Shown: in pieces, positions 1-64,000 of the stretch
How the letters are laid out: each line of letters begins with the position of its first letter
How positions within the stretch are numbered: the first letter of the stretch is position 1
NCBI RefSeq assembly: GCF_000711715.1
Contig: NZ_JONN01000001.1
Span: 620,001-684,000 of the forward strand
Length of the DNA: 64,000 nt
Reading direction: 5' to 3'
DNA from: Sphingomonas astaxanthinifaciens DSM 22298
Lineage (GTDB): Bacteria > Pseudomonadota > Alphaproteobacteria > Sphingomonadales > Sphingomonadaceae
Position numbers and translations under genes: made by a program
Notes under the pieces: generated by a model
What the model was told of the DNA's origin: nothing
The model's database searches: none
Seen by the model: only the letters and a program-made list of their open reading frames with translations

Positions 1-1
1 G

Positions 2-1756
2 AGCTGGCGGCCGGCGCTCCTGCCCGGCGATCGCCTTTGCATCTTCAACGGCTTCCTCGACAATGCCGAGGAACTGAACCGGACCCTCGGCGTCGCGTCC
101 ACCGATCCGGCGCTTCTCTATGCCGCCGCGGTCGAGCGCTGGGGCGACGAGGCCGATCTCCACCTCGTTGGCGACTATTGCGCCGCGCTCGCCGACGTCG
201 CGAATCGCACGCTTCGCCTCGCTCGAAGCCCGATCGTGTCGCAGCCGCTGACCTATGCCGTGCACGATACGGGGGTCGCGGTGGCCTCGGTCCCGCGCGC
301 GATCTTCGCCGCCGGTGTCCCGCGCACGCTCAACGAGGCGCGCGTGGTCGACGCCGCCATGGTCAATTACTCGGACCATGAAGCGAGCTGGTTCGAGGGG
401 CTCCGGCGCGTGCCTATGGGAAGCCTGGTCGAGCTTGCCCCGGGCCGGCCCCGCCGCCTCGTCCGTTATTATGATCCCGACGCCATCCGCACCATCGCCA
501 TCTCCGACGCGGAGGCGATCGAGCGGACGCAAGGATTGATGGCCGAAGGCGTGCGCGCGTGCCTCCGGGGATTCTCCTCGCCCGGCGCAAACCTCTCGGC
601 CGGGCTCGATTCCTCGCAGGTCGCGGTCCATGCCCTGAATGCGCTTCCGCCCGGGCAGGATCTGCCGACCTTCACCTTCACGCCCGAGGCTGGCTGGGAC
701 GGCCGGACCGAGCCCGCCAAGCTCGGCAACGAACGGCCGATGGTCGAGGCCTTCGCAGCGCTCCATCCGCGAATCCGACCGCACTTCACGACCAACGAGG
801 GCATCGACCACGATCATCGCTGGTCCGATTTCTTCCACGTCATGAGCGGCGCGCCCTGCGGCCTGCGCAACATGTATGTGTTTCACGGCATCTTCGCCGA
901 TGCCGCGGCGGCGGGCTGCGACGTCGTGCTGGCGGCCGAGTGGGGCAACAACGCCTTCAGCGACAAGGGTCAGTGGGCCTATCCCGAATATCTCCGCACC
1001 GGACGCTGGGGCCAGCTGCTGCGGGCGCTGCGCGAGATCCCCGGCGAGCCGCGCCCGCTCGCCTGGCGGTTCATCGCCCAGGCGGTCATGCCCTATTTCT
1101 CCGATCGTCTCGCCGATCGCATCCGCCGGATGGTGATCGGCAGCGAGCATGACACCTTCGCCCAGTGGCAACCCTTCACCGCCGATTTCCGCCAGCGCTC
1201 TGGCGCCGACGCCCGGCTGGAGGCCGCGGGCTTCCGGATCGGTCGCTATCAGCCGCGCAGCGCCGCCCACGCCCGACGCCTGCTCCTGCGCAATGACGAC
1301 GGGGAAGGGGCCGAGGTCCGCCAGGCCTTCGAGCAGCTCTATGGCGTGCGCGAGCGCGATCCGCTCGCCTATCGCCCGTTGGTCGAGTTCTGCTGGAGCC
1401 TGCCGACCCGGATGTTCGTCCGCGACGGACAGACCCGCTGGCTCGCCAAGCAGACCGCCAAGGGCATCATGCCCGAGGAGCAGCGCGCCAACCGCCTCAA
1501 CGGCCGCTGGGACTCGGACTGGCACTTGCGCGTCGGCCGCCGGCGGACCGAGTGGCTCGCAGAACTGAAGCGTCTCGACGCCCATCCGCGCTTCAAGGGC
1601 ATGTTCGACGTTCCCCGCCTCACCGCCGCACTCGAAAATTACCCCGAGCAGACCGAGACCGACTTCTACAAGCTGAGCGTCCTCGAGTTCACCATCCCCC
1701 ACGCCCTGCTGGCGGCCCGCTTCATCAATTACGTCGAGGGCCGCAACGAGGTTTGA
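2..1756 (+). CDS. Asparagine-synthetase-family protein, probable lasso peptide cyclase (5' end outside window)
   Basis: The reading frame is open from the left edge, so the true start lies upstream; 584 residues are visible. The first visible part (NGFLDN, then VGDY) looks like the class II glutamine-amidotransferase-like N-terminal half. The synthetase half carries the ATP-pyrophosphatase loop SAGLDSS around residues 200-206. Late motifs typical of lasso macrolactam synthetases follow: VEFCWSLP, then TRWLAKQ, then a terminal DW-containing segment. Enzymes of this group adenylate an Asp or Glu side chain of a precursor peptide and close an isopeptide ring. Ordinary asparagine synthetase is the alternative, but the divergent C-terminal half favours a lasso cyclase. 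The precursor and the peptidase would have to lie to the left; none is visible here. The next gene is on the other strand. Confidence 0.7.
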   Translation, partial: SWRPALLPGDRLCIFNGFLDNAEELNRTLGVASTDPALLYAAAVERWGDEADLHLVGDYCAALADVANRTLRLARSPIVSQPLTYAVHDTGVAVASVPRAIFAAGVPRTLNEARVVDAAMVNYSDHEASWFEGLRRVPMGSLVELAPGRPRRLVRYYDPDAIRTIAISDAEAIERTQGLMAEGVRACLRGFSSPGANLSAGLDSSQVAVHALNALPPGQDLPTFTFTPEAGWDGRTEPAKLGNERPMVEAFAALHPRIRPHFTTNEGIDHDHRWSDFFHVMSGAPCGLRNMYVFHGIFADAAAAGCDVVLAAEWGNNAFSDKGQWAYPEYLRTGRWGQLLRALREIPGEPRPLAWRFIAQAVMPYFSDRLADRIRRMVIGSEHDTFAQWQPFTADFRQRSGADARLEAAGFRIGRYQPRSAAHARRLLLRNDDGEGAEVRQAFEQLYGVRERDPLAYRPLVEFCWSLPTRMFVRDGQTRWLAKQTAKGIMPEEQRANRLNGRWDSDWHLRVGRRRTEWLAELKRLDAHPRFKGMFDVPRLTAALENYPEQTETDFYKLSVLEFTIPHALLAARFINYVEGRNEV

Positions 1757-1795
1757 GCGGGGACGCAGGTTACCAACTGCTTGGACGGCGTCGGG

Positions 1796-2731
1796 TCATG
1801 TGCGGGTAGCGTCTTTGATGCAGAATGCGGCCAGCCGGGCCGACACCAGCGCAATGGCGATCCCGCCGACAACATCGATGAGATAGTGGCCGCCAGCCGG
1901 AATAGTCGAGGCGGCCATGAGAAGGTTTAGGATAAGGCCGGGCCAGCGGAGCCACCGGACCTGCCACGCAGCCCAAGCAAACAGGCAGGCCGCCGCAGCG
2001 TGGTAGCTAGGGAAGGTCACATAGCCGACCAACATGTCACGCGAGATGAGGCGTTCACCGGCGCGTATCGACTCGATTGCGGGCGCATAGGCGATCGCCG
2101 ATGCTCCCCCGAAATCTTGATCCGGAATCATGCCGAAGTGCGCGTAAGCCGCCACGGCGGGCACAAAGGGATAGATCGCCAGTGTCATCATGAGAGCGAT
2201 GATCAGGCCACACAGGAGGCGCCAGCCGGCCAGTGTCAGGCCTGACAGGAAGAGAACCGTAAGAAGAATCCACGGCTGGACCGTGAAACTGGCATAAGCC
2301 CAGGCGAGGGGAAGCTTTAGAACATTGGGAACGACCGGAACGACCGTGTCAAAATGAAAACCCATTCTGCCGTCGACGCCCGCAAGGGTGGCATCCATAA
2401 GAGGGTTGGGGGTCGCGGTCAGCGCGATCGCTAGGGCAATCCCGCTCATGCCGATGAGAGCCCAAAGGCCGAAACCCTCGAGAACATTCGCCAGCCGCTC
2501 CTTGCAGATTCGGCGCGCGGCCCATCCACCGACGATCAGAATGGCGGGAACCGAGGGCCCCCATCGGAACTCGGAATGAAAGCGGAAACCGAGCAAGCGA
2601 AAAAGGAGCAGCCCGAGTGCGAACTGGACGAAAACAAGCAAGTAGATTGGAAGCGTTTCACGACAGAGTGGCGAACGTCGCTGCTCGTTCGCCATCTGGC
2701 CGCGCAGACGTTCGATGAACAACGCCACCAT
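1796..2731 (-). CDS. PAP2-superfamily membrane phosphatase
   Basis: This 311-residue protein has about six hydrophobic segments and ends with the two halves of a PAP2 active site: FPSYHAAAA near residue 240 and GGHYLIDVVGG near residue 285. The His/Asp pattern resembles the Aur1/IPC-synthase-like subgroup of PAP2 lipid phosphatases or phosphotransferases acting on lipid phosphates at the membrane. The start is uncertain: an ATG 12 codons inside (MANEQRR) is equally possible and neither has a convincing ribosome site. Base and codon use differ from the flanks, with more A/T-ending codons and runs such as aaaatgaaaaccc, which suggests more recent acquisition. No partner gene identifies its substrate. 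Confidence 0.75.
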   Translation of the reverse strand: MVALFIERLRGQMANEQRRSPLCRETLPIYLLVFVQFALGLLLFRLLGFRFHSEFRWGPSVPAILIVGGWAARRICKERLANVLEGFGLWALIGMSGIALAIALTATPNPLMDATLAGVDGRMGFHFDTVVPVVPNVLKLPLAWAYASFTVQPWILLTVLFLSGLTLAGWRLLCGLIIALMMTLAIYPFVPAVAAYAHFGMIPDQDFGGASAIAYAPAIESIRAGERLISRDMLVGYVTFPSYHAAAACLFAWAAWQVRWLRWPGLILNLLMAASTIPAGGHYLIDVVGGIAIALVSARLAAFCIKDATRT

Positions 2732-2885
2732 GACCCGAGCCTATCATTCGCTCGTTCGGTGTCCAGCGCTCGACGAGGATCGCCCTCTTAGGGGGCAGTC
2801 GCGCCATATCCGGCCGTGCCGCCACCTCTGGACTCTCCGCCATGCAAGGCGCACTCTTCCGCGATCCGCGGCGAGGGAGGTCGAC

Positions 2886-3161
2886 ATGCCCCAGTTCGTG
2901 ATCGAGCGTGAGATGCCCGGCGTGGGCCAGCTTGGTGCCGCCGACCTCAAGGGCGCCTCCCAGACCTCCTGTTCGGTGCTCCGCGATCTCGGGCCCGAGA
3001 TCCAGTGGGTCCACAGCTACGTCACCGACGACAAGATCTACTGCATCTACCGCGCTCCCAGCGAAGCGTTGATCCGCGAGCATGCCGAGCGCGGCGGCTT
3101 CCCGGCCAACAGTATCTCGCAGGTCCGCTCGATGATCGACCCGACGACGGCCGAGGCCTAG
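2886..3161 (+). CDS. Small DUF4242-like protein
   Basis: The protein has 91 residues and starts MPQFVIER. The pattern of an N-terminal strand with ER, then VTDDKIYCIYRAPSE and IREHAERGGFPAN, matches the DUF4242 / nickel-binding-like small ferredoxin-fold family, which often acts as a small cytosolic binding domain. The ATG was chosen because a purine-rich site (gcgagggagg) lies a few bases upstream; the longer open frame upstream lacks sequence of coding character. The function is unknown and no operon partner is obvious. The next gene on the same strand begins 17 bases downstream. Confidence 0.75.
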   Translation: MPQFVIEREMPGVGQLGAADLKGASQTSCSVLRDLGPEIQWVHSYVTDDKIYCIYRAPSEALIREHAERGGFPANSISQVRSMIDPTTAEA

Positions 3162-3178
3162 GGTTTCTTCGCGGTCGG

Positions 3179-3571
3179 ATGTTCCTTTTCGCCATCACCG
3201 CCGCCGGGCTGGCGCCGACGGGCGCGGCGATCCGGGACTCCCGAGACCTCGAAGTCGTAGGACGGCTGGTGGAGAATGTCGGTTACCGGTCGCTCGACAT
3301 TCCCGACGATGTTCTTGGCCACGGCTGGATCACGGCGAAATTCCGCATCACGCGGGTTCTGCACGGGAGGGCGCCGTCGCGGCTTGTGACCATTCGCTAT
3401 TTCGCCCACGCCGCGCTGGTGAAGAATGTTCGGATGAAGGTCAGGCTGCGGCCGGCTGACGATGGCTCCTATACGCTCTGCGCGCCGCCCGGTGAGAATG
3501 GGCCGCGATGCGCCGACCAAGGACGGATCGGCCCGACCTTCATACGTCTGAACCCCTCACCGGATAGGTAA
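3179..3571 (+). CDS. Hypothetical exported protein
   Basis: I do not recognise this 130-residue protein. It begins MFLFAITAAGLAPTGAAI, a short hydrophobic stretch that may be a signal peptide. The middle reads like a beta-rich domain (WITAKFRITRVLHG, then LVTIRYFAHA), a pattern seen in small periplasmic proteins of sphingomonads. The late CAPPGENGPRC segment has two cysteines that could form a disulfide. It starts 17 bases after the DUF4242-like gene and its last 32 bases overlap the convergent greB gene. Codon use is less biased than in the neighbours. It may be a poorly conserved lineage-specific gene. Confidence 0.55.
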   Translation: MFLFAITAAGLAPTGAAIRDSRDLEVVGRLVENVGYRSLDIPDDVLGHGWITAKFRITRVLHGRAPSRLVTIRYFAHAALVKNVRMKVRLRPADDGSYTLCAPPGENGPRCADQGRIGPTFIRLNPSPDR

Positions 3572-4037
3572 TCGCCACCACCTCCCAGCTCTTCTCACCG
3601 GCGGGCAGGCGGACCGTCCGCTCGTCGCCGATCCGCGCCCCGACCAGCGCGCGGGCCATCGGGCTGCCCCAGGCGATCCGGCCCGCGCTCGCCTCGGCCT
3701 CGTCGTCGCCGACGATGGTGAAGGTCCGCCGCTGGTCGTCCTCGTCGGCAAGCTCGACCGTCGCGCCGAACCGGATGACGTCGCGATCGGGCTGGCTCGC
3801 GGGATCGACCACCTTGGCGTTCTTCATCACCTTGGAAAGATAGCCCAGCCGCCGGTCGATCTCGCGCAGCCGCTTGCGCCCATAGATATAGTCGCCGTTC
3901 TCCGAGCGATCGCCATTGCCCGCCGCCCAGCTGATCGTCTCGACCAGCTTGGGCCGTTCGGTCCCGAACAATTGCTCATATTCCGCGCGGATCCGGGCGA
4001 AGCCTTCGGCGGTGATGAAGCGGGGACGCTGTTCCAT
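3540..4037 (-). CDS. greB: Transcription elongation factor GreB
   Basis: This 165-residue protein is full length for a Gre factor. The N-terminal coiled coil (residues 1-75) ends in the hallmark segment GDRSENGDYIYGRKRLREID, whose acidic tip enters the RNA polymerase secondary channel. The C-terminal FKBP-like domain includes GATVELADEDD and SPMARALVG. Gre factors stimulate transcript cleavage so that backtracked RNA polymerase can restart. The YGRKRLREIDRR version is typical of GreB rather than GreA. It lies directly downstream (9 bases) of the slt gene on the same strand and may be cotranscribed with it. Confidence 0.93.
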   Translation of the reverse strand: MEQRPRFITAEGFARIRAEYEQLFGTERPKLVETISWAAGNGDRSENGDYIYGRKRLREIDRRLGYLSKVMKNAKVVDPASQPDRDVIRFGATVELADEDDQRRTFTIVGDDEAEASAGRIAWGSPMARALVGARIGDERTVRLPAGEKSWEVVAITYPVRGSDV

Positions 4038-4046
4038 GCCCCGGCC

Positions 4047-5999
4047 TTAGCCGAGGCGCGACTTGCCGAGGAAGTGGCTGAGCTGGCGCGGCGGGGTCGC
4101 GGTCGGGTTCATCCGATCGTAGACCACGGTGTTCTCGAGGACGCGCTGGACGTAGCCGCGGGTCTCGGCGAACGGGATGTCCTCGATCCAGGCGACGACG
4201 TCGGTGCCGCTGTTCCTTGGATCGCCGTTGCGGGCGACCCACTTGCGGACATTGCCCGCGCCCGCATTGTAGCTCGCGATCGCCAGCACGTAGCTGCCGT
4301 TCCACTGGTCGAGCAGGCGACGGAAATAGGACGAGCCGAGCATCACATTATAGGCCGGATCGCTGGTCAGCCGGCCAAAATCGTAGCCGACGCCCATCTT
4401 GCCCGATTGCTCCTGCGCGGTGGCGGGCATCAGCTGCATCATCCCGCGCGCGCCGGCGCCGCTCACCGCCTGGCGGTCGAAGCTGCTTTCCTGCCGGGTG
4501 ATGCCATGGGCGACGGCCCACAGGTGGTCGCGGTTGAGCGTCGCGCCGCCAACCAGCGGGAAGGCCGCGCGATAGTAAAAGGGGTCGCCGCTGTTGCGGC
4601 TGCTGCGCGCGGTCCACACCGCCAGATCCTGCCGCGCGATCTGCGGGGCGAGCTCGGTGGCGAGGATGCGGTCGGAATCGTTGGTCAGGCTTTCCGACAG
4701 GGCGCGGACGAACAGCGCCTGCTCGTCGGGCCGGCCCTGCTGGCCGAGCAGGCGCACCGCGCGGACCAGCGGGCGGGTTGCGAAAGCGCTGCGCTGGGCG
4801 GGGGTGACCAGCATCTGCGGGGCGCCCAAAGGTGCCGGGACCGTCCGCCCGAGGCGCTCATGCGCGAGCTGGCCGTAGAAGAGGTCGGGATAGGCCGCGG
4901 CGCGGGCGAAATGCGCGGTCGCATTCTGGAGCTGTCCGGCCTGGGCGGCGGCGCGACCGGCCCAGTAGGCGCCCTTGGTCAGCACTTGGAGCGAGCGGCC
5001 GCCGGTCGAATATTTGTCGAACAAAGTGACCGCGTCGGCGGGGCGATTGAGCGCTCTCAGCGCCATCGTGCCCGCCAGCCACGTGAGGTTGGTATATTCG
5101 TCGCGCACCGTCAGCGACTGGCTGGCGATGGTCTGCGAGGAGGGGATGGCATCGTCGACCTGCCTGGCGATGTCATAGGCCAGTTGGAACTGGCGGTCGG
5201 CGGCGGCTTCCTGCGCGACGATCCGCTTCAGTTCGAGCCACTTGCCGGGATCGACCGGGAGATAGGTGAAATTGTGCGGCCGGGCGAGGAGCTGGCGGGC
5301 GGGGACCTGCCAGTTGGCCTCGCGGAGGTAGCGGGCGCGGTCCTGCATCAGCCCGGCGTCGGTGGTCACCTGCGCCAGCACCGCATTGTAGAGCGCCTCG
5401 GTATTGGGATCGCGCTTCTGCATCGCGATCCGGGCCGCAAAGGCGGCGCGCCGGGCGGCGCTGGTCGAGGGCAGCATCCGCGCCGCATCGTCGGGATCGC
5501 GGTCGATCAGCAGCCGGTCGACGCGATTGTCATGGTCGGCGCTGGTGAACTGGCTTCCGAAGCGCTGGTAGAGCGCGATCTCGTCCATCGCGCTGAGCCC
5601 CGACGCGCTCCACGCCTTGCGCGCGGCGGCCAACGCTTCCGCCGCTCGGCCCTGCGCGGCATGCGATTCCGCCAGCCGGGCAAAGCCGTTGGCGGTGGTC
5701 GGCGGCTCCTTGCGGAAGAAGGCGGCGACGGTAGCGGGATTTTCGCCAGGCTGCATTGCCTTCTCGGCGGCGCGGCGCATCGCGGTCTCGCCCGGCCAGC
5801 CGGGGTAGGCGGTCAGGAACCGGGCATAGTCGGCGAACGCCCATCCGCTCGACTGGCGAAGGCGGCGCCAGTCGTTCAGCGCATAGCCGACGTCGTTGAC
5901 GGGCGCGAGCTGCGGGACGGTGTTGACGGGCACCAGCTGCGCCGAGCTGGCGGCCTGAAGCCCGAGGAAGAGAACCGGAAATAGGGCTACCCGTCTCAT
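4047..5999 (-). CDS. slt: Soluble lytic murein transglycosylase
   Basis: The protein has about 650 residues, the usual size of Slt70-like enzymes. A signal peptide (MRRVALFPVLFLGLQAASSA) is followed by a long alpha-superhelical region of TPR-like helices, and the C-terminal SLT domain has the catalytic segment ITRQESSFD (catalytic Glu), then GMMQLMP and YNAGAGNVRKW. It cleaves peptidoglycan glycan strands in the periplasm to 1,6-anhydromuropeptides. Upstream in-frame ATGs at 6008 and 6011 would add 3-4 residues, and a G-run precedes them, so the exact start is open. It diverges from dapA across about 90 bases. Confidence 0.92.
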   Translation of the reverse strand: MRRVALFPVLFLGLQAASSAQLVPVNTVPQLAPVNDVGYALNDWRRLRQSSGWAFADYARFLTAYPGWPGETAMRRAAEKAMQPGENPATVAAFFRKEPPTTANGFARLAESHAAQGRAAEALAAARKAWSASGLSAMDEIALYQRFGSQFTSADHDNRVDRLLIDRDPDDAARMLPSTSAARRAAFAARIAMQKRDPNTEALYNAVLAQVTTDAGLMQDRARYLREANWQVPARQLLARPHNFTYLPVDPGKWLELKRIVAQEAAADRQFQLAYDIARQVDDAIPSSQTIASQSLTVRDEYTNLTWLAGTMALRALNRPADAVTLFDKYSTGGRSLQVLTKGAYWAGRAAAQAGQLQNATAHFARAAAYPDLFYGQLAHERLGRTVPAPLGAPQMLVTPAQRSAFATRPLVRAVRLLGQQGRPDEQALFVRALSESLTNDSDRILATELAPQIARQDLAVWTARSSRNSGDPFYYRAAFPLVGGATLNRDHLWAVAHGITRQESSFDRQAVSGAGARGMMQLMPATAQEQSGKMGVGYDFGRLTSDPAYNVMLGSSYFRRLLDQWNGSYVLAIASYNAGAGNVRKWVARNGDPRNSGTDVVAWIEDIPFAETRGYVQRVLENTVVYDRMNPTATPPRQLSHFLGKSRLG

Positions 6000-6092
6000 G
6001 CTGGACATCATCCCCCCAAAGTCCTTATCACCACCTGAACGAACGGCCCGACAGTCTAGCCGCATCGAAACTTCAAAATAGAGGAAGCACCC

Positions 6093-6968
6093 ATGTTCTC
6101 CGGGTCGATCCCCGCACTCGTGACACCGTTCACCGCAGGCGAGGTCGATCTCGCGGCGCTGCGCGACTTCGTCGACTGGCAGATCGCGGAAGGCTCGAAC
6201 GCGCTGGTGCCGTGCGGGACCACCGGCGAGGTGCCGACTTTGAGTGCCGACGAACATGCCGCGGTGGTCCGGACCGTGGTCGAAGGGGCGAAGGGGCGGG
6301 TCCCGGTGATCGCCGGCTGCGGCAGCTATTCCACCGCCGCCAGCCTGCGGATGATGAAGACCGCGAAAGAGCTCGGCGCCGACGCTGCGCTGGTGGTCGT
6401 TCCTTATTACAACAAGCCGAGCCAGGCCGGGATCCTCGCGCATTACCGCGCGCTCGCCGAGGGCTGCGACCTGCCGATCGTGGTCTACAACGTCCCCGGC
6501 CGGACCGTCGCCGACATTTCGGTCGCGACGCTGGCCGAGGTCGCCAAGCTGCCGGGCGTGGTCGGGATCAAGGATGCGACGGGCAATCTCGCGCGGGTGA
6601 CCGCGCAGCGCCTCGCCTGCGGCGAGGACTTCTGCCAGCTCTCGGGCAATGACGACATGGCCCTGGGCTTCAATGCGATGGGCGGGGTCGGCTGCATCTC
6701 GGTCACCGCCAACGTCGCGCCGCGGCTGTGCGCCGACTTCCAGGCGGCGACGCTCGAGGGCCGCTGGGACGAGGCCAAGGCGCTCGCCGACCGGCTCTAT
6801 CTGCTCAGCGACGCAATGTTCGCCGACAGCTCGCCCGGACCGGCCAAATATGCGCTTTCCAAGGTCCGTCCCGGCTTCCCGCAGGAGCTACGCCTGCCGC
6901 TCATTCCCGCCAGCGAGGCCGCGCGCCAGGCGGTCGACGCGGGGTTGAAGGCGGCGGGTTTGATCTAA
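6093..6968 (+). CDS. dapA: 4-hydroxy-tetrahydrodipicolinate synthase
   Basis: This 291-residue protein is full length for DapA. It condenses pyruvate with aspartate semialdehyde, the first committed step of the diaminopimelate/lysine branch. Visible family signatures are PCGTTGEVPTL with the two active-site threonines, VVYNVPGRT with the catalytic tyrosine, and VVGIKDATGNL with the Schiff-base lysine. The ATG follows a ribosome site, agagg, in the right place. Diaminopimelate feeds peptidoglycan, which fits the neighbouring transglycosylase gene, although that gene is on the opposite strand. A strong inverted repeat follows the stop codon directly. Confidence 0.96.
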   Translation: MFSGSIPALVTPFTAGEVDLAALRDFVDWQIAEGSNALVPCGTTGEVPTLSADEHAAVVRTVVEGAKGRVPVIAGCGSYSTAASLRMMKTAKELGADAALVVVPYYNKPSQAGILAHYRALAEGCDLPIVVYNVPGRTVADISVATLAEVAKLPGVVGIKDATGNLARVTAQRLACGEDFCQLSGNDDMALGFNAMGGVGCISVTANVAPRLCADFQAATLEGRWDEAKALADRLYLLSDAMFADSSPGPAKYALSKVRPGFPQELRLPLIPASEAARQAVDAGLKAAGLI

Positions 6969-7044
6969 CGTCGTCCCCGCGAAGGCGGGGACCTCAGGCC
7001 GTTCCTGCATCCGTCGCCAAGGTCCCCGCCTTCGCGGGACGACG
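6969..7044. repeat. Palindromic intergenic repeat, possible bidirectional terminator
   Basis: Two arms of 25-26 bases, beginning CGTCGTCCCCGCGAAGGC at 6969 and ending at 7044, are near-perfect inverted copies separated by about 25 bases; the left arm has one extra C. Each arm also contains a smaller palindrome (CCCCGCNNNNGCGGGG type). The element fills almost the whole space between the convergent stop codons of dapA and astB. This layout suggests a dispersed repeat that also ends transcription in both directions. Confidence 0.8.
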
Positions 7045-7047
7045 GTG

Positions 7048-8298
7048 TCAGGCGAGTTCGCCGAGGCCGCAAGCCTCGAGCAAGGCCGCCCGCGCCGCTT
7101 CGATGTCACGGATGAGGCTTGCGCTGCCGAGATCCTCGACCGCGATTTCCTCTGGCCAGGTCCGGGCGATCACCTCGCCGAGGCGATCGAGCTTGGCCTC
7201 GTCGACGAGGAAGCGGGGGTCGACCGTGGCAGGATCGCACACGACGCGCAGCCGCAGGCACGCCGGGCCGCCGCCATTGGCCATCGACTGGCGGACGTCG
7301 ACCACGCGCACGTCGCGGATCGCGCCATTGCCGGCGAGGTGGCGCTGGAGCCAGTCCCACACCGCCGGCGTCTCGCGCGCTTCCTCGGGGACGACCAATG
7401 TCGTCCGGCCGTCGGGCGGGGTCACCAGCTGGGCGTTGAACAGGTAGGAGCGGATCGCGTCCTCGAGGCTGACCTCGGCCGCGGAAACCTCGACATAGTC
7501 GAGCTCGGGGAAGCGGGTCTCGAGGCTCGCGAGAAAGGCCTCCTTGTCGGCGAAGGCGAGTTCGTGGGCGAACAGCACCCGCTCGTTCGCCACCGCCACC
7601 ACGTCATTGTGGAAGGCGCCCGCGGCAATCGCTTCCTCCGACTGCTGGACGAACAAAGTTCGCTCGGGATCGAGGCCGTGAAGGCGGGCGATGGCGCGGC
7701 CGGCCTCGACATGCTGGCGGGCGGGGAAGGGGCCGCCGGCGATGCCGAAGACGAACACCTCCACGCCCGGCTCGCCGTGGCGGGCGCAGAGCCGCATGTG
7801 ATTGGCCGCGCCCTCGTCGCCGAAGGTCGGCGGGACGGGGCCGTGCACGCGATAGGCGTCGGCCGCGAAGGCGACGCGCAGCTGGGCGAGGGTCGCATGC
7901 CACTCGTGGCTGCGGTGGACCATGGTCCGCAGATTGGCGACGGTGAGATGCGTGCGGCCGTCGGCGGTGTCGGGCGCGGGGCTGACCGTCGCGGCATTGG
8001 CGGCCCACATCGCGCTCGCGCTCATGGCATTGGCGAGGAGGGCGGGCGATGCTTCTTCGGGCGTGGTGCCGAGCTCGGCGAGCCAGGCCCGGGCCGGGCG
8101 CGGCTGGGGCATGAAGATGCCCTGGGGGAGGCCGAGGCGCAGGTTCGAGCGCATCTTCTCCAGCCCCTGCAGCGCGGCGGCGCGGGGCTTGCTGACCGCG
8201 CCGAAATTGCGCGCCGAGGCGAGGTTGCCGAGGCTGAGCCCGCCATAATTGTGGCTCGGTCCGACGATCCCGTCGAAGTTGATCTCGACGAGGCTCAT
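7048..8298 (-). CDS. astB: N-succinylarginine dihydrolase
   Basis: This 416-residue enzyme of the arginine succinyltransferase (AST) pathway converts N2-succinylarginine to succinylornithine, ammonia and CO2. The start SLVEINFDGIVGPSHNYGG is diagnostic for the family, and MANGGGPACLRLRV near the C-terminus carries the catalytic cysteine. Other family marks are FHNDVVAVAN and AYRVHGPVPPTFGDEG-like segments in the middle. The ATG overlaps the stop codon of astA by four bases, so translation is coupled. It is the last gene of the M20 hydrolase-astA-astB operon. Confidence 0.95.
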   Translation of the reverse strand: MSLVEINFDGIVGPSHNYGGLSLGNLASARNFGAVSKPRAAALQGLEKMRSNLRLGLPQGIFMPQPRPARAWLAELGTTPEEASPALLANAMSASAMWAANAATVSPAPDTADGRTHLTVANLRTMVHRSHEWHATLAQLRVAFAADAYRVHGPVPPTFGDEGAANHMRLCARHGEPGVEVFVFGIAGGPFPARQHVEAGRAIARLHGLDPERTLFVQQSEEAIAAGAFHNDVVAVANERVLFAHELAFADKEAFLASLETRFPELDYVEVSAAEVSLEDAIRSYLFNAQLVTPPDGRTTLVVPEEARETPAVWDWLQRHLAGNGAIRDVRVVDVRQSMANGGGPACLRLRVVCDPATVDPRFLVDEAKLDRLGEVIARTWPEEIAVEDLGSASLIRDIEAARAALLEACGLGELA

Positions 8299-9311
8299 CG
8301 CGCCACCGCCAGCACTTCGGCGCCCTCGTCGATCTCGAGCAGCTCGGCGGTCTCGCGGCTGATCGCCAGCCCCTTGCGGCCGACCTTGCGCACCTCGGCG
8401 AGGACGCAGCGGAAATCGCGCAGGCGGCCCGCGGCGAGCAGCATCTTCACCTTGCCGCCCTCGCCGACCTCGACGATCGTTTCCGCGACGCTCTCGCGGA
8501 TGGTGCGGACATTGTCGGTCGGGGCGGTGACCGTGGGGCCGCCGTCGAAGATATCGATGTAGCGGTCGAACACGAGGCCCTCTTCCTGCAGCATGCGCAG
8601 CGCCGCGCGGCCGGTCGGATGCGGCTGGCCCATCACCGCGCGTGCCGGCTCGGGCAGGAGGGACACGTAGATCGGCGTCTTGGGCATGAGGTCGGCGATG
8701 AACTGGGTGCCGTTCACCGCATTGAAGCTGTCGGCCTCGGGGAAGCTCATGTCGAAGAAGCGCCCGGCGAGCGCGTCCCAGAAGGGCGAGTTGCCGGCCT
8801 CGTCCATCACCCCGCGAAGCTCGGCCAGCAGCCGGTCGCCGAAGCGCTGGCGGTGCGCTTTGATGAACAGGTAGCGGCTGCGCGCGAGCAGCATGCCGAG
8901 CCCGCCGGCCCGCATCTGCGGGTGGAGGAACAGTCCGCCGACCTCGCTCGACCCTTCAAGGTCGGTGGTCAGCGTCAGCATCTGGTTGCGGAAGGTCTTG
9001 CCGAGCTCGGGGCTCCACTGGGTGAGCGTCGAGAGATGGTAGGAGTAGAAGGCCTGGGTCACGCCGACCTGGCCGAACACCTGGCAGGTGCCGCGGATGA
9101 GCTTCGCCTTGGGATCCTCGAGGACGAAGATGAAGCAGTCGTTGCCCTGCGTCTCCTCGGTCTTGTCGAAGGCCGCCTCCGACCTGGCGAGCTTGCCGAC
9201 GAGCGTGGCCTTGTCGGCGGGGAGGTTGGTGAAGCCGCCGCCGGTCAGCTTGGCCATCTCGTAGATGGCCTCGAAGTCGTCCGGCGTGGCGGGGCGGATG
9301 CGGAAGCTCAT
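8295..9311 (-). CDS. astA: Arginine N-succinyltransferase
   Basis: The 338-residue protein transfers succinyl from succinyl-CoA to the alpha-amino group of arginine, the first step of the AST pathway of arginine catabolism. The N-terminus RIRPATPDDFEAIYEMA is the GNAT-like start typical of AstA; GGFTNLPAD, GTCQVFGQVGV and GLFLHPQMRAGGLG follow, the last being the acyl-CoA-binding region. The single-chain length and arrangement match bacterial AstA. The ATG overlaps the stop of the upstream M20 hydrolase by four bases. Other AST genes (astC, astD, astE) are not in the window. Confidence 0.94.
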   Translation of the reverse strand: MSFRIRPATPDDFEAIYEMAKLTGGGFTNLPADKATLVGKLARSEAAFDKTEETQGNDCFIFVLEDPKAKLIRGTCQVFGQVGVTQAFYSYHLSTLTQWSPELGKTFRNQMLTLTTDLEGSSEVGGLFLHPQMRAGGLGMLLARSRYLFIKAHRQRFGDRLLAELRGVMDEAGNSPFWDALAGRFFDMSFPEADSFNAVNGTQFIADLMPKTPIYVSLLPEPARAVMGQPHPTGRAALRMLQEEGLVFDRYIDIFDGGPTVTAPTDNVRTIRESVAETIVEVGEGGKVKMLLAAGRLRDFRCVLAEVRKVGRKGLAISRETAELLEIDEGAEVLAVAR

Positions 9312-10516
9312 GCCCGCGCCTCGGCCAGGCGGGCGAGCACCAGCGCCGACAAGGCGGCGCGCTCGCCAAGGGATTCGGGGATCAGATATTCCTCCTCGCT
9401 GTGGATGGCGCCGCCGCGCACGCCCATGGTGTCGACCACGGGCACGCCGCAGGCGGCGATGTTGTTGCCGTCGCAGACGCCGCCGGAATCCTTGCGGCCG
9501 ATGACCTGGCCAAGGTCGCGGCCGCAGGCTTCGACCAGCCCGAACAGGCGCTCGGCCTCGGGGGTGATCGGCTTGGGCGGACGGCCGAAGCCGCCATGGG
9601 CATGGATCGCGACCTCGCGCGCGGCGGCGACCTCGGCCACCAGGCGGTCGATCGCGACCGCTGCCTCGGCCTGGAGCTCCGGGGTGCGGGGGCGGCAATT
9701 GACCCGCAGGATGGCAAGGTCGGGGACGACATTGTTGGGCGAGCCACCCTCGATCCGGGCGACGTTCACGCTGAGCCCGGGCCGGCGGAGCGCCTCGAGG
9801 GCCAGCGCCAGCTCGGCCGCGGCGGTAATGGCGTTGCGTCCGTCCTCCGGATTGCGCCCGGCATGGGCGGCGCGGCCGGTGATGCGGAAGGAGAAATTGC
9901 CCGAACCCGGCCGCGCGCCCGCCAGCGTCCCGTCCGGCAGCGCCGAGGGTTCGTAGGTGAGCGCGGCGATCTTGCCGCGGGCGGCGCGGGCGAGGAGCGG
10001 GGCGGAGGAAGCCGAGCCGACCTCCTCGTCGCTGTTGATCACCACCTCATAACCCGTGCCGGCGGCGGCGGGATGCTGCTCGAAGGCGCGAAGTGCCGCG
10101 ATCATCACCGCGATCCCGCCCTTCATGTCGGCGACCCCGGGCCCGTTGACCCGCCCGTCGGGGAGGTCGCGGACCGACTGGAACGGATGATCGGCGGCAT
10201 AGACCGTGTCCATGTGCCCGGTGAGGAGGAGCTGGCGCGGCGCGTCGGGGCGGACGACGAGGTGGAGGTGGCGGCCGTGGGCCACGGCGAGTTCGCGGCC
10301 GGCCTTATCCATTGCGGTGACGGGCCCGGGTTCGACCAGCGCGAGGCGGCCGGGGAGCTCGGCCAGCGCGGCGGCGAGCACCTCGGCCATAGCGGCGAGC
10401 CCGGCGAGATTGGTCGAGCCGCTGTTGATCGCGGCCCAGGCGCGGACGTCCTCGAGGCGGCAGTATTCCGCCGCTCGCTCGATGAGGCTGCGCTCGACGC
10501 TCGACAATTCCCCCAT
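9308..10516 (-). CDS. M20-family metallohydrolase (carboxypeptidase G2-like)
   Basis: The protein has 402 residues with all expected M20 zinc-site motifs: LLTGHMDTVY (His and Asp ligands), GVADMKGG (bridging Asp), NSDEEVGS (catalytic Glu and ligand Glu), and IHSEEEYL (late His). The RAAHAGRNPEDGRNA segment marks the dimerization domain. M20 enzymes hydrolyse amide bonds of acylated amino acids or small peptides. Because it is translationally coupled to astA and astB, it could supply arginine or remove the succinyl group, a task normally done by AstE; that is inference. The ATG at 10516 is preceded by little ribosome-site sequence. Confidence 0.88.
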   Translation of the reverse strand: MGELSSVERSLIERAAEYCRLEDVRAWAAINSGSTNLAGLAAMAEVLAAALAELPGRLALVEPGPVTAMDKAGRELAVAHGRHLHLVVRPDAPRQLLLTGHMDTVYAADHPFQSVRDLPDGRVNGPGVADMKGGIAVMIAALRAFEQHPAAAGTGYEVVINSDEEVGSASSAPLLARAARGKIAALTYEPSALPDGTLAGARPGSGNFSFRITGRAAHAGRNPEDGRNAITAAAELALALEALRRPGLSVNVARIEGGSPNNVVPDLAILRVNCRPRTPELQAEAAVAIDRLVAEVAAAREVAIHAHGGFGRPPKPITPEAERLFGLVEACGRDLGQVIGRKDSGGVCDGNNIAACGVPVVDTMGVRGGAIHSEEEYLIPESLGERAALSALVLARLAEARA

Positions 10517-10566
10517 GACCTGGGGCCTTAGCCAAGCCGCCGGCGGAAGGCGAGGGGCCAGACAAA

Positions 10567-10595
10567 CGAAAAGCCCCGGCGGTGAGGCCGGGGCT
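10567..10595 (-). terminator. Rho-independent terminator
   Basis: On the minus strand an 8-bp stem GCCCCGGC / GCCGGGGC (10573-10580 with 10587-10594) with a 6-base loop is followed by TTTTCG. It sits about 25 bases beyond the stop codon of the small membrane-anchored protein at 10620-11033 and would separate that gene from the M20/ast operon. Confidence 0.75.
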
Positions 10596-10619
10596 CGTCT
10601 GGTTCGAAGCGGGCGGGGA

Positions 10620-11033
10620 TCAGGCCGGGCTGATCGGACGCGCGGTGATCGAATCGTTGCCGTTCTTGCCGAGCAGCAGCGCGACCGCACCCGCGAGCAC
10701 CGCGAGGCCGGCGATCAGCGGAATGACGCCGAGGCCGGTCGAGGTGCCGGTCTCCGCGACGGGGACCGCGGCATCGGCCGGGGCGACCGGGGCCGGAGCG
10801 TCGGTGGCGGGAAGCACGCAGCCCGGGGTGCCGCTCTGCGTCGCGGTGGCGGCAGTGCTGGCAGCCGCGCCGCACAGCGCCTGGCTCGAGGCGGGGGCGG
10901 CAAGGGCCGAAAGCGCAGCCCACGGGCTGTAGCTGGTCGACTGCTGGGCCTGGACGGCGGCGGCGGCGGGCGCGCTCGCCACGAAGGTGACGGCACCGGC
11001 GATGGCGACCAGGCGGGTTCCGAGGCTCTTCAT
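10620..11033 (-). CDS. Hypothetical alanine-rich secreted or membrane-anchored protein
   Basis: I do not recognise this 137-residue protein. A signal peptide (MKSLGTRLVAIAGAVTFVASAPAAAA) is followed by a low-complexity Ala/Pro-rich linker. Near the C-terminus comes a hydrophobic helix (GVIPLIAGLAVLAGAVALLL) and a short polar tail with GKNGND. This resembles the many small sphingomonad proteins with a C-terminal anchor. The ATG at 11033 was chosen because GGAG precedes it; an in-frame ATG at 11057 would add eight residues. It is bounded downstream by a clear terminator and upstream by the separate GGDEF/EAL gene, so it is probably monocistronic. Confidence 0.6.
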   Translation of the reverse strand: MKSLGTRLVAIAGAVTFVASAPAAAAVQAQQSTSYSPWAALSALAAPASSQALCGAAASTAATATQSGTPGCVLPATDAPAPVAPADAAVPVAETGTSTGLGVIPLIAGLAVLAGAVALLLGKNGNDSITARPISPA

Positions 11034-11102
11034 GAAAACGCTTACTCCAAATTTCATGGCCGCCATGGCGAAGTCCCCGGCATTTGCCAAGGCTTAAATG
11101 GC

Positions 11103-13781
11103 TCAGACCGCGGCGCGTTCCACATACCAGGGCTTGAGCATGGTCACCGAATTGCGCTTGTCCTGGCGGGGCGCGAGCCGGCCGAGATCGAACTGCTCGT
11201 CGAAGCGGACGCCGAAATGGTTGCGCGAGGACCAGCGGACGGTCCCGCTGACCGGCCCCACCCCGACGATGTCGATGGTCAGCGAGCGTCCCGGCGCGAC
11301 CGGGCTGGAGCATTCGACCAGCGCGCCCATCGCCGAAATGTTGCGCAGCCGGACCTCGGTGACCTGGCCCTCGAGCGCGACCAGGGCGCGCCGCATCAGC
11401 CGCTGGCGGGGCTCGCGGACGAACTGGTGGCCGTCGGCCTCGACGCTCTTGCTCTCCGCGAGCGTGGTGGCTTCCTCGACCCCGTAAGGCCGGCCGAAGA
11501 TATAGCCCTGGATCTGGCTGACCCCGAGATCGCGCATCAGCTGGAGGTCGTCGTGGGTCTCGACCCCTTCGGCGACCGTGTCCATGTCGAGGCTCTCGGC
11601 GAGGGTGACGATCGCGCGGATGATGGCGGCGTTGCGGCTCGAGCGCGAGGCCGCACCGCGCACGAAGCTCTGGTCGATCTTGATCTTGTCGAACGGCGCC
11701 TTCTTCAGATAGCCGAGCGAGGAATAGCCGGTCCCGAAATCGTCGAGCGCGAGCCGGACGCCCAGTTCCTTCAGCCGGGCGAAGGTGCCGTCGGTGACGT
11801 CGCTGTCGGCGAGGAACACGCCCTCGGTGATCTCGAGTTCGAGCCGCGAGGGCTTCACCCCGCTGACCTTGAGCGCCGCGTCGACGATCTCGACGATCTT
11901 CGGGTCGTTGAACTGGATCGGCGAGAGGTTGACCGCGACCCGGACGTTCTCGGGCCAGCCGCGGGCGGCGGCGAGGGCCTGGTTGAGCACCCATTCACCG
12001 ATCCGCCCGATCATCCCGCATTCCTCGGCGAGCGGGATGAACTTGGCGGGCGAGATCGCCCCGCGCTTGGGATGCTGCCAGCGGACCAGCGCCTCGAACC
12101 CGGCCATCTCCTCGCTCGCGGCGCGGACGATGGTCTGGAACACGACCGACAATTCGTTGCGGTCGATCGCGCCGCGCAAGTCGTTCTCGAGCAGCTGGCG
12201 ATCGCTCGCTTCCGAATGCATCGAGGCTTCGTAGAAGCAATGCTTGCCGCGCCCGGCGGCCTTGGCGGCGTAGAGGGCGAGGTCGGCGTTGCGGATCATC
12301 GAATCCGCGCAGGAGCGTCCGGGGTCGCCGATGGCGATCCCGACCGAGGCGCCGATGGTCACCCGGTGGCCGTCGAGCATGTAGGGCCGCGAGACCTGCT
12401 CGATCAGCGTCTTGGCGAGGCTTTCGAGGAGGCCGATGTCGACCTGGCCGGGAAGCACCGCCTTGAATTCGTCGCCGCCGAGCCGGCCGACCTGGCCATG
12501 ATCGCCCATCACGCTGGTCAGGCGCTGGCCGACCTGCTTGAGGAGCGCGTCGCCGGCCGGGTGGCCGAGCGTGTCGTTGACGTTCTTGAACCGGTCGAGG
12601 TCGATCAGGAACAGCGAGCAGCCCTTCTGGCGGTGCTTGGCGTTGCGCAGCCCCTCGTCCAGCGTCTGGCGCATCATCGCCCGGTTGGGCAGGCCGGTCA
12701 GCGAATCGAAGCGGGCAAGGCGGCTGATCTCGCGCTCGGTGCGGCGCTGCTCGGTGAGGTCGGTGCCGATTCCGCGGAAGCCGAGGAAGCGGCCATTGTC
12801 GTCGAAGATCGGATTGCCCGACAGCGACCAGTGGACGTCCTCGTCGCTCGCCGGGCGGACCACCACGTCGGAGAAAGGGAAGCGCGCCGAGAGGTGGAAG
12901 CCCAGCGTCCGTTCCTCGCGCAGCGCGTCGCTGCCGCCGTTCTCGACCGACAGGAGGTCGGTGAACTGCCGGCCGAGCAGGGCCTCGGGCGTGGTCTTGA
13001 AATCGTCGGCGAGCTGCTGGCTGACGTAGGAGAGCGTGCCCGCGGCATTGGTTTCCCAGAACCAGCCGCGCCCGCTGTTCTCGAACTCCTCGACGAAGTT
13101 GAGCGCCTTCTTCGCCTGCCAGTCGAGCGCCAGGCGGCGGCGCGAGCTCGCCAGCATCATCCGGGTGATGCCGATCGAATAAGCGACCGTAGCCATGCCG
13201 AGCAGCGGAATCGCCGCCTTGAGCAGCGGATCGTCGGAGAAGATGTTGACGCCCACCGTCGCCAGCAGCGCGTTGACGATGGCGGCGGGCGGGGAGCCGA
13301 TGCTGAGCATCGCCTTGACCGCGAGACCGGCGCCGAGGGCGAGGGGCAGGAAGCTGTGGTCGGTCATCCCGCCATAGGTGGCGCCGCCGAACAGCATCCA
13401 GAGCATCCCGCTCGCCGCGAACCACAGCATCACCAGCCGCGCGGTCAGCACCGGCGAGAGGTTGAGCCGCTTGCGCAGCCACAGCATCGCCCCCGCACAG
13501 CCATCGAGCGCCATCGCCGCGAGGAGCGGGGTGAGCGCGAGCATCATCGCGCCATAGTCGAGCTGGTGGGCACCGCGAACGAGCAGGATCATCCCGACGA
13601 TGGCATGGGTCACCGCGAGCAGCCACGGGGCATAGGCCCACATGGCGACCCGCTTCGACTGGAGCGTGAAATCGTCGTCGGTGTCGGGCGGCAGGACGTC
13701 GAAGGTCATGGCTTCGCGCACGGACACGCGCCCGCTCCGTCGCTGCCCGACGCCCCTGATGTCCACCCTTGTCCGACGCAT
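11103..13781 (-). CDS. Membrane PAS-GGDEF-EAL-PilZ cyclic-di-GMP protein
   Basis: This 892-residue protein joins five parts. The N-terminal ~220 residues hold about six membrane segments; a PAS domain follows at about 230-350 (GWFWETNAAG, then FLGFRGIGTDLTEQ). The GGDEF diguanylate cyclase domain at about 355-520 has an intact GGDEF signature preceded by RL, but the arginine of the usual RxxD inhibitory site is not seen. The EAL phosphodiesterase domain at about 535-780 keeps FEALVRW, DDFGTGYSS and KIDQSFV. A PilZ-like domain closes the chain (RNISAMGALVE). Synthesis, hydrolysis and possible binding of cyclic di-GMP therefore meet in one chain. An aagga ribosome site supports the first ATG. 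Confidence 0.9.
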   Translation of the reverse strand: MRRTRVDIRGVGQRRSGRVSVREAMTFDVLPPDTDDDFTLQSKRVAMWAYAPWLLAVTHAIVGMILLVRGAHQLDYGAMMLALTPLLAAMALDGCAGAMLWLRKRLNLSPVLTARLVMLWFAASGMLWMLFGGATYGGMTDHSFLPLALGAGLAVKAMLSIGSPPAAIVNALLATVGVNIFSDDPLLKAAIPLLGMATVAYSIGITRMMLASSRRRLALDWQAKKALNFVEEFENSGRGWFWETNAAGTLSYVSQQLADDFKTTPEALLGRQFTDLLSVENGGSDALREERTLGFHLSARFPFSDVVVRPASDEDVHWSLSGNPIFDDNGRFLGFRGIGTDLTEQRRTEREISRLARFDSLTGLPNRAMMRQTLDEGLRNAKHRQKGCSLFLIDLDRFKNVNDTLGHPAGDALLKQVGQRLTSVMGDHGQVGRLGGDEFKAVLPGQVDIGLLESLAKTLIEQVSRPYMLDGHRVTIGASVGIAIGDPGRSCADSMIRNADLALYAAKAAGRGKHCFYEASMHSEASDRQLLENDLRGAIDRNELSVVFQTIVRAASEEMAGFEALVRWQHPKRGAISPAKFIPLAEECGMIGRIGEWVLNQALAAARGWPENVRVAVNLSPIQFNDPKIVEIVDAALKVSGVKPSRLELEITEGVFLADSDVTDGTFARLKELGVRLALDDFGTGYSSLGYLKKAPFDKIKIDQSFVRGAASRSSRNAAIIRAIVTLAESLDMDTVAEGVETHDDLQLMRDLGVSQIQGYIFGRPYGVEEATTLAESKSVEADGHQFVREPRQRLMRRALVALEGQVTEVRLRNISAMGALVECSSPVAPGRSLTIDIVGVGPVSGTVRWSSRNHFGVRFDEQFDLGRLAPRQDKRNSVTMLKPWYVERAAV

Positions 13782-13869
13782 GACTGGTCCTTGCCCGATC
13801 CCCCCGAGCGAGGACCAATTATGCGCGGACCTGTTAACGGATCGTCACATCCGTGCGACTAAACGGGCG

Positions 13870-14802
13870 TTAACCCTGTTCGGGCAGGAAGTCCGCGACC
13901 GACAGGTAGCGCTCGCCGGTGTCGTAATTGAAGCCGAGCACACGCGGGTTGGCCCCAAGTTCGGGCAGCTTCTGGGCGATCGCGGCAAGCGTCGCGCCCG
14001 AGCTGATCCCGACCAGCATGCCTTCCTCGCGCGCGGCGCGGCGGGCCATTTCCTTGGCGTCCTCGGGGGCGACTTGGATCACCCCGTCGAGCACGTCCCG
14101 GTCGAGGTTGGTCGGGATGAAGCCGGCGCCGATGCCCTGGATCGGGTGCGGCGCGGGCTCGCCGCCCGAGATGACCGGCGACAGGGTCGGCTCGACCGCG
14201 AACACCTTGAGCTTGGGCCAGCGCTTCTTGAGCTCGCGGGCGACGCCGGTGATGTGCCCGCCGGTGCCGACCCCGGTGATCAGCGCGTCGAAGCCGCGGT
14301 CGTCGTCGCCGAAATCGGCGAGGATTTCGGGCGCGGTGGTACGGACATGGACGTCGATATTGGCGGGATTGTCGAACTGCTGCGGCATCCACGCGCCGGG
14401 CGTTTCCGCGACGATCTCCTCGGCGCGGGCGATGGCGCCCTTCATCCCCTTCTCGCGCGGGGTGAGGTCGAAGGTCGCACCGAAGGCCAGCATCAGCCGG
14501 CGACGCTCGATGCTCATGCTGTCGGGCATGACGAGGATGAGCTTGTAGCCCTTGACCGCGGCGACCATCGCCAGGCCGACGCCGGTGTTGCCGCTGGTCG
14601 GCTCGACGATCACGCCGCCGGGCTTGAGGCGGCCGTCACGCTCGGCGGCCTCGATCATTGCCAGCGCGATCCGGTCCTTGATCGAACCGGCGGGGTTGGA
14701 GCGCTCGGACTTGATCCACACCTCGGCAGAATCGCCGAACAGGCGATTGATGCGGATGTGCGGGGTATCCCCGATGGTCTGGAGGATGTTGTCGGCCTTC
14801 AC
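13870..14802 (-). CDS. cysK: Cysteine synthase A (O-acetylserine sulfhydrylase)
   Basis: The protein has 310 residues, the usual CysK size. PLP-enzyme motifs are intact: NPAGSIKDR with the Schiff-base lysine, [12 protein letters not shown] for the substrate loop, and [15 protein letters not shown] for the phosphate loop. The late ISSGAT segment supplies the pyridine contact. It makes cysteine from O-acetylserine and sulfide in the cytosol. The start is a GTG at 14802: AGGAGA lies at good spacing, and the GTG overlaps the TGA of the upstream MFS gene by four bases. This also excludes the much longer frame upstream. Confidence 0.95.
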
Positions 14803-16079
14803 GCGGGTTTCTCCTGCATAAGGGTGTTGGCGAGCACGTCTTGGGGCGGGTCGAACGTCTTGGCCCGCTTGAGTTCGGGAAACAGATAGGACCAGGCACC
14901 GGCGATTATAACCGCTGCCCCGCCGCCCGCGACTACCGCGCCGACCGGGCCGAGCAGCGCAGCGGCCAATCCCGACTGGAGTTCGCCAAGCTCGTTCGAG
15001 GCGCTGATGGCCAGCCCGCTCACCGCCGAGACGCGTCCGCGCATCTGGTCGGGGGTGTGGAGCTGGACGAGGCTCGAGCGGACATAGACGCTGAGCATGT
15101 CGGCCGCGCCGAGGAAGGCGAGGACGAGGAGGCTGAGGCCGAAATTCTTCGAGATGCCGAAGAGGATAGTGAGCAGGCCGAAGGCCGCGACCGACCACAG
15201 CATCTTGATCCCGACATTGTTCTTCAGCGGGGACCAGGCAAACCAGCCCGCCACCAGCGCCGCGCCGATCGCCGGCGCCCCGCGCATCAGGCCGAGCCCT
15301 TCGGTCCCGACATGGAGGATGTCGCGGGCAAAGACGGGCAGCATCGCGGTCGCCCCGCCTAGCAGCACCGCGAACAGGTCGAGGGTGATCGCGCCGAGGA
15401 GGAAGCGGTGGCGGCGGACATAGGTCAGGCCGTCGACCATCTGCCGGATGGGGTGGGGATGGCCCTCGATCGGCGGGGGCACGACCCGCTTGACCGGCGT
15501 CAGGCAGAGGATCGCGACCAGCATCAGCCCGGTCGCGGTCCAGTAGGGCAGGGCCGGGTCGGCGGCATAGAGGAAGCCGCCGAGCGCGGGCCCCGCGACC
15601 GAGGCCGACTGCCAGGCGATGGAGGACAAGGCGATGCCCTTGGGCAGGAGCGCCGGCGGGACGATATTGGGGGTGATCGCCGACATCGCCGGACCGACGA
15701 ACACGCGCGCGACCCCGTGCATCGCGGCGAAGGTGAACAGCAGCGGCAGGGTGAGGAGGTCGAGGTGGGTCGCGAGCCCGAGCCCGAGCGCGACGCTCAT
15801 GTCGATGGCGTTGGCGATCCGCGCGACGGTCCGCCGCTCGAACCGGTCGGCGGTCCAGCCCGCGACCGGGGTCAGCAGCGCCAGCGGAACGAACTGGAAA
15901 GCGCCGAGCAGGCCGAGCATCAGCGACGCCTCGCGGATGCTCATGCCATAATCGGCACGGGCGACGTCATAGACCTGGTAGCCGATGATCACGACCATCC
16001 CCATGGTCGCGAGCACGGCCGCGAAGCGTGCGCACCAGTAGAGCTGGAAGTCGCGGATCTGCAGCGGCGAGGTGGGCAT
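14799..16079 (-). CDS. MFS transporter, MFS_3 / enterobactin-exporter-like
   Basis: The protein has 426 residues and about 11-12 hydrophobic segments. [16 protein letters not shown] between helices 2 and 3 is the MFS signature loop, and [10 protein letters not shown] in the second half is typical of the MFS_3 branch, which includes EntS-like exporters. The substrate cannot be told from sequence. It lies between truA (upstream, 5 bases away) and cysK (downstream, overlapping by four bases), so it is part of a fmt-truA-MFS-cysK transcription unit. This could point to export of a small molecule or cysteine-related compound, but that is a guess. Confidence 0.85.
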
Positions 16080-16084
16080 CGGGC

Positions 16085-16837
16085 TCAAGCGTCCGGGCTC
16101 TCGTAAAGTGCCTCGGCAAAGTAAAGCCCCTCGGCGGGCGCGTTGAGCCCGAGCGCGCCGCGGTCCTTGGCCTCCAGCGCCTCGCGCATCCGGTCGGGCG
16201 CCCATTGCCCCATGCCGACGAGGCCGAGGCAGCCGACCATCGAGCGGACTTGGTGGTGGAGGAAGGAGCGGGCGGCGGCGTGGACGTGGATCTCCTCGCC
16301 CACGGCTTCGACGTCGAGCCGGTCGAGCGTCTTCACCGGACTGTCCGACTGGCAATGGACCGAGCGGAAGGTGGTGAAGTCGTGATGCCCGACGAGGTGC
16401 GCCGCAGCCTCTCGCATCGCTTCGAGATTCAGCGGCTTGGCGACCCGCCAGGCCCGGCCCCGGTCGAGCGTCAGCGGCGCGCGGCGGTTGGCGATCCGGT
16501 AGAGATAGCGCCGGCCGAGGCAGGAGAAGCGCGCGTGCCAGTCGTCGGCCACCGGCTCGGCCGACAAGACTGCGACCGGATGCGGGCGGAGAAGCGCGTT
16601 CAGTCCTTCCGCCAGGCGATGGCCGGTCAGCGGCTTTGCGATGTCGACATGCACTGCCATCGCGAGAGCATGGACTCCGGCGTCGGTCCGGCCCGAGGCG
16701 TGGGCGGTCACCTGCTCGCCGGTCAGCTTGCGCGCCGCATCCTCGAGCGCGCCCTGAACCGAGGGACCGTGATCCTGGCGCTGCCAGCCCATGAAGGGCG
16801 CGCCGTCCCATTCGAGGATCAGCTTCCAGCGGGTCAC
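16085..16837 (-). CDS. truA: tRNA pseudouridine(38-40) synthase
   Basis: The 250-residue protein has the TruA catalytic motif [11 protein letters not shown] with the nucleophilic aspartate, preceded by FMGWQRQ and followed by FHHQVR-like [13 protein letters not shown]. It converts uridines 38-40 in the anticodon arm of several tRNAs to pseudouridine. The ATG overlaps the stop of fmt by four bases, a common fmt-truA pairing in alphaproteobacteria. The length is typical. Confidence 0.96.
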
Positions 16838-17736
16838 GAAAGGACGGTGCCCTTCGGGATCGCGAAGCCGCGCAGCAATTCGGCCGGGGTCATCGGGCGG
16901 CTCCCCGCGCGCTGCACGAGGGTCGGGCGGATCGCGCCCGAGCCGCAGGCGATGGTGAGCATGTCGTCGAGGACGGTGCCGGGTGCGGCGCCGACCCCGC
17001 TGACGAGCTCGGCGGCAAGCAATTTCACCCGTTCCGAGCCGGCTTCGAACCAGGCACCGGGGGCAGGGGCGAAGGCGCGGACCTGCCGCTCGGTGAAGGC
17101 GGCGGCGCGGGTCCAGTCGATCCGCGCCTCGGCCTTGGCGATCTTGGGCGCGAGGGTGACGCCCTCGGCCGGCTGCGGGCGCGGCGCGGAGGGGGACGCC
17201 AGTTCCTCGACCATCAGCCGCGCGCCCATCGCCCCCAGTTCGGTCGTCAGTTCGCCGACATTCTTGGCGGCGATCGGGGTGGTCCCCACCCGCAGCATCG
17301 GCCCAGTATCGAGCCCGGCCTCCATGGCCATGATCGTGACGCCCGTCTCTTCATCGCCTGCGAGGATCGCGCGGTGGATCGGCGCGGCGCCGCGCCAGCG
17401 GGGAAGCAGGCTCGCATGGACGTTGAGACAGCCGCGCGACGGCGCGTCGAGGATCGGCTGGGGAAGCAGCAGGCCGTAAGCCGCGACCACCGCAGCCTCG
17501 GCCCCCAGCGCCGCGAACGCCGCCTGCTCCTCTTCCGAGCGCAACCGCTCGGGCGAACGGACGGGCAGGCCCAGTTCCTCGGCCCGCAGCTGAACCGCGG
17601 TCGGCTGGAGCTTCTTGCCGCGCTGGGCGGGGCGGGGCGGCTGGCAATAGACCGCGGCAATCTCGTGTCCGGCCGCGACGAGGGCGTCGAGCGTCGGCAC
17701 CGCGAAGGCCGGCGATCCCATGAAGATGAGGCGCAT
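16834..17736 (-). CDS. fmt: Methionyl-tRNA formyltransferase
   Basis: The 300-residue protein formylates the methionine of initiator tRNA using 10-formyl-tetrahydrofolate. It starts [19 protein letters not shown], the Fmt Rossmann start. The catalytic core reads [24 protein letters not shown], with the catalytic Asn-His pair, followed by [16 protein letters not shown]. The C-terminal OB-like domain is complete. It is the first gene of the fmt-truA-MFS-cysK unit and diverges from recR; a palindromic repeat lies in the shared upstream region. Confidence 0.96.
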
Positions 17737-17774
17737 CGGCAGCGCCTATGGCGGAAAGCGACCACTTTTCCTAT

Positions 17775-17849
17775 CTGGATTGCGTCGTCGCTGCGCTCCT
17801 CGCAGTGACGAACTTTCTGTCGTCATTGCGAGCGAAGCGAAGCAATCCA
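17775..17849. repeat. Inverted pair of dispersed palindromic repeats in the recR 5' region
   Basis: A left copy (17775-17810, beginning CTGGATTGC and ending GCAGTGACG) and a right copy (17821-17849, beginning CGTCATTGCGAGCGAAGC) are imperfect inverted versions of one another separated by 10 bases. CGTCATTGCGAGCGAAGCGA is a very common dispersed repeat unit in sphingomonads and related alphaproteobacteria. The pair occupies nearly all the space between the divergent starts of fmt and recR and abuts the likely recR start codon. Confidence 0.8.
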
Positions 17850-18446
17850 TTGGCCTCCCAGGAAATAGAAGCACTGGCCGGCGCGCTCGCACGGCTTCCC
17901 GGCCTCGGCCCGCGCTCGGCCCGCCGCGCGGTGCTGCACCTGATGAAGCGGCGCGAGGGTGCGCTCCTGCCCTTGCTCGCCGCATTGGAGACGGTCGCCG
18001 AGAAGCTCTCGACCTGCTCGATCTGCGGCAATGTCGACACCCGTGATCCCTGCACCATCTGCGCCGACCCGCGGCGCGACGAGAAGAGCCTGTGCGTGGT
18101 CGAGGAAGTCTCCGACCTGTGGGCGCTCGACCGCTCGCGGCTGTTTCCCGGGCGCTTCCACGTGCTCGGCGGGCGGCTCTCGGCGCTCGAGGGGGTTCGG
18201 CCCGAGGACCTCGCGATCGAACCCCTGCTGCGCCGGGTCGCGGGCGGCGGAATCGACGAGGTGGTGCTGGCGATGAACGCGACGCTCGAGGGGCAGACCA
18301 CCGCGCACTATCTCGCCGAGCGGCTCGAGAAATATCCCGTCCGCCTGACCCAGCTCGCCCACGGCCTGCCGGTCGGCGGCGAGCTCGACTATCTCGACGA
18401 GGGCACGCTGGCGCAGGCGCTGCGCGCGCGCCGCCCGGTCGCGTGA
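17850..18446 (+). CDS. recR: Recombination mediator protein RecR
   Basis: RecR works with RecF and RecO in loading RecA onto gapped DNA. From the TTG at 17850 the protein has 198 residues, the standard RecR length, with the helix-hairpin-helix [14 protein letters not shown] at about 10-25, a four-cysteine zinc motif [16 protein letters not shown], and a Toprim domain ([14 protein letters not shown] onward). The frame stays open upstream to an ATG at 17748, but those extra 34 residues are the translation of the dispersed repeat, so I prefer the TTG start. There is no clear ribosome site for the TTG. The stop overlaps the next gene by four bases. Confidence 0.9.
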
Positions 18447-19024
18447 GGGACCGCGACCTCGTCCGGCTGCACTGGCCTGAATCGCGCCGGCCCGCCTTCG
18501 ATACCCTGCTCGCGCTCGACGACCGGCTGGCCGAGGTCGCGCTCGGGGCGAGCCAGCCTGCGCTCGGCGCGATCAAGCTCGCCTGGTGGCACGACCAGCT
18601 CGCCGCGCTCGACACCCAGCCGGCCCCGCCCGAGCCGCTGCTCGCCCGGATCGCGGCCGAGCTTCCCCCGGTCGGCCTCACCGGCGCCGAGCTCGCCGCG
18701 CTGGCCGAGGCCTGGCAGCCGATCCTCGACGAGGAACCCGACCCGGCGCCGCGCGGGTCCGCGCTCTTCGCGCTGCTCGGGCGGCTCATCGGGGCCGAGG
18801 CGCGCGGCGGCGAGGCCTTTTCCCGCGCCGACCTCGCCCGCCGCTCGGGCGAGAGCGCCTGGCTCAAACGGCTCGATGTCATTCCCTCGCCGCGGCCCGC
18901 CCGGCCGGTGACCCTGCTCGATGCGCTCGGACGGCGCGATTCGGCGCGCTTCTGGCCGCCCGAGCCCGAAGCCACCCCGGGCCGCAGCTGGACCCTCATC
19001 CGCCATCGCCTGACCGGGCGTTGA
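18443..19024 (+). CDS. Squalene/phytoene synthase-like (NDUFAF6-type) short protein
   Basis: The 193-residue protein starts at a GTG that overlaps the recR stop (GTGA). [16 protein letters not shown] near residue 50 matches the conserved LRLAWWREAL helix of squalene/phytoene-synthase-fold proteins of the NDUFAF6 type, which are linked to respiratory complex assembly rather than isoprenoid chemistry. It is shorter than true synthases, and I do not see two DxxxD catalytic motifs, so synthase activity is unlikely. The second half (WLKRLDVIP, then RPVTLLDAL) is poorly conserved. Confidence 0.6.
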
Positions 19025-19084
19025 CGCGGGGCGGCGAAGCGGGAACAATCGCGCCCGCCGGATCGATGCCAGTGGAGGTCAGCC

Positions 19085-19531
19085 ATGACCCGCCTCATCG
19101 CCGGTGCCCTTGCCGCCATCCTGCTCGCCTCGGGGCTGTTCGTCTTCTTCACCAGCCGGGCCGCCGAGCCCGTCCGGCTCGCGTCCGCGCCGCCGGTCTC
19201 CGCCGCCGCGCCCCTGGTCGCGATCCCCTCGCCCGCCTATCGCGCGCCGCCGCTCGCCAGCCCCAGGTCACGCGAGGAAAAGCGCTTCGCCCGGGCCGAC
19301 AAGGACGATGACGGGCGGATCACCGCCGCCGAACTGTTCGAGCCGCGGCGCAAGGCCTTCGCCAAGCTCGACACCAACGGCAACGGCAGCCTCAGCTTCG
19401 AGGAATGGGCGGTCAGGACCGTCGACAAGTTCGCCGCCGCCGATCAGGACCGCTCGGGCTGGCTGACGCCCGCCGAATATGCCGCGACCGCACCCAAGCC
19501 GCCCAAGCGCAAGGCTGTCTGTTCCTGTTGA
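19085..19531 (+). CDS. EF-hand calcium-binding exported protein
   Basis: The 148-residue protein has a signal peptide or membrane anchor (MTRLIAGALAAILLASGLFVFF) and a proline/alanine-rich linker. Three EF-hand loops follow: DKDDDGRITAAE, DTNGNGSLSFEE and DQDRSGWLTPAE. Spacing and acidic residues fit calcium binding. The C-terminus ends with KRKAVCSC. Such periplasmic EF-hand proteins are frequent in sphingomonads, but their function is largely undefined. A GGAGG site lies 8-12 bases before the ATG. Confidence 0.85.
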   Translation: MTRLIAGALAAILLASGLFVFFTSRAAEPVRLASAPPVSAAAPLVAIPSPAYRAPPLASPRSREEKRFARADKDDDGRITAAELFEPRRKAFAKLDTNGNGSLSFEEWAVRTVDKFAAADQDRSGWLTPAEYAATAPKPPKRKAVCSC

Positions 19532-19595
19532 TTTGCCAACGACTTAACGTTCGACTAATGTTCTTCCGGGCCCTCCGGTCCGGAAGGGTAATCCT

Positions 19596-20006
19596 GTGCA
19601 GTTCAAGCGTCTCGCCTACACCAGCCTTGCGGCGCTCGACCTCACGGTGGAGCAATTGTTCGACATCGGGCAGACCGCCCGGGACCTTAACGGGCTCGAC
19701 GGAATCACCGGGCTGCTGCTCTTCAACGGAACCCATTTCCTGCAGTGGATCGAGGGCGCGCCGGAGGCGATCGACGACCTCATGGAACGGCTCCGCCGCG
19801 ATCCCCGTCACAGCGCGGTCGAGATTCGCGAGACCGAGCTCGCGGACGAGCGCCTGTTTCCCGACTGGTCGATGAAGCTGGTGCGGGTGCGGACCCATTA
19901 TCAGGAGGCGCACGACGACGTGCTCGAGAAGCTTCCGGTGGGCCTGTCCGACGCCATCCGCGCGCGGATCGCGGGCATGGTCGAACTGATCAGCGTCGAG
20001 GTCTGA
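19596..20006 (+). CDS. Short BLUF-domain blue-light photoreceptor
   Basis: The 136-residue protein is a stand-alone BLUF domain that binds FAD and senses blue light. Key residues are all present: Tyr8 (RLAYTS), Asn32 (RDLNGLDGITG), Gln50 (FLQWIEG), and Trp91/Met93 (FPDWSM). The start is a GTG with GGAAGGG a few bases upstream. After the BLUF core there are only about 35 residues, probably a helical cap, so it must signal to a partner protein. No effector gene is directly linked; it lies 4 bases from the convergent trmFO stop. Confidence 0.9.
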   Translation: MQFKRLAYTSLAALDLTVEQLFDIGQTARDLNGLDGITGLLLFNGTHFLQWIEGAPEAIDDLMERLRRDPRHSAVEIRETELADERLFPDWSMKLVRVRTHYQEAHDDVLEKLPVGLSDAIRARIAGMVELISVEV

Positions 20007-20010
20007 CCGT

Positions 20011-21348
20011 TCAGGCGGCGGCGGCGACCTCGGCCTGGCCGGTCGCAGCCAGCCATTCGCCGAAGGCCGCACGCGCCCGGTCGGTATAGGCCTTCTTGCG
20101 GTCGGCCTTGCGGAAGCGCTCGGGGAGCGGCGGCATCAGCCCGAAATTGACGTTCATCGGCTGGAAGGTCTCGGGATTGGCATCGCCTGTGATGTGGCCG
20201 AGCAGCGCGCCGAGCGCGGTGGTGCTCGGCGGCGGTGCCAGCTCCTCGCCGCGCGCCTCGGCGGCGGCGAAGCGCGCGGCGACGAGGCCGATGGCGGCGC
20301 TCTCGACATAGCCTTCGCAGCCGGTGATCTGACCGGCGAAGCGGACATTGGGCCTGCTCTTCAGCCGCAGCTGCCGGTCGAGCAGCTCGGGCGAACGGAT
20401 GAAGCTGTTGCGGTGAATGCCGCCGAGCCGCGCGAATTCGGCATTCTCCAGCCCCGGGATGGTGCGGAAGATGCGGACCTGCTCGCCATGCTTCAATTTG
20501 GTCTGGAAGCCGACGATGTTCCACAGCGTCCCGCTGGCATTGTCCTGGCGCAGCTGGACGCAGGCATAAGGCCAGCGCCCGGTTTTCGGATCGTCGAGCC
20601 CGACGCCCTTCAGCGGCCCGAAGCGCAATGTCTCGGGGCCCCGCTGGGCCATGACCTCGATCGGCATGCAGCCCTCGAAATAGGGCGTGTCCTTTTCCCA
20701 CTCCTTGAATTCGGTCTTCTCGCCCGCATTGAGCGCGGCGACGAAGGCCTCATATTGCTCGCGGGTGAGCGGGCAGTTGATATAGTCGTCGCCGCCCTTG
20801 CCCCAGCGCGCGGCCTTCCAGGCGACGCCCATGTCGATGCTGTCGCCATGGACGATCGGCGCGATGGCGTCGAAGAAGGCGAGGGCGCCCTTGCCCGTCT
20901 CGGCGGCGATCGATTCCGCCAGCTTGGAGCCGGTCAGCGGCCCGGTGGCGATGATGCAAGGGTGGTCGGGCAGCGCGTCGGCGCGCTCGCGGTGGATGCT
21001 GATGTTGGGGTGCGCCTCGAGTGCCGCGGTGACCCTGGCGGCGAAGCCCTCGCGATCGACCGCCAGCGCCGATCCCGCCGGCACCTTGGTCGCGTCGGCG
21101 CAGGCCATGATGAGGCTGCCCATCCGCCGCATCTCCTGGTGGAGCAGGCCAACGGCATTGTTCTCGGCATCGTCCGAGCGGAAGCTGTTCGAGCAGACCA
21201 TCTCGGCCAGCCGGTCGCTCTCGTGCGCCGGGGTCATGTCGCCGCCGCCGCGCATCTCGCTCAAGCGGACCTTGAGCCCCGCCTCGGCCAGCTGCCACGC
21301 CGCTTCCGACCCGGCGAGCCCGCCGCCGATGATGTGAATCTCGTGCAT
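20011..21348 (-). CDS. trmFO: Folate-dependent tRNA uridine-54 methyltransferase TrmFO
   Basis: The 445-residue flavoprotein uses methylene-tetrahydrofolate to make 5-methyluridine at tRNA position 54. The N-terminal FAD motif [18 protein letters not shown] is followed by the family signatures [21 protein letters not shown]-type sequence, [17 protein letters not shown] and [12 protein letters not shown]. The length is typical. It has no operon partner here: GH13 diverges upstream and BLUF converges downstream. Confidence 0.95.
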
Positions 21349-21434
21349 GGCCTGCGCCTTAGCGCCGGCGGCAATCGAATTGAATACGTGTGCAAAGGCT
21401 GGCGGGGCGGGCACGGCCATGCTTCATTCGGGCG

Positions 21435-22820
21435 ATGAAGAGCCTCCTCCTCGCCGCCGCCGCGCTGGCCCTCTCCGGTCCCTCCGCTGCCATCGCCGGT
21501 CGCTATGCCCCCCAGGACCTCTCGGGCGTCAGGCATCCCGACTGGGCCAAGGACGCGGTCATCTACCAGATCAACACCCGCCAGTTCACGCCCGAGGGGA
21601 CGTTCAGGGCCGCGGAGCGCGAGCTTCCGCGACTGAAGGCAATGGGGGTCGATATCCTGTGGGTGATGCCGATCCAGCCGATCGGGGTGAAGAACCGCAA
21701 GGGAACGCTCGGCTCGCCCTACAGCGTCAAGGACTATCGCGCGGTCAATCCCGAGTTCGGGACCTTGGCCGACTTCCAGCGCTTCGTCCGCGCCGCGCAC
21801 GGGGAGGGGATGAAGGTCATCATCGACTGGGTCGCCAACCACAGCGCCTGGGACAATCCGCTCGTGACGCAGCATCCCGACTGGTACGACCACGACTGGA
21901 AGGGCGACTTCCGGCCGACGCCCTGGTGGGACTGGTCCGACATCATCGACTTCGATTATTCGAAGGAGGGCCTGCGCCAGTATATGGCGGACTCGATGCT
22001 CTACTGGGTGCGGACCGCCGACATCGACGGCTTCCGCGCCGACGTTGCCGCCTACATCCCGCTCGACTTCTGGGAGAAGGTCCGCGCCGACGCCGACCGG
22101 ATCAAGCCGGTCTTCATGCTCGGCGAGGCGCAGATGCGCGACCTCCACTACAAGGCGTTCGACGCGACCTACGGCTGGGGCTGGTACAATGCGCTCGCCG
22201 ACATCGCCAAGGGGCGGGCCGATACGGGCGCGCTGTTCGGCTATTTCAGCGAGAACGAGAGCGCCTGGCCGGGGGGCGCGATGCGGATGGTCTATGCCGA
22301 GAACCACGACCAGAATGCCTGGCACGGCACCGGCGAGGAAGTCTTCGGACCGGCGCTGAACAATGTCCACGTCCTCGCCTTCGTCGGCGAGGGCATCCCG
22401 CTCATCTACAACGGCGAGGAGGCGGGCAATCCCAAGCGCCTGAAATTCTTCGAGAAGGATCCGATCGCCTGGCGCGAGCATCCCAATCGTGCGCTGTTCA
22501 CGCGGCTGGCCGCGCTCAAGAGCCGCAACAAGGCGCTCTGGAATGCGCCGTGGGGCGGGCGGATGGTCGGCGTGGTCAACGACAAGCCGCAGAAGGTCTT
22601 CTCGTTCGTCAGGCAGGCGAGCGGCGACCGGGTGCTTGCCGTCTTCAATTTCTCGGCCGAGCCGCAGACCTTCCGCTTCACCGAGCGGCTGGCCGACGGC
22701 GCCTGGAGCGACGCCGAGACGGGCGCGGTGGTGCGGATCGGGGCGGACACGAGCCTGACCCTCGCCCCGTGGAGCAACCGGGTCTTCGAGCAGGGCGTGG
22801 TGCGGAGCCGCGCGCGCTGA
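21435..22820 (+). CDS. Secreted GH13 alpha-amylase-family glycosidase
   Basis: The 461-residue protein has a cleavable signal peptide (MKSLLLAAAALALSGPSAAIAG) and an alpha-amylase (beta/alpha)8 barrel. Catalytic residues are recognisable: nucleophile Asp203 (DGFRADVA), acid/base Glu231 (MLGEAQM) and transition-state Asp292 (AENHDQN), with region I as DWVANHS. A C-terminal beta domain follows. It probably hydrolyses alpha-glucans or small alpha-glucosides in the periplasm or outside the cell; the exact specificity is open. A G+A-rich site is weak before the ATG. The stop codon lies inside a palindrome shared with the convergent sugar transferase gene. Confidence 0.88.
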   Translation: MKSLLLAAAALALSGPSAAIAGRYAPQDLSGVRHPDWAKDAVIYQINTRQFTPEGTFRAAERELPRLKAMGVDILWVMPIQPIGVKNRKGTLGSPYSVKDYRAVNPEFGTLADFQRFVRAAHGEGMKVIIDWVANHSAWDNPLVTQHPDWYDHDWKGDFRPTPWWDWSDIIDFDYSKEGLRQYMADSMLYWVRTADIDGFRADVAAYIPLDFWEKVRADADRIKPVFMLGEAQMRDLHYKAFDATYGWGWYNALADIAKGRADTGALFGYFSENESAWPGGAMRMVYAENHDQNAWHGTGEEVFGPALNNVHVLAFVGEGIPLIYNGEEAGNPKRLKFFEKDPIAWREHPNRALFTRLAALKSRNKALWNAPWGGRMVGVVNDKPQKVFSFVRQASGDRVLAVFNFSAEPQTFRFTERLADGAWSDAETGAVVRIGADTSLTLAPWSNRVFEQGVVRSRAR

Positions 22821-22833
22821 TCGTCAGCGCGCG
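22811..22833. terminator. Palindrome across two convergent stop codons
   Basis: CGCGCGCTGA (22811-22820) and TCAGCGCGCG (22824-22833) are a perfect 10-bp inverted repeat with a 3-base spacer. The left arm ends in the TGA of the GH13 gene; the right arm contains the stop of the sugar transferase on the other strand. It may form a hairpin ending both transcripts, although no T-run follows. Confidence 0.5.
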
Positions 22834-24110
22834 CCGAAGCCGGTCAGCATCGTCCGCAGCGTCTTGAAGACGATGAGGAGGTCGAGGAACGGCGAGAAAT
22901 ATTTGATGTAGTAGAAGTCGTACTGCAGCTTCTCGTGGATCTCGTCGACCTCGGCGACATGGCCCTGGTTGGTCTGGGCCCAGCCGGTGATCCCGGGCTT
23001 CACTACGTGGCGATAGCGGTAGAAGGGGATCTCGCCGACATACCAGTGCGAGAGGACCTCGGCCTCGGGACGCGGGCCGATCCAGCTCATCTGCCCCTTG
23101 AGGATGTTCCAGACCTGCGGCAGCTCGTCGATCCGGCTCTTCCGCAGGAACGCGCCGACGCGGGTGATGCGGGGGTCGAGGTCGCCGGTCATGGCAGCGG
23201 CGCGGGCGTCGGTCGCCTCGCCCTTGCTGACCCGCATGGTGCGGAACTTGACCACCTTGAAGCTGCGGCCGCGGTGTCCGATGCGGGCCTGGCGGAACAG
23301 CACCGGGCCGCCGTCGTCGAGAAGGATCGCGAGCGCCGCCACGGCCATGATCGGCAGCAGGAAAGGCAGCGAGATGAGCGCTGTCGCGAAGTCGATCAGG
23401 GTCTTCAGGTGGAAATAGCCGCGTGCCGGGACCAGCGAGCCGAAGCTGTTCTCGGACAAGTGGTCGATCTCGACCCGGCCGGTCAGCGATTCGGTCAGCG
23501 GCTTGATCTGGTAGACGATCATCCCCGCCAGCGCGGCGTCGGCGAGAAAGGCCTCCCACGCCGGGGTGAGCTCGGCCGAGAAATCGGCGACCACCGCGTC
23601 GCAGCGCCGGGCGAGGTCCAGCCGCGGCGCGTCGAGCCGGATCCAGCTGACATTGTCGAGCTGGGCGAGCCGTCGCCAGCTGCCCACGGGCACCACCCCG
23701 ATCTGCATCGCGGTGCGCCGCTGGACGAGGAAATAGATGAGATAGAACCAGGCCACGTGGAGCAGGAAGCCGGCGATGAAGGCGGTGCGGTCGTAGGGCA
23801 GGCGGGTGAAGAAGAAGAAGGCCAGCACCGAGCCGTGCGCGGCAAGGCAGGTCGGCAGGATGACGAGGCTCGAGCGGATGCCCGGATAGGGCTCGACGCT
23901 GAGCCGCAGCCACAGGGCGATCCCGACCGCGACCACATTGGCGTAGAAGGCGTTGAGCGTCGCTTCCCACAGGAGGTTCGGGGTCAGCATCAGCCGCGCG
24001 ATCAGCGGCCACACCGCCGCGACCAGGATCGCGCCGAGCAGCTGCACGCGGCGGCGGCCCAGCCAGCTTCCGCGGCGAACGTGCTGGACGGGGGAGATCT
24101 GAAGCATCAT
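22824..24110 (-). CDS. Polyprenyl-phosphate sugar-1-phosphate transferase (exopolysaccharide initiation)
   Basis: The 428-residue protein has four or five N-terminal membrane segments, a nucleotide-binding-like middle region and a C-terminal bacterial sugar-transferase domain (WcaJ/WbaP type, about 245-428). Core motifs are present: GPVLFRQARIG, FKVVKFRTM, RKSRIDELPQVWNILKG, SWIGPRPE and KPGITGWAQ. It would transfer sugar-1-phosphate from a UDP-sugar to undecaprenyl phosphate at the inner membrane, starting a surface polysaccharide. It lies 22 bases downstream of a nucleotide-sugar dehydrogenase, a natural partner. Two adjacent ATGs are possible starts. Confidence 0.9.
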   Translation of the reverse strand: MMLQISPVQHVRRGSWLGRRRVQLLGAILVAAVWPLIARLMLTPNLLWEATLNAFYANVVAVGIALWLRLSVEPYPGIRSSLVILPTCLAAHGSVLAFFFFTRLPYDRTAFIAGFLLHVAWFYLIYFLVQRRTAMQIGVVPVGSWRRLAQLDNVSWIRLDAPRLDLARRCDAVVADFSAELTPAWEAFLADAALAGMIVYQIKPLTESLTGRVEIDHLSENSFGSLVPARGYFHLKTLIDFATALISLPFLLPIMAVAALAILLDDGGPVLFRQARIGHRGRSFKVVKFRTMRVSKGEATDARAAAMTGDLDPRITRVGAFLRKSRIDELPQVWNILKGQMSWIGPRPEAEVLSHWYVGEIPFYRYRHVVKPGITGWAQTNQGHVAEVDEIHEKLQYDFYYIKYFSPFLDLLIVFKTLRTMLTGFGAR

Positions 24111-24132
24111 CGACGGGCTACGGACACGCTCG

Positions 24133-25404
24133 CTACAGGGTCCAGATCGGGTGTGCCGAGCCGGGACGATCCTGCCACAAACGCTTGAGATCCGCCAATT
24201 GTCCGCCCTCACGCAGCCATGACGTCAGTTTCTCGTGCGACAGTGACTTGTAGGCATCATGGGCAACCGCGCCGACCACGAGATCGACCGGCTCGGCCAT
24301 GGTCTCGGGGTCGGTGAGGCTGATTCCATATTCGTGATCGGCCTCGGCCGGGTCGGCGAGGGGATCGGCGACCAGCACCTCGTGGCCGAGCCATTCCAGC
24401 CGGCGGATGACGTCGATCACCCGGCTGTTGCGCAGGTCGGGGACATTCTCCTTGAACGTCAGGCCCAGCACCAGCACGCGCCCCGCCTTGTTCGCCAGCC
24501 GCTCGTGGAGCCGATCGGCGATCCACTCGCCCATGCCGTCATTGGTCTCGCGGCCGGCGAGGATGATCTGCGGCCAGTGACCGAGCTCGCGGGCGCGATG
24601 GGCCAGGTAATAGGGATCGACGCCGATGCAGTGGCCGCCGACGAGTCCCGGCTCGAAGGGCAGGAAGTTCCACTTGGTCCGCGCCGCCGCCAGCACGTCC
24701 CAGATGCTGAGGTCGAGCTTGGCGAAGATCTGCGTGATCTCGTTGATGAAGGCGATGTTGATGTCGCGCTGGGCATTCTCGATCACCTTGGCGGCCTCGG
24801 CGGCCTTGATCGAGGCGGCGGCGAAGATCTTGCCTCCGTTCATGCGGCCGTAAAGGTCGGTCAGGATCGCGCTGGTCGCCTCGTCCTCGCCCGCGACGAC
24901 CTTGACGATCTTGTCGACCGTATGCTCGCGGTCGCCCGGGTTGATCCGCTCGGGACTGTAGCCGAGCGTGAAATGGGTGCCGCGCGTCAGGCCGCCGACG
25001 CGCTCGAGCTCGGGGCCGCAAATGTCCTCGGTGACGCCGGGATAGACGGTGCTTTCGTAGACCACCACCGCCGGCCGGGCGGGATCGATCATGGTCGCGA
25101 CGCTGCGGGTCGCCGAAAGAAGGGGCCGCAGGTCGGGCATATTGGAGCCGTCGACCGGAGTCGGCACGGTGACGATATAGACGTCCGCGCCGCGCGCCTC
25201 GGCGGGGTCGGTGGTGAGCCGCAAGGTCGAGGCGGCCAGCCGCTCGGCGGTGATTTCACGAGTCCGGTCCTCGCCGCGGCGCAGCTCGGCGACCCGGTTC
25301 GCGTCGATGTCGAAGCCGGTAACGTTGCCATGTTCCGCCAGCGCTACCGCGAGCGGGAGCCCGACATAGCCAAGGCCGACGACGACAATATGCTGATCTT
25401 GCAA
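24133..25404 (-). CDS. Nucleotide-sugar dehydrogenase (UDP-GlcNAc/GalNAc 6-dehydrogenase type)
   Basis: The 423-residue enzyme oxidises a UDP-sugar at C6 to the uronic acid with NAD. It shows the Rossmann start VVGLGYVGLPLAVALA, the substrate lysine in AAKVIENAQRDINIAF, and the catalytic cysteine in GGHCIGVDPYYLA. The sequence VPTPVDGSNMPDL and the overall pattern resemble TviB/WbpO/WbpA-like enzymes more than UDP-glucose dehydrogenase. It pairs with the downstream sugar transferase and suggests a uronic-acid-containing exopolysaccharide. The rest of the polysaccharide locus is not in the window. Confidence 0.9.
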   Translation of the reverse strand: MQDQHIVVVGLGYVGLPLAVALAEHGNVTGFDIDANRVAELRRGEDRTREITAERLAASTLRLTTDPAEARGADVYIVTVPTPVDGSNMPDLRPLLSATRSVATMIDPARPAVVVYESTVYPGVTEDICGPELERVGGLTRGTHFTLGYSPERINPGDREHTVDKIVKVVAGEDEATSAILTDLYGRMNGGKIFAAASIKAAEAAKVIENAQRDINIAFINEITQIFAKLDLSIWDVLAAARTKWNFLPFEPGLVGGHCIGVDPYYLAHRARELGHWPQIILAGRETNDGMGEWIADRLHERLANKAGRVLVLGLTFKENVPDLRNSRVIDVIRRLEWLGHEVLVADPLADPAEADHEYGISLTDPETMAEPVDLVVGAVAHDAYKSLSHEKLTSWLREGGQLADLKRLWQDRPGSAHPIWTL

Positions 25405-25586
25405 GGAAAGCCTTTCACCGATTTGCCCTGCTCATAGGGTGCTGGGATGACACGGCAAGGACATGATCGTCCTTTGCGTCGCCTGGACGTGCAACCCGAT
25501 GCCCCGGCGGGAGTTGCGCCTTCATGATGTTTCCCGGCTCACGGCGGGGGCGTCATTCTTGTAACCACGTGGGTGGGAGTGCCGCC

Positions 25587-25976
25587 ATGACCAAGTTTTC
25601 GTTCGTCACCGGCCTTGCAGCGACTGCGCTGCTGGCTAGCGGCGCTGCCGCGCAGTGGGTTCCCGGCTCGGAGATCGCCGGCCAGACCCTCCAGGTCGAG
25701 ACCAACGGCATCGTCAACAACATCACCTTCCAGCCGGGCGGGACCGCGACCATCACCACCCCGAGCGGCCAGGCGATCCCCGCCAGCTGGACCGCGGGCG
25801 GCGGCCAGCTGTGCCTGCGCACCGGCGCGGCGTCGGAATGCTTCCCCTACACCCAGGCCTTCCAGGCCGGGCAGAGCGTGACCGCCACCAGCAGCTGCGG
25901 CGCGACCAGCCGCTGGCTCGCCAATGCGACCAACCAGCCGATGCAGCCTGCCCGTTCGGCCGGCGAACGCGGCTAA
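25587..25976 (+). CDS. Hypothetical secreted protein
   Basis: The 129-residue protein has a clear signal peptide (MTKFSFVTGLAATALLASGAAAQ). The mature part contains repeated beta-strand-like text such as VNNITFQPGGTATITTP and two pairs of cysteines (LCLRTGAASECF, then SSCG). This fits a small disulfide-bonded periplasmic domain. GGGAG precedes the ATG. I do not recognise a family with confidence. It converges with the AMP nucleosidase gene, six bases apart. Confidence 0.65.
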   Translation: MTKFSFVTGLAATALLASGAAAQWVPGSEIAGQTLQVETNGIVNNITFQPGGTATITTPSGQAIPASWTAGGGQLCLRTGAASECFPYTQAFQAGQSVTATSSCGATSRWLANATNQPMQPARSAGERG

Positions 25977-25982
25977 CAGCTC

Positions 25983-27431
25983 CTAGCGGAAGGGCGGCTC
26001 GTCGAAACTCCGCAGCTTGCGGCTGTGAAGCGCGTCGCCCTCCTGCCGGAGGATGTTGAGGGTCTCGATCCCGATCCTCAGATGCTGGCTGATCGCCCGC
26101 TCGTAAAAGGCATTGGCCTGCCCCGGGAGCTTGAGCTCGCCGTGCAGCGGCTTGTCCGAGACGCATAGGAGCGTCCCGTAGGGCACGCGGAAGCGATAGC
26201 CCTGCGCCGAGACCGTCGCGCTCTCCATGTCGATCGCCACCGCCCGGCTCTGGTTGAAGCGGAGCGCGCTCGCGGTGTAGCGAAGCTCCCAGTTGCGGTC
26301 GTCGGTGGTCACCACCGTGCCCGTACGAAGCCGCTTCTTGAGGCTGTCCTCGCTCTCCTGCGTAACCTTGGCGGCGGCGTTGAACAGCGCGGTCTGGACC
26401 TCGGCGATGGCGGGGATCGGGATCTCCACCGGCAGGATGTCGTCGAGCACATGGTCGTCGCGCAGATAAGCGTGGGCGAGGACATAGTCGCCGATCGTCT
26501 GGCTCGGGCGCAGGCCGCCGCAATGGCCGATCATCAGCCACACCTCGGGCCGGAGCACCGCGATATGGTCGCAGATGGTCTTGGCGTTGCTGGGGCCGAC
26601 GCCGATGTTGACGAGGGTGATGCCGTCGTCGCCATTGGGCCCGATCAGGTGATAGGCCGGCATCTGGAAACGGCGCCACGACCCCGCGGCGATCTCGGCC
26701 TCGGCATTCTCCAGCTCGCCCCGGTCATAAACCCCGCCGGGGACCGACAGCCCCTGGTAGGAGGTGCCGTCCTGGCGCAGCGCGTCGGCCGCGAAGCGCA
26801 CGAACTCGTCGACGTAGCGGACGTAGTTGGTGAACAGGATGAAGCGCTGGAAATGCTCGGTCGGCGTGCCGGTATAATGGCGCAGCCGGGCGAGGCTGAA
26901 ATCGGTGCGGGGCCCGTCGAACAGCGCCAGCGGGCGGGTCGAATGACGGCCCATGTCCCAGTCGCCGTCGGCGATCTCGTCGCCGATGTGGACGAGCTCG
27001 GTGGTCGGGAACCAGCGGCTGAGTTCGGCCGACTGGATCCCGCCGAGCTGGAGGTCGTCGCTGCCGTCGAGCACATAAGGGTAGGGGATTTCGCTCGCCG
27101 AGCGCCCGACGCTGATCTTCACGTCATAATCGCGCGCGAGATGCTCGAGCTGGGTCTGCAGGTAATGGCGGAAGAGCTTGGGCCGGGCGATGCTCGCGAC
27201 ATAGATGCCGGGCTGGTTCAGCCGGGCGAAGGCGCGCGCGGGCAGCGGCGGCGGGGTCGCCGGATCATAGTCGATCCTGAGTTCCGGATAGGCGAAGCAG
27301 CCATCGGCGCGGGCCTGGCGCTCTGGCCGGACCCCGTCCTTCACATAAGCGATGAGGGCGCGGCGCAGATTGGCGACCGAGCGGTCGAAGATGGTCTCGA
27401 GTTCGTCGAGGATCGTCTCGATATCAGGCAT
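25983..27431 (-). CDS. amn: AMP nucleosidase
   Basis: The 482-residue protein splits AMP to adenine and ribose 5-phosphate, regulating adenylate pools. The N-terminal domain is typical of Amn; the C-terminal phosphorylase-like domain carries VNIGVGPSNAKTICDH, IGHCGGLRPSQ and VAIDMESATVSAQGY, the last holding the substrate-binding Glu. The length fits the family. The ATG at 27431 opens MPDIETIL; an upstream ATG would add 12 poorly supported residues. It may cooperate with the adenosine kinase/nucleoside transporter genes about 7 kb downstream. Confidence 0.94.
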   Translation of the reverse strand: MPDIETILDELETIFDRSVANLRRALIAYVKDGVRPERQARADGCFAYPELRIDYDPATPPPLPARAFARLNQPGIYVASIARPKLFRHYLQTQLEHLARDYDVKISVGRSASEIPYPYVLDGSDDLQLGGIQSAELSRWFPTTELVHIGDEIADGDWDMGRHSTRPLALFDGPRTDFSLARLRHYTGTPTEHFQRFILFTNYVRYVDEFVRFAADALRQDGTSYQGLSVPGGVYDRGELENAEAEIAAGSWRRFQMPAYHLIGPNGDDGITLVNIGVGPSNAKTICDHIAVLRPEVWLMIGHCGGLRPSQTIGDYVLAHAYLRDDHVLDDILPVEIPIPAIAEVQTALFNAAAKVTQESEDSLKKRLRTGTVVTTDDRNWELRYTASALRFNQSRAVAIDMESATVSAQGYRFRVPYGTLLCVSDKPLHGELKLPGQANAFYERAISQHLRIGIETLNILRQEGDALHSRKLRSFDEPPFR

Positions 27432-27496
27432 GGACCAGCGCTCTAGCCCATCCCTGTTGCATCGCAAGGTCGCGGGGATGGCGCCGCCGCGACGGC

Positions 27497-27889
27497 TCAG
27501 TCCCGTTCGCGGCGGAGGAACATCCAGTAGCCGCCATCGGTCGCCGACTGGACCCGGATCGACAATTCGCGGTCGCGGTCCTCGAAGTCGCCGATGTGGC
27601 TGAACCGGAGGTCGAGCCGTCCGCTCTGCCGCGCCGCCTCGAGCCGGCCGCGGAAGGCCGGATTGTCCATGCAGGGCGCGACCTTGCTGAAGAAATCGAG
27701 CCCCAGCCGCGGCAGTTCGCCCGAGCCCGACTGGCGCCGCTCGGTCTCGCTGTAGAAGAGGACCCGGCCATCGTCGGCGAGCCGGATCGCACCATAGGGC
27801 AGGCGATCGATCACCTCGTCGGGGAGCGACTCGACCGCGCGGGCGAGCGCGGGCTCCTCGTAGTCCGGCAATAGTTCGGCCATGTTCAT
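27497..27889 (-). CDS. Photoactive yellow protein (PYP) homologue
   Basis: The 130-residue PAS protein aligns with PYP along its whole length: LPYGAIRLADDGRVLFYS against the PYP beta1-beta2 region, then DFFSKVAPCMDNPAF around the chromophore cysteine, and YWMFLRR at the end. Tyr46, Glu50 and Cys73 correspond to PYP Tyr42, Glu46 and Cys69 with identical spacing, while Thr50 and Arg52 are replaced by Ser54 and Ser56. It could therefore bind p-coumarate covalently and sense blue light. The ATG overlaps the stop of the hybrid kinase by four bases, so the two are coproduced. No tyrosine ammonia lyase or pCL gene for the chromophore is visible here. Confidence 0.85.
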   Translation of the reverse strand: MNMAELLPDYEEPALARAVESLPDEVIDRLPYGAIRLADDGRVLFYSETERRQSGSGELPRLGLDFFSKVAPCMDNPAFRGRLEAARQSGRLDLRFSHIGDFEDRDRELSIRVQSATDGGYWMFLRRERD

Positions 27890-30474
27890 TTCGTCCCCCT
27901 CGGCTCGCGCTCCATCACCACCGCACCGACGATCCGGTCGACGGTTCGCCCGTCGCTCGAGAAGGGCAGAAGCAATCGCTCGAAGGTCTCGACCTCGCCT
28001 TCGCCGAGATCGAAGCGCGCATATTCGAAGCTGGGCTTGCCGGTCAGCGCGCAGCGGCGATAGGCCGCCTCGCGCGCGGCCGGCGTGTCGCTGCCGACGA
28101 TCGGCATGTCGCTGGCCTTGATGCGCCCCGGGAACGCGGCCTTCAGCGTGTCGCCGATCACCTCGAAGTCGAACTCGATCGGAACCTTGCCGAGGTCGAC
28201 ATGGGCAATGATCAGCCGGTGCGGCTCGCTGCACTGTCCGGCGTCGAACTGCATGGCGTCGGGCATGTCGCGGCCGTGGCGGATGGCGCGCCAATGCTCG
28301 AACAGGGAGCGGGCGCAATCGGACTGGAGCCGGGCGGCGAGGCGGTCGAGCCGCTCCTCGCCCATCTCCTGCTGGCCGCGCGCGGCGAGGAGGTTGCGGA
28401 TCGCTTTCTGGAGCTGCGCGGGCGTGAAAGGCTTGCGCAGGATGGGCGAAACCGAGTTCGCGCTCTCCACCGTGTTCCCGGTCATGAACAGGCAGGGGGT
28501 CGTGCTGCCCCGCGCGCGGAGCGTCGCCTCGAGTTCCGGCCCGCTCATCCCCGGCATCTCGATGTCGCTCACGATCACGTCGAACCGCCGCGACCGGCAC
28601 AGCGACAAGGCTTCGACGCCGGTCGCCGCGGTCGATACCTCGAACCCGCGGTCGGCCAGCCCCGCGGCGAGGATCTCGCGCAGATTGTCGTCGTCGTCGA
28701 CCAGCAGCACCGCGTCGAACGCCTGTTCCTCCGAGGTGCCGCCCTCGTCGAACCTGGCCGGTCGCGCGCTTTCCCCGGCGTCGGCGCGCGGGAAATAGAG
28801 GCCGAAGGTCGAGCCCTCGCCGGGCTTGCTCGCGATCCGGAGCGCGCCGCGCGACTGGCTGACGAAGCGCTGGACCATGGCGAGGCCGAGCCCGGTACCC
28901 TGGCCGCGTGCCTTGGTCGTGAAGAAGGGCTCGGTCACCCGCTGGAGGGTCGGGCCATCCATCCCCTGGCCGTCGTCGATCACCTCGATCAGGACCGCGT
29001 CCATTCCCATCAGTTCGGCCGGACGCCCTTTCTCGTCGCCGGGGCAGTTGCGGGCCCGCAGGGTCAGCCGGCCGCCCATCGGCATGGCGTCGCGGGCATT
29101 GTTGGCGAGGTTGAGCAATGCCGACTGGAGCTGCGAGCGGTCGACCAGGGCCGGCCAGATCCCGACCTCGGTGTCGATCTCGATCCGGTGTCGGCCGCGC
29201 CGCGAAGACTGCTGGAGGAACTCGACCACTTCCTCGAACAGCCCGTGGACGTCGACCCGCGCGGGCTCGAGGTCGCGGTCGCGCGCGAACTCCATCAGCT
29301 GGCGGATCAGGATCGCACCGCGGTCGGCCGCGGCCTGGCTCATCTTGACGATCTGCTGGCTGCGCGGGTCGTTCAACCGGTTCTCGATCAGCGTCAGTCC
29401 GCCGATCACCGCGCCGAGCAGATTGTTGAAGTCGTGCGCGACCCCGGCGGTCAGCTGGCCGATCGCCTCGAGCTTCTGGCTATGGGCATGCGAATGCTGG
29501 AGCGCCTCGCGGCGCTGGCCTTCCTCGATCAGTTTCTCGTTGGCGAGGTTGAGGGCGGCGGTCCGCTGGCGAACCCGCTGCTCGAGCTCGGCGGCGAGGT
29601 CGCGCAAGTTCCCCTCGCGCCGGGCGAGCTCGGCCCGCAGCGCCTCATTGTCGGTGAGATCGTAGAAGTAGCAGACCACCCCGTACCCGCCGTCGGGCAT
29701 CCGGCTGCGCTCGATCCGCCAGTGATAGCGTTCGCGACGTTCGACGTCGGCGCGCGCCTCCTCAAGGAGCGGGCTTTCATAGGGTTCGCCGCTGTCGAGC
29801 GTGTAGCGGAAGCGTTCGATCACCTCGGTCGCGAGCGGTTCGGGCCAGAGGATCCGGATCACCTCGGCGAAATCGCGACCGATCGCGTCGGGGATCCCGG
29901 CGAAGACCTTCTCCGCCCCCTGGCTGAAGACCCGCAGCCGGAAGTCGGCGTCGACCAGATAGACCCCGAAAGGATTGCGCGCGATCAGCGAGCGGAACAC
30001 CTCCATCTGCTCGGCAAGCTCGGCCTCGCGGCGCTTGCGGTCGGTGATGTCGTGCATGACCGAGATGAAGCCGGTCAGCGTGCCGTCCTCGTCGCGGCAG
30101 GCGAAGGTCGAGCGCTGGACGTCCACCAGCTGCCCCGACTGTCGCTCCTCGAGCTGCATCTCGCCTTCCCACACCCCGTCGCGGGTCGCGGTGGGGACGA
30201 CCTCGTCGAACACGAGATGGCGCTGGGCCGCCGCGACATAGTCGCTGAGGTGCACCGGGAAGATGTCGGCATCCTCGATCCCGATCAGCCGCCGGCCCGC
30301 GGGATTGAGGAACAGGAGCTTGCCGTCGGGATCGCACAAGGCGATCAGGTCGCTGCTGAGCTCGGCCATCTGCATGAAAGCGGCCTGGCGCTCCCGCGGC
30401 AGCGCTACCGCCGACTTGATGATCGCGCGCGGCGATTGCCCGCCGTTGGCCGGTCCGTTGCTGGCATCGCTCAC
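27886..30474 (-). CDS. Multi-PAS hybrid sensor histidine kinase with C-terminal receiver and PAS_5-like domain
   Basis: The 862-residue protein has no membrane segment. Domains in order: PAS at about 35-145 (LIALCDPDGKLLFLN), PAS at about 155-275 (GVYLVDADFRL), coiled coil at about 275-335, HisKA with phospho-acceptor His347 in GVAHDFNN, and HATPase at about 440-565 (NLANNARDA, DDGQGMD, GTGLGLAMV). A receiver domain at about 585-695 has the phospho-acceptor Asp637 (VIVSDIEMPG). A PAS_5-like domain at about 720-855 follows, with WRAIRHGRDMPD and LLLPFSSDGRTVDRIVG. The stop overlaps the start of the PYP-like gene. It is probably a light- or redox-linked sensor; the output may be another response regulator. 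Confidence 0.9.
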   Translation of the reverse strand: MSDASNGPANGGQSPRAIIKSAVALPRERQAAFMQMAELSSDLIALCDPDGKLLFLNPAGRRLIGIEDADIFPVHLSDYVAAAQRHLVFDEVVPTATRDGVWEGEMQLEERQSGQLVDVQRSTFACRDEDGTLTGFISVMHDITDRKRREAELAEQMEVFRSLIARNPFGVYLVDADFRLRVFSQGAEKVFAGIPDAIGRDFAEVIRILWPEPLATEVIERFRYTLDSGEPYESPLLEEARADVERRERYHWRIERSRMPDGGYGVVCYFYDLTDNEALRAELARREGNLRDLAAELEQRVRQRTAALNLANEKLIEEGQRREALQHSHAHSQKLEAIGQLTAGVAHDFNNLLGAVIGGLTLIENRLNDPRSQQIVKMSQAAADRGAILIRQLMEFARDRDLEPARVDVHGLFEEVVEFLQQSSRRGRHRIEIDTEVGIWPALVDRSQLQSALLNLANNARDAMPMGGRLTLRARNCPGDEKGRPAELMGMDAVLIEVIDDGQGMDGPTLQRVTEPFFTTKARGQGTGLGLAMVQRFVSQSRGALRIASKPGEGSTFGLYFPRADAGESARPARFDEGGTSEEQAFDAVLLVDDDDNLREILAAGLADRGFEVSTAATGVEALSLCRSRRFDVIVSDIEMPGMSGPELEATLRARGSTTPCLFMTGNTVESANSVSPILRKPFTPAQLQKAIRNLLAARGQQEMGEERLDRLAARLQSDCARSLFEHWRAIRHGRDMPDAMQFDAGQCSEPHRLIIAHVDLGKVPIEFDFEVIGDTLKAAFPGRIKASDMPIVGSDTPAAREAAYRRCALTGKPSFEYARFDLGEGEVETFERLLLPFSSDGRTVDRIVGAVVMEREPRGTK

Positions 30475-30619
30475 CGAGGCTTCCCTGACTGGAATGCGTA
30501 CGCTTACCAGCCACTTGTGTAGCCCACGGCGGGGTCATCCCCTATAGACGGGGATTAAGAACATGGCGCAAAACCGCCATTCTCGGCGCGCCAGAGGGTC
30601 GCATCATCAATGGTTTGAG

Positions 30620-30693
30620 TGGAGCGGGTAGCGGGAATCGAACCCGCGCGTTCAGCTTGGGAAGCTGACAGGCTACCATTACATCATACCCGC
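30620..30693 (-). tRNA. tRNA-Gly(CCC)
   Basis: The minus strand folds to a cloverleaf: acceptor GCGGGTA pairs with TACCCGC, D-arm with TGGTAG, anticodon stem TCAGC/GCTGA around loop TTCCCAA (anticodon CCC), and T-arm GCGGG-TTCGATT-CCCGC. CCA is encoded. Length is 74 with CCA. Confidence 0.95.
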
Positions 30694-30741
30694 CCGGGCG
30701 ACGTCGGCCGACGGCGCGATTGCCACAGCTTTTCCCATAAG

Positions 30742-30775
30742 AAAAGGGGCGCCGCGAGTGGTTCGCGACGCCCCC
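30742..30775 (-). terminator. Rho-independent terminator of the TonB receptor gene
   Basis: On the minus strand GGGGCG and a second stem TCGCGA pair with CTCGCG and CGCCCC around a short loop, followed by TTTTCTT. It begins about 20 bases after the stop codon of the receptor at 30796-33351. Confidence 0.8.
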
Positions 30776-30795
30776 GATCTTTTCTGGCGAACGAC

Positions 30796-33351
30796 TTAGA
30801 AGTCGAGGCCGATCGTGCCCTGGAAGGTGCGCGGGGCACCGACCGAGAAGCGCGGGCCACCCGCCAGGTTGTTCTGGGTGTTGATGTTGCCGAAATAGTA
30901 CTTGTCGAACAGGTTGATCACGCTGCCGCGGAAGAACAGGCCCGGCATCACCGCGTCGAGCTTCGCCTTCACGTCGGCGTCGACCACGGTGTAGCTGCTG
31001 GTCTTGCCGCGCAGGTTGATCGGCAGGTCGCCGAGGTTGTTGAACGCCGCCGCATTGCGACCGTCACGACCATTGTCGTCGGTCGAGTAGCGCGCGTCGA
31101 CCCACTTGGCCTGGACGCCGAACGACAGGATGCTGATGTCCTGCTGGGCGCGGCCGCCGAAGGTCCACTGCGGGGTCTCGACGAACTCGGCACCCTTGGT
31201 CAGGACGACCACGCACTGGGTGCCGACGGTGGTGTTGGGAAGGCAGCCCGAGCCACCCGCACGGCCGAGGATGTTGTCCTTCAGCTTCGAGTTGATGTGC
31301 GAGACGTAGGCGTAGAGGCTGGTGTTCTTGAACGGACGCCAGCTGACCTGGCCGTCGAGGCCGTAGGCACGGGCGTCACCGACGTTGCGGTCGAGGGTCG
31401 AGCCGAAGGTCTGGCTGGTCGGATCGAGATCCTGCGCCGTGACGATGCGGTTCTTGTAGTCGACGTAGAAGCCGGCGAGCTGCGCCTGCACCTTGCCCGA
31501 CTTGAAGCGGTAGCCGAGCTCGTAGCTGTTGGTCGTCTCCGGCTTCACGTCGATGCTGACCGAGCGGTAGAGGTTGTCGGTCGACGGCGACGAGAAGTTC
31601 TTGCCGTAGCTGGCGTAGAGGCTGTGGCCGCCCGCGAAGTCATAGGCGATACCGGCCGAGGGCAGGACCGGGCTGTACTTCACGGTCCGCTCGAACGGCG
31701 CATAGACGTAACCGCCCGAGGGAGCCGGACCGGCCGGGAGCGCAACGCCCGGCTTGAGGATCCGAGCCGGGTTGATCGTCTCGCTGGTGCAGACCGGGTT
31801 GCCGCTCGACAGCAGGGTGTAGCAATACTGGTTGAGCTCGCGGCGGAAGAACGGCGCGCGGATGCCGACCGTGGCGGTCAGGCGGTTGTCCAGGAACTTG
31901 CCGAAATATTCGAAGCTCAGCTGCTGCAGCTGGGCGATCGACAGACGGTCGCGGTTCTGGAGGGTCTTGCCGTCGGCCGAGACGATGCGGGCGCTCTCGT
32001 TATACTTGCCGCCGAAGACGCTGATCGGATCGCCATTCTCCTCGATGCGGCCGAATTCGCCGGTCTGGCGATGGCGGCCACGGTCGAAGGTGTAGGCGAG
32101 ACGGACGCGCTGGCTGTCGCTCAGCTCGTAGATGAGCGAGGTGAGCAGGGTGTAGCGATTGGTCCGGGTGTTGCTCGGCTGGTAGAGGCGGACCGTGTCG
32201 AGGAAGTCGCCGTCGCCGTTGAGGTCGACGCCGGCGGCGGTCGACTGGCCGCGCAGGCGGGCGTCATTCTCGCTGACGGTGGCGGTGCCGCCGCCGTTGG
32301 CGAGGACGTGCTGGTAGCCCGGGTCGGCGGTGAAGATCAGGCCCGGCGCCAGCGTCAGGCGGACCGCGCCGCGCAGGTTGCCGGTGTCCGACGGGTTGAT
32401 GCGCAGGTTGTAATAGTTGGTGCAGGTCGACGGCGCGAGACCGGTGATGTTCGACGCGGCGGTGCTGCTGCTGCCGTCATTGTCGGCGACGCCGGCGGTC
32501 GGAAGGTCGCGGGCACACTGCTCGATATTGTCGAACAGCTTGTTGGCGCGATAGTCGCTGACCAGGCCGTTGTTGTAGCTGTTGTTGCGGTTGCGGTTGT
32601 AGTGCCAGGCGAGGCTGATGAAGTCGCCGTTGGTGCCGAGCGCCTTGTAGAGGCGGGCGTTGCCCTGCTGCTTCTTGAGCTCGCCCGGGCCCTTGAACTT
32701 GTCGTACTTCTGGTAGCTGCCCGAGACGAAGCCGCGGATGCCGGTGCCGGCGAGTTCGCCGGTCTCGACGAGGCCGAACAGGCGGCTGTAGCTGAAGTCG
32801 CCGAGCGCGCCCTTGATCAGGCCGCCGAACTCACGGCCGGGGACGAGGGTGCGGTAGCTGACGACGCCGCCGGCGGCCGACGGGGTCGGCGAGTCGACGT
32901 CGGTAGTGCCGAGGTTCACCGACACCTGGTCGATGATTTCCTGGTCCATCTGCTGGTTCGAGAAGATGGCGTAGTTGCCGGTGTCATTGAGCGGCAGGCC
33001 GTCGAACAGGAGCGCGACGCGGTTGCCCGGGAAGCCGCGGATACGCAGGTTACCGCCCGACGAACCATAGGGATCGCTGTTGGTGAAGTTGACGCCCGGG
33101 ACGAGGTTGATCGACTGCAGGACCGACTGGCCCTCCGACTGACGGACCAGCAGCTCGTTGGTCAGGATCGAGCGGGTCTTGGGAACGTCGGGAACCACCA
33201 CGCCGGCGACGCCGCGGCTACGGGTGCCGGTGACGACGATGGTCTCGGCTTCCTTGTTGGCTTCGGTCGCGTCGGTACCGGTGGACTGGGCAAAGGCAGC
33301 GGTCGGAACGAAGGCCGCCGCAGTGGTGCACAGCAGAAGGAGCTTTTTCAC
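30796..33351 (-). CDS. TonB-dependent outer-membrane receptor
   Basis: The 851-residue protein has a signal peptide (MKKLLLLCTTAAAFVPTAAFA), a TonB box-like EAETIVVTG near residue 35, a plug domain (INLVPGVNF, then LRIRGFPGNRVALLFDGLP) to about 165, and a 22-strand barrel ending in a C-terminal phenylalanine (GTIGLDF). Several cysteine pairs lie in predicted extracellular loops. The substrate is unknown; there is no adjacent regulator or metal-uptake gene. It has its own terminator and a long (about 200 bp) upstream region, so it is probably monocistronic and individually regulated. Confidence 0.92.
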   Translation of the reverse strand: MKKLLLLCTTAAAFVPTAAFAQSTGTDATEANKEAETIVVTGTRSRGVAGVVVPDVPKTRSILTNELLVRQSEGQSVLQSINLVPGVNFTNSDPYGSSGGNLRIRGFPGNRVALLFDGLPLNDTGNYAIFSNQQMDQEIIDQVSVNLGTTDVDSPTPSAAGGVVSYRTLVPGREFGGLIKGALGDFSYSRLFGLVETGELAGTGIRGFVSGSYQKYDKFKGPGELKKQQGNARLYKALGTNGDFISLAWHYNRNRNNSYNNGLVSDYRANKLFDNIEQCARDLPTAGVADNDGSSSTAASNITGLAPSTCTNYYNLRINPSDTGNLRGAVRLTLAPGLIFTADPGYQHVLANGGGTATVSENDARLRGQSTAAGVDLNGDGDFLDTVRLYQPSNTRTNRYTLLTSLIYELSDSQRVRLAYTFDRGRHRQTGEFGRIEENGDPISVFGGKYNESARIVSADGKTLQNRDRLSIAQLQQLSFEYFGKFLDNRLTATVGIRAPFFRRELNQYCYTLLSSGNPVCTSETINPARILKPGVALPAGPAPSGGYVYAPFERTVKYSPVLPSAGIAYDFAGGHSLYASYGKNFSSPSTDNLYRSVSIDVKPETTNSYELGYRFKSGKVQAQLAGFYVDYKNRIVTAQDLDPTSQTFGSTLDRNVGDARAYGLDGQVSWRPFKNTSLYAYVSHINSKLKDNILGRAGGSGCLPNTTVGTQCVVVLTKGAEFVETPQWTFGGRAQQDISILSFGVQAKWVDARYSTDDNGRDGRNAAAFNNLGDLPINLRGKTSSYTVVDADVKAKLDAVMPGLFFRGSVINLFDKYYFGNINTQNNLAGGPRFSVGAPRTFQGTIGLDF

Positions 33352-33558
33352 GTGTTGATCCCCGATGATCTGAAGAGTGACTGACGTGTGTTCGTGCAGT
33401 TCACCGGGGCCGCTAGGGCGAGATTAAGACAATGGGGTGACGAGCCTCACGGCCTCACCATTTGCCTCAATCCTGTTGTTAAAAAACAACGCTTGCCTGT
33501 CGCCACCCCCGCGACTCGGGGCGGCCTACAGCAGCTTAAACCGTCATTTTCAAGTGAC

Positions 33559-34203
33559 CTAGCGGTCGAGCCGCCGTCCCAGCTTCACGAACAGGATGAT
33601 GAGTGGCGGAACGAACACAATCGAGAGCACTATCTTCGTTAGCATCTGGCCGACGATCAGGTGGCCGATCTCGCGCTCGCCGTAGAAAGCCACGGTGATG
33701 AAGATGAGCGTGTCGACGATCTGGCTCAATGCCCCCGCGATCGCGGCGCGCACCGCGACCATCCGCCCCATCGAGTTCGACAGCCGCGAGAAGAGCAGCA
33801 CGTTCAGCGTCTGGCTGGTGCCGTAGGCGACGATCCCCGCCGCCATCAGCCGCCAACCCTGGCCGAGGATGATCGGAAAGGCGGCCTTGGCCGGCTCGTA
33901 CATGTTGGGGTCGGTCGGCAGCTGGATGACGAGGAAGGTGAGGAGGATCGCGGTCACCAGCGGGATGAAGCCGAACCGAACCAGCCGGTCGGCGACCGCC
34001 CGACCGTGAAGCTCGGCCACCGCGCTCGACAGCACGACCAGCAGCAGGAAGGAGAAGATTCCCGCCTCGACCGCCAGCGGCCCCAGCGCCACCTGCTTGG
34101 CGCCGAGCACGCCCGACAGGGTCACCATCCCGCCGTAAAGCAGGGAGATGACGAACAGGGAGGTCGGGATTCCGGTCGGTGCGGCGGCGCGGTCGGTGGT
34201 CAT
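33559..34203 (-). CDS. yhhQ: Queuosine precursor transporter (YhhQ/DUF165 family)
   Basis: The 214-residue protein has about six membrane helices. The motifs SLLYGGMVTLSGVLGAKQV near the start, YGTSQTLNVLLFSRL and SQIVDTLIFITVAF match the YhhQ family, which imports queuine/preQ1 precursors for tRNA modification. Length is typical. It is divergent from the adenosine kinase gene with 77 bases between. A few in-frame codons upstream of the ATG lack coding character. Confidence 0.88.
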   Translation of the reverse strand: MTTDRAAAPTGIPTSLFVISLLYGGMVTLSGVLGAKQVALGPLAVEAGIFSFLLLVVLSSAVAELHGRAVADRLVRFGFIPLVTAILLTFLVIQLPTDPNMYEPAKAAFPIILGQGWRLMAAGIVAYGTSQTLNVLLFSRLSNSMGRMVAVRAAIAGALSQIVDTLIFITVAFYGEREIGHLIVGQMLTKIVLSIVFVPPLIILFVKLGRRLDR

Positions 34204-34280
34204 GGGGGCGGAGGCGTAACGCCTCGAAATCAAAGTGCAACATTGACCGCTGCGCTCGCCATCCCTAACCGCCCGCCCTC

Positions 34281-35267
34281 GTGACTTCCGCCACCCTCGA
34301 CATCCTCGCCATGGGCGACGCCCTGGTCGACGTGATCGCGACCTGCGAGCCCGACTTCCTCGAGCGCTTCGCCCTGCCCAAGGGCGCAATGCAGCTGCTC
34401 GGCGAGTCGGAGACGCTGGCGCTCTACGACGCCATGGGCACCGCGCGCGAGACGAGCGGGGGCTCGGCCGCCAATTCGATGGCCGGCGCGGCGGCGATGG
34501 GGGCGAGCGTCGCCTTCCTCGGCCAGGTCGCCGACGACCAGCTCGGCACCATCTTCACCCACGACATGCGCGCGCTGGGTGTCCGGTTCGATACCGCGCC
34601 GCTCCAGAATGGACCGCCCACCGGCCGCTGCCTGATCCTCGTCACCCCCGACGGCGAGCGCACCATGAACACCTGCCCCGGCGCGGCGCATTGCCTGCCC
34701 CCGCAGGCGGTCGACGAAGCCCAGGTCCGAAGCGCCTCGATCCTCTATCTCGAGGGCTATCTGTTCGGCCCCGAGCTGCCGCGCCAGGCGATGTTCAAGG
34801 CGATCGACATTGCCCATGCCGCCGACCGCACCGTCGCCTTCACTCTCTCCGAAAGCGTCTGCCTGCCGGGCCGCAAGGAGCCGCTCCAGCAGCTGATCGC
34901 GGGCGGCGGGATCGACCTCATCTTCGCCAACGAATCCGAGGCGCTGCAGCTCGCCGGCGCGACCGACCTCGACAGTGCGATCGACCGGTTGTCGGCGCAG
35001 GTGAAGACATTGGTCTTCACGCGCGGCCCGGCCGGCGCGCTCGCCTATGAGGACGGCCAGAAGACCGAGGTGCCGGCGATCCAGGTCGCCCAGGTGGTCG
35101 ACACCACCGGTGCCGGCGACCTGTTCGCCGCGGGCTTCCTCGCCGCGCGCTGCAAGGGCCATCCGATCGACCGCCAGCTCCTCACGGGGGGAATCGCCGC
35201 GGCCGAGATCATCAGTCATTTCGGCGCCCGTCCCGTCGCCGACCTCGCGGAGCTGGTGAAGCTGTGA
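34281..35267 (+). CDS. PfkB-family adenosine kinase-like sugar/nucleoside kinase
   Basis: The 328-residue protein starts with GTG. The PfkB signatures are GGSAANSMAGAAAMG near residue 60 and DTTGAGDLFAAGFLAAR near 275, where the Asp is the catalytic base in the anion-hole motif. MGDALVDVI at the N-terminus and its linkage to a nucleoside transporter point to adenosine kinase, although ribokinase-like sugar kinase is possible. The stop overlaps the next start by four bases. It leads a three-gene nucleoside-salvage operon. Confidence 0.85.
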   Translation: MTSATLDILAMGDALVDVIATCEPDFLERFALPKGAMQLLGESETLALYDAMGTARETSGGSAANSMAGAAAMGASVAFLGQVADDQLGTIFTHDMRALGVRFDTAPLQNGPPTGRCLILVTPDGERTMNTCPGAAHCLPPQAVDEAQVRSASILYLEGYLFGPELPRQAMFKAIDIAHAADRTVAFTLSESVCLPGRKEPLQQLIAGGGIDLIFANESEALQLAGATDLDSAIDRLSAQVKTLVFTRGPAGALAYEDGQKTEVPAIQVAQVVDTTGAGDLFAAGFLAARCKGHPIDRQLLTGGIAAAEIISHFGARPVADLAELVKL

Positions 35268-35845
35268 GCCACAACCTCAAGCGAATCGCCGTCTATTGCG
35301 GCTCGGCCCCCGGCAACGACCCGGCCTATGCCGACGCCGCCGTCGCCCTCATCCGCGCGATGGCCGGGCAGGGCATCGACCTCGTCTATGGCGGCGGCAA
35401 GCTCGGCCTGATGGGCCTCATCGCCGACACCATGCTCGAGGCCGGCGGCGAGGTGCACGGCGTCATCCCCGCGGCGCTGGTCGACAAGGAGGTCGCCCAC
35501 CTCGGCCTGACCGAACTCCACCAGGTCGCCGGCATGCACGAGCGCAAGGCCAAGATGACCGAGCTGTGCGACGCCTTCGTCTGCCTGCCGGGCGGCATCG
35601 GCACGCTCGACGAACTGTTCGAGGCGTGGACGTGGAACGCGCTCGGCTATCACGCCAAGCCCTTCTGCCTCCTCAACGTCAACGGCTTCTGGAACGGGCT
35701 CGGCACCTTCATGGACCATGTCGCCGGGGCCGGCTTCCTGTCGCAGGCGCGCCGCGAGCAACTGCTGCTGGCCGAGAGCCCGGCGGAAGCGATCAACAAG
35801 CTGGACGAAGCGGCGCGAACCGCTACGCAAGGCATGGTCTGGTAG
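35264..35845 (+). CDS. LOG-family nucleotide 5'-monophosphate phosphoribohydrolase
   Basis: The 193-residue protein starts with GTG overlapping the kinase stop. The Rossmann-like motifs YGGGKLGLMG and CLPGGIGTLDELFE are diagnostic for the LOG (Lonely Guy) family, which cleaves nucleoside monophosphates, such as AMP or cytokinin nucleotides, to base and ribose 5-phosphate. Between adenosine kinase and a nucleoside transporter, AMP cleavage fits well. It is 25 bases upstream of the transporter. Confidence 0.9.
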   Translation: MSHNLKRIAVYCGSAPGNDPAYADAAVALIRAMAGQGIDLVYGGGKLGLMGLIADTMLEAGGEVHGVIPAALVDKEVAHLGLTELHQVAGMHERKAKMTELCDAFVCLPGGIGTLDELFEAWTWNALGYHAKPFCLLNVNGFWNGLGTFMDHVAGAGFLSQARREQLLLAESPAEAINKLDEAARTATQGMVW

Positions 35846-35870
35846 ATTTGCCCGGGGGCGGGGAACACAC

Positions 35871-37199
35871 ATGAGTCACTGGTTCGGTTTGCTCGGGATC
35901 GCCGCGATCCTCCTCGTCGCCTTCGCTTTTTCGAGCGACCGCAAGGCGATCCGCCTGCGCGTCGTCGGCGCGGCCTTCGCGCTCCAGACCGCGATCGCCT
36001 TCCTCGTCCTCTACACCCCCTGGGGCCGGGCCGGGATCGAGGGGATGAGCCACGGCGTCTCCAACCTGCTCGGCTATGCCGGCGAGGGGACCGCCTTCCT
36101 GTTCGGGCCCAAGGACAACAACCCGGCGCTGTGGAACACCTTCGCGCTGGGCGCCCTGCCGGTGATCATCTTCTTCGCCGCTTTGGTCTCGATCCTCTAC
36201 TATCTCGGGATCATGCAGCGGATCGTCCGCTGGGTCGGCGGCGCGATCGGCTGGATCACCGGGGTCGGCAAGGTCGAGGCGCTGGGCAGCGCGGCCAACA
36301 TCTTCGTCGGCCAGTCCGAAAGCCCGCTGGTCGTCCGCCCCTATCTCGCCAGCCTGTCGCCGCCGCAGATCTTCACGCTGATGGTGGTCGGCATGGCGGG
36401 CGTCGCGGGGACCATCCTCGCCGCTTATGCCAGCCTGCTGGGCGAGAGCTACCTTCCCTATCTCCTCGCGGCCGCCTTCATGTCCGCGCCCGGCGGCATC
36501 CTCATGGCCAAGATCATCATGCCCGACGCGCGCGCGGTCCCCGTGACCGAGCCCGAGGACGTCGTGCTGCCCGAGAACCGCATCAGCGCGCAGGGCCCGG
36601 CGGCGCTGCTCCCCGAGGGCGGCCGCGCCCCCGAGACGATCGAGATTGCCGAGACCTTCGAGGAAGGCGAGAAGCCCGCCAACATCATCATGGCCGCCGC
36701 GCAGGGTGCGCAGACCGGGGTCAAGCTGGCGGTCGCGGTCGGCGCGATGGTGCTCGCCTTCGTGGCGCTGGTCGCGCTCGCCAATGGCATTCTCGGCGGG
36801 ATCGGCGGCTGGTTCGGGCTCGAGGGGCTGAGCTTCCAGCGCATCGTCGGCCTCGCCTTCCAGCCGATCATGTTCCTGATCGGCGTGCCGTGGACCGAGG
36901 CGGGCACCGCGGGCGGACTGTTCGGGACCAAGATCGTCCTCAACGAATTCGTTGCCTTCATCGAGCTCGGCAATGCCAAGGGCGCCGCCGCGCTGCTCAG
37001 CGACCGCAGCCGCGCCATCGTCACTTTCGCGCTGTGCGGCTTCGCCAATTTCAGCTCGATCGCGATCCAGATGGCCGTGACCGGCGGCCTTGCGCCCAAC
37101 CAGCGCCCGGTCATCGCCCGGCTCGGCCTCAAAGCCCTGCTCGCCGGCAGCCTCGCCAACCTGATGAGCGCCGCGCTGGCCGGGATCATGCTGCCGTAA
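35871..37199 (+). CDS. Concentrative nucleoside transporter (NupC/CNT family)
   Basis: The 442-residue inner-membrane protein has the CNT hallmarks: NIFVGQSESPLVVRPYL with the nucleoside-binding GQSE motif, LNEFVAFIELG in the second half and GFANFSSIAIQ. Segments before residue 60 and around 140-210 and 280-440 are hydrophobic. It takes up nucleosides by coupling to an ion gradient. Residues about 225-275 form an acidic hydrophilic insert with many E residues, longer than in E. coli NupC. An ATG at 35871 is preceded by GGGGG. It closes the kinase-LOG-transporter operon. Confidence 0.92.
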   Translation: MSHWFGLLGIAAILLVAFAFSSDRKAIRLRVVGAAFALQTAIAFLVLYTPWGRAGIEGMSHGVSNLLGYAGEGTAFLFGPKDNNPALWNTFALGALPVIIFFAALVSILYYLGIMQRIVRWVGGAIGWITGVGKVEALGSAANIFVGQSESPLVVRPYLASLSPPQIFTLMVVGMAGVAGTILAAYASLLGESYLPYLLAAAFMSAPGGILMAKIIMPDARAVPVTEPEDVVLPENRISAQGPAALLPEGGRAPETIEIAETFEEGEKPANIIMAAAQGAQTGVKLAVAVGAMVLAFVALVALANGILGGIGGWFGLEGLSFQRIVGLAFQPIMFLIGVPWTEAGTAGGLFGTKIVLNEFVAFIELGNAKGAAALLSDRSRAIVTFALCGFANFSSIAIQMAVTGGLAPNQRPVIARLGLKALLAGSLANLMSAALAGIMLP

Positions 37200-37298
37200 C
37201 CGTCATCCCGGGCTCGACCCGTGATCCGCCTTCCTTCCTTGGTGGAACGCGGGTCTAAGCAAGAAAAGGCAGGCCCCGGATCGAGTCCGGGGTGACGG
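37200..37298. repeat. Palindromic intergenic repeat
   Basis: CCGTCATCCCGGGCTCGACC (from 37200) and its imperfect inverted copy ending TCCGGGGTGACGG (to 37298) flank about 45 bases with homopurine text. Roughly 20 of 24 positions pair. This is the CGTCATCCCG-type dispersed repeat of sphingomonads, located just after the transporter stop; it may act as a terminator. Confidence 0.75.
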
Positions 37299-37336
37299 TG
37301 TTTGAACCGGCGGCCCATCGCCGTTAGAGGCAGCCC

Positions 37337-38281
37337 ATGACTACCGATACGCTCGACTCCATCGCCTCCGTCAGCCTCACCGAGGCCGCCCGGGACCAGG
37401 ACGCCTTCGCCCAGAAATTGGGGAAGAGCTTCGAGGAATATGGCTTCGCCGTCCTCGCCGACCACGGCATCCCGGACGAGCTGATCGTCCGCGCCGAAGC
37501 GAAGGCGAGAGAGTTCTTCGCGCTGCCGGAAGAGACCAAGCGCAAATATGCGCTCGGGCAGGGCGGGGCGCGTGGCTACACCCCCTTCGGCATCGAGACC
37601 GCCAAGGGCGCCAAGGCCCACGACCTCAAGGAGTTCTGGCACGTCGGGCGCGAGCTCGCCGCGAACCACAAGTTCCGCGACGTCATGGCCGACAATGTCT
37701 GGCCTGCCGAAGTGCCCGGCTTCAAGGAGACCTTTCTCGAGCTGTTCGACACCTTCGACCGGACCGGGATCACGGTGCTGAAGGCGATCGCCCGCTACCT
37801 CGGGATCGACGAGGATTATTTCACCGACACCGTCCGCGACGGCAATTCGGTGCTCCGCCTGCTCCACTACCCGCCGCAGCAGGAAGCCACCGGCGAGCAT
37901 ATCCGCGCCGGCGCGCATGAGGACATCAACACCATCACCCTGCTGCTCGGCGCCGAGGAAGCGGGGCTCGAACTCAAGACCCGCGACGGGCGCTGGATCC
38001 CGGTCAGCCCCAAGCCCGGCGAACTCGTCATCAATATCGGCGACATGCTGCAGCGGCTGACCAACGGCAAGCTTCGCTCGACCCCGCACCGGGTGGTCAA
38101 CCCGACCCCCGACCGGGCCAGCAACGCGCGCTATTCGATGCCCTTCTTCCTTCACTTCCGTCCCGACTTCATCATCGAGGCGCTGCCGGGCACGGTTCCG
38201 GCCGGCGAGGAACCCAGGTGGCCGCCGATCAGCAGCCACGACTATCTTCTCGAGCGCCTGCGCGAGATCAAGCTCGCTTGA
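37337..38281 (+). CDS. Isopenicillin-N-synthase-like 2-oxoglutarate/Fe(II) dioxygenase
   Basis: The 314-residue protein has the iron triad His-x-Asp in GAHEDINTITLLLG and His in STPHRVVNP, and the R-x-S co-substrate motif in ARYSMPFF. The N-terminal DIOX_N-like domain (YGFAVLADHGIPDEL) matches the family. Substrate is unknown; bacterial homologues are frequent and often annotated only as isopenicillin N synthase family oxidoreductase. The stop overlaps the following small lipoprotein start. Confidence 0.88.
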   Translation: MTTDTLDSIASVSLTEAARDQDAFAQKLGKSFEEYGFAVLADHGIPDELIVRAEAKAREFFALPEETKRKYALGQGGARGYTPFGIETAKGAKAHDLKEFWHVGRELAANHKFRDVMADNVWPAEVPGFKETFLELFDTFDRTGITVLKAIARYLGIDEDYFTDTVRDGNSVLRLLHYPPQQEATGEHIRAGAHEDINTITLLLGAEEAGLELKTRDGRWIPVSPKPGELVINIGDMLQRLTNGKLRSTPHRVVNPTPDRASNARYSMPFFLHFRPDFIIEALPGTVPAGEEPRWPPISSHDYLLERLREIKLA

Positions 38282-38631
38282 GCGGGGCCAGGACGACGCG
38301 CCGCCGGCTGCTGCTGGTTCCGCTGCTCGGCGCGTCGCTCGGCCTCGGCGGCTGCGTCGCGGGCATGGCTGCGGGCGCCATCTCCGCCGCCGCCACCAGC
38401 GGCCGCAAGCCGCAGGGATCGTTCGTCGCCGACGAAGGCGTGAAGCAGGCCGCCATTGCCGCCTGCAGCGCCGAAGCCGCCAAGTCCGGCGCGGTCGCGA
38501 TCATCGATTCCGAACAGCGCAGCGCGACCAGGGTCGTGGTCTGGGGCAGCGCGGGCACCGGCCCCGCCCGGCACTCGTTCGAATGCCATTTCGACACGAG
38601 GATCGTCGGCTTCAAACTGCGTCGGATCTGA
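38278..38631 (+). CDS. Small lipoprotein
   Basis: The frame is open from 38218, but the plausible start is the TTG at 38278 overlapping the dioxygenase stop (TTGA). From there the protein has 117 residues with an arginine-rich n-region (RTTRRRL), a hydrophobic core and a lipobox LGLGGC. The mature part (VKQAAIAACSAEAAKSG, then FECHFD) contains two further cysteines. The family is not recognised. Ribosome-site support is weak, so the start is a judgement. Confidence 0.6.
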   Translation: MSGARTTRRRLLLVPLLGASLGLGGCVAGMAAGAISAAATSGRKPQGSFVADEGVKQAAIAACSAEAAKSGAVAIIDSEQRSATRVVVWGSAGTGPARHSFECHFDTRIVGFKLRRI

Positions 38632-38644
38632 GGCTTGCCCGGGA

Positions 38645-38875
38645 TCAGCGGCTTGAACCGGCCCTTCCGCCAGTCCGGTCGGCGACCCACGCCAATGCCA
38701 GCAGCGCCGGCACCCAGAAGGGAAAGATGCCGTAGAGGGTGTCGCTGACCGAGTGCGACTGCCGGTCGATTGCCGACGCAATCTGCGCGCAGAAAATCAG
38801 GGTGCCGGCGCTCAGCGCCCAGCCGATAACCGAGGCCGGTAGAAAGAGCAGTCCGCAAGGACGAAACCAGTGCAT
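38645..38875 (-). CDS. Small membrane protein
   Basis: The 76-residue protein begins MHWFRPCGLLFLPASVIGWA and has two hydrophobic segments (residues about 8-30 and 49-66). The ATG at 38875 was chosen because AGGAGG lies 8 bases upstream, an unusually good ribosome site; a GTG nine bases earlier falls inside the same region. Function is unknown. The adjoining upstream 300 bases have no other gene on this strand. Confidence 0.6.
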   Translation of the reverse strand: MHWFRPCGLLFLPASVIGWALSAGTLIFCAQIASAIDRQSHSVSDTLYGIFPFWVPALLALAWVADRTGGRAGSSR

Positions 38876-39202
38876 GACGTTCACCTCCTAATGCTGCGGC
38901 CCCCTCGTGCAAGCCGACGACGGGACAGGTCATGAGCAAGGGGTGAGCATTTCCGGAGCATTGTGGGGTGCCGGCCCCATGCAAGATTGCAAAGTAGGAT
39001 TTGCCATGCTCTTATAACCTTGATGGTTCAAGGGGGGCGTAGAGAGGTGCCAAGAGGGCGAGTGGCAAGTTCACACTATGAGACCTTCGGTTCTACTCCT
39101 TCATTGCCGGAATTCTGCCGCGGAAGACAGGGAGGCGACACCATGTTGCACCCGCGGACCCTGGGACCTTTGTGAACCTTTCGTTCCGCGCCCGCCGGGC
39201 TT
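38876..39202. other. Intergenic region upstream of leuC
   Basis: About 330 bases without a full gene. It is less GC-rich than its flanks, holds the promoter space for the small membrane protein and for leuCD, a 10-codon open frame with a strong ribosome site (39143-39175), and a hairpin around the leuC start. A 70-codon frame from 38963 has poor codon character and was not called. Confidence 0.7.
39143..39175 (+). CDS. Possible leucine leader peptide for leuCD
   Basis: A 10-residue frame reads MLHPRTLGPL and follows GGGAGG at 7 bases, a better ribosome site than that of leuC. Three of ten codons are leucine, two of them the rare TTG. It ends 27 bases before the leuC ATG. The arrangement fits a leader whose translation reports leucyl-tRNA supply, but no paired terminator/antiterminator was identified. 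Confidence 0.3.
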   Translation: MLHPRTLGPL

Positions 39203-39215
39203 ATGGCTAGGCCCG
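39196..39215 (+). promoter_or_regulatory. Hairpin with the leuC start codon in its loop
   Basis: CGGGC (39196-39200) and GCCCG (39211-39215) are exactly complementary and enclose a 10-base loop that contains the leuC ATG (39203-39205). leuC has no visible Shine-Dalgarno sequence. The hairpin could limit initiation unless upstream translation opens it. Confidence 0.35.
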
Positions 39216-40627
39216 TGGCTGGTCTCACCCTCTACGACAGGATCTGGAACGCCCATGCGGTGGCGCCGGTCAGCGGCGAGGACTGGCTGCTCTATATCGA
39301 CCGCCATCTCATCCATGAGCTGACCAGCCCGCAGGCCTTCACCGGCTTGCGCGAGGCGGGGCGGAGGGTCCGCCGACCCGAGCTGACGCTCGCGGTCGCC
39401 GACCACCAGGTGCCGACGGTCGGGCGCGCGCTCGGGATCGCCGGCATCGCCGATCCCGACGCCCGCGCGCAGGTCGAGGCGCTCGAGCGCAACGTCGCCG
39501 AGTTCGGCGTCCCCTACATTCCGCTCACTCACCGCGCGCAGGGGATCGTCCACATCATCGGGCCCGAGCTTGGGCTGACCCTCCCCGGCATGACCATCGT
39601 CTGCGGCGACAGCCACACCGCCACCCATGGCGCGTTCGGCGCGCTCGCCTTCGGGATCGGCACCAGCGAAGTCGAGCATGTGCTCGCCACCCAGACATTG
39701 CTGGCGAAGAAGTCGCGAAACATGCGGGTAACGGTGACCGGCCGGCTCGGTCGCGGAGTCACCGCCAAGGACGTCATCCTCGCGCTGATCGGCCGGATCG
39801 GCACCGCGGGCGGGACCGGCCATGTCATCGAATATGCCGGACCGGTGATCGAGGCGCTCGACATGGCCGGGCGGATGACCGTCTGTAACATGTCGATCGA
39901 GGCGGGCGCGCGGGCCGGCCTCGTCGCGCCCGACGACAGGACCTTCGACTGGCTGCGTGGACGCCCGCTGTCGCCGCAGGGCGCGGACTTCGACGCCGCC
40001 TGCGAGCGGTGGCGCGCCCTCCGCAGCGACGACGACGCGCTGTTCGACCGCGAGGTCACCCTCGATGCCGCCGACATCGCGCCGATGGTCAGCTGGGGGA
40101 CCAGCCCCGAGGCCGTGACGACCGTCGCGGGCACCGCGCCAGTCCTCGACGGCCTCGACGCGGCGAAGCGCGCGCAGGTCGCGCGGATGCTCGATTACAT
40201 GGGCCTCGCGCCCGGACAGAAGCTCGCCGGGGTCGCCATCGACCGGGTGTTCATCGGCAGCTGCACCAACGCGCGGATGGAGGACCTCCGCGCCGCCGCC
40301 GAAGTGGTCCGGGGGCACCATGTCGCCACCGGGGTCAGGGCGCTCGTCGTCCCCGGCTCGGGCGAGGTCAAGCGCCAGGCCGAGGCGGAGGGGCTCGACC
40401 GGATCTTCGCCGGCGCGGGCTTCGAGTGGCGCGACGCGGGCTGCTCCATGTGCCTCGGCCTCAACGAGGACCGGCTTCGTCCGGGGGAGCGCTGCGCCTC
40501 GACCTCCAACCGCAATTTCGAGGGCCGGCAGGGTCCCGGCGGACGGACCCACCTGATGAGCCCCGCCATGGCGGCCGCCGCCGCCATCGCGGGACAAATC
40601 GTCGACGTTCGGACATGGGCACAATGA
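39203..40627 (+). CDS. leuC: 3-isopropylmalate dehydratase, large subunit
   Basis: The 474-residue protein is the iron-sulfur subunit that isomerises 2-isopropylmalate to 3-isopropylmalate in leucine biosynthesis. The aconitase-fold motifs are intact: [32 protein letters not shown] with the first cluster cysteine, and GCSMCLGLN with the other two. The end [14 protein letters not shown] is typical. Its stop overlaps the leuD ATG by four bases. No leuA or leuB is in the window. Confidence 0.96.
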
Positions 40628-41262
40628 CCCCGTTCAGGACCCTCACCGGCATCGCTGCGGCGCTCCCCATCGCCAATATCGACACCGACCAGGTGATCCC
40701 CGCCGACTATCTCAAGGGGACCACCCGCGACGGCCTCGGCGCGGGCCTGTTCGCGCCCTTGCGCTACGACGGCGAAGGGCGCGAGCGATGCGACTTTCTC
40801 CTCAATCGCGAGCCGTGGCGGCGGGCCGAGATCCTCGTCACGCTCGACAATTTCGGCTGCGGGTCGAGCCGCGAGCATGCGCCCTGGGCGCTCGCCGGCT
40901 TCGGCATTCGCGCCATCCTCGCGCCGAGCTTCGCCGACATCTTCCGCAACAACGCCTTCAAGAACGGACTCCTGCCCGCGACCCTCGCGCCCGACGCCAT
41001 CGCCCGGTTGCTGGAGCTCGCGGCCAATCCCAATTCGGCGACCTTCACCGTCGATCTCGAGCGGCAAACGGTGACCACCGCCACGGGCGAAGAATTCGCG
41101 TTCGACGTCCCAGCCGAACGCCGCGACGCGCTATTGAGCGGCCTCGACGAGATCGGTCGCTCGCTGCAGCTCGAGGACGCCATCGCCGCGTTCGAAGAGC
41201 GGCACCTGGCGACGCTGCCGCCAATTCCGGCCTGGCCGGCACTGGCGGCGCGCCTCGCCTAG
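40624..41262 (+). CDS. leuD: 3-isopropylmalate dehydratase, small subunit
   Basis: The 212-residue swivel subunit pairs with LeuC. It begins [30 protein letters not shown], and the active-site loop [16 protein letters not shown] is intact. A further ATG nine bases upstream is possible. The ATG at 40624 overlaps the leuC stop (ATGA). The stop codon overlaps that of the convergent TonB receptor gene by four bases. Confidence 0.95.
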
Positions 41263-43817
41263 AATTTCGCGCCCAGCTCGACGCCGAACTGGCGACGGCT
41301 GCCCGGCGAGATGAAGGATCCGCCGAACTCGATCGCCGGAATGACCTCGTTGAGATATTTCTTGTCGGTCACGTTATCGACGAAGGCGATCACCTTCCAA
41401 TGCTCGGTCTCGAGCCCGCCGCGCAGGTTGAGCACGCCGAACTTGTCGCGCCGGGCGACGTCGTAGCGGGCATTGCCGATGAAGCCGGGGAGACCGAGCG
41501 CACTGATCGGCAGCAAGGCGGTGAAGAGGGTCGGACGCTCCTGGTCCTGCACCGTGTGGAACCAGGTCGGGCCGGTCAGGCGATAGTCGGCGCGCGCGAC
41601 GAGGTCGGCAAAGCCGATGCTCTGCGTGAGCTGGGTGCCGAGGTTGAGCGTATAGTCGGCGGTATAGGGCGACTTGTTGCCGACCGTGTAAGGCCGCGAG
41701 GCGTTCTTCTTGATCTTGCTGTCGGTGACGTTGAACGAGCCGAACACGCTCCACCCGCGCATCGGCTTGACGCTGACGTTCAGTTCGACGCCCTTGGTGT
41801 CGACCCGGTCGATGTTCGAGACGACGCGCAGCAAGCCGAAGCTGCCGACGAAGAATTCGAAGAACTGCATGTCGTGGATGCGGGTGTAATAGCCCGCGAG
41901 GTCGTAGGTGACGGCGCCGTTCATGAAGCCGCCCTTGATCCCGGCCTCGAAGGCGCTCGATCGCTCCTTGCGGTAGCGGTCGTTGATCAGCACGTCGGCG
42001 TCGATCGTTCCCGGCGTCACCCCGTCGTTGAACGAGGCGTCGATGGTCGCCTTGGCGCCGCTGTTGTTGAAGCCGCCTGCTTTGAAGCCGATGCCCCAAT
42101 TGGCGTAGACATTCATGTCGGGCGTCGGCCGGTAGCTGAGGCTGATCTTGGGCTGGAACTGGCGGAAGGTCTTCTTCTGGTCGGGGATCGGTCCCGACAC
42201 CTGCCCCGGGTTGAGCGGCGCGCCGGTGATCGGGTCGGTCACGAAAGGCACCCGGTTGGACGCGCGCCGCGCTTCGATGTCGTAGCGTCCGGCGAGCCCG
42301 ATCTTGAACTGGTCGCTCACCGCATAATCGGCGGAAGCGAAGCCCGCATAGACATTGGTCCTGAACTTGTCGGCGTAGAGCTGGCTGGTCGGATTGGCGC
42401 TGGTCGGCCCGTTGTAGAGGTTCTTGATGACCCCCTGGCCAAGGTCCGCGCCGAGGCTGACGCCGACCAGCCGGTCGATGTGGAGGTAGTAAGCGCCGAC
42501 CTGCCAGCTCAAGGGGCCGGTGCCGTTCGAGGCGAGGCGCACTTCGCCGCTCCAGTCCTTCTGGTTGCGGACCTGATATTGGGTGCCGTCGCAGGTGGTC
42601 GGCGAATAGGGTCCGAAGGTCGAGCCATTGGCCGGCGCGAAGATGAAGGGGACGGGGATCGCGCCGATGAAGCCCGGCTGGTTGACCGGATAGCCGGTCA
42701 GCGCCGCGGTCGAGGCGAAACAACTGTTCAAGGCAGCGACGCTGGTCGGATTGACTGGTCCGCCGTTCGCCGCCGAAATGTAGCGTGCGAAATCGGCCGA
42801 GGTGCCGTCGGCGACGAGGTTCTGCTTGACGTTGGAATAGAGCGTCCAGGCGGTGAGCTTGGTGGCCCCAAAGTCATGCTCGATCTTGGCCGAGGCTTCC
42901 CATGTCTTCTGGTCGTTGGTCGGCTTGATGTTGCTGTAGAAGTTGAACGGGTGGGCGTTGACGTCCTCGTAGAAGGCCGGGTTCACCGCCGCGAAATTGG
43001 GCAGGTGAAAGGCCGCGTTGAAGGCGATCGAGGCCCCGTCGAACCGGGCGTAGCGCGCCTTGACGTCGAGGTTGGTCTGCGGCCCCAGCGCGGCGACGAT
43101 CCGGCCGTCGACGCCATAGGTCTTGGCATTGTCGACGCAGTCGCAGTCGAGGAAGTCGTTGTGATAGAAGCCGTCGGTCTTGCGGTAATTGGCCGACAGG
43201 ACGATCCCGACGTCGGGCGCGATCGGTCCCGCGACGTAGCCGCGCGCTTCCTGCGTATTCTGTTCGGCCAGCACCACCGTCGCGCCGCCGCCCCATGACT
43301 TGCCGGGCCGGATCGTGGTGAGCACGATCGCGCCGGCGGCGGCGTTGCGGCCGTAGAGCGCGCCCTGCGGGCCCTTGAGGATCTCGACCTGGCGGAGCGT
43401 GCCCTGCACCTCGTTCAATTGCGCGGTGTTGGTCTTGAGGATTCCGTCGACCACCAGCGCGACCGAGCTTTCGGCATCGCGCGCACCGTTGATCCCGCGG
43501 ATGTTGATCTGGGTGTCGCCGGCCTCGGCGGTGCCCGTGACGATGGTGACGCCCGGGGTCAGCTGGACGAAGCTTTCGGCATTGGTGACGCCGGTGCGGG
43601 CCAGCGTCTCGGACGAGATGACGCTGACCGAGGCGGGGACGTCGATCAGCCGCTCGGCCTGGCGGCGGGCGGTGACGATGATGTCGCTGTCCTTCTCGGG
43701 CGCCGCATTCGCCGCCGCCGGATCCGGCTCCGCGGCGCTGTCCTGGGCCTGCGCGGGCGCCGCAAGCGCAAGCACGGCGGTCCCGAGGGCGAGCTGCGCT
43801 TTCCACCACCTGTTCAT
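41259..43817 (-). CDS. TonB-dependent outer-membrane receptor of the catabolic island
   Basis: The 852-residue protein has a signal peptide ending AAPAQA, a TonB-box-like SDIIVTARRQ, a plug (TPGVTIVTG, then INIRGINGARDAESSVALVVDGI and VEILKGPQGALYGRNAAAGAI) and a long barrel ending GVELGAKF. It resembles the large sphingomonad receptors for organic substrates rather than ferric siderophores. It is the last of a four-gene set behind the racemase-like and two SnoaL-like genes, so it likely imports the substrate of the island across the outer membrane. Confidence 0.92.
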   Translation of the reverse strand: MNRWWKAQLALGTAVLALAAPAQAQDSAAEPDPAAANAAPEKDSDIIVTARRQAERLIDVPASVSVISSETLARTGVTNAESFVQLTPGVTIVTGTAEAGDTQINIRGINGARDAESSVALVVDGILKTNTAQLNEVQGTLRQVEILKGPQGALYGRNAAAGAIVLTTIRPGKSWGGGATVVLAEQNTQEARGYVAGPIAPDVGIVLSANYRKTDGFYHNDFLDCDCVDNAKTYGVDGRIVAALGPQTNLDVKARYARFDGASIAFNAAFHLPNFAAVNPAFYEDVNAHPFNFYSNIKPTNDQKTWEASAKIEHDFGATKLTAWTLYSNVKQNLVADGTSADFARYISAANGGPVNPTSVAALNSCFASTAALTGYPVNQPGFIGAIPVPFIFAPANGSTFGPYSPTTCDGTQYQVRNQKDWSGEVRLASNGTGPLSWQVGAYYLHIDRLVGVSLGADLGQGVIKNLYNGPTSANPTSQLYADKFRTNVYAGFASADYAVSDQFKIGLAGRYDIEARRASNRVPFVTDPITGAPLNPGQVSGPIPDQKKTFRQFQPKISLSYRPTPDMNVYANWGIGFKAGGFNNSGAKATIDASFNDGVTPGTIDADVLINDRYRKERSSAFEAGIKGGFMNGAVTYDLAGYYTRIHDMQFFEFFVGSFGLLRVVSNIDRVDTKGVELNVSVKPMRGWSVFGSFNVTDSKIKKNASRPYTVGNKSPYTADYTLNLGTQLTQSIGFADLVARADYRLTGPTWFHTVQDQERPTLFTALLPISALGLPGFIGNARYDVARRDKFGVLNLRGGLETEHWKVIAFVDNVTDKKYLNEVIPAIEFGGSFISPGSRRQFGVELGAKF

Positions 43818-43853
43818 ACCGAAACCCTCCCTGTTCGGGCGGTCCGTCCGCGC

Positions 43854-44252
43854 TCAGACGAGGACGTTGGCACCGCTCATGTAGACGTAGACTTCCTGGA
43901 ATTTGCCGTCCCGAATGCGCCAGAAATTGGTGTTGTTGAGGCGCGTTACGCTACCGTCGGCGGCGGTCAGGACCGCTTCGAAACTCGCCGCGATGCGGCC
44001 ATTCGCCTCGTCTACCGTGCAGGTGAAATCCTTGTGCACAATGGTCTCGTAGGCGCCGAAGAAATCCTCGAACATGCGGCGGATGGCGGGCTTGCCGGCA
44101 TGCCGCGTGAAGCTGGTCTGGACGCAGAACAGGGCTTCCTCGTGGAAGCAGGCGAGGGCGCCTTCCATGTTCTTGGCGTCGACATTGCCGAAGTAGGTTC
44201 GGGTCGCGAGCTCGATCAGCGCGTCGCGGGAAAGGCCGGGCTCATATTGCAT
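43854..44252 (-). CDS. SnoaL-like / NTF2-fold protein 1
   Basis: The 132-residue protein has an NTF2-like pattern: an N-terminal helix (ALIELATRTYFGNVDAKN), MEGALACFHEEALF, then HAGKPAIRRMFEDFF and a C-terminal YVYMSGANVL. Such cone-fold proteins can be cyclases, isomerases or hydrolases, or small-ligand binders. It shares the YVYMSG ending with the next gene, implying duplication. Start ATG overlaps the stop of the upstream gene as TGATG, so they are coupled. Confidence 0.8.
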   Translation of the reverse strand: MQYEPGLSRDALIELATRTYFGNVDAKNMEGALACFHEEALFCVQTSFTRHAGKPAIRRMFEDFFGAYETIVHKDFTCTVDEANGRIAASFEAVLTAADGSVTRLNNTNFWRIRDGKFQEVYVYMSGANVLV

Positions 44253-44683
44253 CAGGCGTCTCCCGCCTTGAGCAGATTGTCGCCGCTCATGTAGACGTAG
44301 ACCGACTGGAACAGCCGATCCTGAAGATAGAAGCGGTTGCAGTTTTCGTAGCGCAGTTCGGACCCGCCATTGGGCGTGATCAGGACCGTGAACTGCGAGC
44401 AGATCGAGTTGCTCTCAGGGTCCGCGGTGTGGACGAAATTGCCGTGCCACAGCGTCTCGAAATCGGCGAACAGCTTGCGGAACATGGCGGCGATGCCGGC
44501 GTCGCGGCCGCGGTGCACGGTCATCGAGGTGACCTCGGTCAGCACCGCGTCGGGTGCGAAGCAGTTCAGGACCTCGGTCAAATTCTTGTTGTCGACCCCG
44601 TCGAAGTAACGCTTGGTCACGATGTCGATGTAAAAGGGATAGGGGAGGGCGATCTGCCCCGCGCCCGCTTCGCTCCAGCTCAT
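44252..44683 (-). CDS. SnoaL-like / NTF2-fold protein 2
   Basis: The 143-residue paralogue of the neighbouring protein contains VTKRYFDGVDNKNLTEVLNCFAPDAVL, HRGRDAGIAAMFRKLFADFETLW and the ending VYVYMSGDNLL. The shared FDGVDNKN/FGNVDAKN and MFRKLFADF/MFEDFFGAY patterns show common descent. The two may form a heteromer or act on successive intermediates. The ATG at 44683 overlaps the stop of the racemase-like gene by four bases. Confidence 0.8.
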   Translation of the reverse strand: MSWSEAGAGQIALPYPFYIDIVTKRYFDGVDNKNLTEVLNCFAPDAVLTEVTSMTVHRGRDAGIAAMFRKLFADFETLWHGNFVHTADPESNSICSQFTVLITPNGGSELRYENCNRFYLQDRLFQSVYVYMSGDNLLKAGDA

Positions 44684-45423
44684 GACCAGCCCTTTCGGAT
44701 GTCGGCGTCCTTGGGCACTTCGGGGGCCGGGAACGCCGTCTTGCTGTGGGTGAGGCCAAGGCTGAGCCAGGTCTCCATCTGCTTCCATGCGACCTGGCCG
44801 GGGTTGATGACCGGAACGGGAAGCACGCTGGCGAGATAGCCCGCCGACTGGTGCATGGTGGTAGAACCCAGGACGATGACGTCGGCGCCATCCGCCTCGA
44901 TCGCGGACTCGGCCTCGGCCTTCAACTTGCCGAAGATCACCTCTTCCTTGCCCGCGAGGAGCTCGGTGACGTCGGGCCGGGTCTGGATCGAGCGCAGGGA
45001 GGCGACCCGGTCCCACCAGCCATATTCGGTCAGCGTCTTCTCGTAGAGCGGGAACCACTCGTCCCACATGGTGAGAATGGTGAAGCGCTTCCCGAGCATC
45101 ATCGCGGCGGCGAAGGCCGCCTCGCCCGGGCCGACCACGGGAATCGACAATCGCGAACGAAGCGCGCGCAGCCCGCTGTCGCTGACGGTGTCGATCAGGA
45201 CCCCGGCGTAGCCTTCCTCCTCGGCGGTGATCCCGGCCTGGAAGACGGTCCAGTCCATCAACAGCATGTCGTGGTAGCTGTCGCCCAGTGCCGCGCCCCA
45301 TTTGACGGCCGCGAACTCGGGCTGGAAGCCGGGGGCGACGAGGTCGGACGGCAGCTGTCGGGCGCGATTGGCGACCCCGGCTTCGTCCATCGGGATCGGC
45401 ACGATCACCTTGACTCGCTGCAT
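44680..45423 (-). CDS. Asp/Glu/hydantoin-racemase-fold protein lacking both catalytic cysteines
   Basis: The 247-residue protein has the two-domain pattern of the Asp/Glu/hydantoin racemase superfamily: GYAGVLIDTVSDSGL, IPVVGPGEAAFAAAMMLGKRF and ADVIVLGSTTMHQSA. In racemases, the first and third of these carry the catalytic cysteines (CFGDPGL and LGCAG types); here the positions are Thr79 and Ser187. It is therefore not an ordinary two-cysteine racemase or maleate isomerase. Decarboxylase, isomerase or ligand-binding roles are open. It heads a minus-strand operon, with the start at 45423 just downstream of an operator palindrome. Confidence 0.75.
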   Translation of the reverse strand: MQRVKVIVPIPMDEAGVANRARQLPSDLVAPGFQPEFAAVKWGAALGDSYHDMLLMDWTVFQAGITAEEEGYAGVLIDTVSDSGLRALRSRLSIPVVGPGEAAFAAAMMLGKRFTILTMWDEWFPLYEKTLTEYGWWDRVASLRSIQTRPDVTELLAGKEEVIFGKLKAEAESAIEADGADVIVLGSTTMHQSAGYLASVLPVPVINPGQVAWKQMETWLSLGLTHSKTAFPAPEVPKDADIRKGWS

Positions 45424-45448
45424 GGTGCCCCTTTCGATGCGAAGGTGT

Positions 45449-45460
45449 AATGTATACAAA
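45449..45460. promoter_or_regulatory. Probable GntR/FCD operator 1
   Basis: AATGTATACAAA contains the perfect palindrome TGTATACA. It lies between the divergent racemase-like and gntR genes and matches the TnGTATACnA operator type of GntR/FadR-subfamily regulators. The same core recurs at 46843-46850 near hmgL. Confidence 0.7.
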
Positions 45461-45514
45461 ATGGTGACGTCAAGCGGGTTGCCGCCTAGACCAAAGCCAG
45501 TAGAAGAACGCCTC

Positions 45515-46171
45515 ATGTCGCGCGCATCGGACCATGCCTATTCGGAGATCCGGAGCCTGATCCTGTCGGGCGACGCGCCGCCGGGTTCACCGCTGCGCGA
45601 AGAGCAGCTGGCCGAAATGTGCGGGCTGTCGCGGACCCCGGTGCGTGACGCGCTGCGCCGGCTCGAGGCCGAGCTCTATGTCGTGCGATCGGAAAGCCAG
45701 CGGACCTTCGTCGCCGACTGGAGCCGCGAGGACGTCAGCGAGATGTTTGCGCTGCGCGCCATGCTCGAGGCGCATGCGGCCAAGCGCGCGGCCGAGCGAA
45801 TGACCGAGGACAAGCTCGCGGCGCTGACCGAAACCAATCGCGCGCTCGACAAGGCGGTCGGCAAGGCGCGTCCCGACGTGGTCGGATTCCTCGAGCGCAA
45901 CCGCGATTTCCACGGCCTGATTATTGAAACCGCGGCCTCACCGCGGATGGCGGCGACCCTTGCCACCCTGGTCGAGCAGCCGGTCGTCCGGCGCACCGCC
46001 ATGCATTACGGCCGCGAGGAACTGGAGCAGTCGGCGAGCGAGCATCGCGAGCTGCTCAAAGCCTTCGCCGCGCGGGACGGCGAGTGGGCGCATTCGGTGA
46101 TGACGGCGCACATTCGGCGCGCCTTCCACGCCTTCGCGGCGCGCTCCGCTCAGGTGAGCGAGGCGAGATAA
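45515..46171 (+). CDS. GntR-family transcriptional regulator with FCD ligand domain
   Basis: The 218-residue protein has an N-terminal winged helix (AYSEIRSLILSGDAPPGSPLREEQLAEMCGLSRTPVRDALRRLEAE) and a C-terminal all-helical FCD domain (MFALRAMLEAHAA, RNRDFHGLI, SEHRELLKAF) with likely metal-binding His residues. Such repressors release DNA on binding a carboxylic-acid ligand. It sits in the centre of the island next to palindrome TGTATACA and likely controls both divergent units and itself. An in-frame ATG at 45461 would add 18 residues. Its 3' end overlaps the convergent amidase gene by 22 bases. Confidence 0.88.
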   Translation: MSRASDHAYSEIRSLILSGDAPPGSPLREEQLAEMCGLSRTPVRDALRRLEAELYVVRSESQRTFVADWSREDVSEMFALRAMLEAHAAKRAAERMTEDKLAALTETNRALDKAVGKARPDVVGFLERNRDFHGLIIETAASPRMAATLATLVEQPVVRRTAMHYGREELEQSASEHRELLKAFAARDGEWAHSVMTAHIRRAFHAFAARSAQVSEAR

Positions 46172-46794
46172 TCCTTCGCCTGCGCCGCCGTGATGACGTC
46201 GGCGTATTTGGCTTGGAGGTCGAACAGGTTCGCCTCGTGGATCGCGGCCTCGCGATCGCCGCACGCGTCGCGCACGACCAATGGCGCGAAGCCGTGGCAC
46301 AACGCATCAAGTGCGCTTGCCCGGACGCAGCCGCTGGTGGTCAGCCCGGTGACGAGGATCGTGTCGATCCCGCGCGCGCGCAGTTGCTCGGCGAGGTCGG
46401 TGCCGAAGAAGGCGCTCGGGAACTGCTTGGTGACGACGATGTCGCCGTCTTGCGGCGCGAGGTCGGGGGTGAATTCCCCAAGCGGATTACCGGCCTCCCA
46501 ACAGGCAAGGCCGGCGATCTTGCGGCGAAATAGCCGCGCGGGCTCGGCCTCCTTGTCAAGCGGATATTCGACCCGCGTGAATACCAGCGGGATGCCTTGT
46601 CGGCGGGCTTGTTCGGCAAGGCTTCGGGCAACGTCGCGGCATGACTCGACCGGCGCCCGGAGCGGTGATCCGTCGGTGAAATAGCCGGCCGCCCAGTCGA
46701 CCAGCAGCAGCGCCGGACGCCGCCCCCACGGCAGGCTTCCGCCGAAGCCGGAAGCCGCATAATCCTGTTGGACGTCCGCACCGTGAACGCTCAT
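46150..46794 (-). CDS. Isochorismatase-family cysteine hydrolase (amidase)
   Basis: The 214-residue protein has the complete Asp-Lys-Cys triad of amide-cleaving isochorismatase-family enzymes: Asp33 (LLVDWAAG), Lys123 (VVTKQFPSAFFGT) and Cys156 (TSGCVRASALDA), with a conserved cis-peptide-type GLTTSGC. Members include N-carbamoylsarcosine, maleamate and ureidoacrylate amidohydrolases. In this island it could remove ammonia from an open-chain amide acid produced by the hydantoinase-type subunits. It diverges from hmgL over the second operator. Confidence 0.88.
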   Translation of the reverse strand: MSVHGADVQQDYAASGFGGSLPWGRRPALLLVDWAAGYFTDGSPLRAPVESCRDVARSLAEQARRQGIPLVFTRVEYPLDKEAEPARLFRRKIAGLACWEAGNPLGEFTPDLAPQDGDIVVTKQFPSAFFGTDLAEQLRARGIDTILVTGLTTSGCVRASALDALCHGFAPLVVRDACGDREAAIHEANLFDLQAKYADVITAAQAKDYLASLT

Positions 46795-46840
46795 GAGCGC
46801 AGCCTAGCCTTTCGCCGATGCTATACAAGCGCTCCGACGG

Positions 46841-46852
46841 TTTGTATACAAA
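46841..46852. promoter_or_regulatory. Probable GntR/FCD operator 2
   Basis: TTTGTATACAAA is a perfect 12-bp palindrome lying 4 bases before the hmgL ATG and about 45 bases upstream of the amidase start. A weaker half-like copy, CTATACAA, occurs at 46821-46828. It shares the TGTATACA core with operator 1. Confidence 0.75.
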
Positions 46853-46856
46853 ACCC

Positions 46857-47801
46857 ATGACTCGTGCCGTCGAGATTGTCGAAGTGTCACCTCGCGACGG
46901 CTTGCAGAACGAGCCGGTCGGCCTGTCCACGGCGGACAAGATCGCGCTCATCGAGCGAGTCATCGCTGCCGGTGCGCGGCGCGTGGAAGTGGCGAGCTTC
47001 GTCAACCCGCGCCGGGTTCCGCAGATGGCCGACGGTGAAGCGGTCGTTGCCGGGCTCCCCAACCGCAGCGACGTCCGCTTCACTGGCCTTTGCCTCAACG
47101 AGCGCGGAGTCGAGCGGGCGCTGGCGGCGTCCGCCGCCGCCACGCGCGGGCTCGACGAGATCGGTTGTGTGCTTGTCGCCACCGATGCTTTCGGGATCGC
47201 CAACCAGGGCCAGACCGTGGCGCAGGGGATCGCCGCCAACCGGGCGATGATTGCCGCCGCGAAACTGGGCGGACTGCGTGCACAGGTCACGATCGCCGCC
47301 AGCTTCGGCTGTCCTTACGAGGGCGCGGTCGCCGAGGACCATGTCCTGGGCCTCGCCGAAGCCATGGTCGAAGCGGGCGCGGACGAGATCGCCTTCGCGG
47401 ACACGATCGGGGTCGCGGTCCCGGCACAGGTGGCGAGCATGGTCGCCAACGCCCGCCGCCGGCTGGGCGACGACTTCCCGATCCGGGTCCATCTTCACGA
47501 CACGCGCGGCATGGCCCCCGCCAATGCCTGGGCCGCCTTCCAGGAAGGCTGCCGGACGTTCGACAGTGCGCTCGGCGGCCTCGGCGGCTGCCCCTTCGCG
47601 CCCAAGGCCGCTGGCAATCTCGCGACCGAGGAACTGGTCTACATGTTCGAGCGGGCAGGGATCGCCACGGGCATCGACCTCGTCGCGGCAATCGACACCA
47701 ATCGCTGGCTGGCGGAGCGGATGGGCAAGAGCCTGCCGAGCCGCGTCGGCCGGGTCGGGGACTTCGTGCCCCATCCGCCTCAAGAGCAGGAGTGTGCATG
47801 A
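46857..47801 (+). CDS. Hydroxymethylglutaryl-CoA-lyase-type enzyme
   Basis: The 314-residue TIM-barrel protein of the HMGL-like family has SPRDGLQNE with catalytic Arg/Asp at the start, HLHDTRGMAPANA with metal-binding His residues, and GGLGGCPFAPKAAGNLATE with the loop cysteine near the end. Such enzymes cleave 3-hydroxy-3-methylglutaryl-CoA or similar 3-hydroxyacyl-CoAs to acetyl-CoA and a ketoacid. The ATG at 46857 lies directly downstream of operator 2 with no ribosome site, so the message may be nearly leaderless; ATG 46818 is an alternative. The stop overlaps the next start. Confidence 0.9.
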   Translation: MTRAVEIVEVSPRDGLQNEPVGLSTADKIALIERVIAAGARRVEVASFVNPRRVPQMADGEAVVAGLPNRSDVRFTGLCLNERGVERALAASAAATRGLDEIGCVLVATDAFGIANQGQTVAQGIAANRAMIAAAKLGGLRAQVTIAASFGCPYEGAVAEDHVLGLAEAMVEAGADEIAFADTIGVAVPAQVASMVANARRRLGDDFPIRVHLHDTRGMAPANAWAAFQEGCRTFDSALGGLGGCPFAPKAAGNLATEELVYMFERAGIATGIDLVAAIDTNRWLAERMGKSLPSRVGRVGDFVPHPPQEQECA

Positions 47802-49840
47802 GCTATCGTCTTGGTGTCGACGTCGGTGGCACCTTCACCGACCTGCTGGTGATCGACGACGCCAGCGGGCGAACGTGGCGCGACAAGGTCCCCTCGACCC
47901 CGCATGACCCGTCCGAGGCGGTGATCGCCGGAACCAAGGCCGTCTGCGCCAAGGCCGACATCGGCCCCGAGGCGCTGCAGCTCTTCCTCCACGGCACCAC
48001 CGTCGCGACCAATGCCGTGCTCGAGCAGAAGATCGCCCGGGTCGGACTGATCGTCACCGACGGCTACCGCCACATCCTCCAGATCGCCCGCAGCCTCGTC
48101 CCGGGCGGTCTGGCGGCGTGGATCGTCTGGCCCAAGCCCGAGCCGATGGCCCCGCTCGAGGCGACGATCGAGGCCAAGGAGCGCATCGGCGCCGACGGGA
48201 CCATCGTCCGCGGGCTCGACGAAGCGGCGCTCCGCCAGAGCCTCAGGCGCCTCGCCGAGGAGAAGGTCGAGGCGGTCACGGTCTGCCTGATCAACAGCTA
48301 CGTCAACGACGCCCACGAACGCCGCGTCGCCGAGATCGTCGGCGAGGAGATGCCGCACGTGCCCGTCAGCGTATCGGCCGACATCCTTCCCGAAATGCAG
48401 GAATATGAGCGCGCGCTCACCACCGTCGCCAATTCGGCGGTGCGCCCGACCGTGTCGCGCTACGTCGGCAATCTCGAAAGCGAACTTCGGGCGCTCGGCA
48501 GCGAGGCCAAGCTCAGCCTGCTGCGTTCCGACGGCGGCCTGATGAGCGCCGAGAAGAGCCGCACCGCGCCGGTCAACCTCCTCATGAGCGGACCCGCCGG
48601 CGGGGTCGCGGGCGCGGTATGGGTGGCGAAGAACAGCGGCCACCCCAATGTGCTGACGCTCGACATGGGCGGGACCTCGACCGACGTCGCGCTGATCGAG
48701 GATCACCAGCCGAGGCTCCGGCGCGAGACCAGCGTCGGCCATCTCACCGTCCGCGCCTCCTCGCTCGACGTGAAGACCGTCGGCGCGGGCGGCGGCTCGA
48801 TCGCCAGCGTTCCCGAACTGACGAAAGCCTTGCGCGTCGGCCCGCAGTCGGCGGGTGCGGTGCCGGGGCCGGCGGCCTATGGGCGCGGGGGCGAGGAGCC
48901 GACCGTGACCGACGCCAACGTCGTTCTCGGCTACCTTCCTGAGAACCTCCTCGGCGGGAGCTTCCGGCTCGACCGCGAGGCGTCCAAGCGCGCGGTGCAG
49001 AAGGTCGCCGACGCGCTCGGTCTCTCGCTGATGGAAGCGGCGGCGGGGATCATCTCGATCGTCAACGAGACCATGTTCGGCGCGCTTCGCCTGGTCTCGG
49101 TCCAGCAGGGCTACGATCCCCGCGACTTCGCGCTGATGGCGTTCGGCGGCGCCGGCCCCTTGCACGGCAATGCGATGGGGATGCTGATGGGCAGCTGGCC
49201 GGTGATCATCCCGCCCTCGCCGGGCGTGCTCTGCGCCTATGGCGACGCGACCACCAGGCTGCGGGTCGATGCGCAGCGCAGCTTCAATCGGCTGGTCACC
49301 CAGACCGACGACGCCGAGGTGAAGGCGGTGGTCGACGAGATCATCGCGCAGGTCACCGCCGAGCTCGAGGCCGAGGGCGTTCCCGCCGCCGACCAGGAAC
49401 ACCGGATCGAGATCGACGTCCGCTATTCGGGCCAGGCCTTCGAGGTGCCGCTGAGCCTTCCGGTCGGAAGCACGATTGCCGACCTCATCGCCCGGTTCGA
49501 CGCCGAGCATCTGCGCCTCTTCACCTTCAATCTTCCGGTCGCGCAGGAACTGGTGAACATCCGAGTGGTGGCGCTCGGCAAGGCCGCCAACGTCAGTGCC
49601 GAGAAGATCCCGCAAGGCGACGGCGATCCCGCCGCGGCCAAGCTCTACGACCACAAGGTCTGGATGGACGGGCGCGAGCAGGACGCGGTGATCTACGACC
49701 GCGCGAAGCTCCGCGCCGGCGACCAGGTGCGCGGCCCCGCCATCATCACCGAGATGGACTCGACCACGCTCGTCCACTCGGGCCACGTCGCCGCGGTCGA
49801 CCCCTATGGCAATATCCTGATCAACCCGGAGGGACGCTGA
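47798..49840 (+). CDS. Hydantoinase/oxoprolinase family, subunit A (HyuA-type)
   Basis: The 680-residue protein has the acetate-kinase/Hsp70-like ATPase motifs of HyuA: VDVGGTFTDLLVID near the start, HGTTVATNAVLEQ, LTLDMGGTSTDVALIE in the middle and AFGGAGPLHG. A C-terminal beta domain follows. With subunit B it should hydrolyse a cyclic amide or carboxylate compound with ATP. 5-oxoprolinase, N-methylhydantoinase, caprolactamase and acetone carboxylase belong to this family; substrate cannot be read from sequence. Ribosome site aggag precedes the ATG, which overlaps the lyase stop. It is smaller than fused 5-oxoprolinases. Confidence 0.92.
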   Translation: MSYRLGVDVGGTFTDLLVIDDASGRTWRDKVPSTPHDPSEAVIAGTKAVCAKADIGPEALQLFLHGTTVATNAVLEQKIARVGLIVTDGYRHILQIARSLVPGGLAAWIVWPKPEPMAPLEATIEAKERIGADGTIVRGLDEAALRQSLRRLAEEKVEAVTVCLINSYVNDAHERRVAEIVGEEMPHVPVSVSADILPEMQEYERALTTVANSAVRPTVSRYVGNLESELRALGSEAKLSLLRSDGGLMSAEKSRTAPVNLLMSGPAGGVAGAVWVAKNSGHPNVLTLDMGGTSTDVALIEDHQPRLRRETSVGHLTVRASSLDVKTVGAGGGSIASVPELTKALRVGPQSAGAVPGPAAYGRGGEEPTVTDANVVLGYLPENLLGGSFRLDREASKRAVQKVADALGLSLMEAAAGIISIVNETMFGALRLVSVQQGYDPRDFALMAFGGAGPLHGNAMGMLMGSWPVIIPPSPGVLCAYGDATTRLRVDAQRSFNRLVTQTDDAEVKAVVDEIIAQVTAELEAEGVPAADQEHRIEIDVRYSGQAFEVPLSLPVGSTIADLIARFDAEHLRLFTFNLPVAQELVNIRVVALGKAANVSAEKIPQGDGDPAAAKLYDHKVWMDGREQDAVIYDRAKLRAGDQVRGPAIITEMDSTTLVHSGHVAAVDPYGNILINPEGR

Positions 49841-51714
49841 TGCCCGCGCGGATCATCCAGACCAACACCACCCCCTTCGCGGCACAGGACATCGATCCGG
49901 TCACGCTCGACATCATCGAGAATGCGCTCCGCAACGCGCGGATCGAGATGGACGCGACGCTGGTCCGGACCGCCATGTCGCCCGGCATCCGCGAGCAGGG
50001 CGACGCCTTCCCGCTGATCGCCGACCCCGACGGCAAGATGATCGTCGGCCAGTTCGGAAGCTTCATCGACGGCTTCCTGCGCGGCTTCGACGGGACGATC
50101 GAGGAGGGGGACATGATCTTCCTCTCCGACCCCTACAGCTGCGAGGGCGCGGTCAGCCACAGCAACGACTGGCTGGTGCTGCTGCCGGTCTACCGCAACG
50201 GCCGCCTGGTCGCCTGGACCGCGATGTTCGGCCACCAGAGCGACATCGGCGGCAAGGTCGCCGGCTCGATGCCGATCGACGCTCGCGCCATCTTCGAGGA
50301 GGGCGTGCGAATCCCGCCGGTCAAGATCTGGAACAAGGGCGTCTACAACGAGGACCTGATCAAGCTCGTCATGCACCAGACCCGCAAGCCCGACTGGTGC
50401 GCGGCGGACTTGAACGCGCTCATCGCCTCGTGCCGGGTGGCGGCGCGCCGGGTCGAGGAGATGTGCGCGCGCTTCGGCGACGACGTCTATATCAGCGCGA
50501 CCAAGGCCCTGCTCGAGCGCAACTATCGCGCGATGAAGGCGCTGATCGAAAGCAGCGTCTCGACCGATCCCGTCAGTTTCGAGGATTATGTCTGCGACGA
50601 TGGGGTGGGCTACGGGCCCTACAAGATCGCCTGCACGATGCACCGCGAAGGCTCGAAGGTGATCCTCGACTTCACCGGCACCGATCCGCAGTCGGCGGCG
50701 TCGATCAATTTCTACCTGAACGAGAACATGTTCAAGATGTTCTTCGGCATCTACATGATCATGGTCTTCGACCCCCAGATCATGTTCAACGACGGCTTCT
50801 ACGACCTCATCGACGTGCGCATTCCCGAGGGCACGTTGCTGAAGCCGAAATATCCCGCGGCCTTGTCGGGCCGGACCCATGCATTGGGCCGGATCTTCGA
50901 TATCCTCGGCGGCCTGCTCGGCCAGCGCACGCCCGAATTTCTCTGCGCCGCCGGCTTCAGCTCCTCGCCCCACCTCATGTATTCGGGCCGCGACAAGAAG
51001 GGCGACTGGTTTCAGCTGTTCCAGATCGGCTTCGGCGGCATTCCCGGCAAGCCGTTCGGCGACGGGCCCGACGGCCACTCGCTCTGGCCCGGCTTCACCA
51101 ACGTGCCCAATGAATTCCTCGAGCGCTACTTCCCGCTCCGGATCGAGCGCTACGAGGCGCTCGCCGACAGCGGCGGGGCGGGCAAGTTCCGCGGCGGCAA
51201 CGGCATCCTGATGAGCTACCGTTTCCTCGCGAGCGGAACGGTCAGCATTCACGACGACCGCTGGTTCACCTATCCGTGGGGCGTCAATGGCGGGAAGCCC
51301 GGTGCCCGCGCGCGCAAGGTGCTCGAGAAGCCCGACGGAAGCTCGCGGATCGTTCCCAACAAGCAGGACAGCCTCGACGTCGAGGAAGGCGATATCCTCC
51401 ACTTCATCACCTGGGGCGGTGGTGGCTGGGGCGACCCGCTCGAACGCGAGCCTGCGCTGGTCGCGAAGGAAGTCCGCCAGGGCCTGGTCACCGTCGAAGG
51501 CGCGCGCGCTTATGGCGTGGTCTGCGACGCCGACGGGGCGCTCGACGAACGTGCGACGGCGAAGCTTCGGGAGGAAATGGCGGGGCAGGGCAGCGGCGAG
51601 CTGTTCGACCGCGGCGGGACGATCGAGGAATTGCGCGCGCGCTGCGAGGCCGAGACAGGCTTGCCTGCGCCCAAGGCGCCCGTCTGGCGGCATCTGGCGG
51701 TCGCCGCCGAATGA
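49840..51714 (+). CDS. Hydantoinase/oxoprolinase family, subunit B (HyuB-type)
   Basis: The 624-residue protein matches the B subunit of hydantoinase/oxoprolinase enzymes: DIIENALRNARIEMDATLVRTAMSP, then SDPYSCEGAVSHSNDW and GGAGKFRGGNG, ending with HFITWGGGGWGDPLERE. The start ATG overlaps the hyuA stop (TGATG), and GGAGGG precedes it. A and B are translationally coupled and surely form one enzyme. It is long relative to many HyuB proteins, with a C-terminal tail after residue 560. Confidence 0.92.
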   Translation: MPARIIQTNTTPFAAQDIDPVTLDIIENALRNARIEMDATLVRTAMSPGIREQGDAFPLIADPDGKMIVGQFGSFIDGFLRGFDGTIEEGDMIFLSDPYSCEGAVSHSNDWLVLLPVYRNGRLVAWTAMFGHQSDIGGKVAGSMPIDARAIFEEGVRIPPVKIWNKGVYNEDLIKLVMHQTRKPDWCAADLNALIASCRVAARRVEEMCARFGDDVYISATKALLERNYRAMKALIESSVSTDPVSFEDYVCDDGVGYGPYKIACTMHREGSKVILDFTGTDPQSAASINFYLNENMFKMFFGIYMIMVFDPQIMFNDGFYDLIDVRIPEGTLLKPKYPAALSGRTHALGRIFDILGGLLGQRTPEFLCAAGFSSSPHLMYSGRDKKGDWFQLFQIGFGGIPGKPFGDGPDGHSLWPGFTNVPNEFLERYFPLRIERYEALADSGGAGKFRGGNGILMSYRFLASGTVSIHDDRWFTYPWGVNGGKPGARARKVLEKPDGSSRIVPNKQDSLDVEEGDILHFITWGGGGWGDPLEREPALVAKEVRQGLVTVEGARAYGVVCDADGALDERATAKLREEMAGQGSGELFDRGGTIEELRARCEAETGLPAPKAPVWRHLAVAAE

Positions 51715-52928
51715 GCGTCGATTTCGAGAACCGAGGTCCGCTCAAGGACATTCGCGTGGTCGAAATGGGCCAGCTCATCGCTGGGCCCTTCTGCGGCCAG
51801 CTGCTCGGCGACATGGGCGCCGAAGTCATCAAGATCGAGCCGCCCGCGACCGCCACCTCCAAGGGTGGCGATCCGATGCGCGACTGGGGGCGGGGCGACT
51901 ATCCGCTCTGGTGGGAGGTGGTCGCCCGCAACAAGAAGAGCGTCACCGCCAACCTCCGCGTTCCCGAGGGCCAGGAGCTCGCCCGCCGGCTGATCGCCAA
52001 GGCCGACATCCTGGTCGAGAATTTCCGCCCGGGCACGCTCGAGAAATGGGGGATGGCGCCCGCCACGCTCCATGCCGAGAACCCTGGCCTCATCATCGTG
52101 CGCATGTCGGGTTACGGCCAGACCGGGCCCTATTCGGACCGTGCCGGCTTTGGCGGGATCGGCGAGGCGATGGGCGGCTGGCGCAACATCGTCGGCGATC
52201 CCGACCGGCCGCCGAGCCGGATGGGCGTATCGATCGGCGACAGTCTTGCCGCCACCTACGGCTGCATGGGTGCGCTCGCCGCGCTTCATCACCGTGACCG
52301 GACCGGCGAGGGGCAGGTGGTCGACAGCGCGCTGTACGAGGCAGTGCTGCAGGTCATGGAGAGCCTCGTCCCCGAATATGCGGTGCACGGCTATGTCCGC
52401 GAACGCTCGGGCTCCAAGCTTCCGGGGATCGCGCCGTCTAACGTCTATCGCTGCAGCGATGGCGAGCTCTTGATCGGCGCAAACCAGGATAGCGTCTTCG
52501 CGCGGCTGTGCGAGGCGATGGGCGAGCCCGAGCTGGCCAGGGACCCGCGCTATGTCGACCATGTGGCGAGAGGGAAGAATCAGGACGAGCTCGACGCGAG
52601 GATCGACGCCTGGACTCGCACCCGCACCGTCGCCGAAGTCGAGGCGCTGATGCACGAGCACGCGATTCCCGCGGGACGCGTCTACACGCCCAAGGACATG
52701 CTCGAGGACCCGCATTTCGCCGCGCGCGAGGCGATCGTCGACGTGCCGCACCCGCGCTGGCAGGGGCTCAAGATGCAGAATGCCTTCCCGCGCCTGTCGC
52801 GCACGCCGCCGGGTATCCACCGCCTGGCGCCGCAGGAAATCGGACAGGACAATGCGGCGATCTACGGCGAGCTCCTCGGCCTCGACGACGCCGCGCTCGC
52901 CGCCAAGCGCAGCAGCGGGATCATCTAG
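51711..52928 (+). CDS. CaiB/BaiF family CoA-transferase
   Basis: The 405-residue class III CoA-transferase has MGQLIAGPFCGQLLGDMGAEVIKIE near the start, VENFRPGTLEKWG, RMSGYGQTGPY, and the catalytic aspartate in VSIGDSLAATYGCMGALAAL. These enzymes move CoA from succinyl-CoA or similar donors to organic acids. Behind hyuAB and a lyase, it likely activates the diacid for cleavage. The ATG overlaps the hyuB stop by four bases. The last 8 bases overlap the convergent methyltransferase gene. Confidence 0.92.
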   Translation: MSVDFENRGPLKDIRVVEMGQLIAGPFCGQLLGDMGAEVIKIEPPATATSKGGDPMRDWGRGDYPLWWEVVARNKKSVTANLRVPEGQELARRLIAKADILVENFRPGTLEKWGMAPATLHAENPGLIIVRMSGYGQTGPYSDRAGFGGIGEAMGGWRNIVGDPDRPPSRMGVSIGDSLAATYGCMGALAALHHRDRTGEGQVVDSALYEAVLQVMESLVPEYAVHGYVRERSGSKLPGIAPSNVYRCSDGELLIGANQDSVFARLCEAMGEPELARDPRYVDHVARGKNQDELDARIDAWTRTRTVAEVEALMHEHAIPAGRVYTPKDMLEDPHFAAREAIVDVPHPRWQGLKMQNAFPRLSRTPPGIHRLAPQEIGQDNAAIYGELLGLDDAALAAKRSSGII

Positions 52929-53568
52929 CGCGCAAGGGCACGACGGCGAGGAGCCCGGTGACCCTGGCCGTCACCTGAACCTCGCGCACGCAGGCGGAAG
53001 CGCCGGCGATTCCGGCCTGCTCGAGCTCGGCCACCAGTCCGCCGCCGGTGAAGTGGCGATGGGTCGCGTGGCTCGCGACCCGCCAGCCCTGCATGGATTC
53101 GGCGGCGGTGACATAGATGCCAAGCTGCGCGCCCGGCCGCGCGACGCGGCGACATTCCGCGACGAAGGCGGGGACGTCGCTGCAGAAATAGAGGATGTTC
53201 GAGGCGAACAGGCGATCGAACGCCCCGGCGCCGAACGGAAGCCGCATCATGTCGCCCTCGCGCACCATCGCCCGTCCCTCGGCGAGCGCAGCCGACAGTC
53301 GCCGCCGGGTCCGCCGCACCATCAGCGGCGAGCGGTCGATCCCGGCGCGGAAAAAGGCCTGCGGCAGGCCCGCGAGAAGCGATCCGTCCCCGCAGCCGAT
53401 GTCGAGGATCCGCTCGCCCGGTCGGACTGCGAGCGCCTCGATCAATCGATCGGTGGGCCGGCGGTTTGCGAAGTGCATGGCGGTGCCGACCAGCCGGCCG
53501 GCGAGCCCGCTCGGGAGCGCGAGCTGCCTGCCAATGCCGAGCGCCGCGCGGTCGAGGAGCGCCGCCAT
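52921..53568 (-). CDS. Class I SAM-dependent methyltransferase
   Basis: The 215-residue protein has the SAM-binding motif ILDIGCGDGSLLAGL near residue 55, then REGDMMRLPFGAGAFDRLFASNILYF, and VAECRRVARPGAQLGIYV, all typical of methyltransferase domain 11/25 proteins. Substrate is unknown. It is the last gene of the cluster starting at 57624, eight bases after the TPR-like gene, so it may modify the product of that cluster or be only loosely linked. Confidence 0.85.
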   Translation of the reverse strand: MAALLDRAALGIGRQLALPSGLAGRLVGTAMHFANRRPTDRLIEALAVRPGERILDIGCGDGSLLAGLPQAFFRAGIDRSPLMVRRTRRRLSAALAEGRAMVREGDMMRLPFGAGAFDRLFASNILYFCSDVPAFVAECRRVARPGAQLGIYVTAAESMQGWRVASHATHRHFTGGGLVAELEQAGIAGASACVREVQVTARVTGLLAVVPLRAR

Positions 53569-53575
53569 GTCGGGC

Positions 53576-54223
53576 TCAGCCGAGCTTCGCGAGGAGCGCC
53601 TTGACCTCGGCGCGACGCCCGGCGTCCCACACCGGTCGGTCGTGGTTCACCGGCGCTTGCAGCGCGCGCTGGAGATACTGGCGGGCATGGGCCTTGTCGC
53701 CCTCCTGCGCGAGGAAGTCGGCATAGAAGAAGTTGTTGTCGAGCCCGTGCGGGTCCTGCGCCAGCGCCTGCTCGAAGAAGCTCCGCGCCTTGGCGGTGCT
53801 GCCAAAGCCGATCGGCCAGCCGGGCACCTTGTAGTAGAGGACGCCGAGGCTCATCGCCGCGCCGCCGTCGGCGACCTTCGGATTGAGCGCATAGGCCTTG
53901 GCGAGGATGTCGCGGGCCCGGTTGGCGAGGCCGAGCTGGCGCAGCGTCGAGGCGCGCGCGGCCTCCTCGCTGACGACGATCCCTTCCCACAGCAGAGGCT
54001 CGGCGCGACCCGGATACTTCTGCACCACCGCGGCGGCCTGCTGCTCGAGCGCGGCGAGCTGGTTGAACTGCGCATCCTTGTTGCCGACCTGGTAGCGGAT
54101 ATGCGCCCAGCCGTTGTTGATGCGCATGACGGCGCTGTCCATCGCGGGATCGTTGCTGGCGAAGGCCGCCGTGCTGGCGAGGGCGAGGCCGAGGGCGACG
54201 ATGCTCTTGCGGACGAGGGTCAT
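53576..54223 (-). CDS. Periplasmic TPR-like protein
   Basis: The 215-residue protein has a signal peptide (MTLVRKSIVALGLALASTAAFA) and helical repeats of TPR character (AKAYALNPKVADGGAAMSLGVLYY, then ARSFFEQALAQDPHGLDNNFFYADFLAQEG, then ARQYLQRALQA). Related small TPR proteins accompany many secreted-enzyme or envelope loci. Function is unknown. It lies between the SDR and the methyltransferase genes. The ATG at 54223 has a G/A-rich upstream stretch. Confidence 0.75.
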   Translation of the reverse strand: MTLVRKSIVALGLALASTAAFASNDPAMDSAVMRINNGWAHIRYQVGNKDAQFNQLAALEQQAAAVVQKYPGRAEPLLWEGIVVSEEAARASTLRQLGLANRARDILAKAYALNPKVADGGAAMSLGVLYYKVPGWPIGFGSTAKARSFFEQALAQDPHGLDNNFFYADFLAQEGDKAHARQYLQRALQAPVNHDRPVWDAGRRAEVKALLAKLG

Positions 54224-54252
54224 GGGTCTTCCTTCTGTTGCGCGTTGGGGGG

Positions 54253-55005
54253 TCAGGCGAAAAGGGCGCGGGCCTTGGCGGTGGTGCTTTCGAGACCGGC
54301 GTCGATGAGCCGGGGGAACGCGCCGTTGAGGCGGGTGAACAGCCGCTCGGGACCGCCGAGCGTCACCTCCTTCCGGCGCCGGCCGATCGCCTCGGCAATG
54401 GCGGCGGCAACCGCTTCGGGTTCGTCGGCCTTCATACCGGTCACCTCCATGAAGCGATTGACCTCGGCGTTGTTGAAGCCGGTCCGGACCGCGCGCGGGG
54501 CGATGTGGGTGATGGCGATGGGCGAGCGGCCGAGCTCGCGGCGAAGCGCCTCGGACAGGCCGCGGAGGCCGCACTTGCTGCTCGAATAGGTGGCGAAGTG
54601 CGGATAGTTCACTGCGCCCATCACCGAGCCGATGTTGACGATCTGGCCGTGCCCGCGTGCCTGCATCTGCGGCAGGACCGCGCGGATGAGCGTGGCGGGT
54701 GCGATGAGGTTGACGACATAGCCGGCCCAGATGCTGCCCGGGTCCTGCCGTTCTATCGGGCCGAAATATTGCATGCCGGCAAGATTGACGAGGATGTCGA
54801 CCTCGCGGCCGGCAAGGCTTCCGGCCAGCTGCTCGAGCCCTTCGCGGCTGCCGAGGTCGGCGAGGATGGTCTCGTCGCATTCCTCGCAAACGACCCGGTC
54901 GACGCCGACCAGCCGGGCGCCCCTCGCGCGCAATTCGCGGCAGAGCAGGCTGCCGATCCCACCGGCGGCACCGGTCATCACCACCATCTTGCCGTCAAGC
55001 CGCAT
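54253..55005 (-). CDS. Short-chain dehydrogenase/reductase
   Basis: The 250-residue protein has the SDR cofactor motif TGAAGGIGS near residue 11, NLAG around 90, and the catalytic Ser and YSSSK (Tyr and Lys) around residues 130-150. SDR enzymes reduce or oxidise carbonyls or alcohols using NAD(P). The ATG has GGAGGG eight bases upstream and overlaps the end of the preceding fusion gene by 11 bases. In this cluster it could reduce an acyl-derived ketone. Confidence 0.9.
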   Translation of the reverse strand: MRLDGKMVVMTGAAGGIGSLLCRELRARGARLVGVDRVVCEECDETILADLGSREGLEQLAGSLAGREVDILVNLAGMQYFGPIERQDPGSIWAGYVVNLIAPATLIRAVLPQMQARGHGQIVNIGSVMGAVNYPHFATYSSSKCGLRGLSEALRRELGRSPIAITHIAPRAVRTGFNNAEVNRFMEVTGMKADEPEAVAAAIAEAIGRRRKEVTLGGPERLFTRLNGAFPRLIDAGLESTTAKARALFA

Positions 55006-57085
55006 GGGGCAGGCCCTCCAGCTCGATCGAGGCGAATATGCCGCCGAACAGGCCGAACATGTCGCGCGCCATGGCGATGATCGCGGCCTGGTCGGCGGGA
55101 TTTTCGATCCGGTTCATCAGCCCCTGGAAGAAGACCATGTGATCCTGGTCGAGCGCGCCATGCGAATTCAGGTAGGTGAACGCCTTCTTGGGCAGGCCGA
55201 GGTTGCGCTCGACCGCCGCGGCGCCGTTCGACGCCATGGCGATGCTGGTCCCTTCGAGCACGAACACCATCCCGAAGAAGGCGGCGGGATTGCCGCCGCG
55301 GATGACCTGATAGGCGTGGTCGACCATTTGCCGTGTGGCTGGCGCGGGTGCGCTGGCGGCGGCGGCGGCGCGGTCGCCCCCGGCGGCGGCAATGTCGTTG
55401 AGGATCCATTCCTCGTGCCCGGTCTCCTCCTCGATGTAATCGTCGAGCGCCTCGACCAGCATCGTGTCGCCGCGCGCCGCGAGGCCCTTGCGCGCTTCTT
55501 CCATCAGCGGGACCGTGTGGCGGACGTGGTGATAGGCCTGGGTGAGATAGGCGATGTAATCGGTTCGGCTGATCCGCCCGGTCAGGCCCGCGATCAGCTG
55601 CGGGGTCATGGCGAAGCGCGCCTGCGCGTCGCGGGTCTCGGCGACCAGGCGGTCGAAGAAGTCGGTCACGTCATTCTCCCTGGGAAAGCTTTGCTCGATC
55701 GCCACGCGGCGCAGCCGGCCGTTGCCGGTGAGAAGGCCGTTCATCGGCGTGAACGGGGGGACCAGCCGGTGCGCGCCGACCCGGGCGTAAGCGGGCAGCG
55801 CCAGGTTGACCCGGGCGAGCGCGGCGGTGACGTCGGAATCGGGCCTCGCGGGAACGAGCAGGGCCTCGAGCCCCGCGCCGCCGTCGGAGCGAACCAGGGC
55901 CCGCGCGATGTCGGCCTCGGCGAGGAGCAGTCCCTCGACCCATTCGGGCGCGATGTTGCGGCCGAGACTGGTGACGATGAGATTCGACTTGCGGCCGAGG
56001 ATGCGGAGCCGGCCGTCCGCATCGATCTCGCCGAGGTCGCCGGTAGCGAAGGGGCCGGGAGGCCGCATCTGTCCCACGAGCCCGAGGAACAGCGGACCGT
56101 CGATGACGATCTCGCCATCGTCGGCGAGGCTGAGCCCGTGGGCCCCGATCGGGCGGCCGACGCTGCCCACGGGACCGTCGGTGCTGTCCTCGAGGGTGAT
56201 GACCGAGCCGGCCTCGGTCATGCCGTAACCCTGCCGGACCGGGAGGCCTAGGGCGCGCGCACGGCACAACAGGGGCTCTGGCGTGCGCGCGCCGCCGACC
56301 GCGACGAGGGTGAGCGCGGGGAGTTTGACCCCGCTCGCCTCCATCGCGCCGACGAGAAGGGAAAGATATTCGGGAACGAGGATCAGCGAGGTTGCTTGCT
56401 GCCCGGCGATCGCGCGGAGCAGCGCGGCGGGATCGGGGCGGAGCGGGTCGGCGAGGCCGATCGCCCGACCGGGAAGCGCGATAGTGGTCCCGCCCGCGAG
56501 GATCGACGCGAACAGGCCGGCGACCTGTTCCAGGAGAATCCCGAACGGGAGGACCGGGAGGTGGCGCCCGGCAAGCTCGCGGCCGAGGAAATCACAGACA
56601 TGGTCCGCCATGGCGACGAGATGATCTGCGGACAGGCAGACGCCCTTGGGCTCGCCGGTCGAACCGCTCGAGAAGCTGACCACCGCAGTGCCCTCGGGGA
56701 GCGCGACGGGCCGATGATCGAGCGGCTGGGCGATGACCCGGACCGCGCCCGCCTCGAGCCGGCAGCCGATCACGAGCAGCGCCGCGCCGGCATTGGCGAG
56801 CGCGGCCTCGCGCTGGGCGGGGGTGAAGAAGGGCGGGAGCGGGATGACCGGCACGCCCGCCTCGAGCAGCGCGACCAGCAGCAGGGCGCTGGCGGGCTCG
56901 TGGTCGAGGAGCAGCCCGAGCGGGCGGCCGGGATGGATCCCGTCGGCGGGGAGGCGCGCGACCGTCGCCGCGACGATGGCCTGTGCCTCGCCCCAGCCGA
57001 TCTCGCCGTCGGGGCCGACGAAGGCGGGGTTGGCGCGGCCGGCCGCGGCATGCGCGCCGAGCGCGGCGAGGAGCTTGCCGCTCAT
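54995..57085 (-). CDS. Fusion of an AMP-binding acyl-ligase and a heme-oxygenase-like di-iron domain
   Basis: The 696-residue protein has two parts. Residues about 15-475 form an AMP-binding ligase: P-loop VSFSSGSTGEPKGV, GYGMTEAGS, TGDLGEID, and a final GNGRLRR in which the conserved lysine (usual GK) is Arg457. Residues about 505-690 look like a heme-oxygenase-like di-iron oxidase with candidate ligands His519/His520/His523, the EEETGHEEW group (Glu552-His557), Glu611 and His649. The ligase could activate a fatty or aryl acid and the second domain oxidise or decarboxylate it. It overlaps the T_hemolysin gene by four bases. The lysine change makes full ligase activity uncertain. Confidence 0.8.
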   Translation of the reverse strand: MSGKLLAALGAHAAAGRANPAFVGPDGEIGWGEAQAIVAATVARLPADGIHPGRPLGLLLDHEPASALLLVALLEAGVPVIPLPPFFTPAQREAALANAGAALLVIGCRLEAGAVRVIAQPLDHRPVALPEGTAVVSFSSGSTGEPKGVCLSADHLVAMADHVCDFLGRELAGRHLPVLPFGILLEQVAGLFASILAGGTTIALPGRAIGLADPLRPDPAALLRAIAGQQATSLILVPEYLSLLVGAMEASGVKLPALTLVAVGGARTPEPLLCRARALGLPVRQGYGMTEAGSVITLEDSTDGPVGSVGRPIGAHGLSLADDGEIVIDGPLFLGLVGQMRPPGPFATGDLGEIDADGRLRILGRKSNLIVTSLGRNIAPEWVEGLLLAEADIARALVRSDGGAGLEALLVPARPDSDVTAALARVNLALPAYARVGAHRLVPPFTPMNGLLTGNGRLRRVAIEQSFPRENDVTDFFDRLVAETRDAQARFAMTPQLIAGLTGRISRTDYIAYLTQAYHHVRHTVPLMEEARKGLAARGDTMLVEALDDYIEEETGHEEWILNDIAAAGGDRAAAAASAPAPATRQMVDHAYQVIRGGNPAAFFGMVFVLEGTSIAMASNGAAAVERNLGLPKKAFTYLNSHGALDQDHMVFFQGLMNRIENPADQAAIIAMARDMFGLFGGIFASIELEGLPHAA

Positions 57086-57624
57086 GCTTCGTCTCCCGCA
57101 TAGGCGGCAAGCCGCGCACGGGCCGGGCCGATCAGGCCGAGGCAGACCTTGGGCGCGAGCTCGTAATAGCGTCCCCAGTCGGCCGCGCGCGCCCCGAGCC
57201 TGGCGGGATCGGCGTCGGCGATCTCGAGGATGTCGAGGCCGAGCCGGGCGAACATCAGCCGCAACGGCGCGGTCAGCACCGCCACCGCGACCTCGGCCTC
57301 GCCGGCGAGGTCGCGCGCGGTCCGCGCCCACAAGGTGACCGTGGCGCGCTTCTGTTCGGAAGCGAGGCCGCCGATCTCGACGATCGCCTCACGCGGGACG
57401 ATCCGCTCGAGCCGGTAACTCACCGCCTGTTCGATCGGCTGGTCGAGATAGGTCTCGAGGAACAACGGTCCGCTGGCGGCGTAGCGCAGCCCGAGCACGG
57501 CCGCGGGGGCGGAGGCGGACGGCGGGGTGACGGACAGGAAGTCGGGGTAATCGGGCCGTGCGCTGGCGCCGTGGACGGCGGCAAAACGACGCTGGATCAA
57601 CTGCTTCGCGGCGGCAACCTGCAT
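57082..57624 (-). CDS. Thermostable-hemolysin-family protein (T_hemolysin)
   Basis: The 180-residue protein matches the T_hemolysin family, named after a Vibrio protein: FLETYLDQPIEQAVS and the segment PREAIVEIGGLAS are characteristic. The pattern of LGLRY, YLDQPIE, RLERIV, IVEIG and IADADP also resembles the acyl-homoserine-lactone-synthase/GNAT fold, which suggests acyl transfer rather than cell lysis; this is inference. It starts at an ATG preceded by GGGGAG and is coupled to the ligase-fusion gene by ATGA. It heads the five-gene set. Confidence 0.7.
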   Translation of the reverse strand: MQVAAAKQLIQRRFAAVHGASARPDYPDFLSVTPPSASAPAAVLGLRYAASGPLFLETYLDQPIEQAVSYRLERIVPREAIVEIGGLASEQKRATVTLWARTARDLAGEAEVAVAVLTAPLRLMFARLGLDILEIADADPARLGARAADWGRYYELAPKVCLGLIGPARARLAAYAGDEA

Positions 57625-57695
57625 GGCACTCCCCGGTGGTTCGGGGGTAAGACGCCATGCCGACCGGGGCACCTCAGCCGGGGCGGGAAATTTTT

Positions 57696-60089
57696 TTAAA
57701 AGTCTCGGCCGATCGTCATGCCCAACGTGCGCGGGCGGGGCGGGGTGCGATGCGGTTCGGCCCGCACCCGGAAGGGATTGCCGAAGGGAAAGACATCCGA
57801 ACGGCGATTGGTGAGGTTGGTCGCCGACAGGCCGAGCGACCAGCCGTCCCGGGCGAGCGCGAGGCCGGCATCGGACTCGAGGCGACCGCGCGCGCGGCGG
57901 TCGATGGTGGGATCGAAGCTGAGGTGGGTCGCCCCGGTATAGCGAAGCCCGACCCGCGCCGTGCCGCGCCAGCCGGCGATCGAAAGCCTCTGCTCGACAT
58001 CGCCGCGAAAGGCGAGTTCGGGCACGGCGGGGATCCGCGGATCGTCGATGTCCGCGCCGCCGCCGCCCTCGAGCCGGGCGGACTGGGCCATCGCCGACAG
58101 GTCGAGCCCGAGCCCCTTCCCGAGCGACCAGCGCAACCGTCCCTCGGCGCCGATGGTGCGCGCATTGCCGACGTTGCGGGTGGCGACGAGGCCGTCGGCC
58201 AGCAATTCGTCGGCCTGCGCATGGCGCCAGCGCTCGCCGTAGATGGTGAGGTCGAGCGACACGGCGGCGCCGATCCGGCTGCGCACGCCCGCCTCGAGGC
58301 TGAGCAGCTCGTCGGCGTCATAGGCCGGCCGGGTTGCGCCGCGCACGATGTTGAGACCGCCCGGTCGAAAGGCGGTGGCCGCCCGCGCGAAGACGGTCGT
58401 CGAGGGCGAAGGCTTCCAGCTCAGGCCGAGGCTGCCCGAGGCGCGAACCACGCGCCTGGAGCGCTGTTCGCTCGTCTCGCGTCCGCTGCCTTCGTCCTCG
58501 ACCAGCGTCGAGAAGAGCCGGCCACCGGCGCTGAGGCTGAGACCGGCGCCGAGCGGCCAGCCCGCTTCGCCGAAGACCGCGCTCTCCGCCACCGAGCGCC
58601 GCGAGGCGAGCAGCGCCACCGGTGCCGGGTCGCTCCGCGCGACGATGGCGACGTCGGTCCTGGCCTGCATGAACGACGCGCCCGCGAGCCATTCGGGACC
58701 GTCGCCCGGCTTGCTTGCCAGCCGGACCTCCTGGTCGAGCAGGGTATAGCGCCGGCTGTCGTGGACGAGCGTCGCGCCGGCGGTGCCGAGGACGGGGGCG
58801 AGCGGCGAGGCGTCGAAGGCGACGTCGCTCTCCTGCCGGCTGAAACTCGTGACCGAGGTCAGCGACAGGTTGCCCAGCGAACCGCTCACCGTCGCCAGCG
58901 CGAGCGCGGCGTCGCTGTCATGGGGTTCGGGGAGACGGGCAGGACGGCGAAGCCCGCCAAGGCGACCGTCGAGATACTGGCTGTCGCGCATGTTGCGCCG
59001 CTGGACCGCGCCGGTGAGATCGATCCGCCAGCCCGCAGCGGGCCGGATCGCGAGCGACAGCCGCCCGCCGCCGAGCGCCTCGGAATTGACGTCGGCGCGG
59101 CCGCCCGCATTGTCGATCCACCCCGCGTCGCGCGACCGGTAGCCGACCGCCCGAAGCGCGACGCGCCCGGAGACGAGGGGCAGGTTGAGCATTCCGGTGA
59201 GGCTGGTCGAGAGGCCGCTCGAGGCGGTGACGGCGAGCCCCGCACCGGCCTCGGCCCGGGTCTCGTCCAGCGCCGCTCGGTTGGTGACGATCTTGACGAT
59301 ACCCCCCAGCGCGCCCGAGCCGTAAAGCGGCCCCTGCGGTCCCTCGAGCACTTCGACCCGGTCGATGTCGACCAGCGCCCAGTCGGGATCGGGCGCGTCG
59401 TAATTGAGCCGTCCCTCGTCGATCAGCACCGCGACGCTGCCCTGGTCGAAGCCGCCGAGCGGGCCGTCTCCGACCCCGCGAAGGAAATAGCGGTCCCGCC
59501 CCGGGCCGGTGCCGCTGCTGGTGAGCGAGGGCAGGGCCGCGGCGACGTCGGCGGCCTGGCCGGGCGCGCTTCCCCGCATTGCCCCGCGCATCGGCAAGAG
59601 ATGTACCGTCGCGGGCACGTCGGCCAGCCGGGTCGGACGCTTGAGCGCGGTGACCACGATCTCCTGTTCCGGCAGCGAGGACGGCGGCGCGGGATCGCGC
59701 CCGGGCCCGACCGTCCCAGGCTGCGCGGGACCGCTTGCCGGCTCGATCCGGAAGCTTCCCTGTCCGACCGCAACCGCCCGCCAGCCGCTTCCTTCGAGCA
59801 TCACGGCGAGCGCCTCGCCCGCGCTGCGCGCGCCGCGCACGGGGCGGGTGCGGAGCGAAGGGAGGCGTCCGGCGACGCCGATCGACGCCCCGGTGAGTGC
59901 GCTCAGGCGGCGGAGCGACTGGGCGATGGGGGCCGCGGGAAGGTCGATCGTGACCGGCGCGGCAAGCACCGGCGTGGTGGCAAGGAGAAGGCTAGCGGCC
60001 CCGGCGCACCAGCCGCTGCGCGCCGCCCTGCGACGCGACGTCGAGCGCCATGATCCGGGCGAGGGTCTCGGCGGGACTGACATCGTCAT
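57696..60089 (-). CDS. TonB-dependent transducer-type receptor with N-terminal STN domain
   Basis: The 797-residue protein has an arginine-rich leader and signal-like segment (CAGAASLLLATTPVLA), an STN (secretin/TonB short N-terminal) domain at about 45-115, a TonB-box region near PEQEIVVTALKR, plug (FLRGVGDGPLGGFDQGSVAVLIDEG, then VEVLEGPQGPLYGSGALGGIV) and a barrel ending GMTIGRDF. STN domains contact FecR-type anti-sigma factors, which fits the two genes upstream. The frame needs a start inside the fecR gene: the ATG at 60089 gives an overlap of 98 bases. The ligand is unknown. Confidence 0.9.
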   Translation of the reverse strand: MTMSVPPRPSPGSWRSTSRRRAARSGWCAGAASLLLATTPVLAAPVTIDLPAAPIAQSLRRLSALTGASIGVAGRLPSLRTRPVRGARSAGEALAVMLEGSGWRAVAVGQGSFRIEPASGPAQPGTVGPGRDPAPPSSLPEQEIVVTALKRPTRLADVPATVHLLPMRGAMRGSAPGQAADVAAALPSLTSSGTGPGRDRYFLRGVGDGPLGGFDQGSVAVLIDEGRLNYDAPDPDWALVDIDRVEVLEGPQGPLYGSGALGGIVKIVTNRAALDETRAEAGAGLAVTASSGLSTSLTGMLNLPLVSGRVALRAVGYRSRDAGWIDNAGGRADVNSEALGGGRLSLAIRPAAGWRIDLTGAVQRRNMRDSQYLDGRLGGLRRPARLPEPHDSDAALALATVSGSLGNLSLTSVTSFSRQESDVAFDASPLAPVLGTAGATLVHDSRRYTLLDQEVRLASKPGDGPEWLAGASFMQARTDVAIVARSDPAPVALLASRRSVAESAVFGEAGWPLGAGLSLSAGGRLFSTLVEDEGSGRETSEQRSRRVVRASGSLGLSWKPSPSTTVFARAATAFRPGGLNIVRGATRPAYDADELLSLEAGVRSRIGAAVSLDLTIYGERWRHAQADELLADGLVATRNVGNARTIGAEGRLRWSLGKGLGLDLSAMAQSARLEGGGGADIDDPRIPAVPELAFRGDVEQRLSIAGWRGTARVGLRYTGATHLSFDPTIDRRARGRLESDAGLALARDGWSLGLSATNLTNRRSDVFPFGNPFRVRAEPHRTPPRPRTLGMTIGRDF

Positions 60090-60924
60090 GAAGCGCTATG
60101 GTCCCGCTGAACGGCTCCCCGGCGATGGCCGGATCCACCGCGATCTGGCGACCCGAATAGCGCGAGACCTCGGCCGCGACTACCGCCAGCGGCGTGTCGG
60201 CGAAGCTCAGCCGGCCGGTCCGCCACGCACCCACGCCGGCCGGATCGACCGAGCCCAGCCGGACCGCGCTGCTTCCCGCCGGCGCGACCAGCGAACGACC
60301 GGCGGACAGGGCGACCGGCGTGGACAGGCGGTCGGAAGCGACGCTGAGCCGGCCTTCGCCGACCGCCACCTCGACCCCGCGCGCGTCGTTCACGGCGGTG
60401 AAGGTGGTGCCAATGTCGCGAATCTCGTAGCCGCCCAGATCGACCTTCATCTCGCGGCCCGGGCGGTGCGGGACGTCGAACCAGGCCGCGCCGCTCAGCG
60501 CCATTTGTGTGCCGCGGACCTCGAGCCGGCTGCTGGGGGCGAGGACCACGCGGGTCCCGTCGCCAAGCGCGATCGCGGCGCTCTTCGCGCCGGGCGCGGC
60601 AAAGGTCCGGGCAGGAAGGGGGGCATCGCTCGATGACTGGACCGCCAGCAGCAGCGCAAGTCCCGCCGCCACCGCGCCGCCGCCGAAGCCGGCCCAGCGG
60701 CGCCAGCGCGGCGCATCGTCATTGGCGGGCTCGGGCAGGCTCGATCCCTCGAGCAGGTCGGCATGACGGGAGAGGTCGTCGTCGAGCAGGGCGAGTTCGT
60801 CATAGGCCTCGCCATGGCGCGGGTCGGCCTCCAGCCAGGCGGTGAAGCCCGGCCAGTCGGCCTCGTCCGACGCCATGCGCGCGAACCAGGTCGCCGCCTC
60901 CTCGTGTACCCGTTGCTCGCTCAT
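59992..60924 (-). CDS. FecR-type anti-sigma factor/sigma regulator
   Basis: The 310-residue protein has an N-terminal helical region binding sigma (VHEEAATWFARMASDEADWPGFTAWLEADPRHGEAYDEL), one membrane segment around 93-110 (GGGAVAAGLALLLA) and a periplasmic FecR domain (GDGTRVVLAPSSRLEV, DIGTTFTAV). FecR proteins relay the signal from an STN-containing receptor to a FecI sigma factor. It starts 64 bases after the sigma gene. Its final 98 bases overlap the receptor gene, in another frame. Confidence 0.92.
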   Translation of the reverse strand: MSEQRVHEEAATWFARMASDEADWPGFTAWLEADPRHGEAYDELALLDDDLSRHADLLEGSSLPEPANDDAPRWRRWAGFGGGAVAAGLALLLAVQSSSDAPLPARTFAAPGAKSAAIALGDGTRVVLAPSSRLEVRGTQMALSGAAWFDVPHRPGREMKVDLGGYEIRDIGTTFTAVNDARGVEVAVGEGRLSVASDRLSTPVALSAGRSLVAPAGSSAVRLGSVDPAGVGAWRTGRLSFADTPLAVVAAEVSRYSGRQIAVDPAIAGEPFSGTIALHDDVSPAETLARIMALDVASQGGAQRLVRRGR

Positions 60925-60988
60925 CGATCCCGTCCGGGTGCTGATGCCCTCGCCGTCGTTTCCCCGCAATGACGCCGTGCCCCGGCCA

Positions 60989-61516
60989 TTACCGCAGTCC
61001 GCCAAGGTGACGGCGCAAATGGGTCATCGCCACCGCCATATGTTTCTCGACCGCACTTCGGCTGATCCCGAGCGATTCGGCGACTTCGCCATGGCTCAAT
61101 CCCTCGAGCTTGTGCATCCGCAGCACCCGGCGGGCGCCCTCGGGCAGCGCGGCAATGGCCTCGGCCAGCCGGCGACGCTCGTCGGCGTCGATCATCCTGT
61201 CCTCGGCGCTGGGATCGGGGGCGGCGGCCTCGCCGGTCGCGGGAAGCGGTCCGATCTGCTCGCTCGTCCAGTCCTGCTCGCGCCGCGCCCGCCGCCGCTC
61301 CTCGCGCAGATGGTCGAGCACGAGGTTGTTGGCCATGCGATAGAGATAGGCGGTGGCATTGCCGATTTCGCCGCCTTCGGCTGCCCGGGCCTTCACCCAG
61401 AGCTCGCTCATCAGGTCGTCGGCGAGCGCGTCGCTGCGGGTGCGGGCGATGAGGAAACGGCGAACCGCCCCCCGCTCACGCGCCAGAACATCGAGCAGGC
61501 CGCTGGACAACGCCAT
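60989..61516 (-). CDS. FecI-family ECF sigma factor
   Basis: From the ATG at 61516 the protein has 175 residues. Region 2 is ARTRSDALADDLMSELWVKA and YLYRMANNLVLDHLRE, and region 4 is AIAALPEGARRVLRMHKLEGLSHGEVAESLGISRSAVEKHM; these are clear ECF sigma signatures. The frame continues to a TTG at 61552 (plus 12 residues), but there is no better ribosome site there. With fecR and the STN receptor it forms a three-part surface-signalling system that probably regulates its own receptor gene. Confidence 0.92.
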   Translation of the reverse strand: MALSSGLLDVLARERGAVRRFLIARTRSDALADDLMSELWVKARAAEGGEIGNATAYLYRMANNLVLDHLREERRRARREQDWTSEQIGPLPATGEAAAPDPSAEDRMIDADERRRLAEAIAALPEGARRVLRMHKLEGLSHGEVAESLGISRSAVEKHMAVAMTHLRRHLGGLR

Positions 61517-61607
61517 CCGACGAGCGCTGACGGCAAATCCCGAAGGGGTCAACCGCAGGCCCGACGCGGACGGCCTGTGACCGCGTTCGATCCGGGGAGA
61601 AGGGAGA

Positions 61608-61683
<76 letters not shown>

Positions 61684-61767
61684 ATGCCGTGAGGCAGTGC
61701 GCTCGGCCGCTTGGAAGCGGGGGCGCGAGGGGGCCAATAGCGGCGCCTCGGGCGGTGCGCAACCCCT

Positions 61768-62883
61768 TTAACCGAGGCGCGAGCGGGTTCTTTGCTGGCG
61801 CTCGAAACTCATCAGGAGGCCAAGGCAGATCATCACCGTCATCACCGCCGAGCCACCATAGCTGATCAGGGGGAGGGGGATGCCCACCACGGGGGCGAGA
61901 CCCATCACCATCAGGAGGTTGATCGCGAAATAGCTGAACAGCACCGCGGTCAGCCCCGCGCAGGCGAGCCGGGCGAAGCGCGTCGAGGCATTGGCGGCGA
62001 CGCCCATGCACCAGCGCAGGACGAACAGATAAGCGAGGATGACGATCGTGCCGCCCAGCATCCCCCATTCCTCGGCGAGGGTGGCGAAGGCAAAGTCGGT
62101 GTGTCCCTCGGGCAGATACTGCAAATGGCTCTGGCTGCCTTGCAGATAGCCCTTGCCGAACAGGCCCCCCGAACCGATCGCGATCTTGCTCTGCGTGATG
62201 TGATAGCCCGCGCCGCGCAGGTCGCTCTCGGGATCGAGGAAGATGTCGATCCTCTTGCGCTGATAGTCGTGGAGCAGGAACTCGTAGATGATCGGGATCG
62301 CCGCGGCGACAAGCGCGCCGGGGACGAGGAACCAGCGCAGCTGCACGCCGGCGAGGAACATCACGGTGACGCCCGCGAAGACCACCATCAGGCCGGTGCC
62401 AAGGTCGGGCTGGAGGATGACGAGCCCCGCCGGCACCGCGATCAGCGCCGCCGCCGGCCAGATCGCGCGCAGCGAGCGCATGTCGCCGGCGGGAAGCAGG
62501 TCGTAGAAGCGCGCCAGCATCAGCGCGATCGCGGGCTTCATGAACTCGGACGGCTGGAGCCGGATGATCCCAAGGTCGAGCCAGCGCTGCGCGCCCTTGC
62601 CGACGAAGCCCAAGAGGTCGGTCAGCACCAGCATGACGACGATCGCGCCATAGATGGGGATGGTGACCTGCTTGATCCGTTCCTCGCGCACGTTGGAGAG
62701 CGCGATCGCGACCGTCATGAAAAGCACGAAGGCCATGCCCTGGCGCATCGCCCATGGCTCGATCGAGCCGCCCGCGGCCGAATAGAGGTTGATCAGCCCG
62801 AACAGGGCAATGCCGCTGATCAGGAAGATCAGCCGCCACGGCAGCCGGGCGAGCGGCTGGGGGATGATCGCGCTCGAGATCAT
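61768..62883 (-). CDS. rodA: Rod-shape-determining peptidoglycan glycosyltransferase RodA
   Basis: The 371-residue SEDS-family membrane protein has about ten hydrophobic segments and family motifs KGAQRWLDLG, RLQPSEFMKPA, LILQPDLGTG with the catalytic-type Asp, LPEGHTDFAFA, and GIPLPLISYGGSA. It polymerises glycan strands for cell elongation together with PBP2. The ATG overlaps the stop of mrdA by four bases, the usual mrdAB arrangement. Confidence 0.95.
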   Translation of the reverse strand: MISSAIIPQPLARLPWRLIFLISGIALFGLINLYSAAGGSIEPWAMRQGMAFVLFMTVAIALSNVREERIKQVTIPIYGAIVVMLVLTDLLGFVGKGAQRWLDLGIIRLQPSEFMKPAIALMLARFYDLLPAGDMRSLRAIWPAAALIAVPAGLVILQPDLGTGLMVVFAGVTVMFLAGVQLRWFLVPGALVAAAIPIIYEFLLHDYQRKRIDIFLDPESDLRGAGYHITQSKIAIGSGGLFGKGYLQGSQSHLQYLPEGHTDFAFATLAEEWGMLGGTIVILAYLFVLRWCMGVAANASTRFARLACAGLTAVLFSYFAINLLMVMGLAPVVGIPLPLISYGGSAVMTVMICLGLLMSFERQQRTRSRLG

Positions 62884-64000
62884 GCGCCGCCTGCCTGTGC
62901 CCTGGCGGCGGCCTGAGCGGCAGCGGCGGCGGCCTTGATCGCCTCGGCCTTGCGGGCGGTGCGCTCGGCGAGCGTTCCGCCCCATTGCTTCTCGAAGGGT
63001 GCGAGCGCCGCCCACGCCTTCTGCTGGTCGAACAGATAGGTCATGGTGTCGCGGACGATCGGCGCGGCCGAGGCGGCACCGAAGCCGCCATGCTCGATGA
63101 TGCAGCCGATCGCATATTTGGGTTTGTCGGCGGGCGCGAAGGCGATGAACAAAGCGTGGTCGCGCAGCCGCCAGTTGGAATTGGCGACCCCGCGAGTAGT
63201 GAGCTTGTAGACCTGCGCGGTGCCGGTCTTGCCCGCCATCAAGACGCCGTCGAGCGGGAGCTTGGACGCGACCGCGGTGCCGCTTCCGTTCACCACCGCC
63301 GCCATCGCGCTGCGGATCACCGCCAGCTGCTCGGAATCGGCGCCGACCACGGGCGCTTCCTTGCGCGGGCCGTTCAGCAGCAGCCGCGGCTGGATCAACC
63401 GGCCCGTCGCGAGCCGCGCCGGCATCACCGCCAGCTGGAGCGGGTTGACCAGCACATAGCCCTGGCCGATCGAGGTGTTGGCGCTGTCATAGGCCTGCCA
63501 CTTGCGCTCGTACTTGCGCTGGAGCCAGGCCGGGCTCGGCATGGTCCCGAACCGCTGGGTGCTGAGCGGCAGCTCCGGGAATTGCTGGCCATAGCCCAGG
63601 GTGTGGACCATTTCGGTCCACTGCTCGGCATCGGTGCGGATGCCCATCGCCCAGAAATAGGTGTTGCAGCTGCGCTCGATCGCGGTGTGCATGTCGACCG
63701 AGCCGTGGACCGCGTCGCATCGGAAGAAGCGGTTGCCGACGCGCAGGCCGCCCGGACAGTGGACCCGCTGCTTGGGATCGACCCCCTGCCTGAGGAAGGA
63801 CAGGGCCATGGCCGGCTTGATCGTCGAGCCCGAGGGATAGAGGCCCTGTGCGACCTTGTTGAGCAAGGGCAGGTGGTCGTCGTCGGACAGGGTCTTCCAC
63901 TCGGTCCGGCCGATCCCGCTGGAGAAGCTGTTGGGATCGAAGGCGGGCATGGAGACGAAGGCGAGCACGTCGCCGCTCTCGACGTCGAGCGCGACGAGCG
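62880..64000 (-). CDS. mrdA: Penicillin-binding protein 2 (transpeptidase), partial
   Basis: The gene runs off the right edge; about 373 residues of the C-terminal transpeptidase domain are present. Active-site motifs are intact: STIK (serine, within YPSGSTIKPAM), SCN (ERSCNTYF) and KTG (AGKTGTAQ). It crosslinks peptidoglycan during elongation. The C-terminus has an unusual Ala-rich charged tail (KAEAIKAAAAAAQAAARAQ), perhaps a flexible or coiled end. The N-terminal anchor and dimerisation domain lie outside the window. Confidence 0.93.
   Translation of the reverse strand, partial: LVALDVESGDVLAFVSMPAFDPNSFSSGIGRTEWKTLSDDDHLPLLNKVAQGLYPSGSTIKPAMALSFLRQGVDPKQRVHCPGGLRVGNRFFRCDAVHGSVDMHTAIERSCNTYFWAMGIRTDAEQWTEMVHTLGYGQQFPELPLSTQRFGTMPSPAWLQRKYERKWQAYDSANTSIGQGYVLVNPLQLAVMPARLATGRLIQPRLLLNGPRKEAPVVGADSEQLAVIRSAMAAVVNGSGTAVASKLPLDGVLMAGKTGTAQVYKLTTRGVANSNWRLRDHALFIAFAPADKPKYAIGCIIEHGGFGAASAAPIVRDTMTYLFDQQKAWAALAPFEKQWGGTLAERTARKAEAIKAAAAAAQAAARAQAGGA

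Follow-up and report, generated by a model that had tools for sequence, protein, structure and literature searches.

What does Sphingomonas astaxanthinifaciens DSM 22298 degrade with a cluster that combines a hydantoinase-type HyuAB pair, an amidase, a CoA-transferase and an HMG-CoA-lyase-family (HMGL) enzyme with a TonB receptor? An initial annotation of the 64,000-nucleotide stretch of DNA analyzed here (the window) read ten genes at 41259–52928 as one coregulated island for an undescribed pathway, possibly starting from a 3-hydroxy-3-methylglutarimide-like ring. Our analysis points to a GntR-controlled catabolic island, probably of ~13.7 kb and twelve genes (39203–52928), and, more tentatively, to a smaller ring as its substrate.

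Gene content, operator and conservation

All ten reading frames are present, and each matches its named family in Pfam or NCBIfam profiles. They lie round two divergent promoters, as had been described, with racemase/gntR and isochorismatase/HMGL as the divergent pairs. Most same-strand neighbors overlap by 1–4 bases; the tight overlaps claimed earlier do not extend to tonB and sno1. The ten genes of the earlier span are real, but it left out leuC and leuD (39203–41262), which are probable members; the leuD stop overlaps that of the convergent tonB. The features are:

39203–40627, plus strand: LeuC-type hydro-lyase large subunit, probably catabolic (family profile; added to the earlier span)
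40624–41262, plus strand: LeuD-type hydro-lyase small subunit (family profile; overlaps leuC; added to the earlier span)
41259–43817, minus strand: TonB-dependent receptor (Pfam)
43854–44252, minus strand: SnoaL-like protein 1 (Pfam SnoaL_2; alignment)
44252–44683, minus strand: SnoaL-like protein 2 (Pfam SnoaL_2; alignment)
44680–45423, minus strand: Asp/Glu racemase-fold protein with T79 and S187 in place of the catalytic cysteines (Pfam; PDB alignment; invariant columns)
45450–45459, no strand: predicted GntR-type operator palindrome ATGTATACAA in the racemase–gntR gap (sequence; kept in relatives)
45515–46171, plus strand: GntR/FCD regulator (Pfam)
46150–46794, minus strand: isochorismatase-family amidase, closest to N-carbamoylsarcosine amidohydrolase (Pfam; nearest PDB chains 26st, 3ot4)
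46819–46828, no strand: weaker operator-like site TGCTATACAA (2 mismatches)
46842–46851, no strand: predicted GntR-type operator palindrome TTGTATACAA ahead of HMGL (sequence; kept in relatives)
46818–47801, plus strand: HMGL enzyme (NF004283; PDB alignments)
47798–49840, plus strand: HyuA-type subunit, ATP-dependent cyclic amide hydrolase family (Pfam, NCBIfam; nearest PDB 7hk5, N-methylhydantoinase)
49840–51714, plus strand: HyuB-type subunit (Pfam, NCBIfam; metal ligands D55, H107, D110 and H132 kept)
51711–52928, plus strand: CaiB/BaiF (class III) CoA-transferase (Pfam)

The palindromes at 45450 and 46842, initially called identical, have TGTATACAAAA in common yet are not fully identical. 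They are the only two sites in the 64 kb with at most one mismatch to TTGTATACAA (0.05 expected), and TGTATACA is present in 56 of the 58 gntR–racemase intergenic regions of relatives (0.05 expected). Across 1.386 Mb of loci there are 118 operator sites, located close to the start of hmgl (49), the racemase gene (45) or gntR (19), with 3 at other cluster genes and 2 elsewhere. The listed HMGL ATG is upstream of the operator at 46842, and an in-frame ATG downstream of it, at 46857, may be the true start. Upstream of leuC, no operator with two or fewer mismatches was found. Judged by these sites, the gene set is a conserved regulon with a common operator, as expected of the coregulated catabolic island that had been proposed.

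Relatives were compared using locus counts from tblastn matches; ORF calls were partly wrong in GC-rich loci. We sorted 57 loci by hand as Sphingomonadales-type or other, from record titles and gene content, and L079, a partial match, was excluded from the counts. The racemase-like gene retains its full complement of nine partners in 45 of the 48 Sphingomonadales-type loci with sufficient flank, so that the ten families co-occur there as a full set and chance assembly is ruled out. Laboratory isolates that carry the island include Blastomonas natatoria (L008) and Erythrobacter dokdonensis (L048). HMGL is linked in 47/48 of these loci and a related TonB receptor in 48/48. In the reverse test from HyuB (42 orthologue loci), caiB was found in 36, hmgl in 35, the isochorismatase gene in 34, gntR in 33 and tonB in 31. 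The racemase/SnoaL genes accompany just 12 of the 42 and, on these counts, are an optional part of HyuB loci.

These counts bear on the idea that ordinary leucine/HMG-CoA metabolism accounts for HMGL and CaiB, which would then adjoin unrelated hydrolases by chance. The family motifs are indeed kept in HMGL (all 60 near-full matches carry PRDGxQ, HxH[DN]TR and GG[CS]P, the window's own copy, L001, left out), but the linkage in 47 loci and the common operator make such a coincidence barely credible. In a profile search HMGL is the sole family member in its own genome, none of three same-genus genomes has one, and no leucine-degradation dehydrogenase or carboxylase was found among the island's ten genes with Pfam and NCBIfam. 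Going by these sequence data, HMGL is not a housekeeping gene for leucine degradation in this genus, and leucine catabolism was rejected as its role.

Enzyme families and the racemase-fold protein

The HyuA domains match Pfam above cut-off. HyuB residues D55, H107, D110 and H132 align with D41, H99, D102 and H124, the metal ligands of CapB (PMC8453981). Scores of 526 and 216 bits against the caprolactamase equivalogs NF050156/NF050157 fall below the cut-off of 1000, and the nearest solved structure to both HyuA and HyuB is an N-methylhydantoinase. Going by these families, HyuAB would open a cyclic amide or imide in an ATP-dependent reaction. The superfamily also holds carboxylases of the acetone/acetophenone type with the same metal site, and HyuAB could in principle carboxylate a ketone, with CaiB thioesterifying the product and HMGL splitting it. 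We consider this quite improbable: HyuA reaches 526 bits with caprolactamase alpha but 320 with acetophenone carboxylase gamma, neither score passing its cut-off, and 34/42 HyuB loci hold an amidase-family gene, which a carboxylase would not need.

The amidase (PF00857, 140.7 bits) has its nucleophilic cysteine in a TSGC motif (PDB alignment), and SGC[VI]R is present in 50/50 near-full matches across loci, the window copy (L001) possibly among them. Its near PDB relative 3ot4 is presumably the maleamate amidase NicF. CaiB matches Pfam CoA_transf_3 at 424 bits (cut-off 23.3); its best NCBIfam matches, the succinate-glutarate and succinyl-CoA:mesaconate CoA-transferases, are both far below cut-off. 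HMGL scores 287.9 bits against NF004283 (cut-off 246), the PRK05692 model, which defines a subfamily and not an equivalog. Taken together, the families are consistent with the steps initially suggested, in which HyuAB opens a ring, an amide is hydrolyzed, CoA is transferred and a lyase acts.

The racemase-like protein (PF01177, 95.5 bits; cut-off 31) has hydantoin and allantoin racemases as its nearest relatives in PDB alignment. Thr79 and Ser187 occupy the positions of the cysteines in 3qvj, and both catalytic cysteines are replaced by T/S in 77 of 77 close sequences; both copies in L032, a locus with two racemase-like genes that is outside the 77, also have Thr/Ser. This rules out a working two-cysteine racemase, both here and for a whole clade of the family. 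Under the same operator, this protein and the two SnoaL proteins probably form an accessory module that acts upstream of ring opening.

Because the nearest PDB relatives of HyuAB and the amidase are enzymes of the N-methylhydantoin pathway, hydantoins fit these proteins as well as imides do. HyuAB might open a substituted hydantoin, as in creatinine/N-methylhydantoin degradation, the isochorismatase-family enzyme would take off the carbamoyl group, and the remaining enzymes would handle the side chain. The racemase-like protein's relatives also suit this scheme, but neither cysteine remains in the racemase fold and the ten genes include no sarcosine-processing gene. CaiB, HMGL and LeuCD are not known to take part in a hydantoin route. 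On balance, this is a rather unlikely reading.

LeuCD, partner swaps and the candidate route

LeuC and LeuD both exceed the curated leuC/leuD cut-offs, and the leuC at 39203 is the only one over the cut-off in its genome. Even so, leucine biosynthesis was rejected as their role. In this genome (99.97% complete) the best leuB match is 23.6 bits (cut-off 353.2), and no HMGL-profile match was found besides the island HMGL with a profile that responded in 14/14 controls, an indirect argument against leuA. The best four LeuC relatives comprise three in caiB-hmgl-leuC-leuD clusters and a fourth ~5 kb from CaiB-/HMGL-type genes. In the LeuC tree, a branch (92/87) sets apart nine LeuC linked to catabolic genes, the outer part of this group being weakened by long branches and unsettled bootstrap; 4/9 came in through HyuB or racemase-like protein searches. 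The window LeuC and four CaiB/HMGL-linked LeuC are grouped at 99/93. Since leuB and apparently leuA are missing, the three same-genus genomes lack both leuC and HMGL, and the relatives occur in caiB-hmgl-leuC-leuD clusters, leuCD probably belongs to the island in this genome.

Other observations count against this membership, the lack of an operator ahead of leuC among them. Among the 46 genomes with orthologous HyuB (its own included), 28 have a single LeuC at E <= 1e-100. No leuC match of at least 50% turned up in any of the 35 other loci that have both HyuB and HMGL, and the combination of a catabolic-type leuC with HyuAB and HMGL was found in the window only. A leuC does occur in the flanks of 8/77 racemase loci, seven of them Erythrobacteraceae-type (L029, L041, L046–L048, L050, L051) plus L078; these were set aside, as the tree places them with other, partly leuB-linked LeuC.

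Partner genes change in other loci. A methylisocitrate-lyase-like gene is present in 4/7 HyuB loci without HMGL (L110, L170, L172, L178) versus 1/35 with HMGL (L169), and L110 and L170 have LeuCD also; these lyases score below the prpB cut-off. On a Rhizobium plasmid (L084), an amidase, two PuuE-like proteins, LeuCD, a lyase and two racemase-like genes occur together as family-level matches, although the PuuE-like protein, at 146 bits, is below the PuuE cut-off (424.6). In Neorhizobium (L083), HyuBA, cysteine hydrolase, PrpD-family and lyase genes adjoin racemase-like genes. Substrates of the LeuCD and methylisocitrate-lyase families are C4 malate-type acids, and the swaps thus favor, indirectly, a malate-type C4 skeleton and a five-membered imide over 3-hydroxy-3-methylglutarimide.

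A six-membered ring, as initially put forward, is thus disfavored. 3-Hydroxy-3-methylglutarimide or 3-methylglutaconimide would give HMG or 3-methylglutaconate, then HMG-CoA through a SUGCT-like CaiB, and finally acetyl-CoA plus acetoacetate. We see this as unlikely, if worth keeping in view: HMGL passes the HMG-CoA lyase cut-off, succinate-hydroxymethylglutarate CoA-transferase is among the solved relatives of CaiB, and leuC is missing next to HyuB in all 35 other loci that also have HMGL, a 3-hydroxy diacid needing no hydratase. However, the PRK05692 model is a subfamily model, that CoA-transferase is not the nearest CaiB relative, and LeuCD and the methylisocitrate-lyase-like partners would have no role.

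We tentatively hypothesize, as the best explanation and one a little short of probable, that the island converts an imide via an amide-acid, alkylmaleate, alkylmalate and CoA ester to an acyl-CoA and a 2-oxoacid. The TonB receptor would take up a nitrogen-containing ring compound, and HyuAB with ATP would open a cyclic imide with a five-membered ring, either an alkyl-maleimide or an alkyl-malimide, yielding the amide-acid. Ammonia would then be removed by the isochorismatase-family amidase to leave alkylmaleate, and hydration by LeuCD would turn this into a 2-alkylmalate, a tertiary alcohol resembling citramalate. CaiB would form its CoA ester, and the HMGL-family lyase would cleave this to an acyl-CoA and a 2-oxoacid, which at their simplest would be acetyl-CoA and pyruvate. 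Each reaction, the order of steps, the ring size and the role of leuCD are what we infer from features visible in the sequences themselves: the gene set, operator, conservation, partner swaps, missing cysteines and LeuC grouping.

More speculatively, and with little confidence, the island could supply the lower steps of an undescribed pathway, widespread in aquatic Sphingomonadales and some Gammaproteobacteria, that mineralizes pyrrole-derived alkyl-maleimides from chlorophyll, haem or bilin breakdown, with the cysteine-less racemase-fold protein and two SnoaL proteins as a new kind of front-end enzyme. No gene cluster for maleimides from haem or chlorophyll appeared in paper abstracts. If the proposed route is correct, a regulon conserved across Sphingomonadales and in part Gammaproteobacteria gains a testable function, and genetics could be used to follow what becomes of cyclic imides, and perhaps of pyrrole-derived nitrogen, in water. 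It would also suggest a catabolic role for some of the leuCD genes that annotations assign to leucine biosynthesis.

Comparison with known systems

No description of this gene combination was found in the literature searched, which comprised open-licence papers, in keeping with the earlier view of the pathway as undescribed. With caprolactamase CapAB and N-methylhydantoinase the island has in common the HyuA- and HyuB-type parts and the D-H-D-H metal ligands of HyuB, but its subunits are far below the caprolactamase equivalog cut-offs and its other partner genes differ. The creatinine/N-methylhydantoin pathway likewise pairs HyuAB with an isochorismatase-family amidase, there N-carbamoylsarcosine amidase, whereas the island adds CaiB, HMGL and LeuCD and its ten genes include none for sarcosine processing. 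The island LeuCD resembles 3-isopropylmalate isomerase in exceeding the leuC/leuD cut-offs, but differs in being accompanied by no leuB and apparently no leuA, and in a LeuC that groups with catabolic-linked LeuC.

Nicotinate-type routes run via maleamate (NicF, NicE). In passages of PMC9304392, the Aspergillus hxn route uses HxnM, a PuuE-related cyclic imidase, followed by the amide hydrolase HxnN. Both routes share with the one proposed for the island the progression from an imide or amide intermediate through an amidase to a dicarboxylic acid. An arylmalonate-decarboxylase-family protein and PuuE-like proteins are encoded in related second HyuAB clusters. In contrast, the island's ten genes include no pyridine-oxidizing or ring-cleaving oxygenase (neither the 2,5-dihydroxypyridine dioxygenase nor the deformylase of the nic pathway was found among them with Pfam and NCBIfam), and its end is a CoA-dependent lyase. 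Degradation of C5 dicarboxylates of the citramalate/itaconate type (PMC12290011) proceeds through a CoA-transferase and then a lyase, as proposed here, but the island has an HMGL-family lyase, a LeuCD hydro-lyase and a predicted nitrogen-releasing front end.

Gene layout, operators, and conservation

All ten genes that the initial annotation had placed at 41259–52928 (tonB, sno1, sno2, the racemase-like gene, gntR, isochorismatase, hmgl, hyuA, hyuB, and caiB) are present and match the named families by domain and family profile. The layout is also as had been described, with two divergent promoter regions (racemase-like/gntR and isochorismatase/HMGL) and overlaps of 1–4 bases between most same-strand neighbours. 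Both ends of the island are overlapping convergent pairs, leuD/tonB and caiB/methyltransferase-like gene, the stop codons of tonB and leuD overlap, and the span first annotated ends with the former.

45450, operator palindrome ATGTATACAA, racemase-like/gntR promoter region
46842, operator palindrome TTGTATACAA, isochorismatase/HMGL promoter region
52921–53568, methyltransferase-like gene, convergent with caiB

The palindromes, described as identical in the initial annotation, do occur one at each divergent promoter, but ATGTATACAA and TTGTATACAA are not fully identical. They are the only matches with at most one mismatch in the window, where 0.05 would be expected. The listed HMGL start (46818) precedes the operator, and the real start may instead be the in-frame ATG directly after it (46857).

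A contig scan with the racemase-like protein as query yielded 78 loci, or 77 after exclusion of a partial match (L079). Flanks of at least 9 kb upstream and 3.5 kb downstream were available for 57, which were split by hand, on record title and gene content, into 48 Sphingomonadales-type loci and nine others (seven gammaproteobacterial, two alphaproteobacterial). In the Sphingomonadales-type loci, tonB, sno1, gntR, hyuA, hyuB, and caiB were each found in 48/48 and sno2, hmgl, and isochorismatase each in 47/48, and 45 loci had all nine partners of the racemase-like gene. TGTATACA was observed in 56 of 58 gntR–racemase intergenic regions (0.05 expected by base shuffling of those regions). The 118 operator sites in 1.386 Mb of loci were near the starts of hmgl (49), the racemase-like gene (45), gntR (19), and other cluster genes (3), with two elsewhere. 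On these sequence patterns, the island is a conserved regulon. Within the flanks of the nine other loci, hyuA, hmgl, and caiB were each found in three and isochorismatase in none, indicating that the racemase–SnoaL module often stands alone there.

The core genes and the racemase–SnoaL module

A HyuB search of 199 family genomes gave a match in 129, most of the weaker matches listed being of ~30% identity. Matches of at least 75% identity were counted at 48 listed places in 46 genomes; next were four places at 59–61%, and in addition two partial matches. Apart from the window's own copy and five others, these places were examined as loci (42/48), in which we found caiB in 36, hmgl in 35, isochorismatase in 34, gntR in 33, and tonB in 31, and the racemase-like gene, sno1, and sno2 in 12 each. 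These counts indicate a core of TonB, GntR, HMGL, HyuAB, CaiB, and amidase, with the racemase and SnoaL genes as an accessory module.

In alignments, the racemase-like protein has Thr79 and Ser187 where solved hydantoin racemases have their two cysteines. The Thr/Ser pair recurs in all 77 close sequences and is shared by first copies of Tistrella, Variovorax, Neorhizobium, and Rhizobium. It is replaced by Ser/Ser in a copy on a Novosphingobium plasmid and by other residues, none a cysteine, in the three second copies aligned. With these residues, the protein cannot use the two-cysteine mechanism. It is under strong constraint, with 78 invariant columns in an alignment of 34 rows, gammaproteobacteria among them. 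Among solved chains, the SnoaL pair matched an uncharacterised protein, an epoxide hydrolase, and ketosteroid isomerases, all of them weakly.

In two loci (L072:10849–20714 and L159:6245–14701), racemase/SnoaL or HyuAB genes adjoin DUF1329, DUF1302, MMPL/RND, and YCF48-like genes (by eye). Such genes are linked to hydrophobic substrates, and here may take the place of the TonB receptor. Four Novosphingobium loci (L054, L057, L059, and L060) have a luciferase-like flavin monooxygenase, which by eye we take to resemble RutA, within a few genes of the racemase-like gene. An SDR-like gene accompanies it, as do, in three of the four loci each, a methyltransferase-like and an FAD-linked oxidase-like gene. 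This group is possibly another upper route.

LeuCD and the genome setting

LeuCD, encoded immediately left of tonB, is probably part of the island in this genome. No leuB passes the cut-off in this genome, which is 99.97% complete (best 23.6 bits versus 353.2), and its single leuC over the cut-off is the window's copy. The HMGL profile, which matched in 14/14 control genomes (over the cut-off in three), matches nothing there besides the island's HMGL, an indirect sign that leuA is also missing. Three same-genus genomes (G145, G197, and G077) have neither leuC nor leuB over the cut-off and no match to the HMGL profile, G197 having a leuB-family match below the cut-off, at 202 bits; all four genomes are probable leucine auxotrophs.

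The best-scoring LeuC relatives among the 199 family genomes are in G174 (72%), G017 (70%), G168 (67%), and G162 (66%), with others close behind (65–68%). leuC and leuD directly adjoin CaiB- and HMGL-type genes in G174, G017, and G162, and are ~5 kb from them in G168. Among 29 other-genome loci (L122–L150; best matches, not a random draw), HMGL or CaiB is within 1.5 kb of leuC in three of the four best relatives versus 0/25 others. In an IQ-TREE phylogeny of 42 LeuC, with bootstrap unsettled and outer members on long branches, nine linked LeuC are split from the rest by one branch (92/87), and the window's copy forms a starred group with those four relatives (99/93). Four of the nine (L105, L110, L170, and L084) were obtained via HyuB or via the racemase-like protein. 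Four results speak against membership of LeuCD: the leuC flanking eight racemase loci cluster with the other, not the linked, LeuC; no operator with up to two mismatches was found upstream of leuC; no leuC match of at least 50% was found beside HyuB in the 35 other HyuB loci with HMGL; and, by count of listings, 28 of the 46 genomes with orthologous HyuB, this one included, have one LeuC only. In such genomes hydration may be unnecessary or may be carried out by the leucine enzyme. Three genomes of the family (L151, L152, and L158) also have CaiB–HMGL–LeuC–LeuD as a catabolic group of its own, near VOC-like and P450-like genes (named by eye).

In G197, which lacks the island, synteny is kept over the right flank (methyltransferase-, TPR-, SDR-, and ligase-like genes, some of them named by eye). 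The left-flank oxidoreductase (37337–38281) is on a different contig there, so that the two blocks that meet at the island are not neighbours in G197; no simple empty site was found in that genome. The right flank itself (52921–61005) has methyltransferase-like, TPR-like, SDR, AMP-dependent ligase-like, and TonB/FecR-like genes, mostly named by eye, which may be a separate cluster.

Partner swaps, ring size, and known systems

HMGL is absent from seven of the 42 HyuB loci (L110, L111, L112, L170, L171, L172, and L178). A PEP-mutase/methylisocitrate-lyase-like protein is found in four of these (L110, L170, L172, and L178) versus one of the 35 with HMGL (L169), and L110 and L170 also have LeuCD. 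Matches to arylmalonate-decarboxylase-family and PuuE-like proteins occur in L110, L112, L172, and L178, with FAD monooxygenase and aldehyde dehydrogenase genes (named by eye); L169 has a PuuE-like match. A Rhizobium plasmid (L084) has matches to isochorismatase, two PuuE-like genes, LeuCD, a methylisocitrate-lyase-like lyase, and two racemase-like genes, and no HyuAB match. On a Neorhizobium plasmid, HyuBA, cysteine hydrolase, PrpD-family, and methylisocitrate-lyase-like genes adjoin a racemase-like pair, beside a branched-chain ABC transporter. In a genome of another class (G386), racemase and SnoaL genes are separated by a few kb from leuC, leuD, isochorismatase, hyuB, and hyuA.

C4 malate-type acids are substrates of LeuCD, PrpD/PrpB-like enzymes, and citramalate-type lyases. 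Since such acids are the substrates of these families, the swaps favour, by inference, an imide of alkyl-substituted maleate or malate, with a five-membered ring, over the glutarimide first proposed. In PMC9304392, Aspergillus HxnM is described as a cyclic imidase whose step is followed by that of an amide hydrolase, with HpPgdA as its structural relative and PuuE as nearest to HpPgdA among characterised proteins.

By alignment, HyuB retains all four metal ligands of caprolactamase (residues from PMC8453981). The nearest solved structure to HyuAB is N-methylhydantoinase. For the amidase it is N-carbamoylsarcosine amidohydrolase (147.7 bits), followed by 3ot4 (141.7 bits), deposited as a putative isochorismatase and known as NicF. 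Based on the nearest relatives of HyuAB and the amidase, hydantoins are also a possible substrate class. The initial claim that the island is undescribed holds for the open-licence papers searched, among which none had four or more of six, or three or more of five, of the gene-family terms, and no description of this combination was found; parts of the same logic are known from the creatinine, nicotinate, and citramalate routes.
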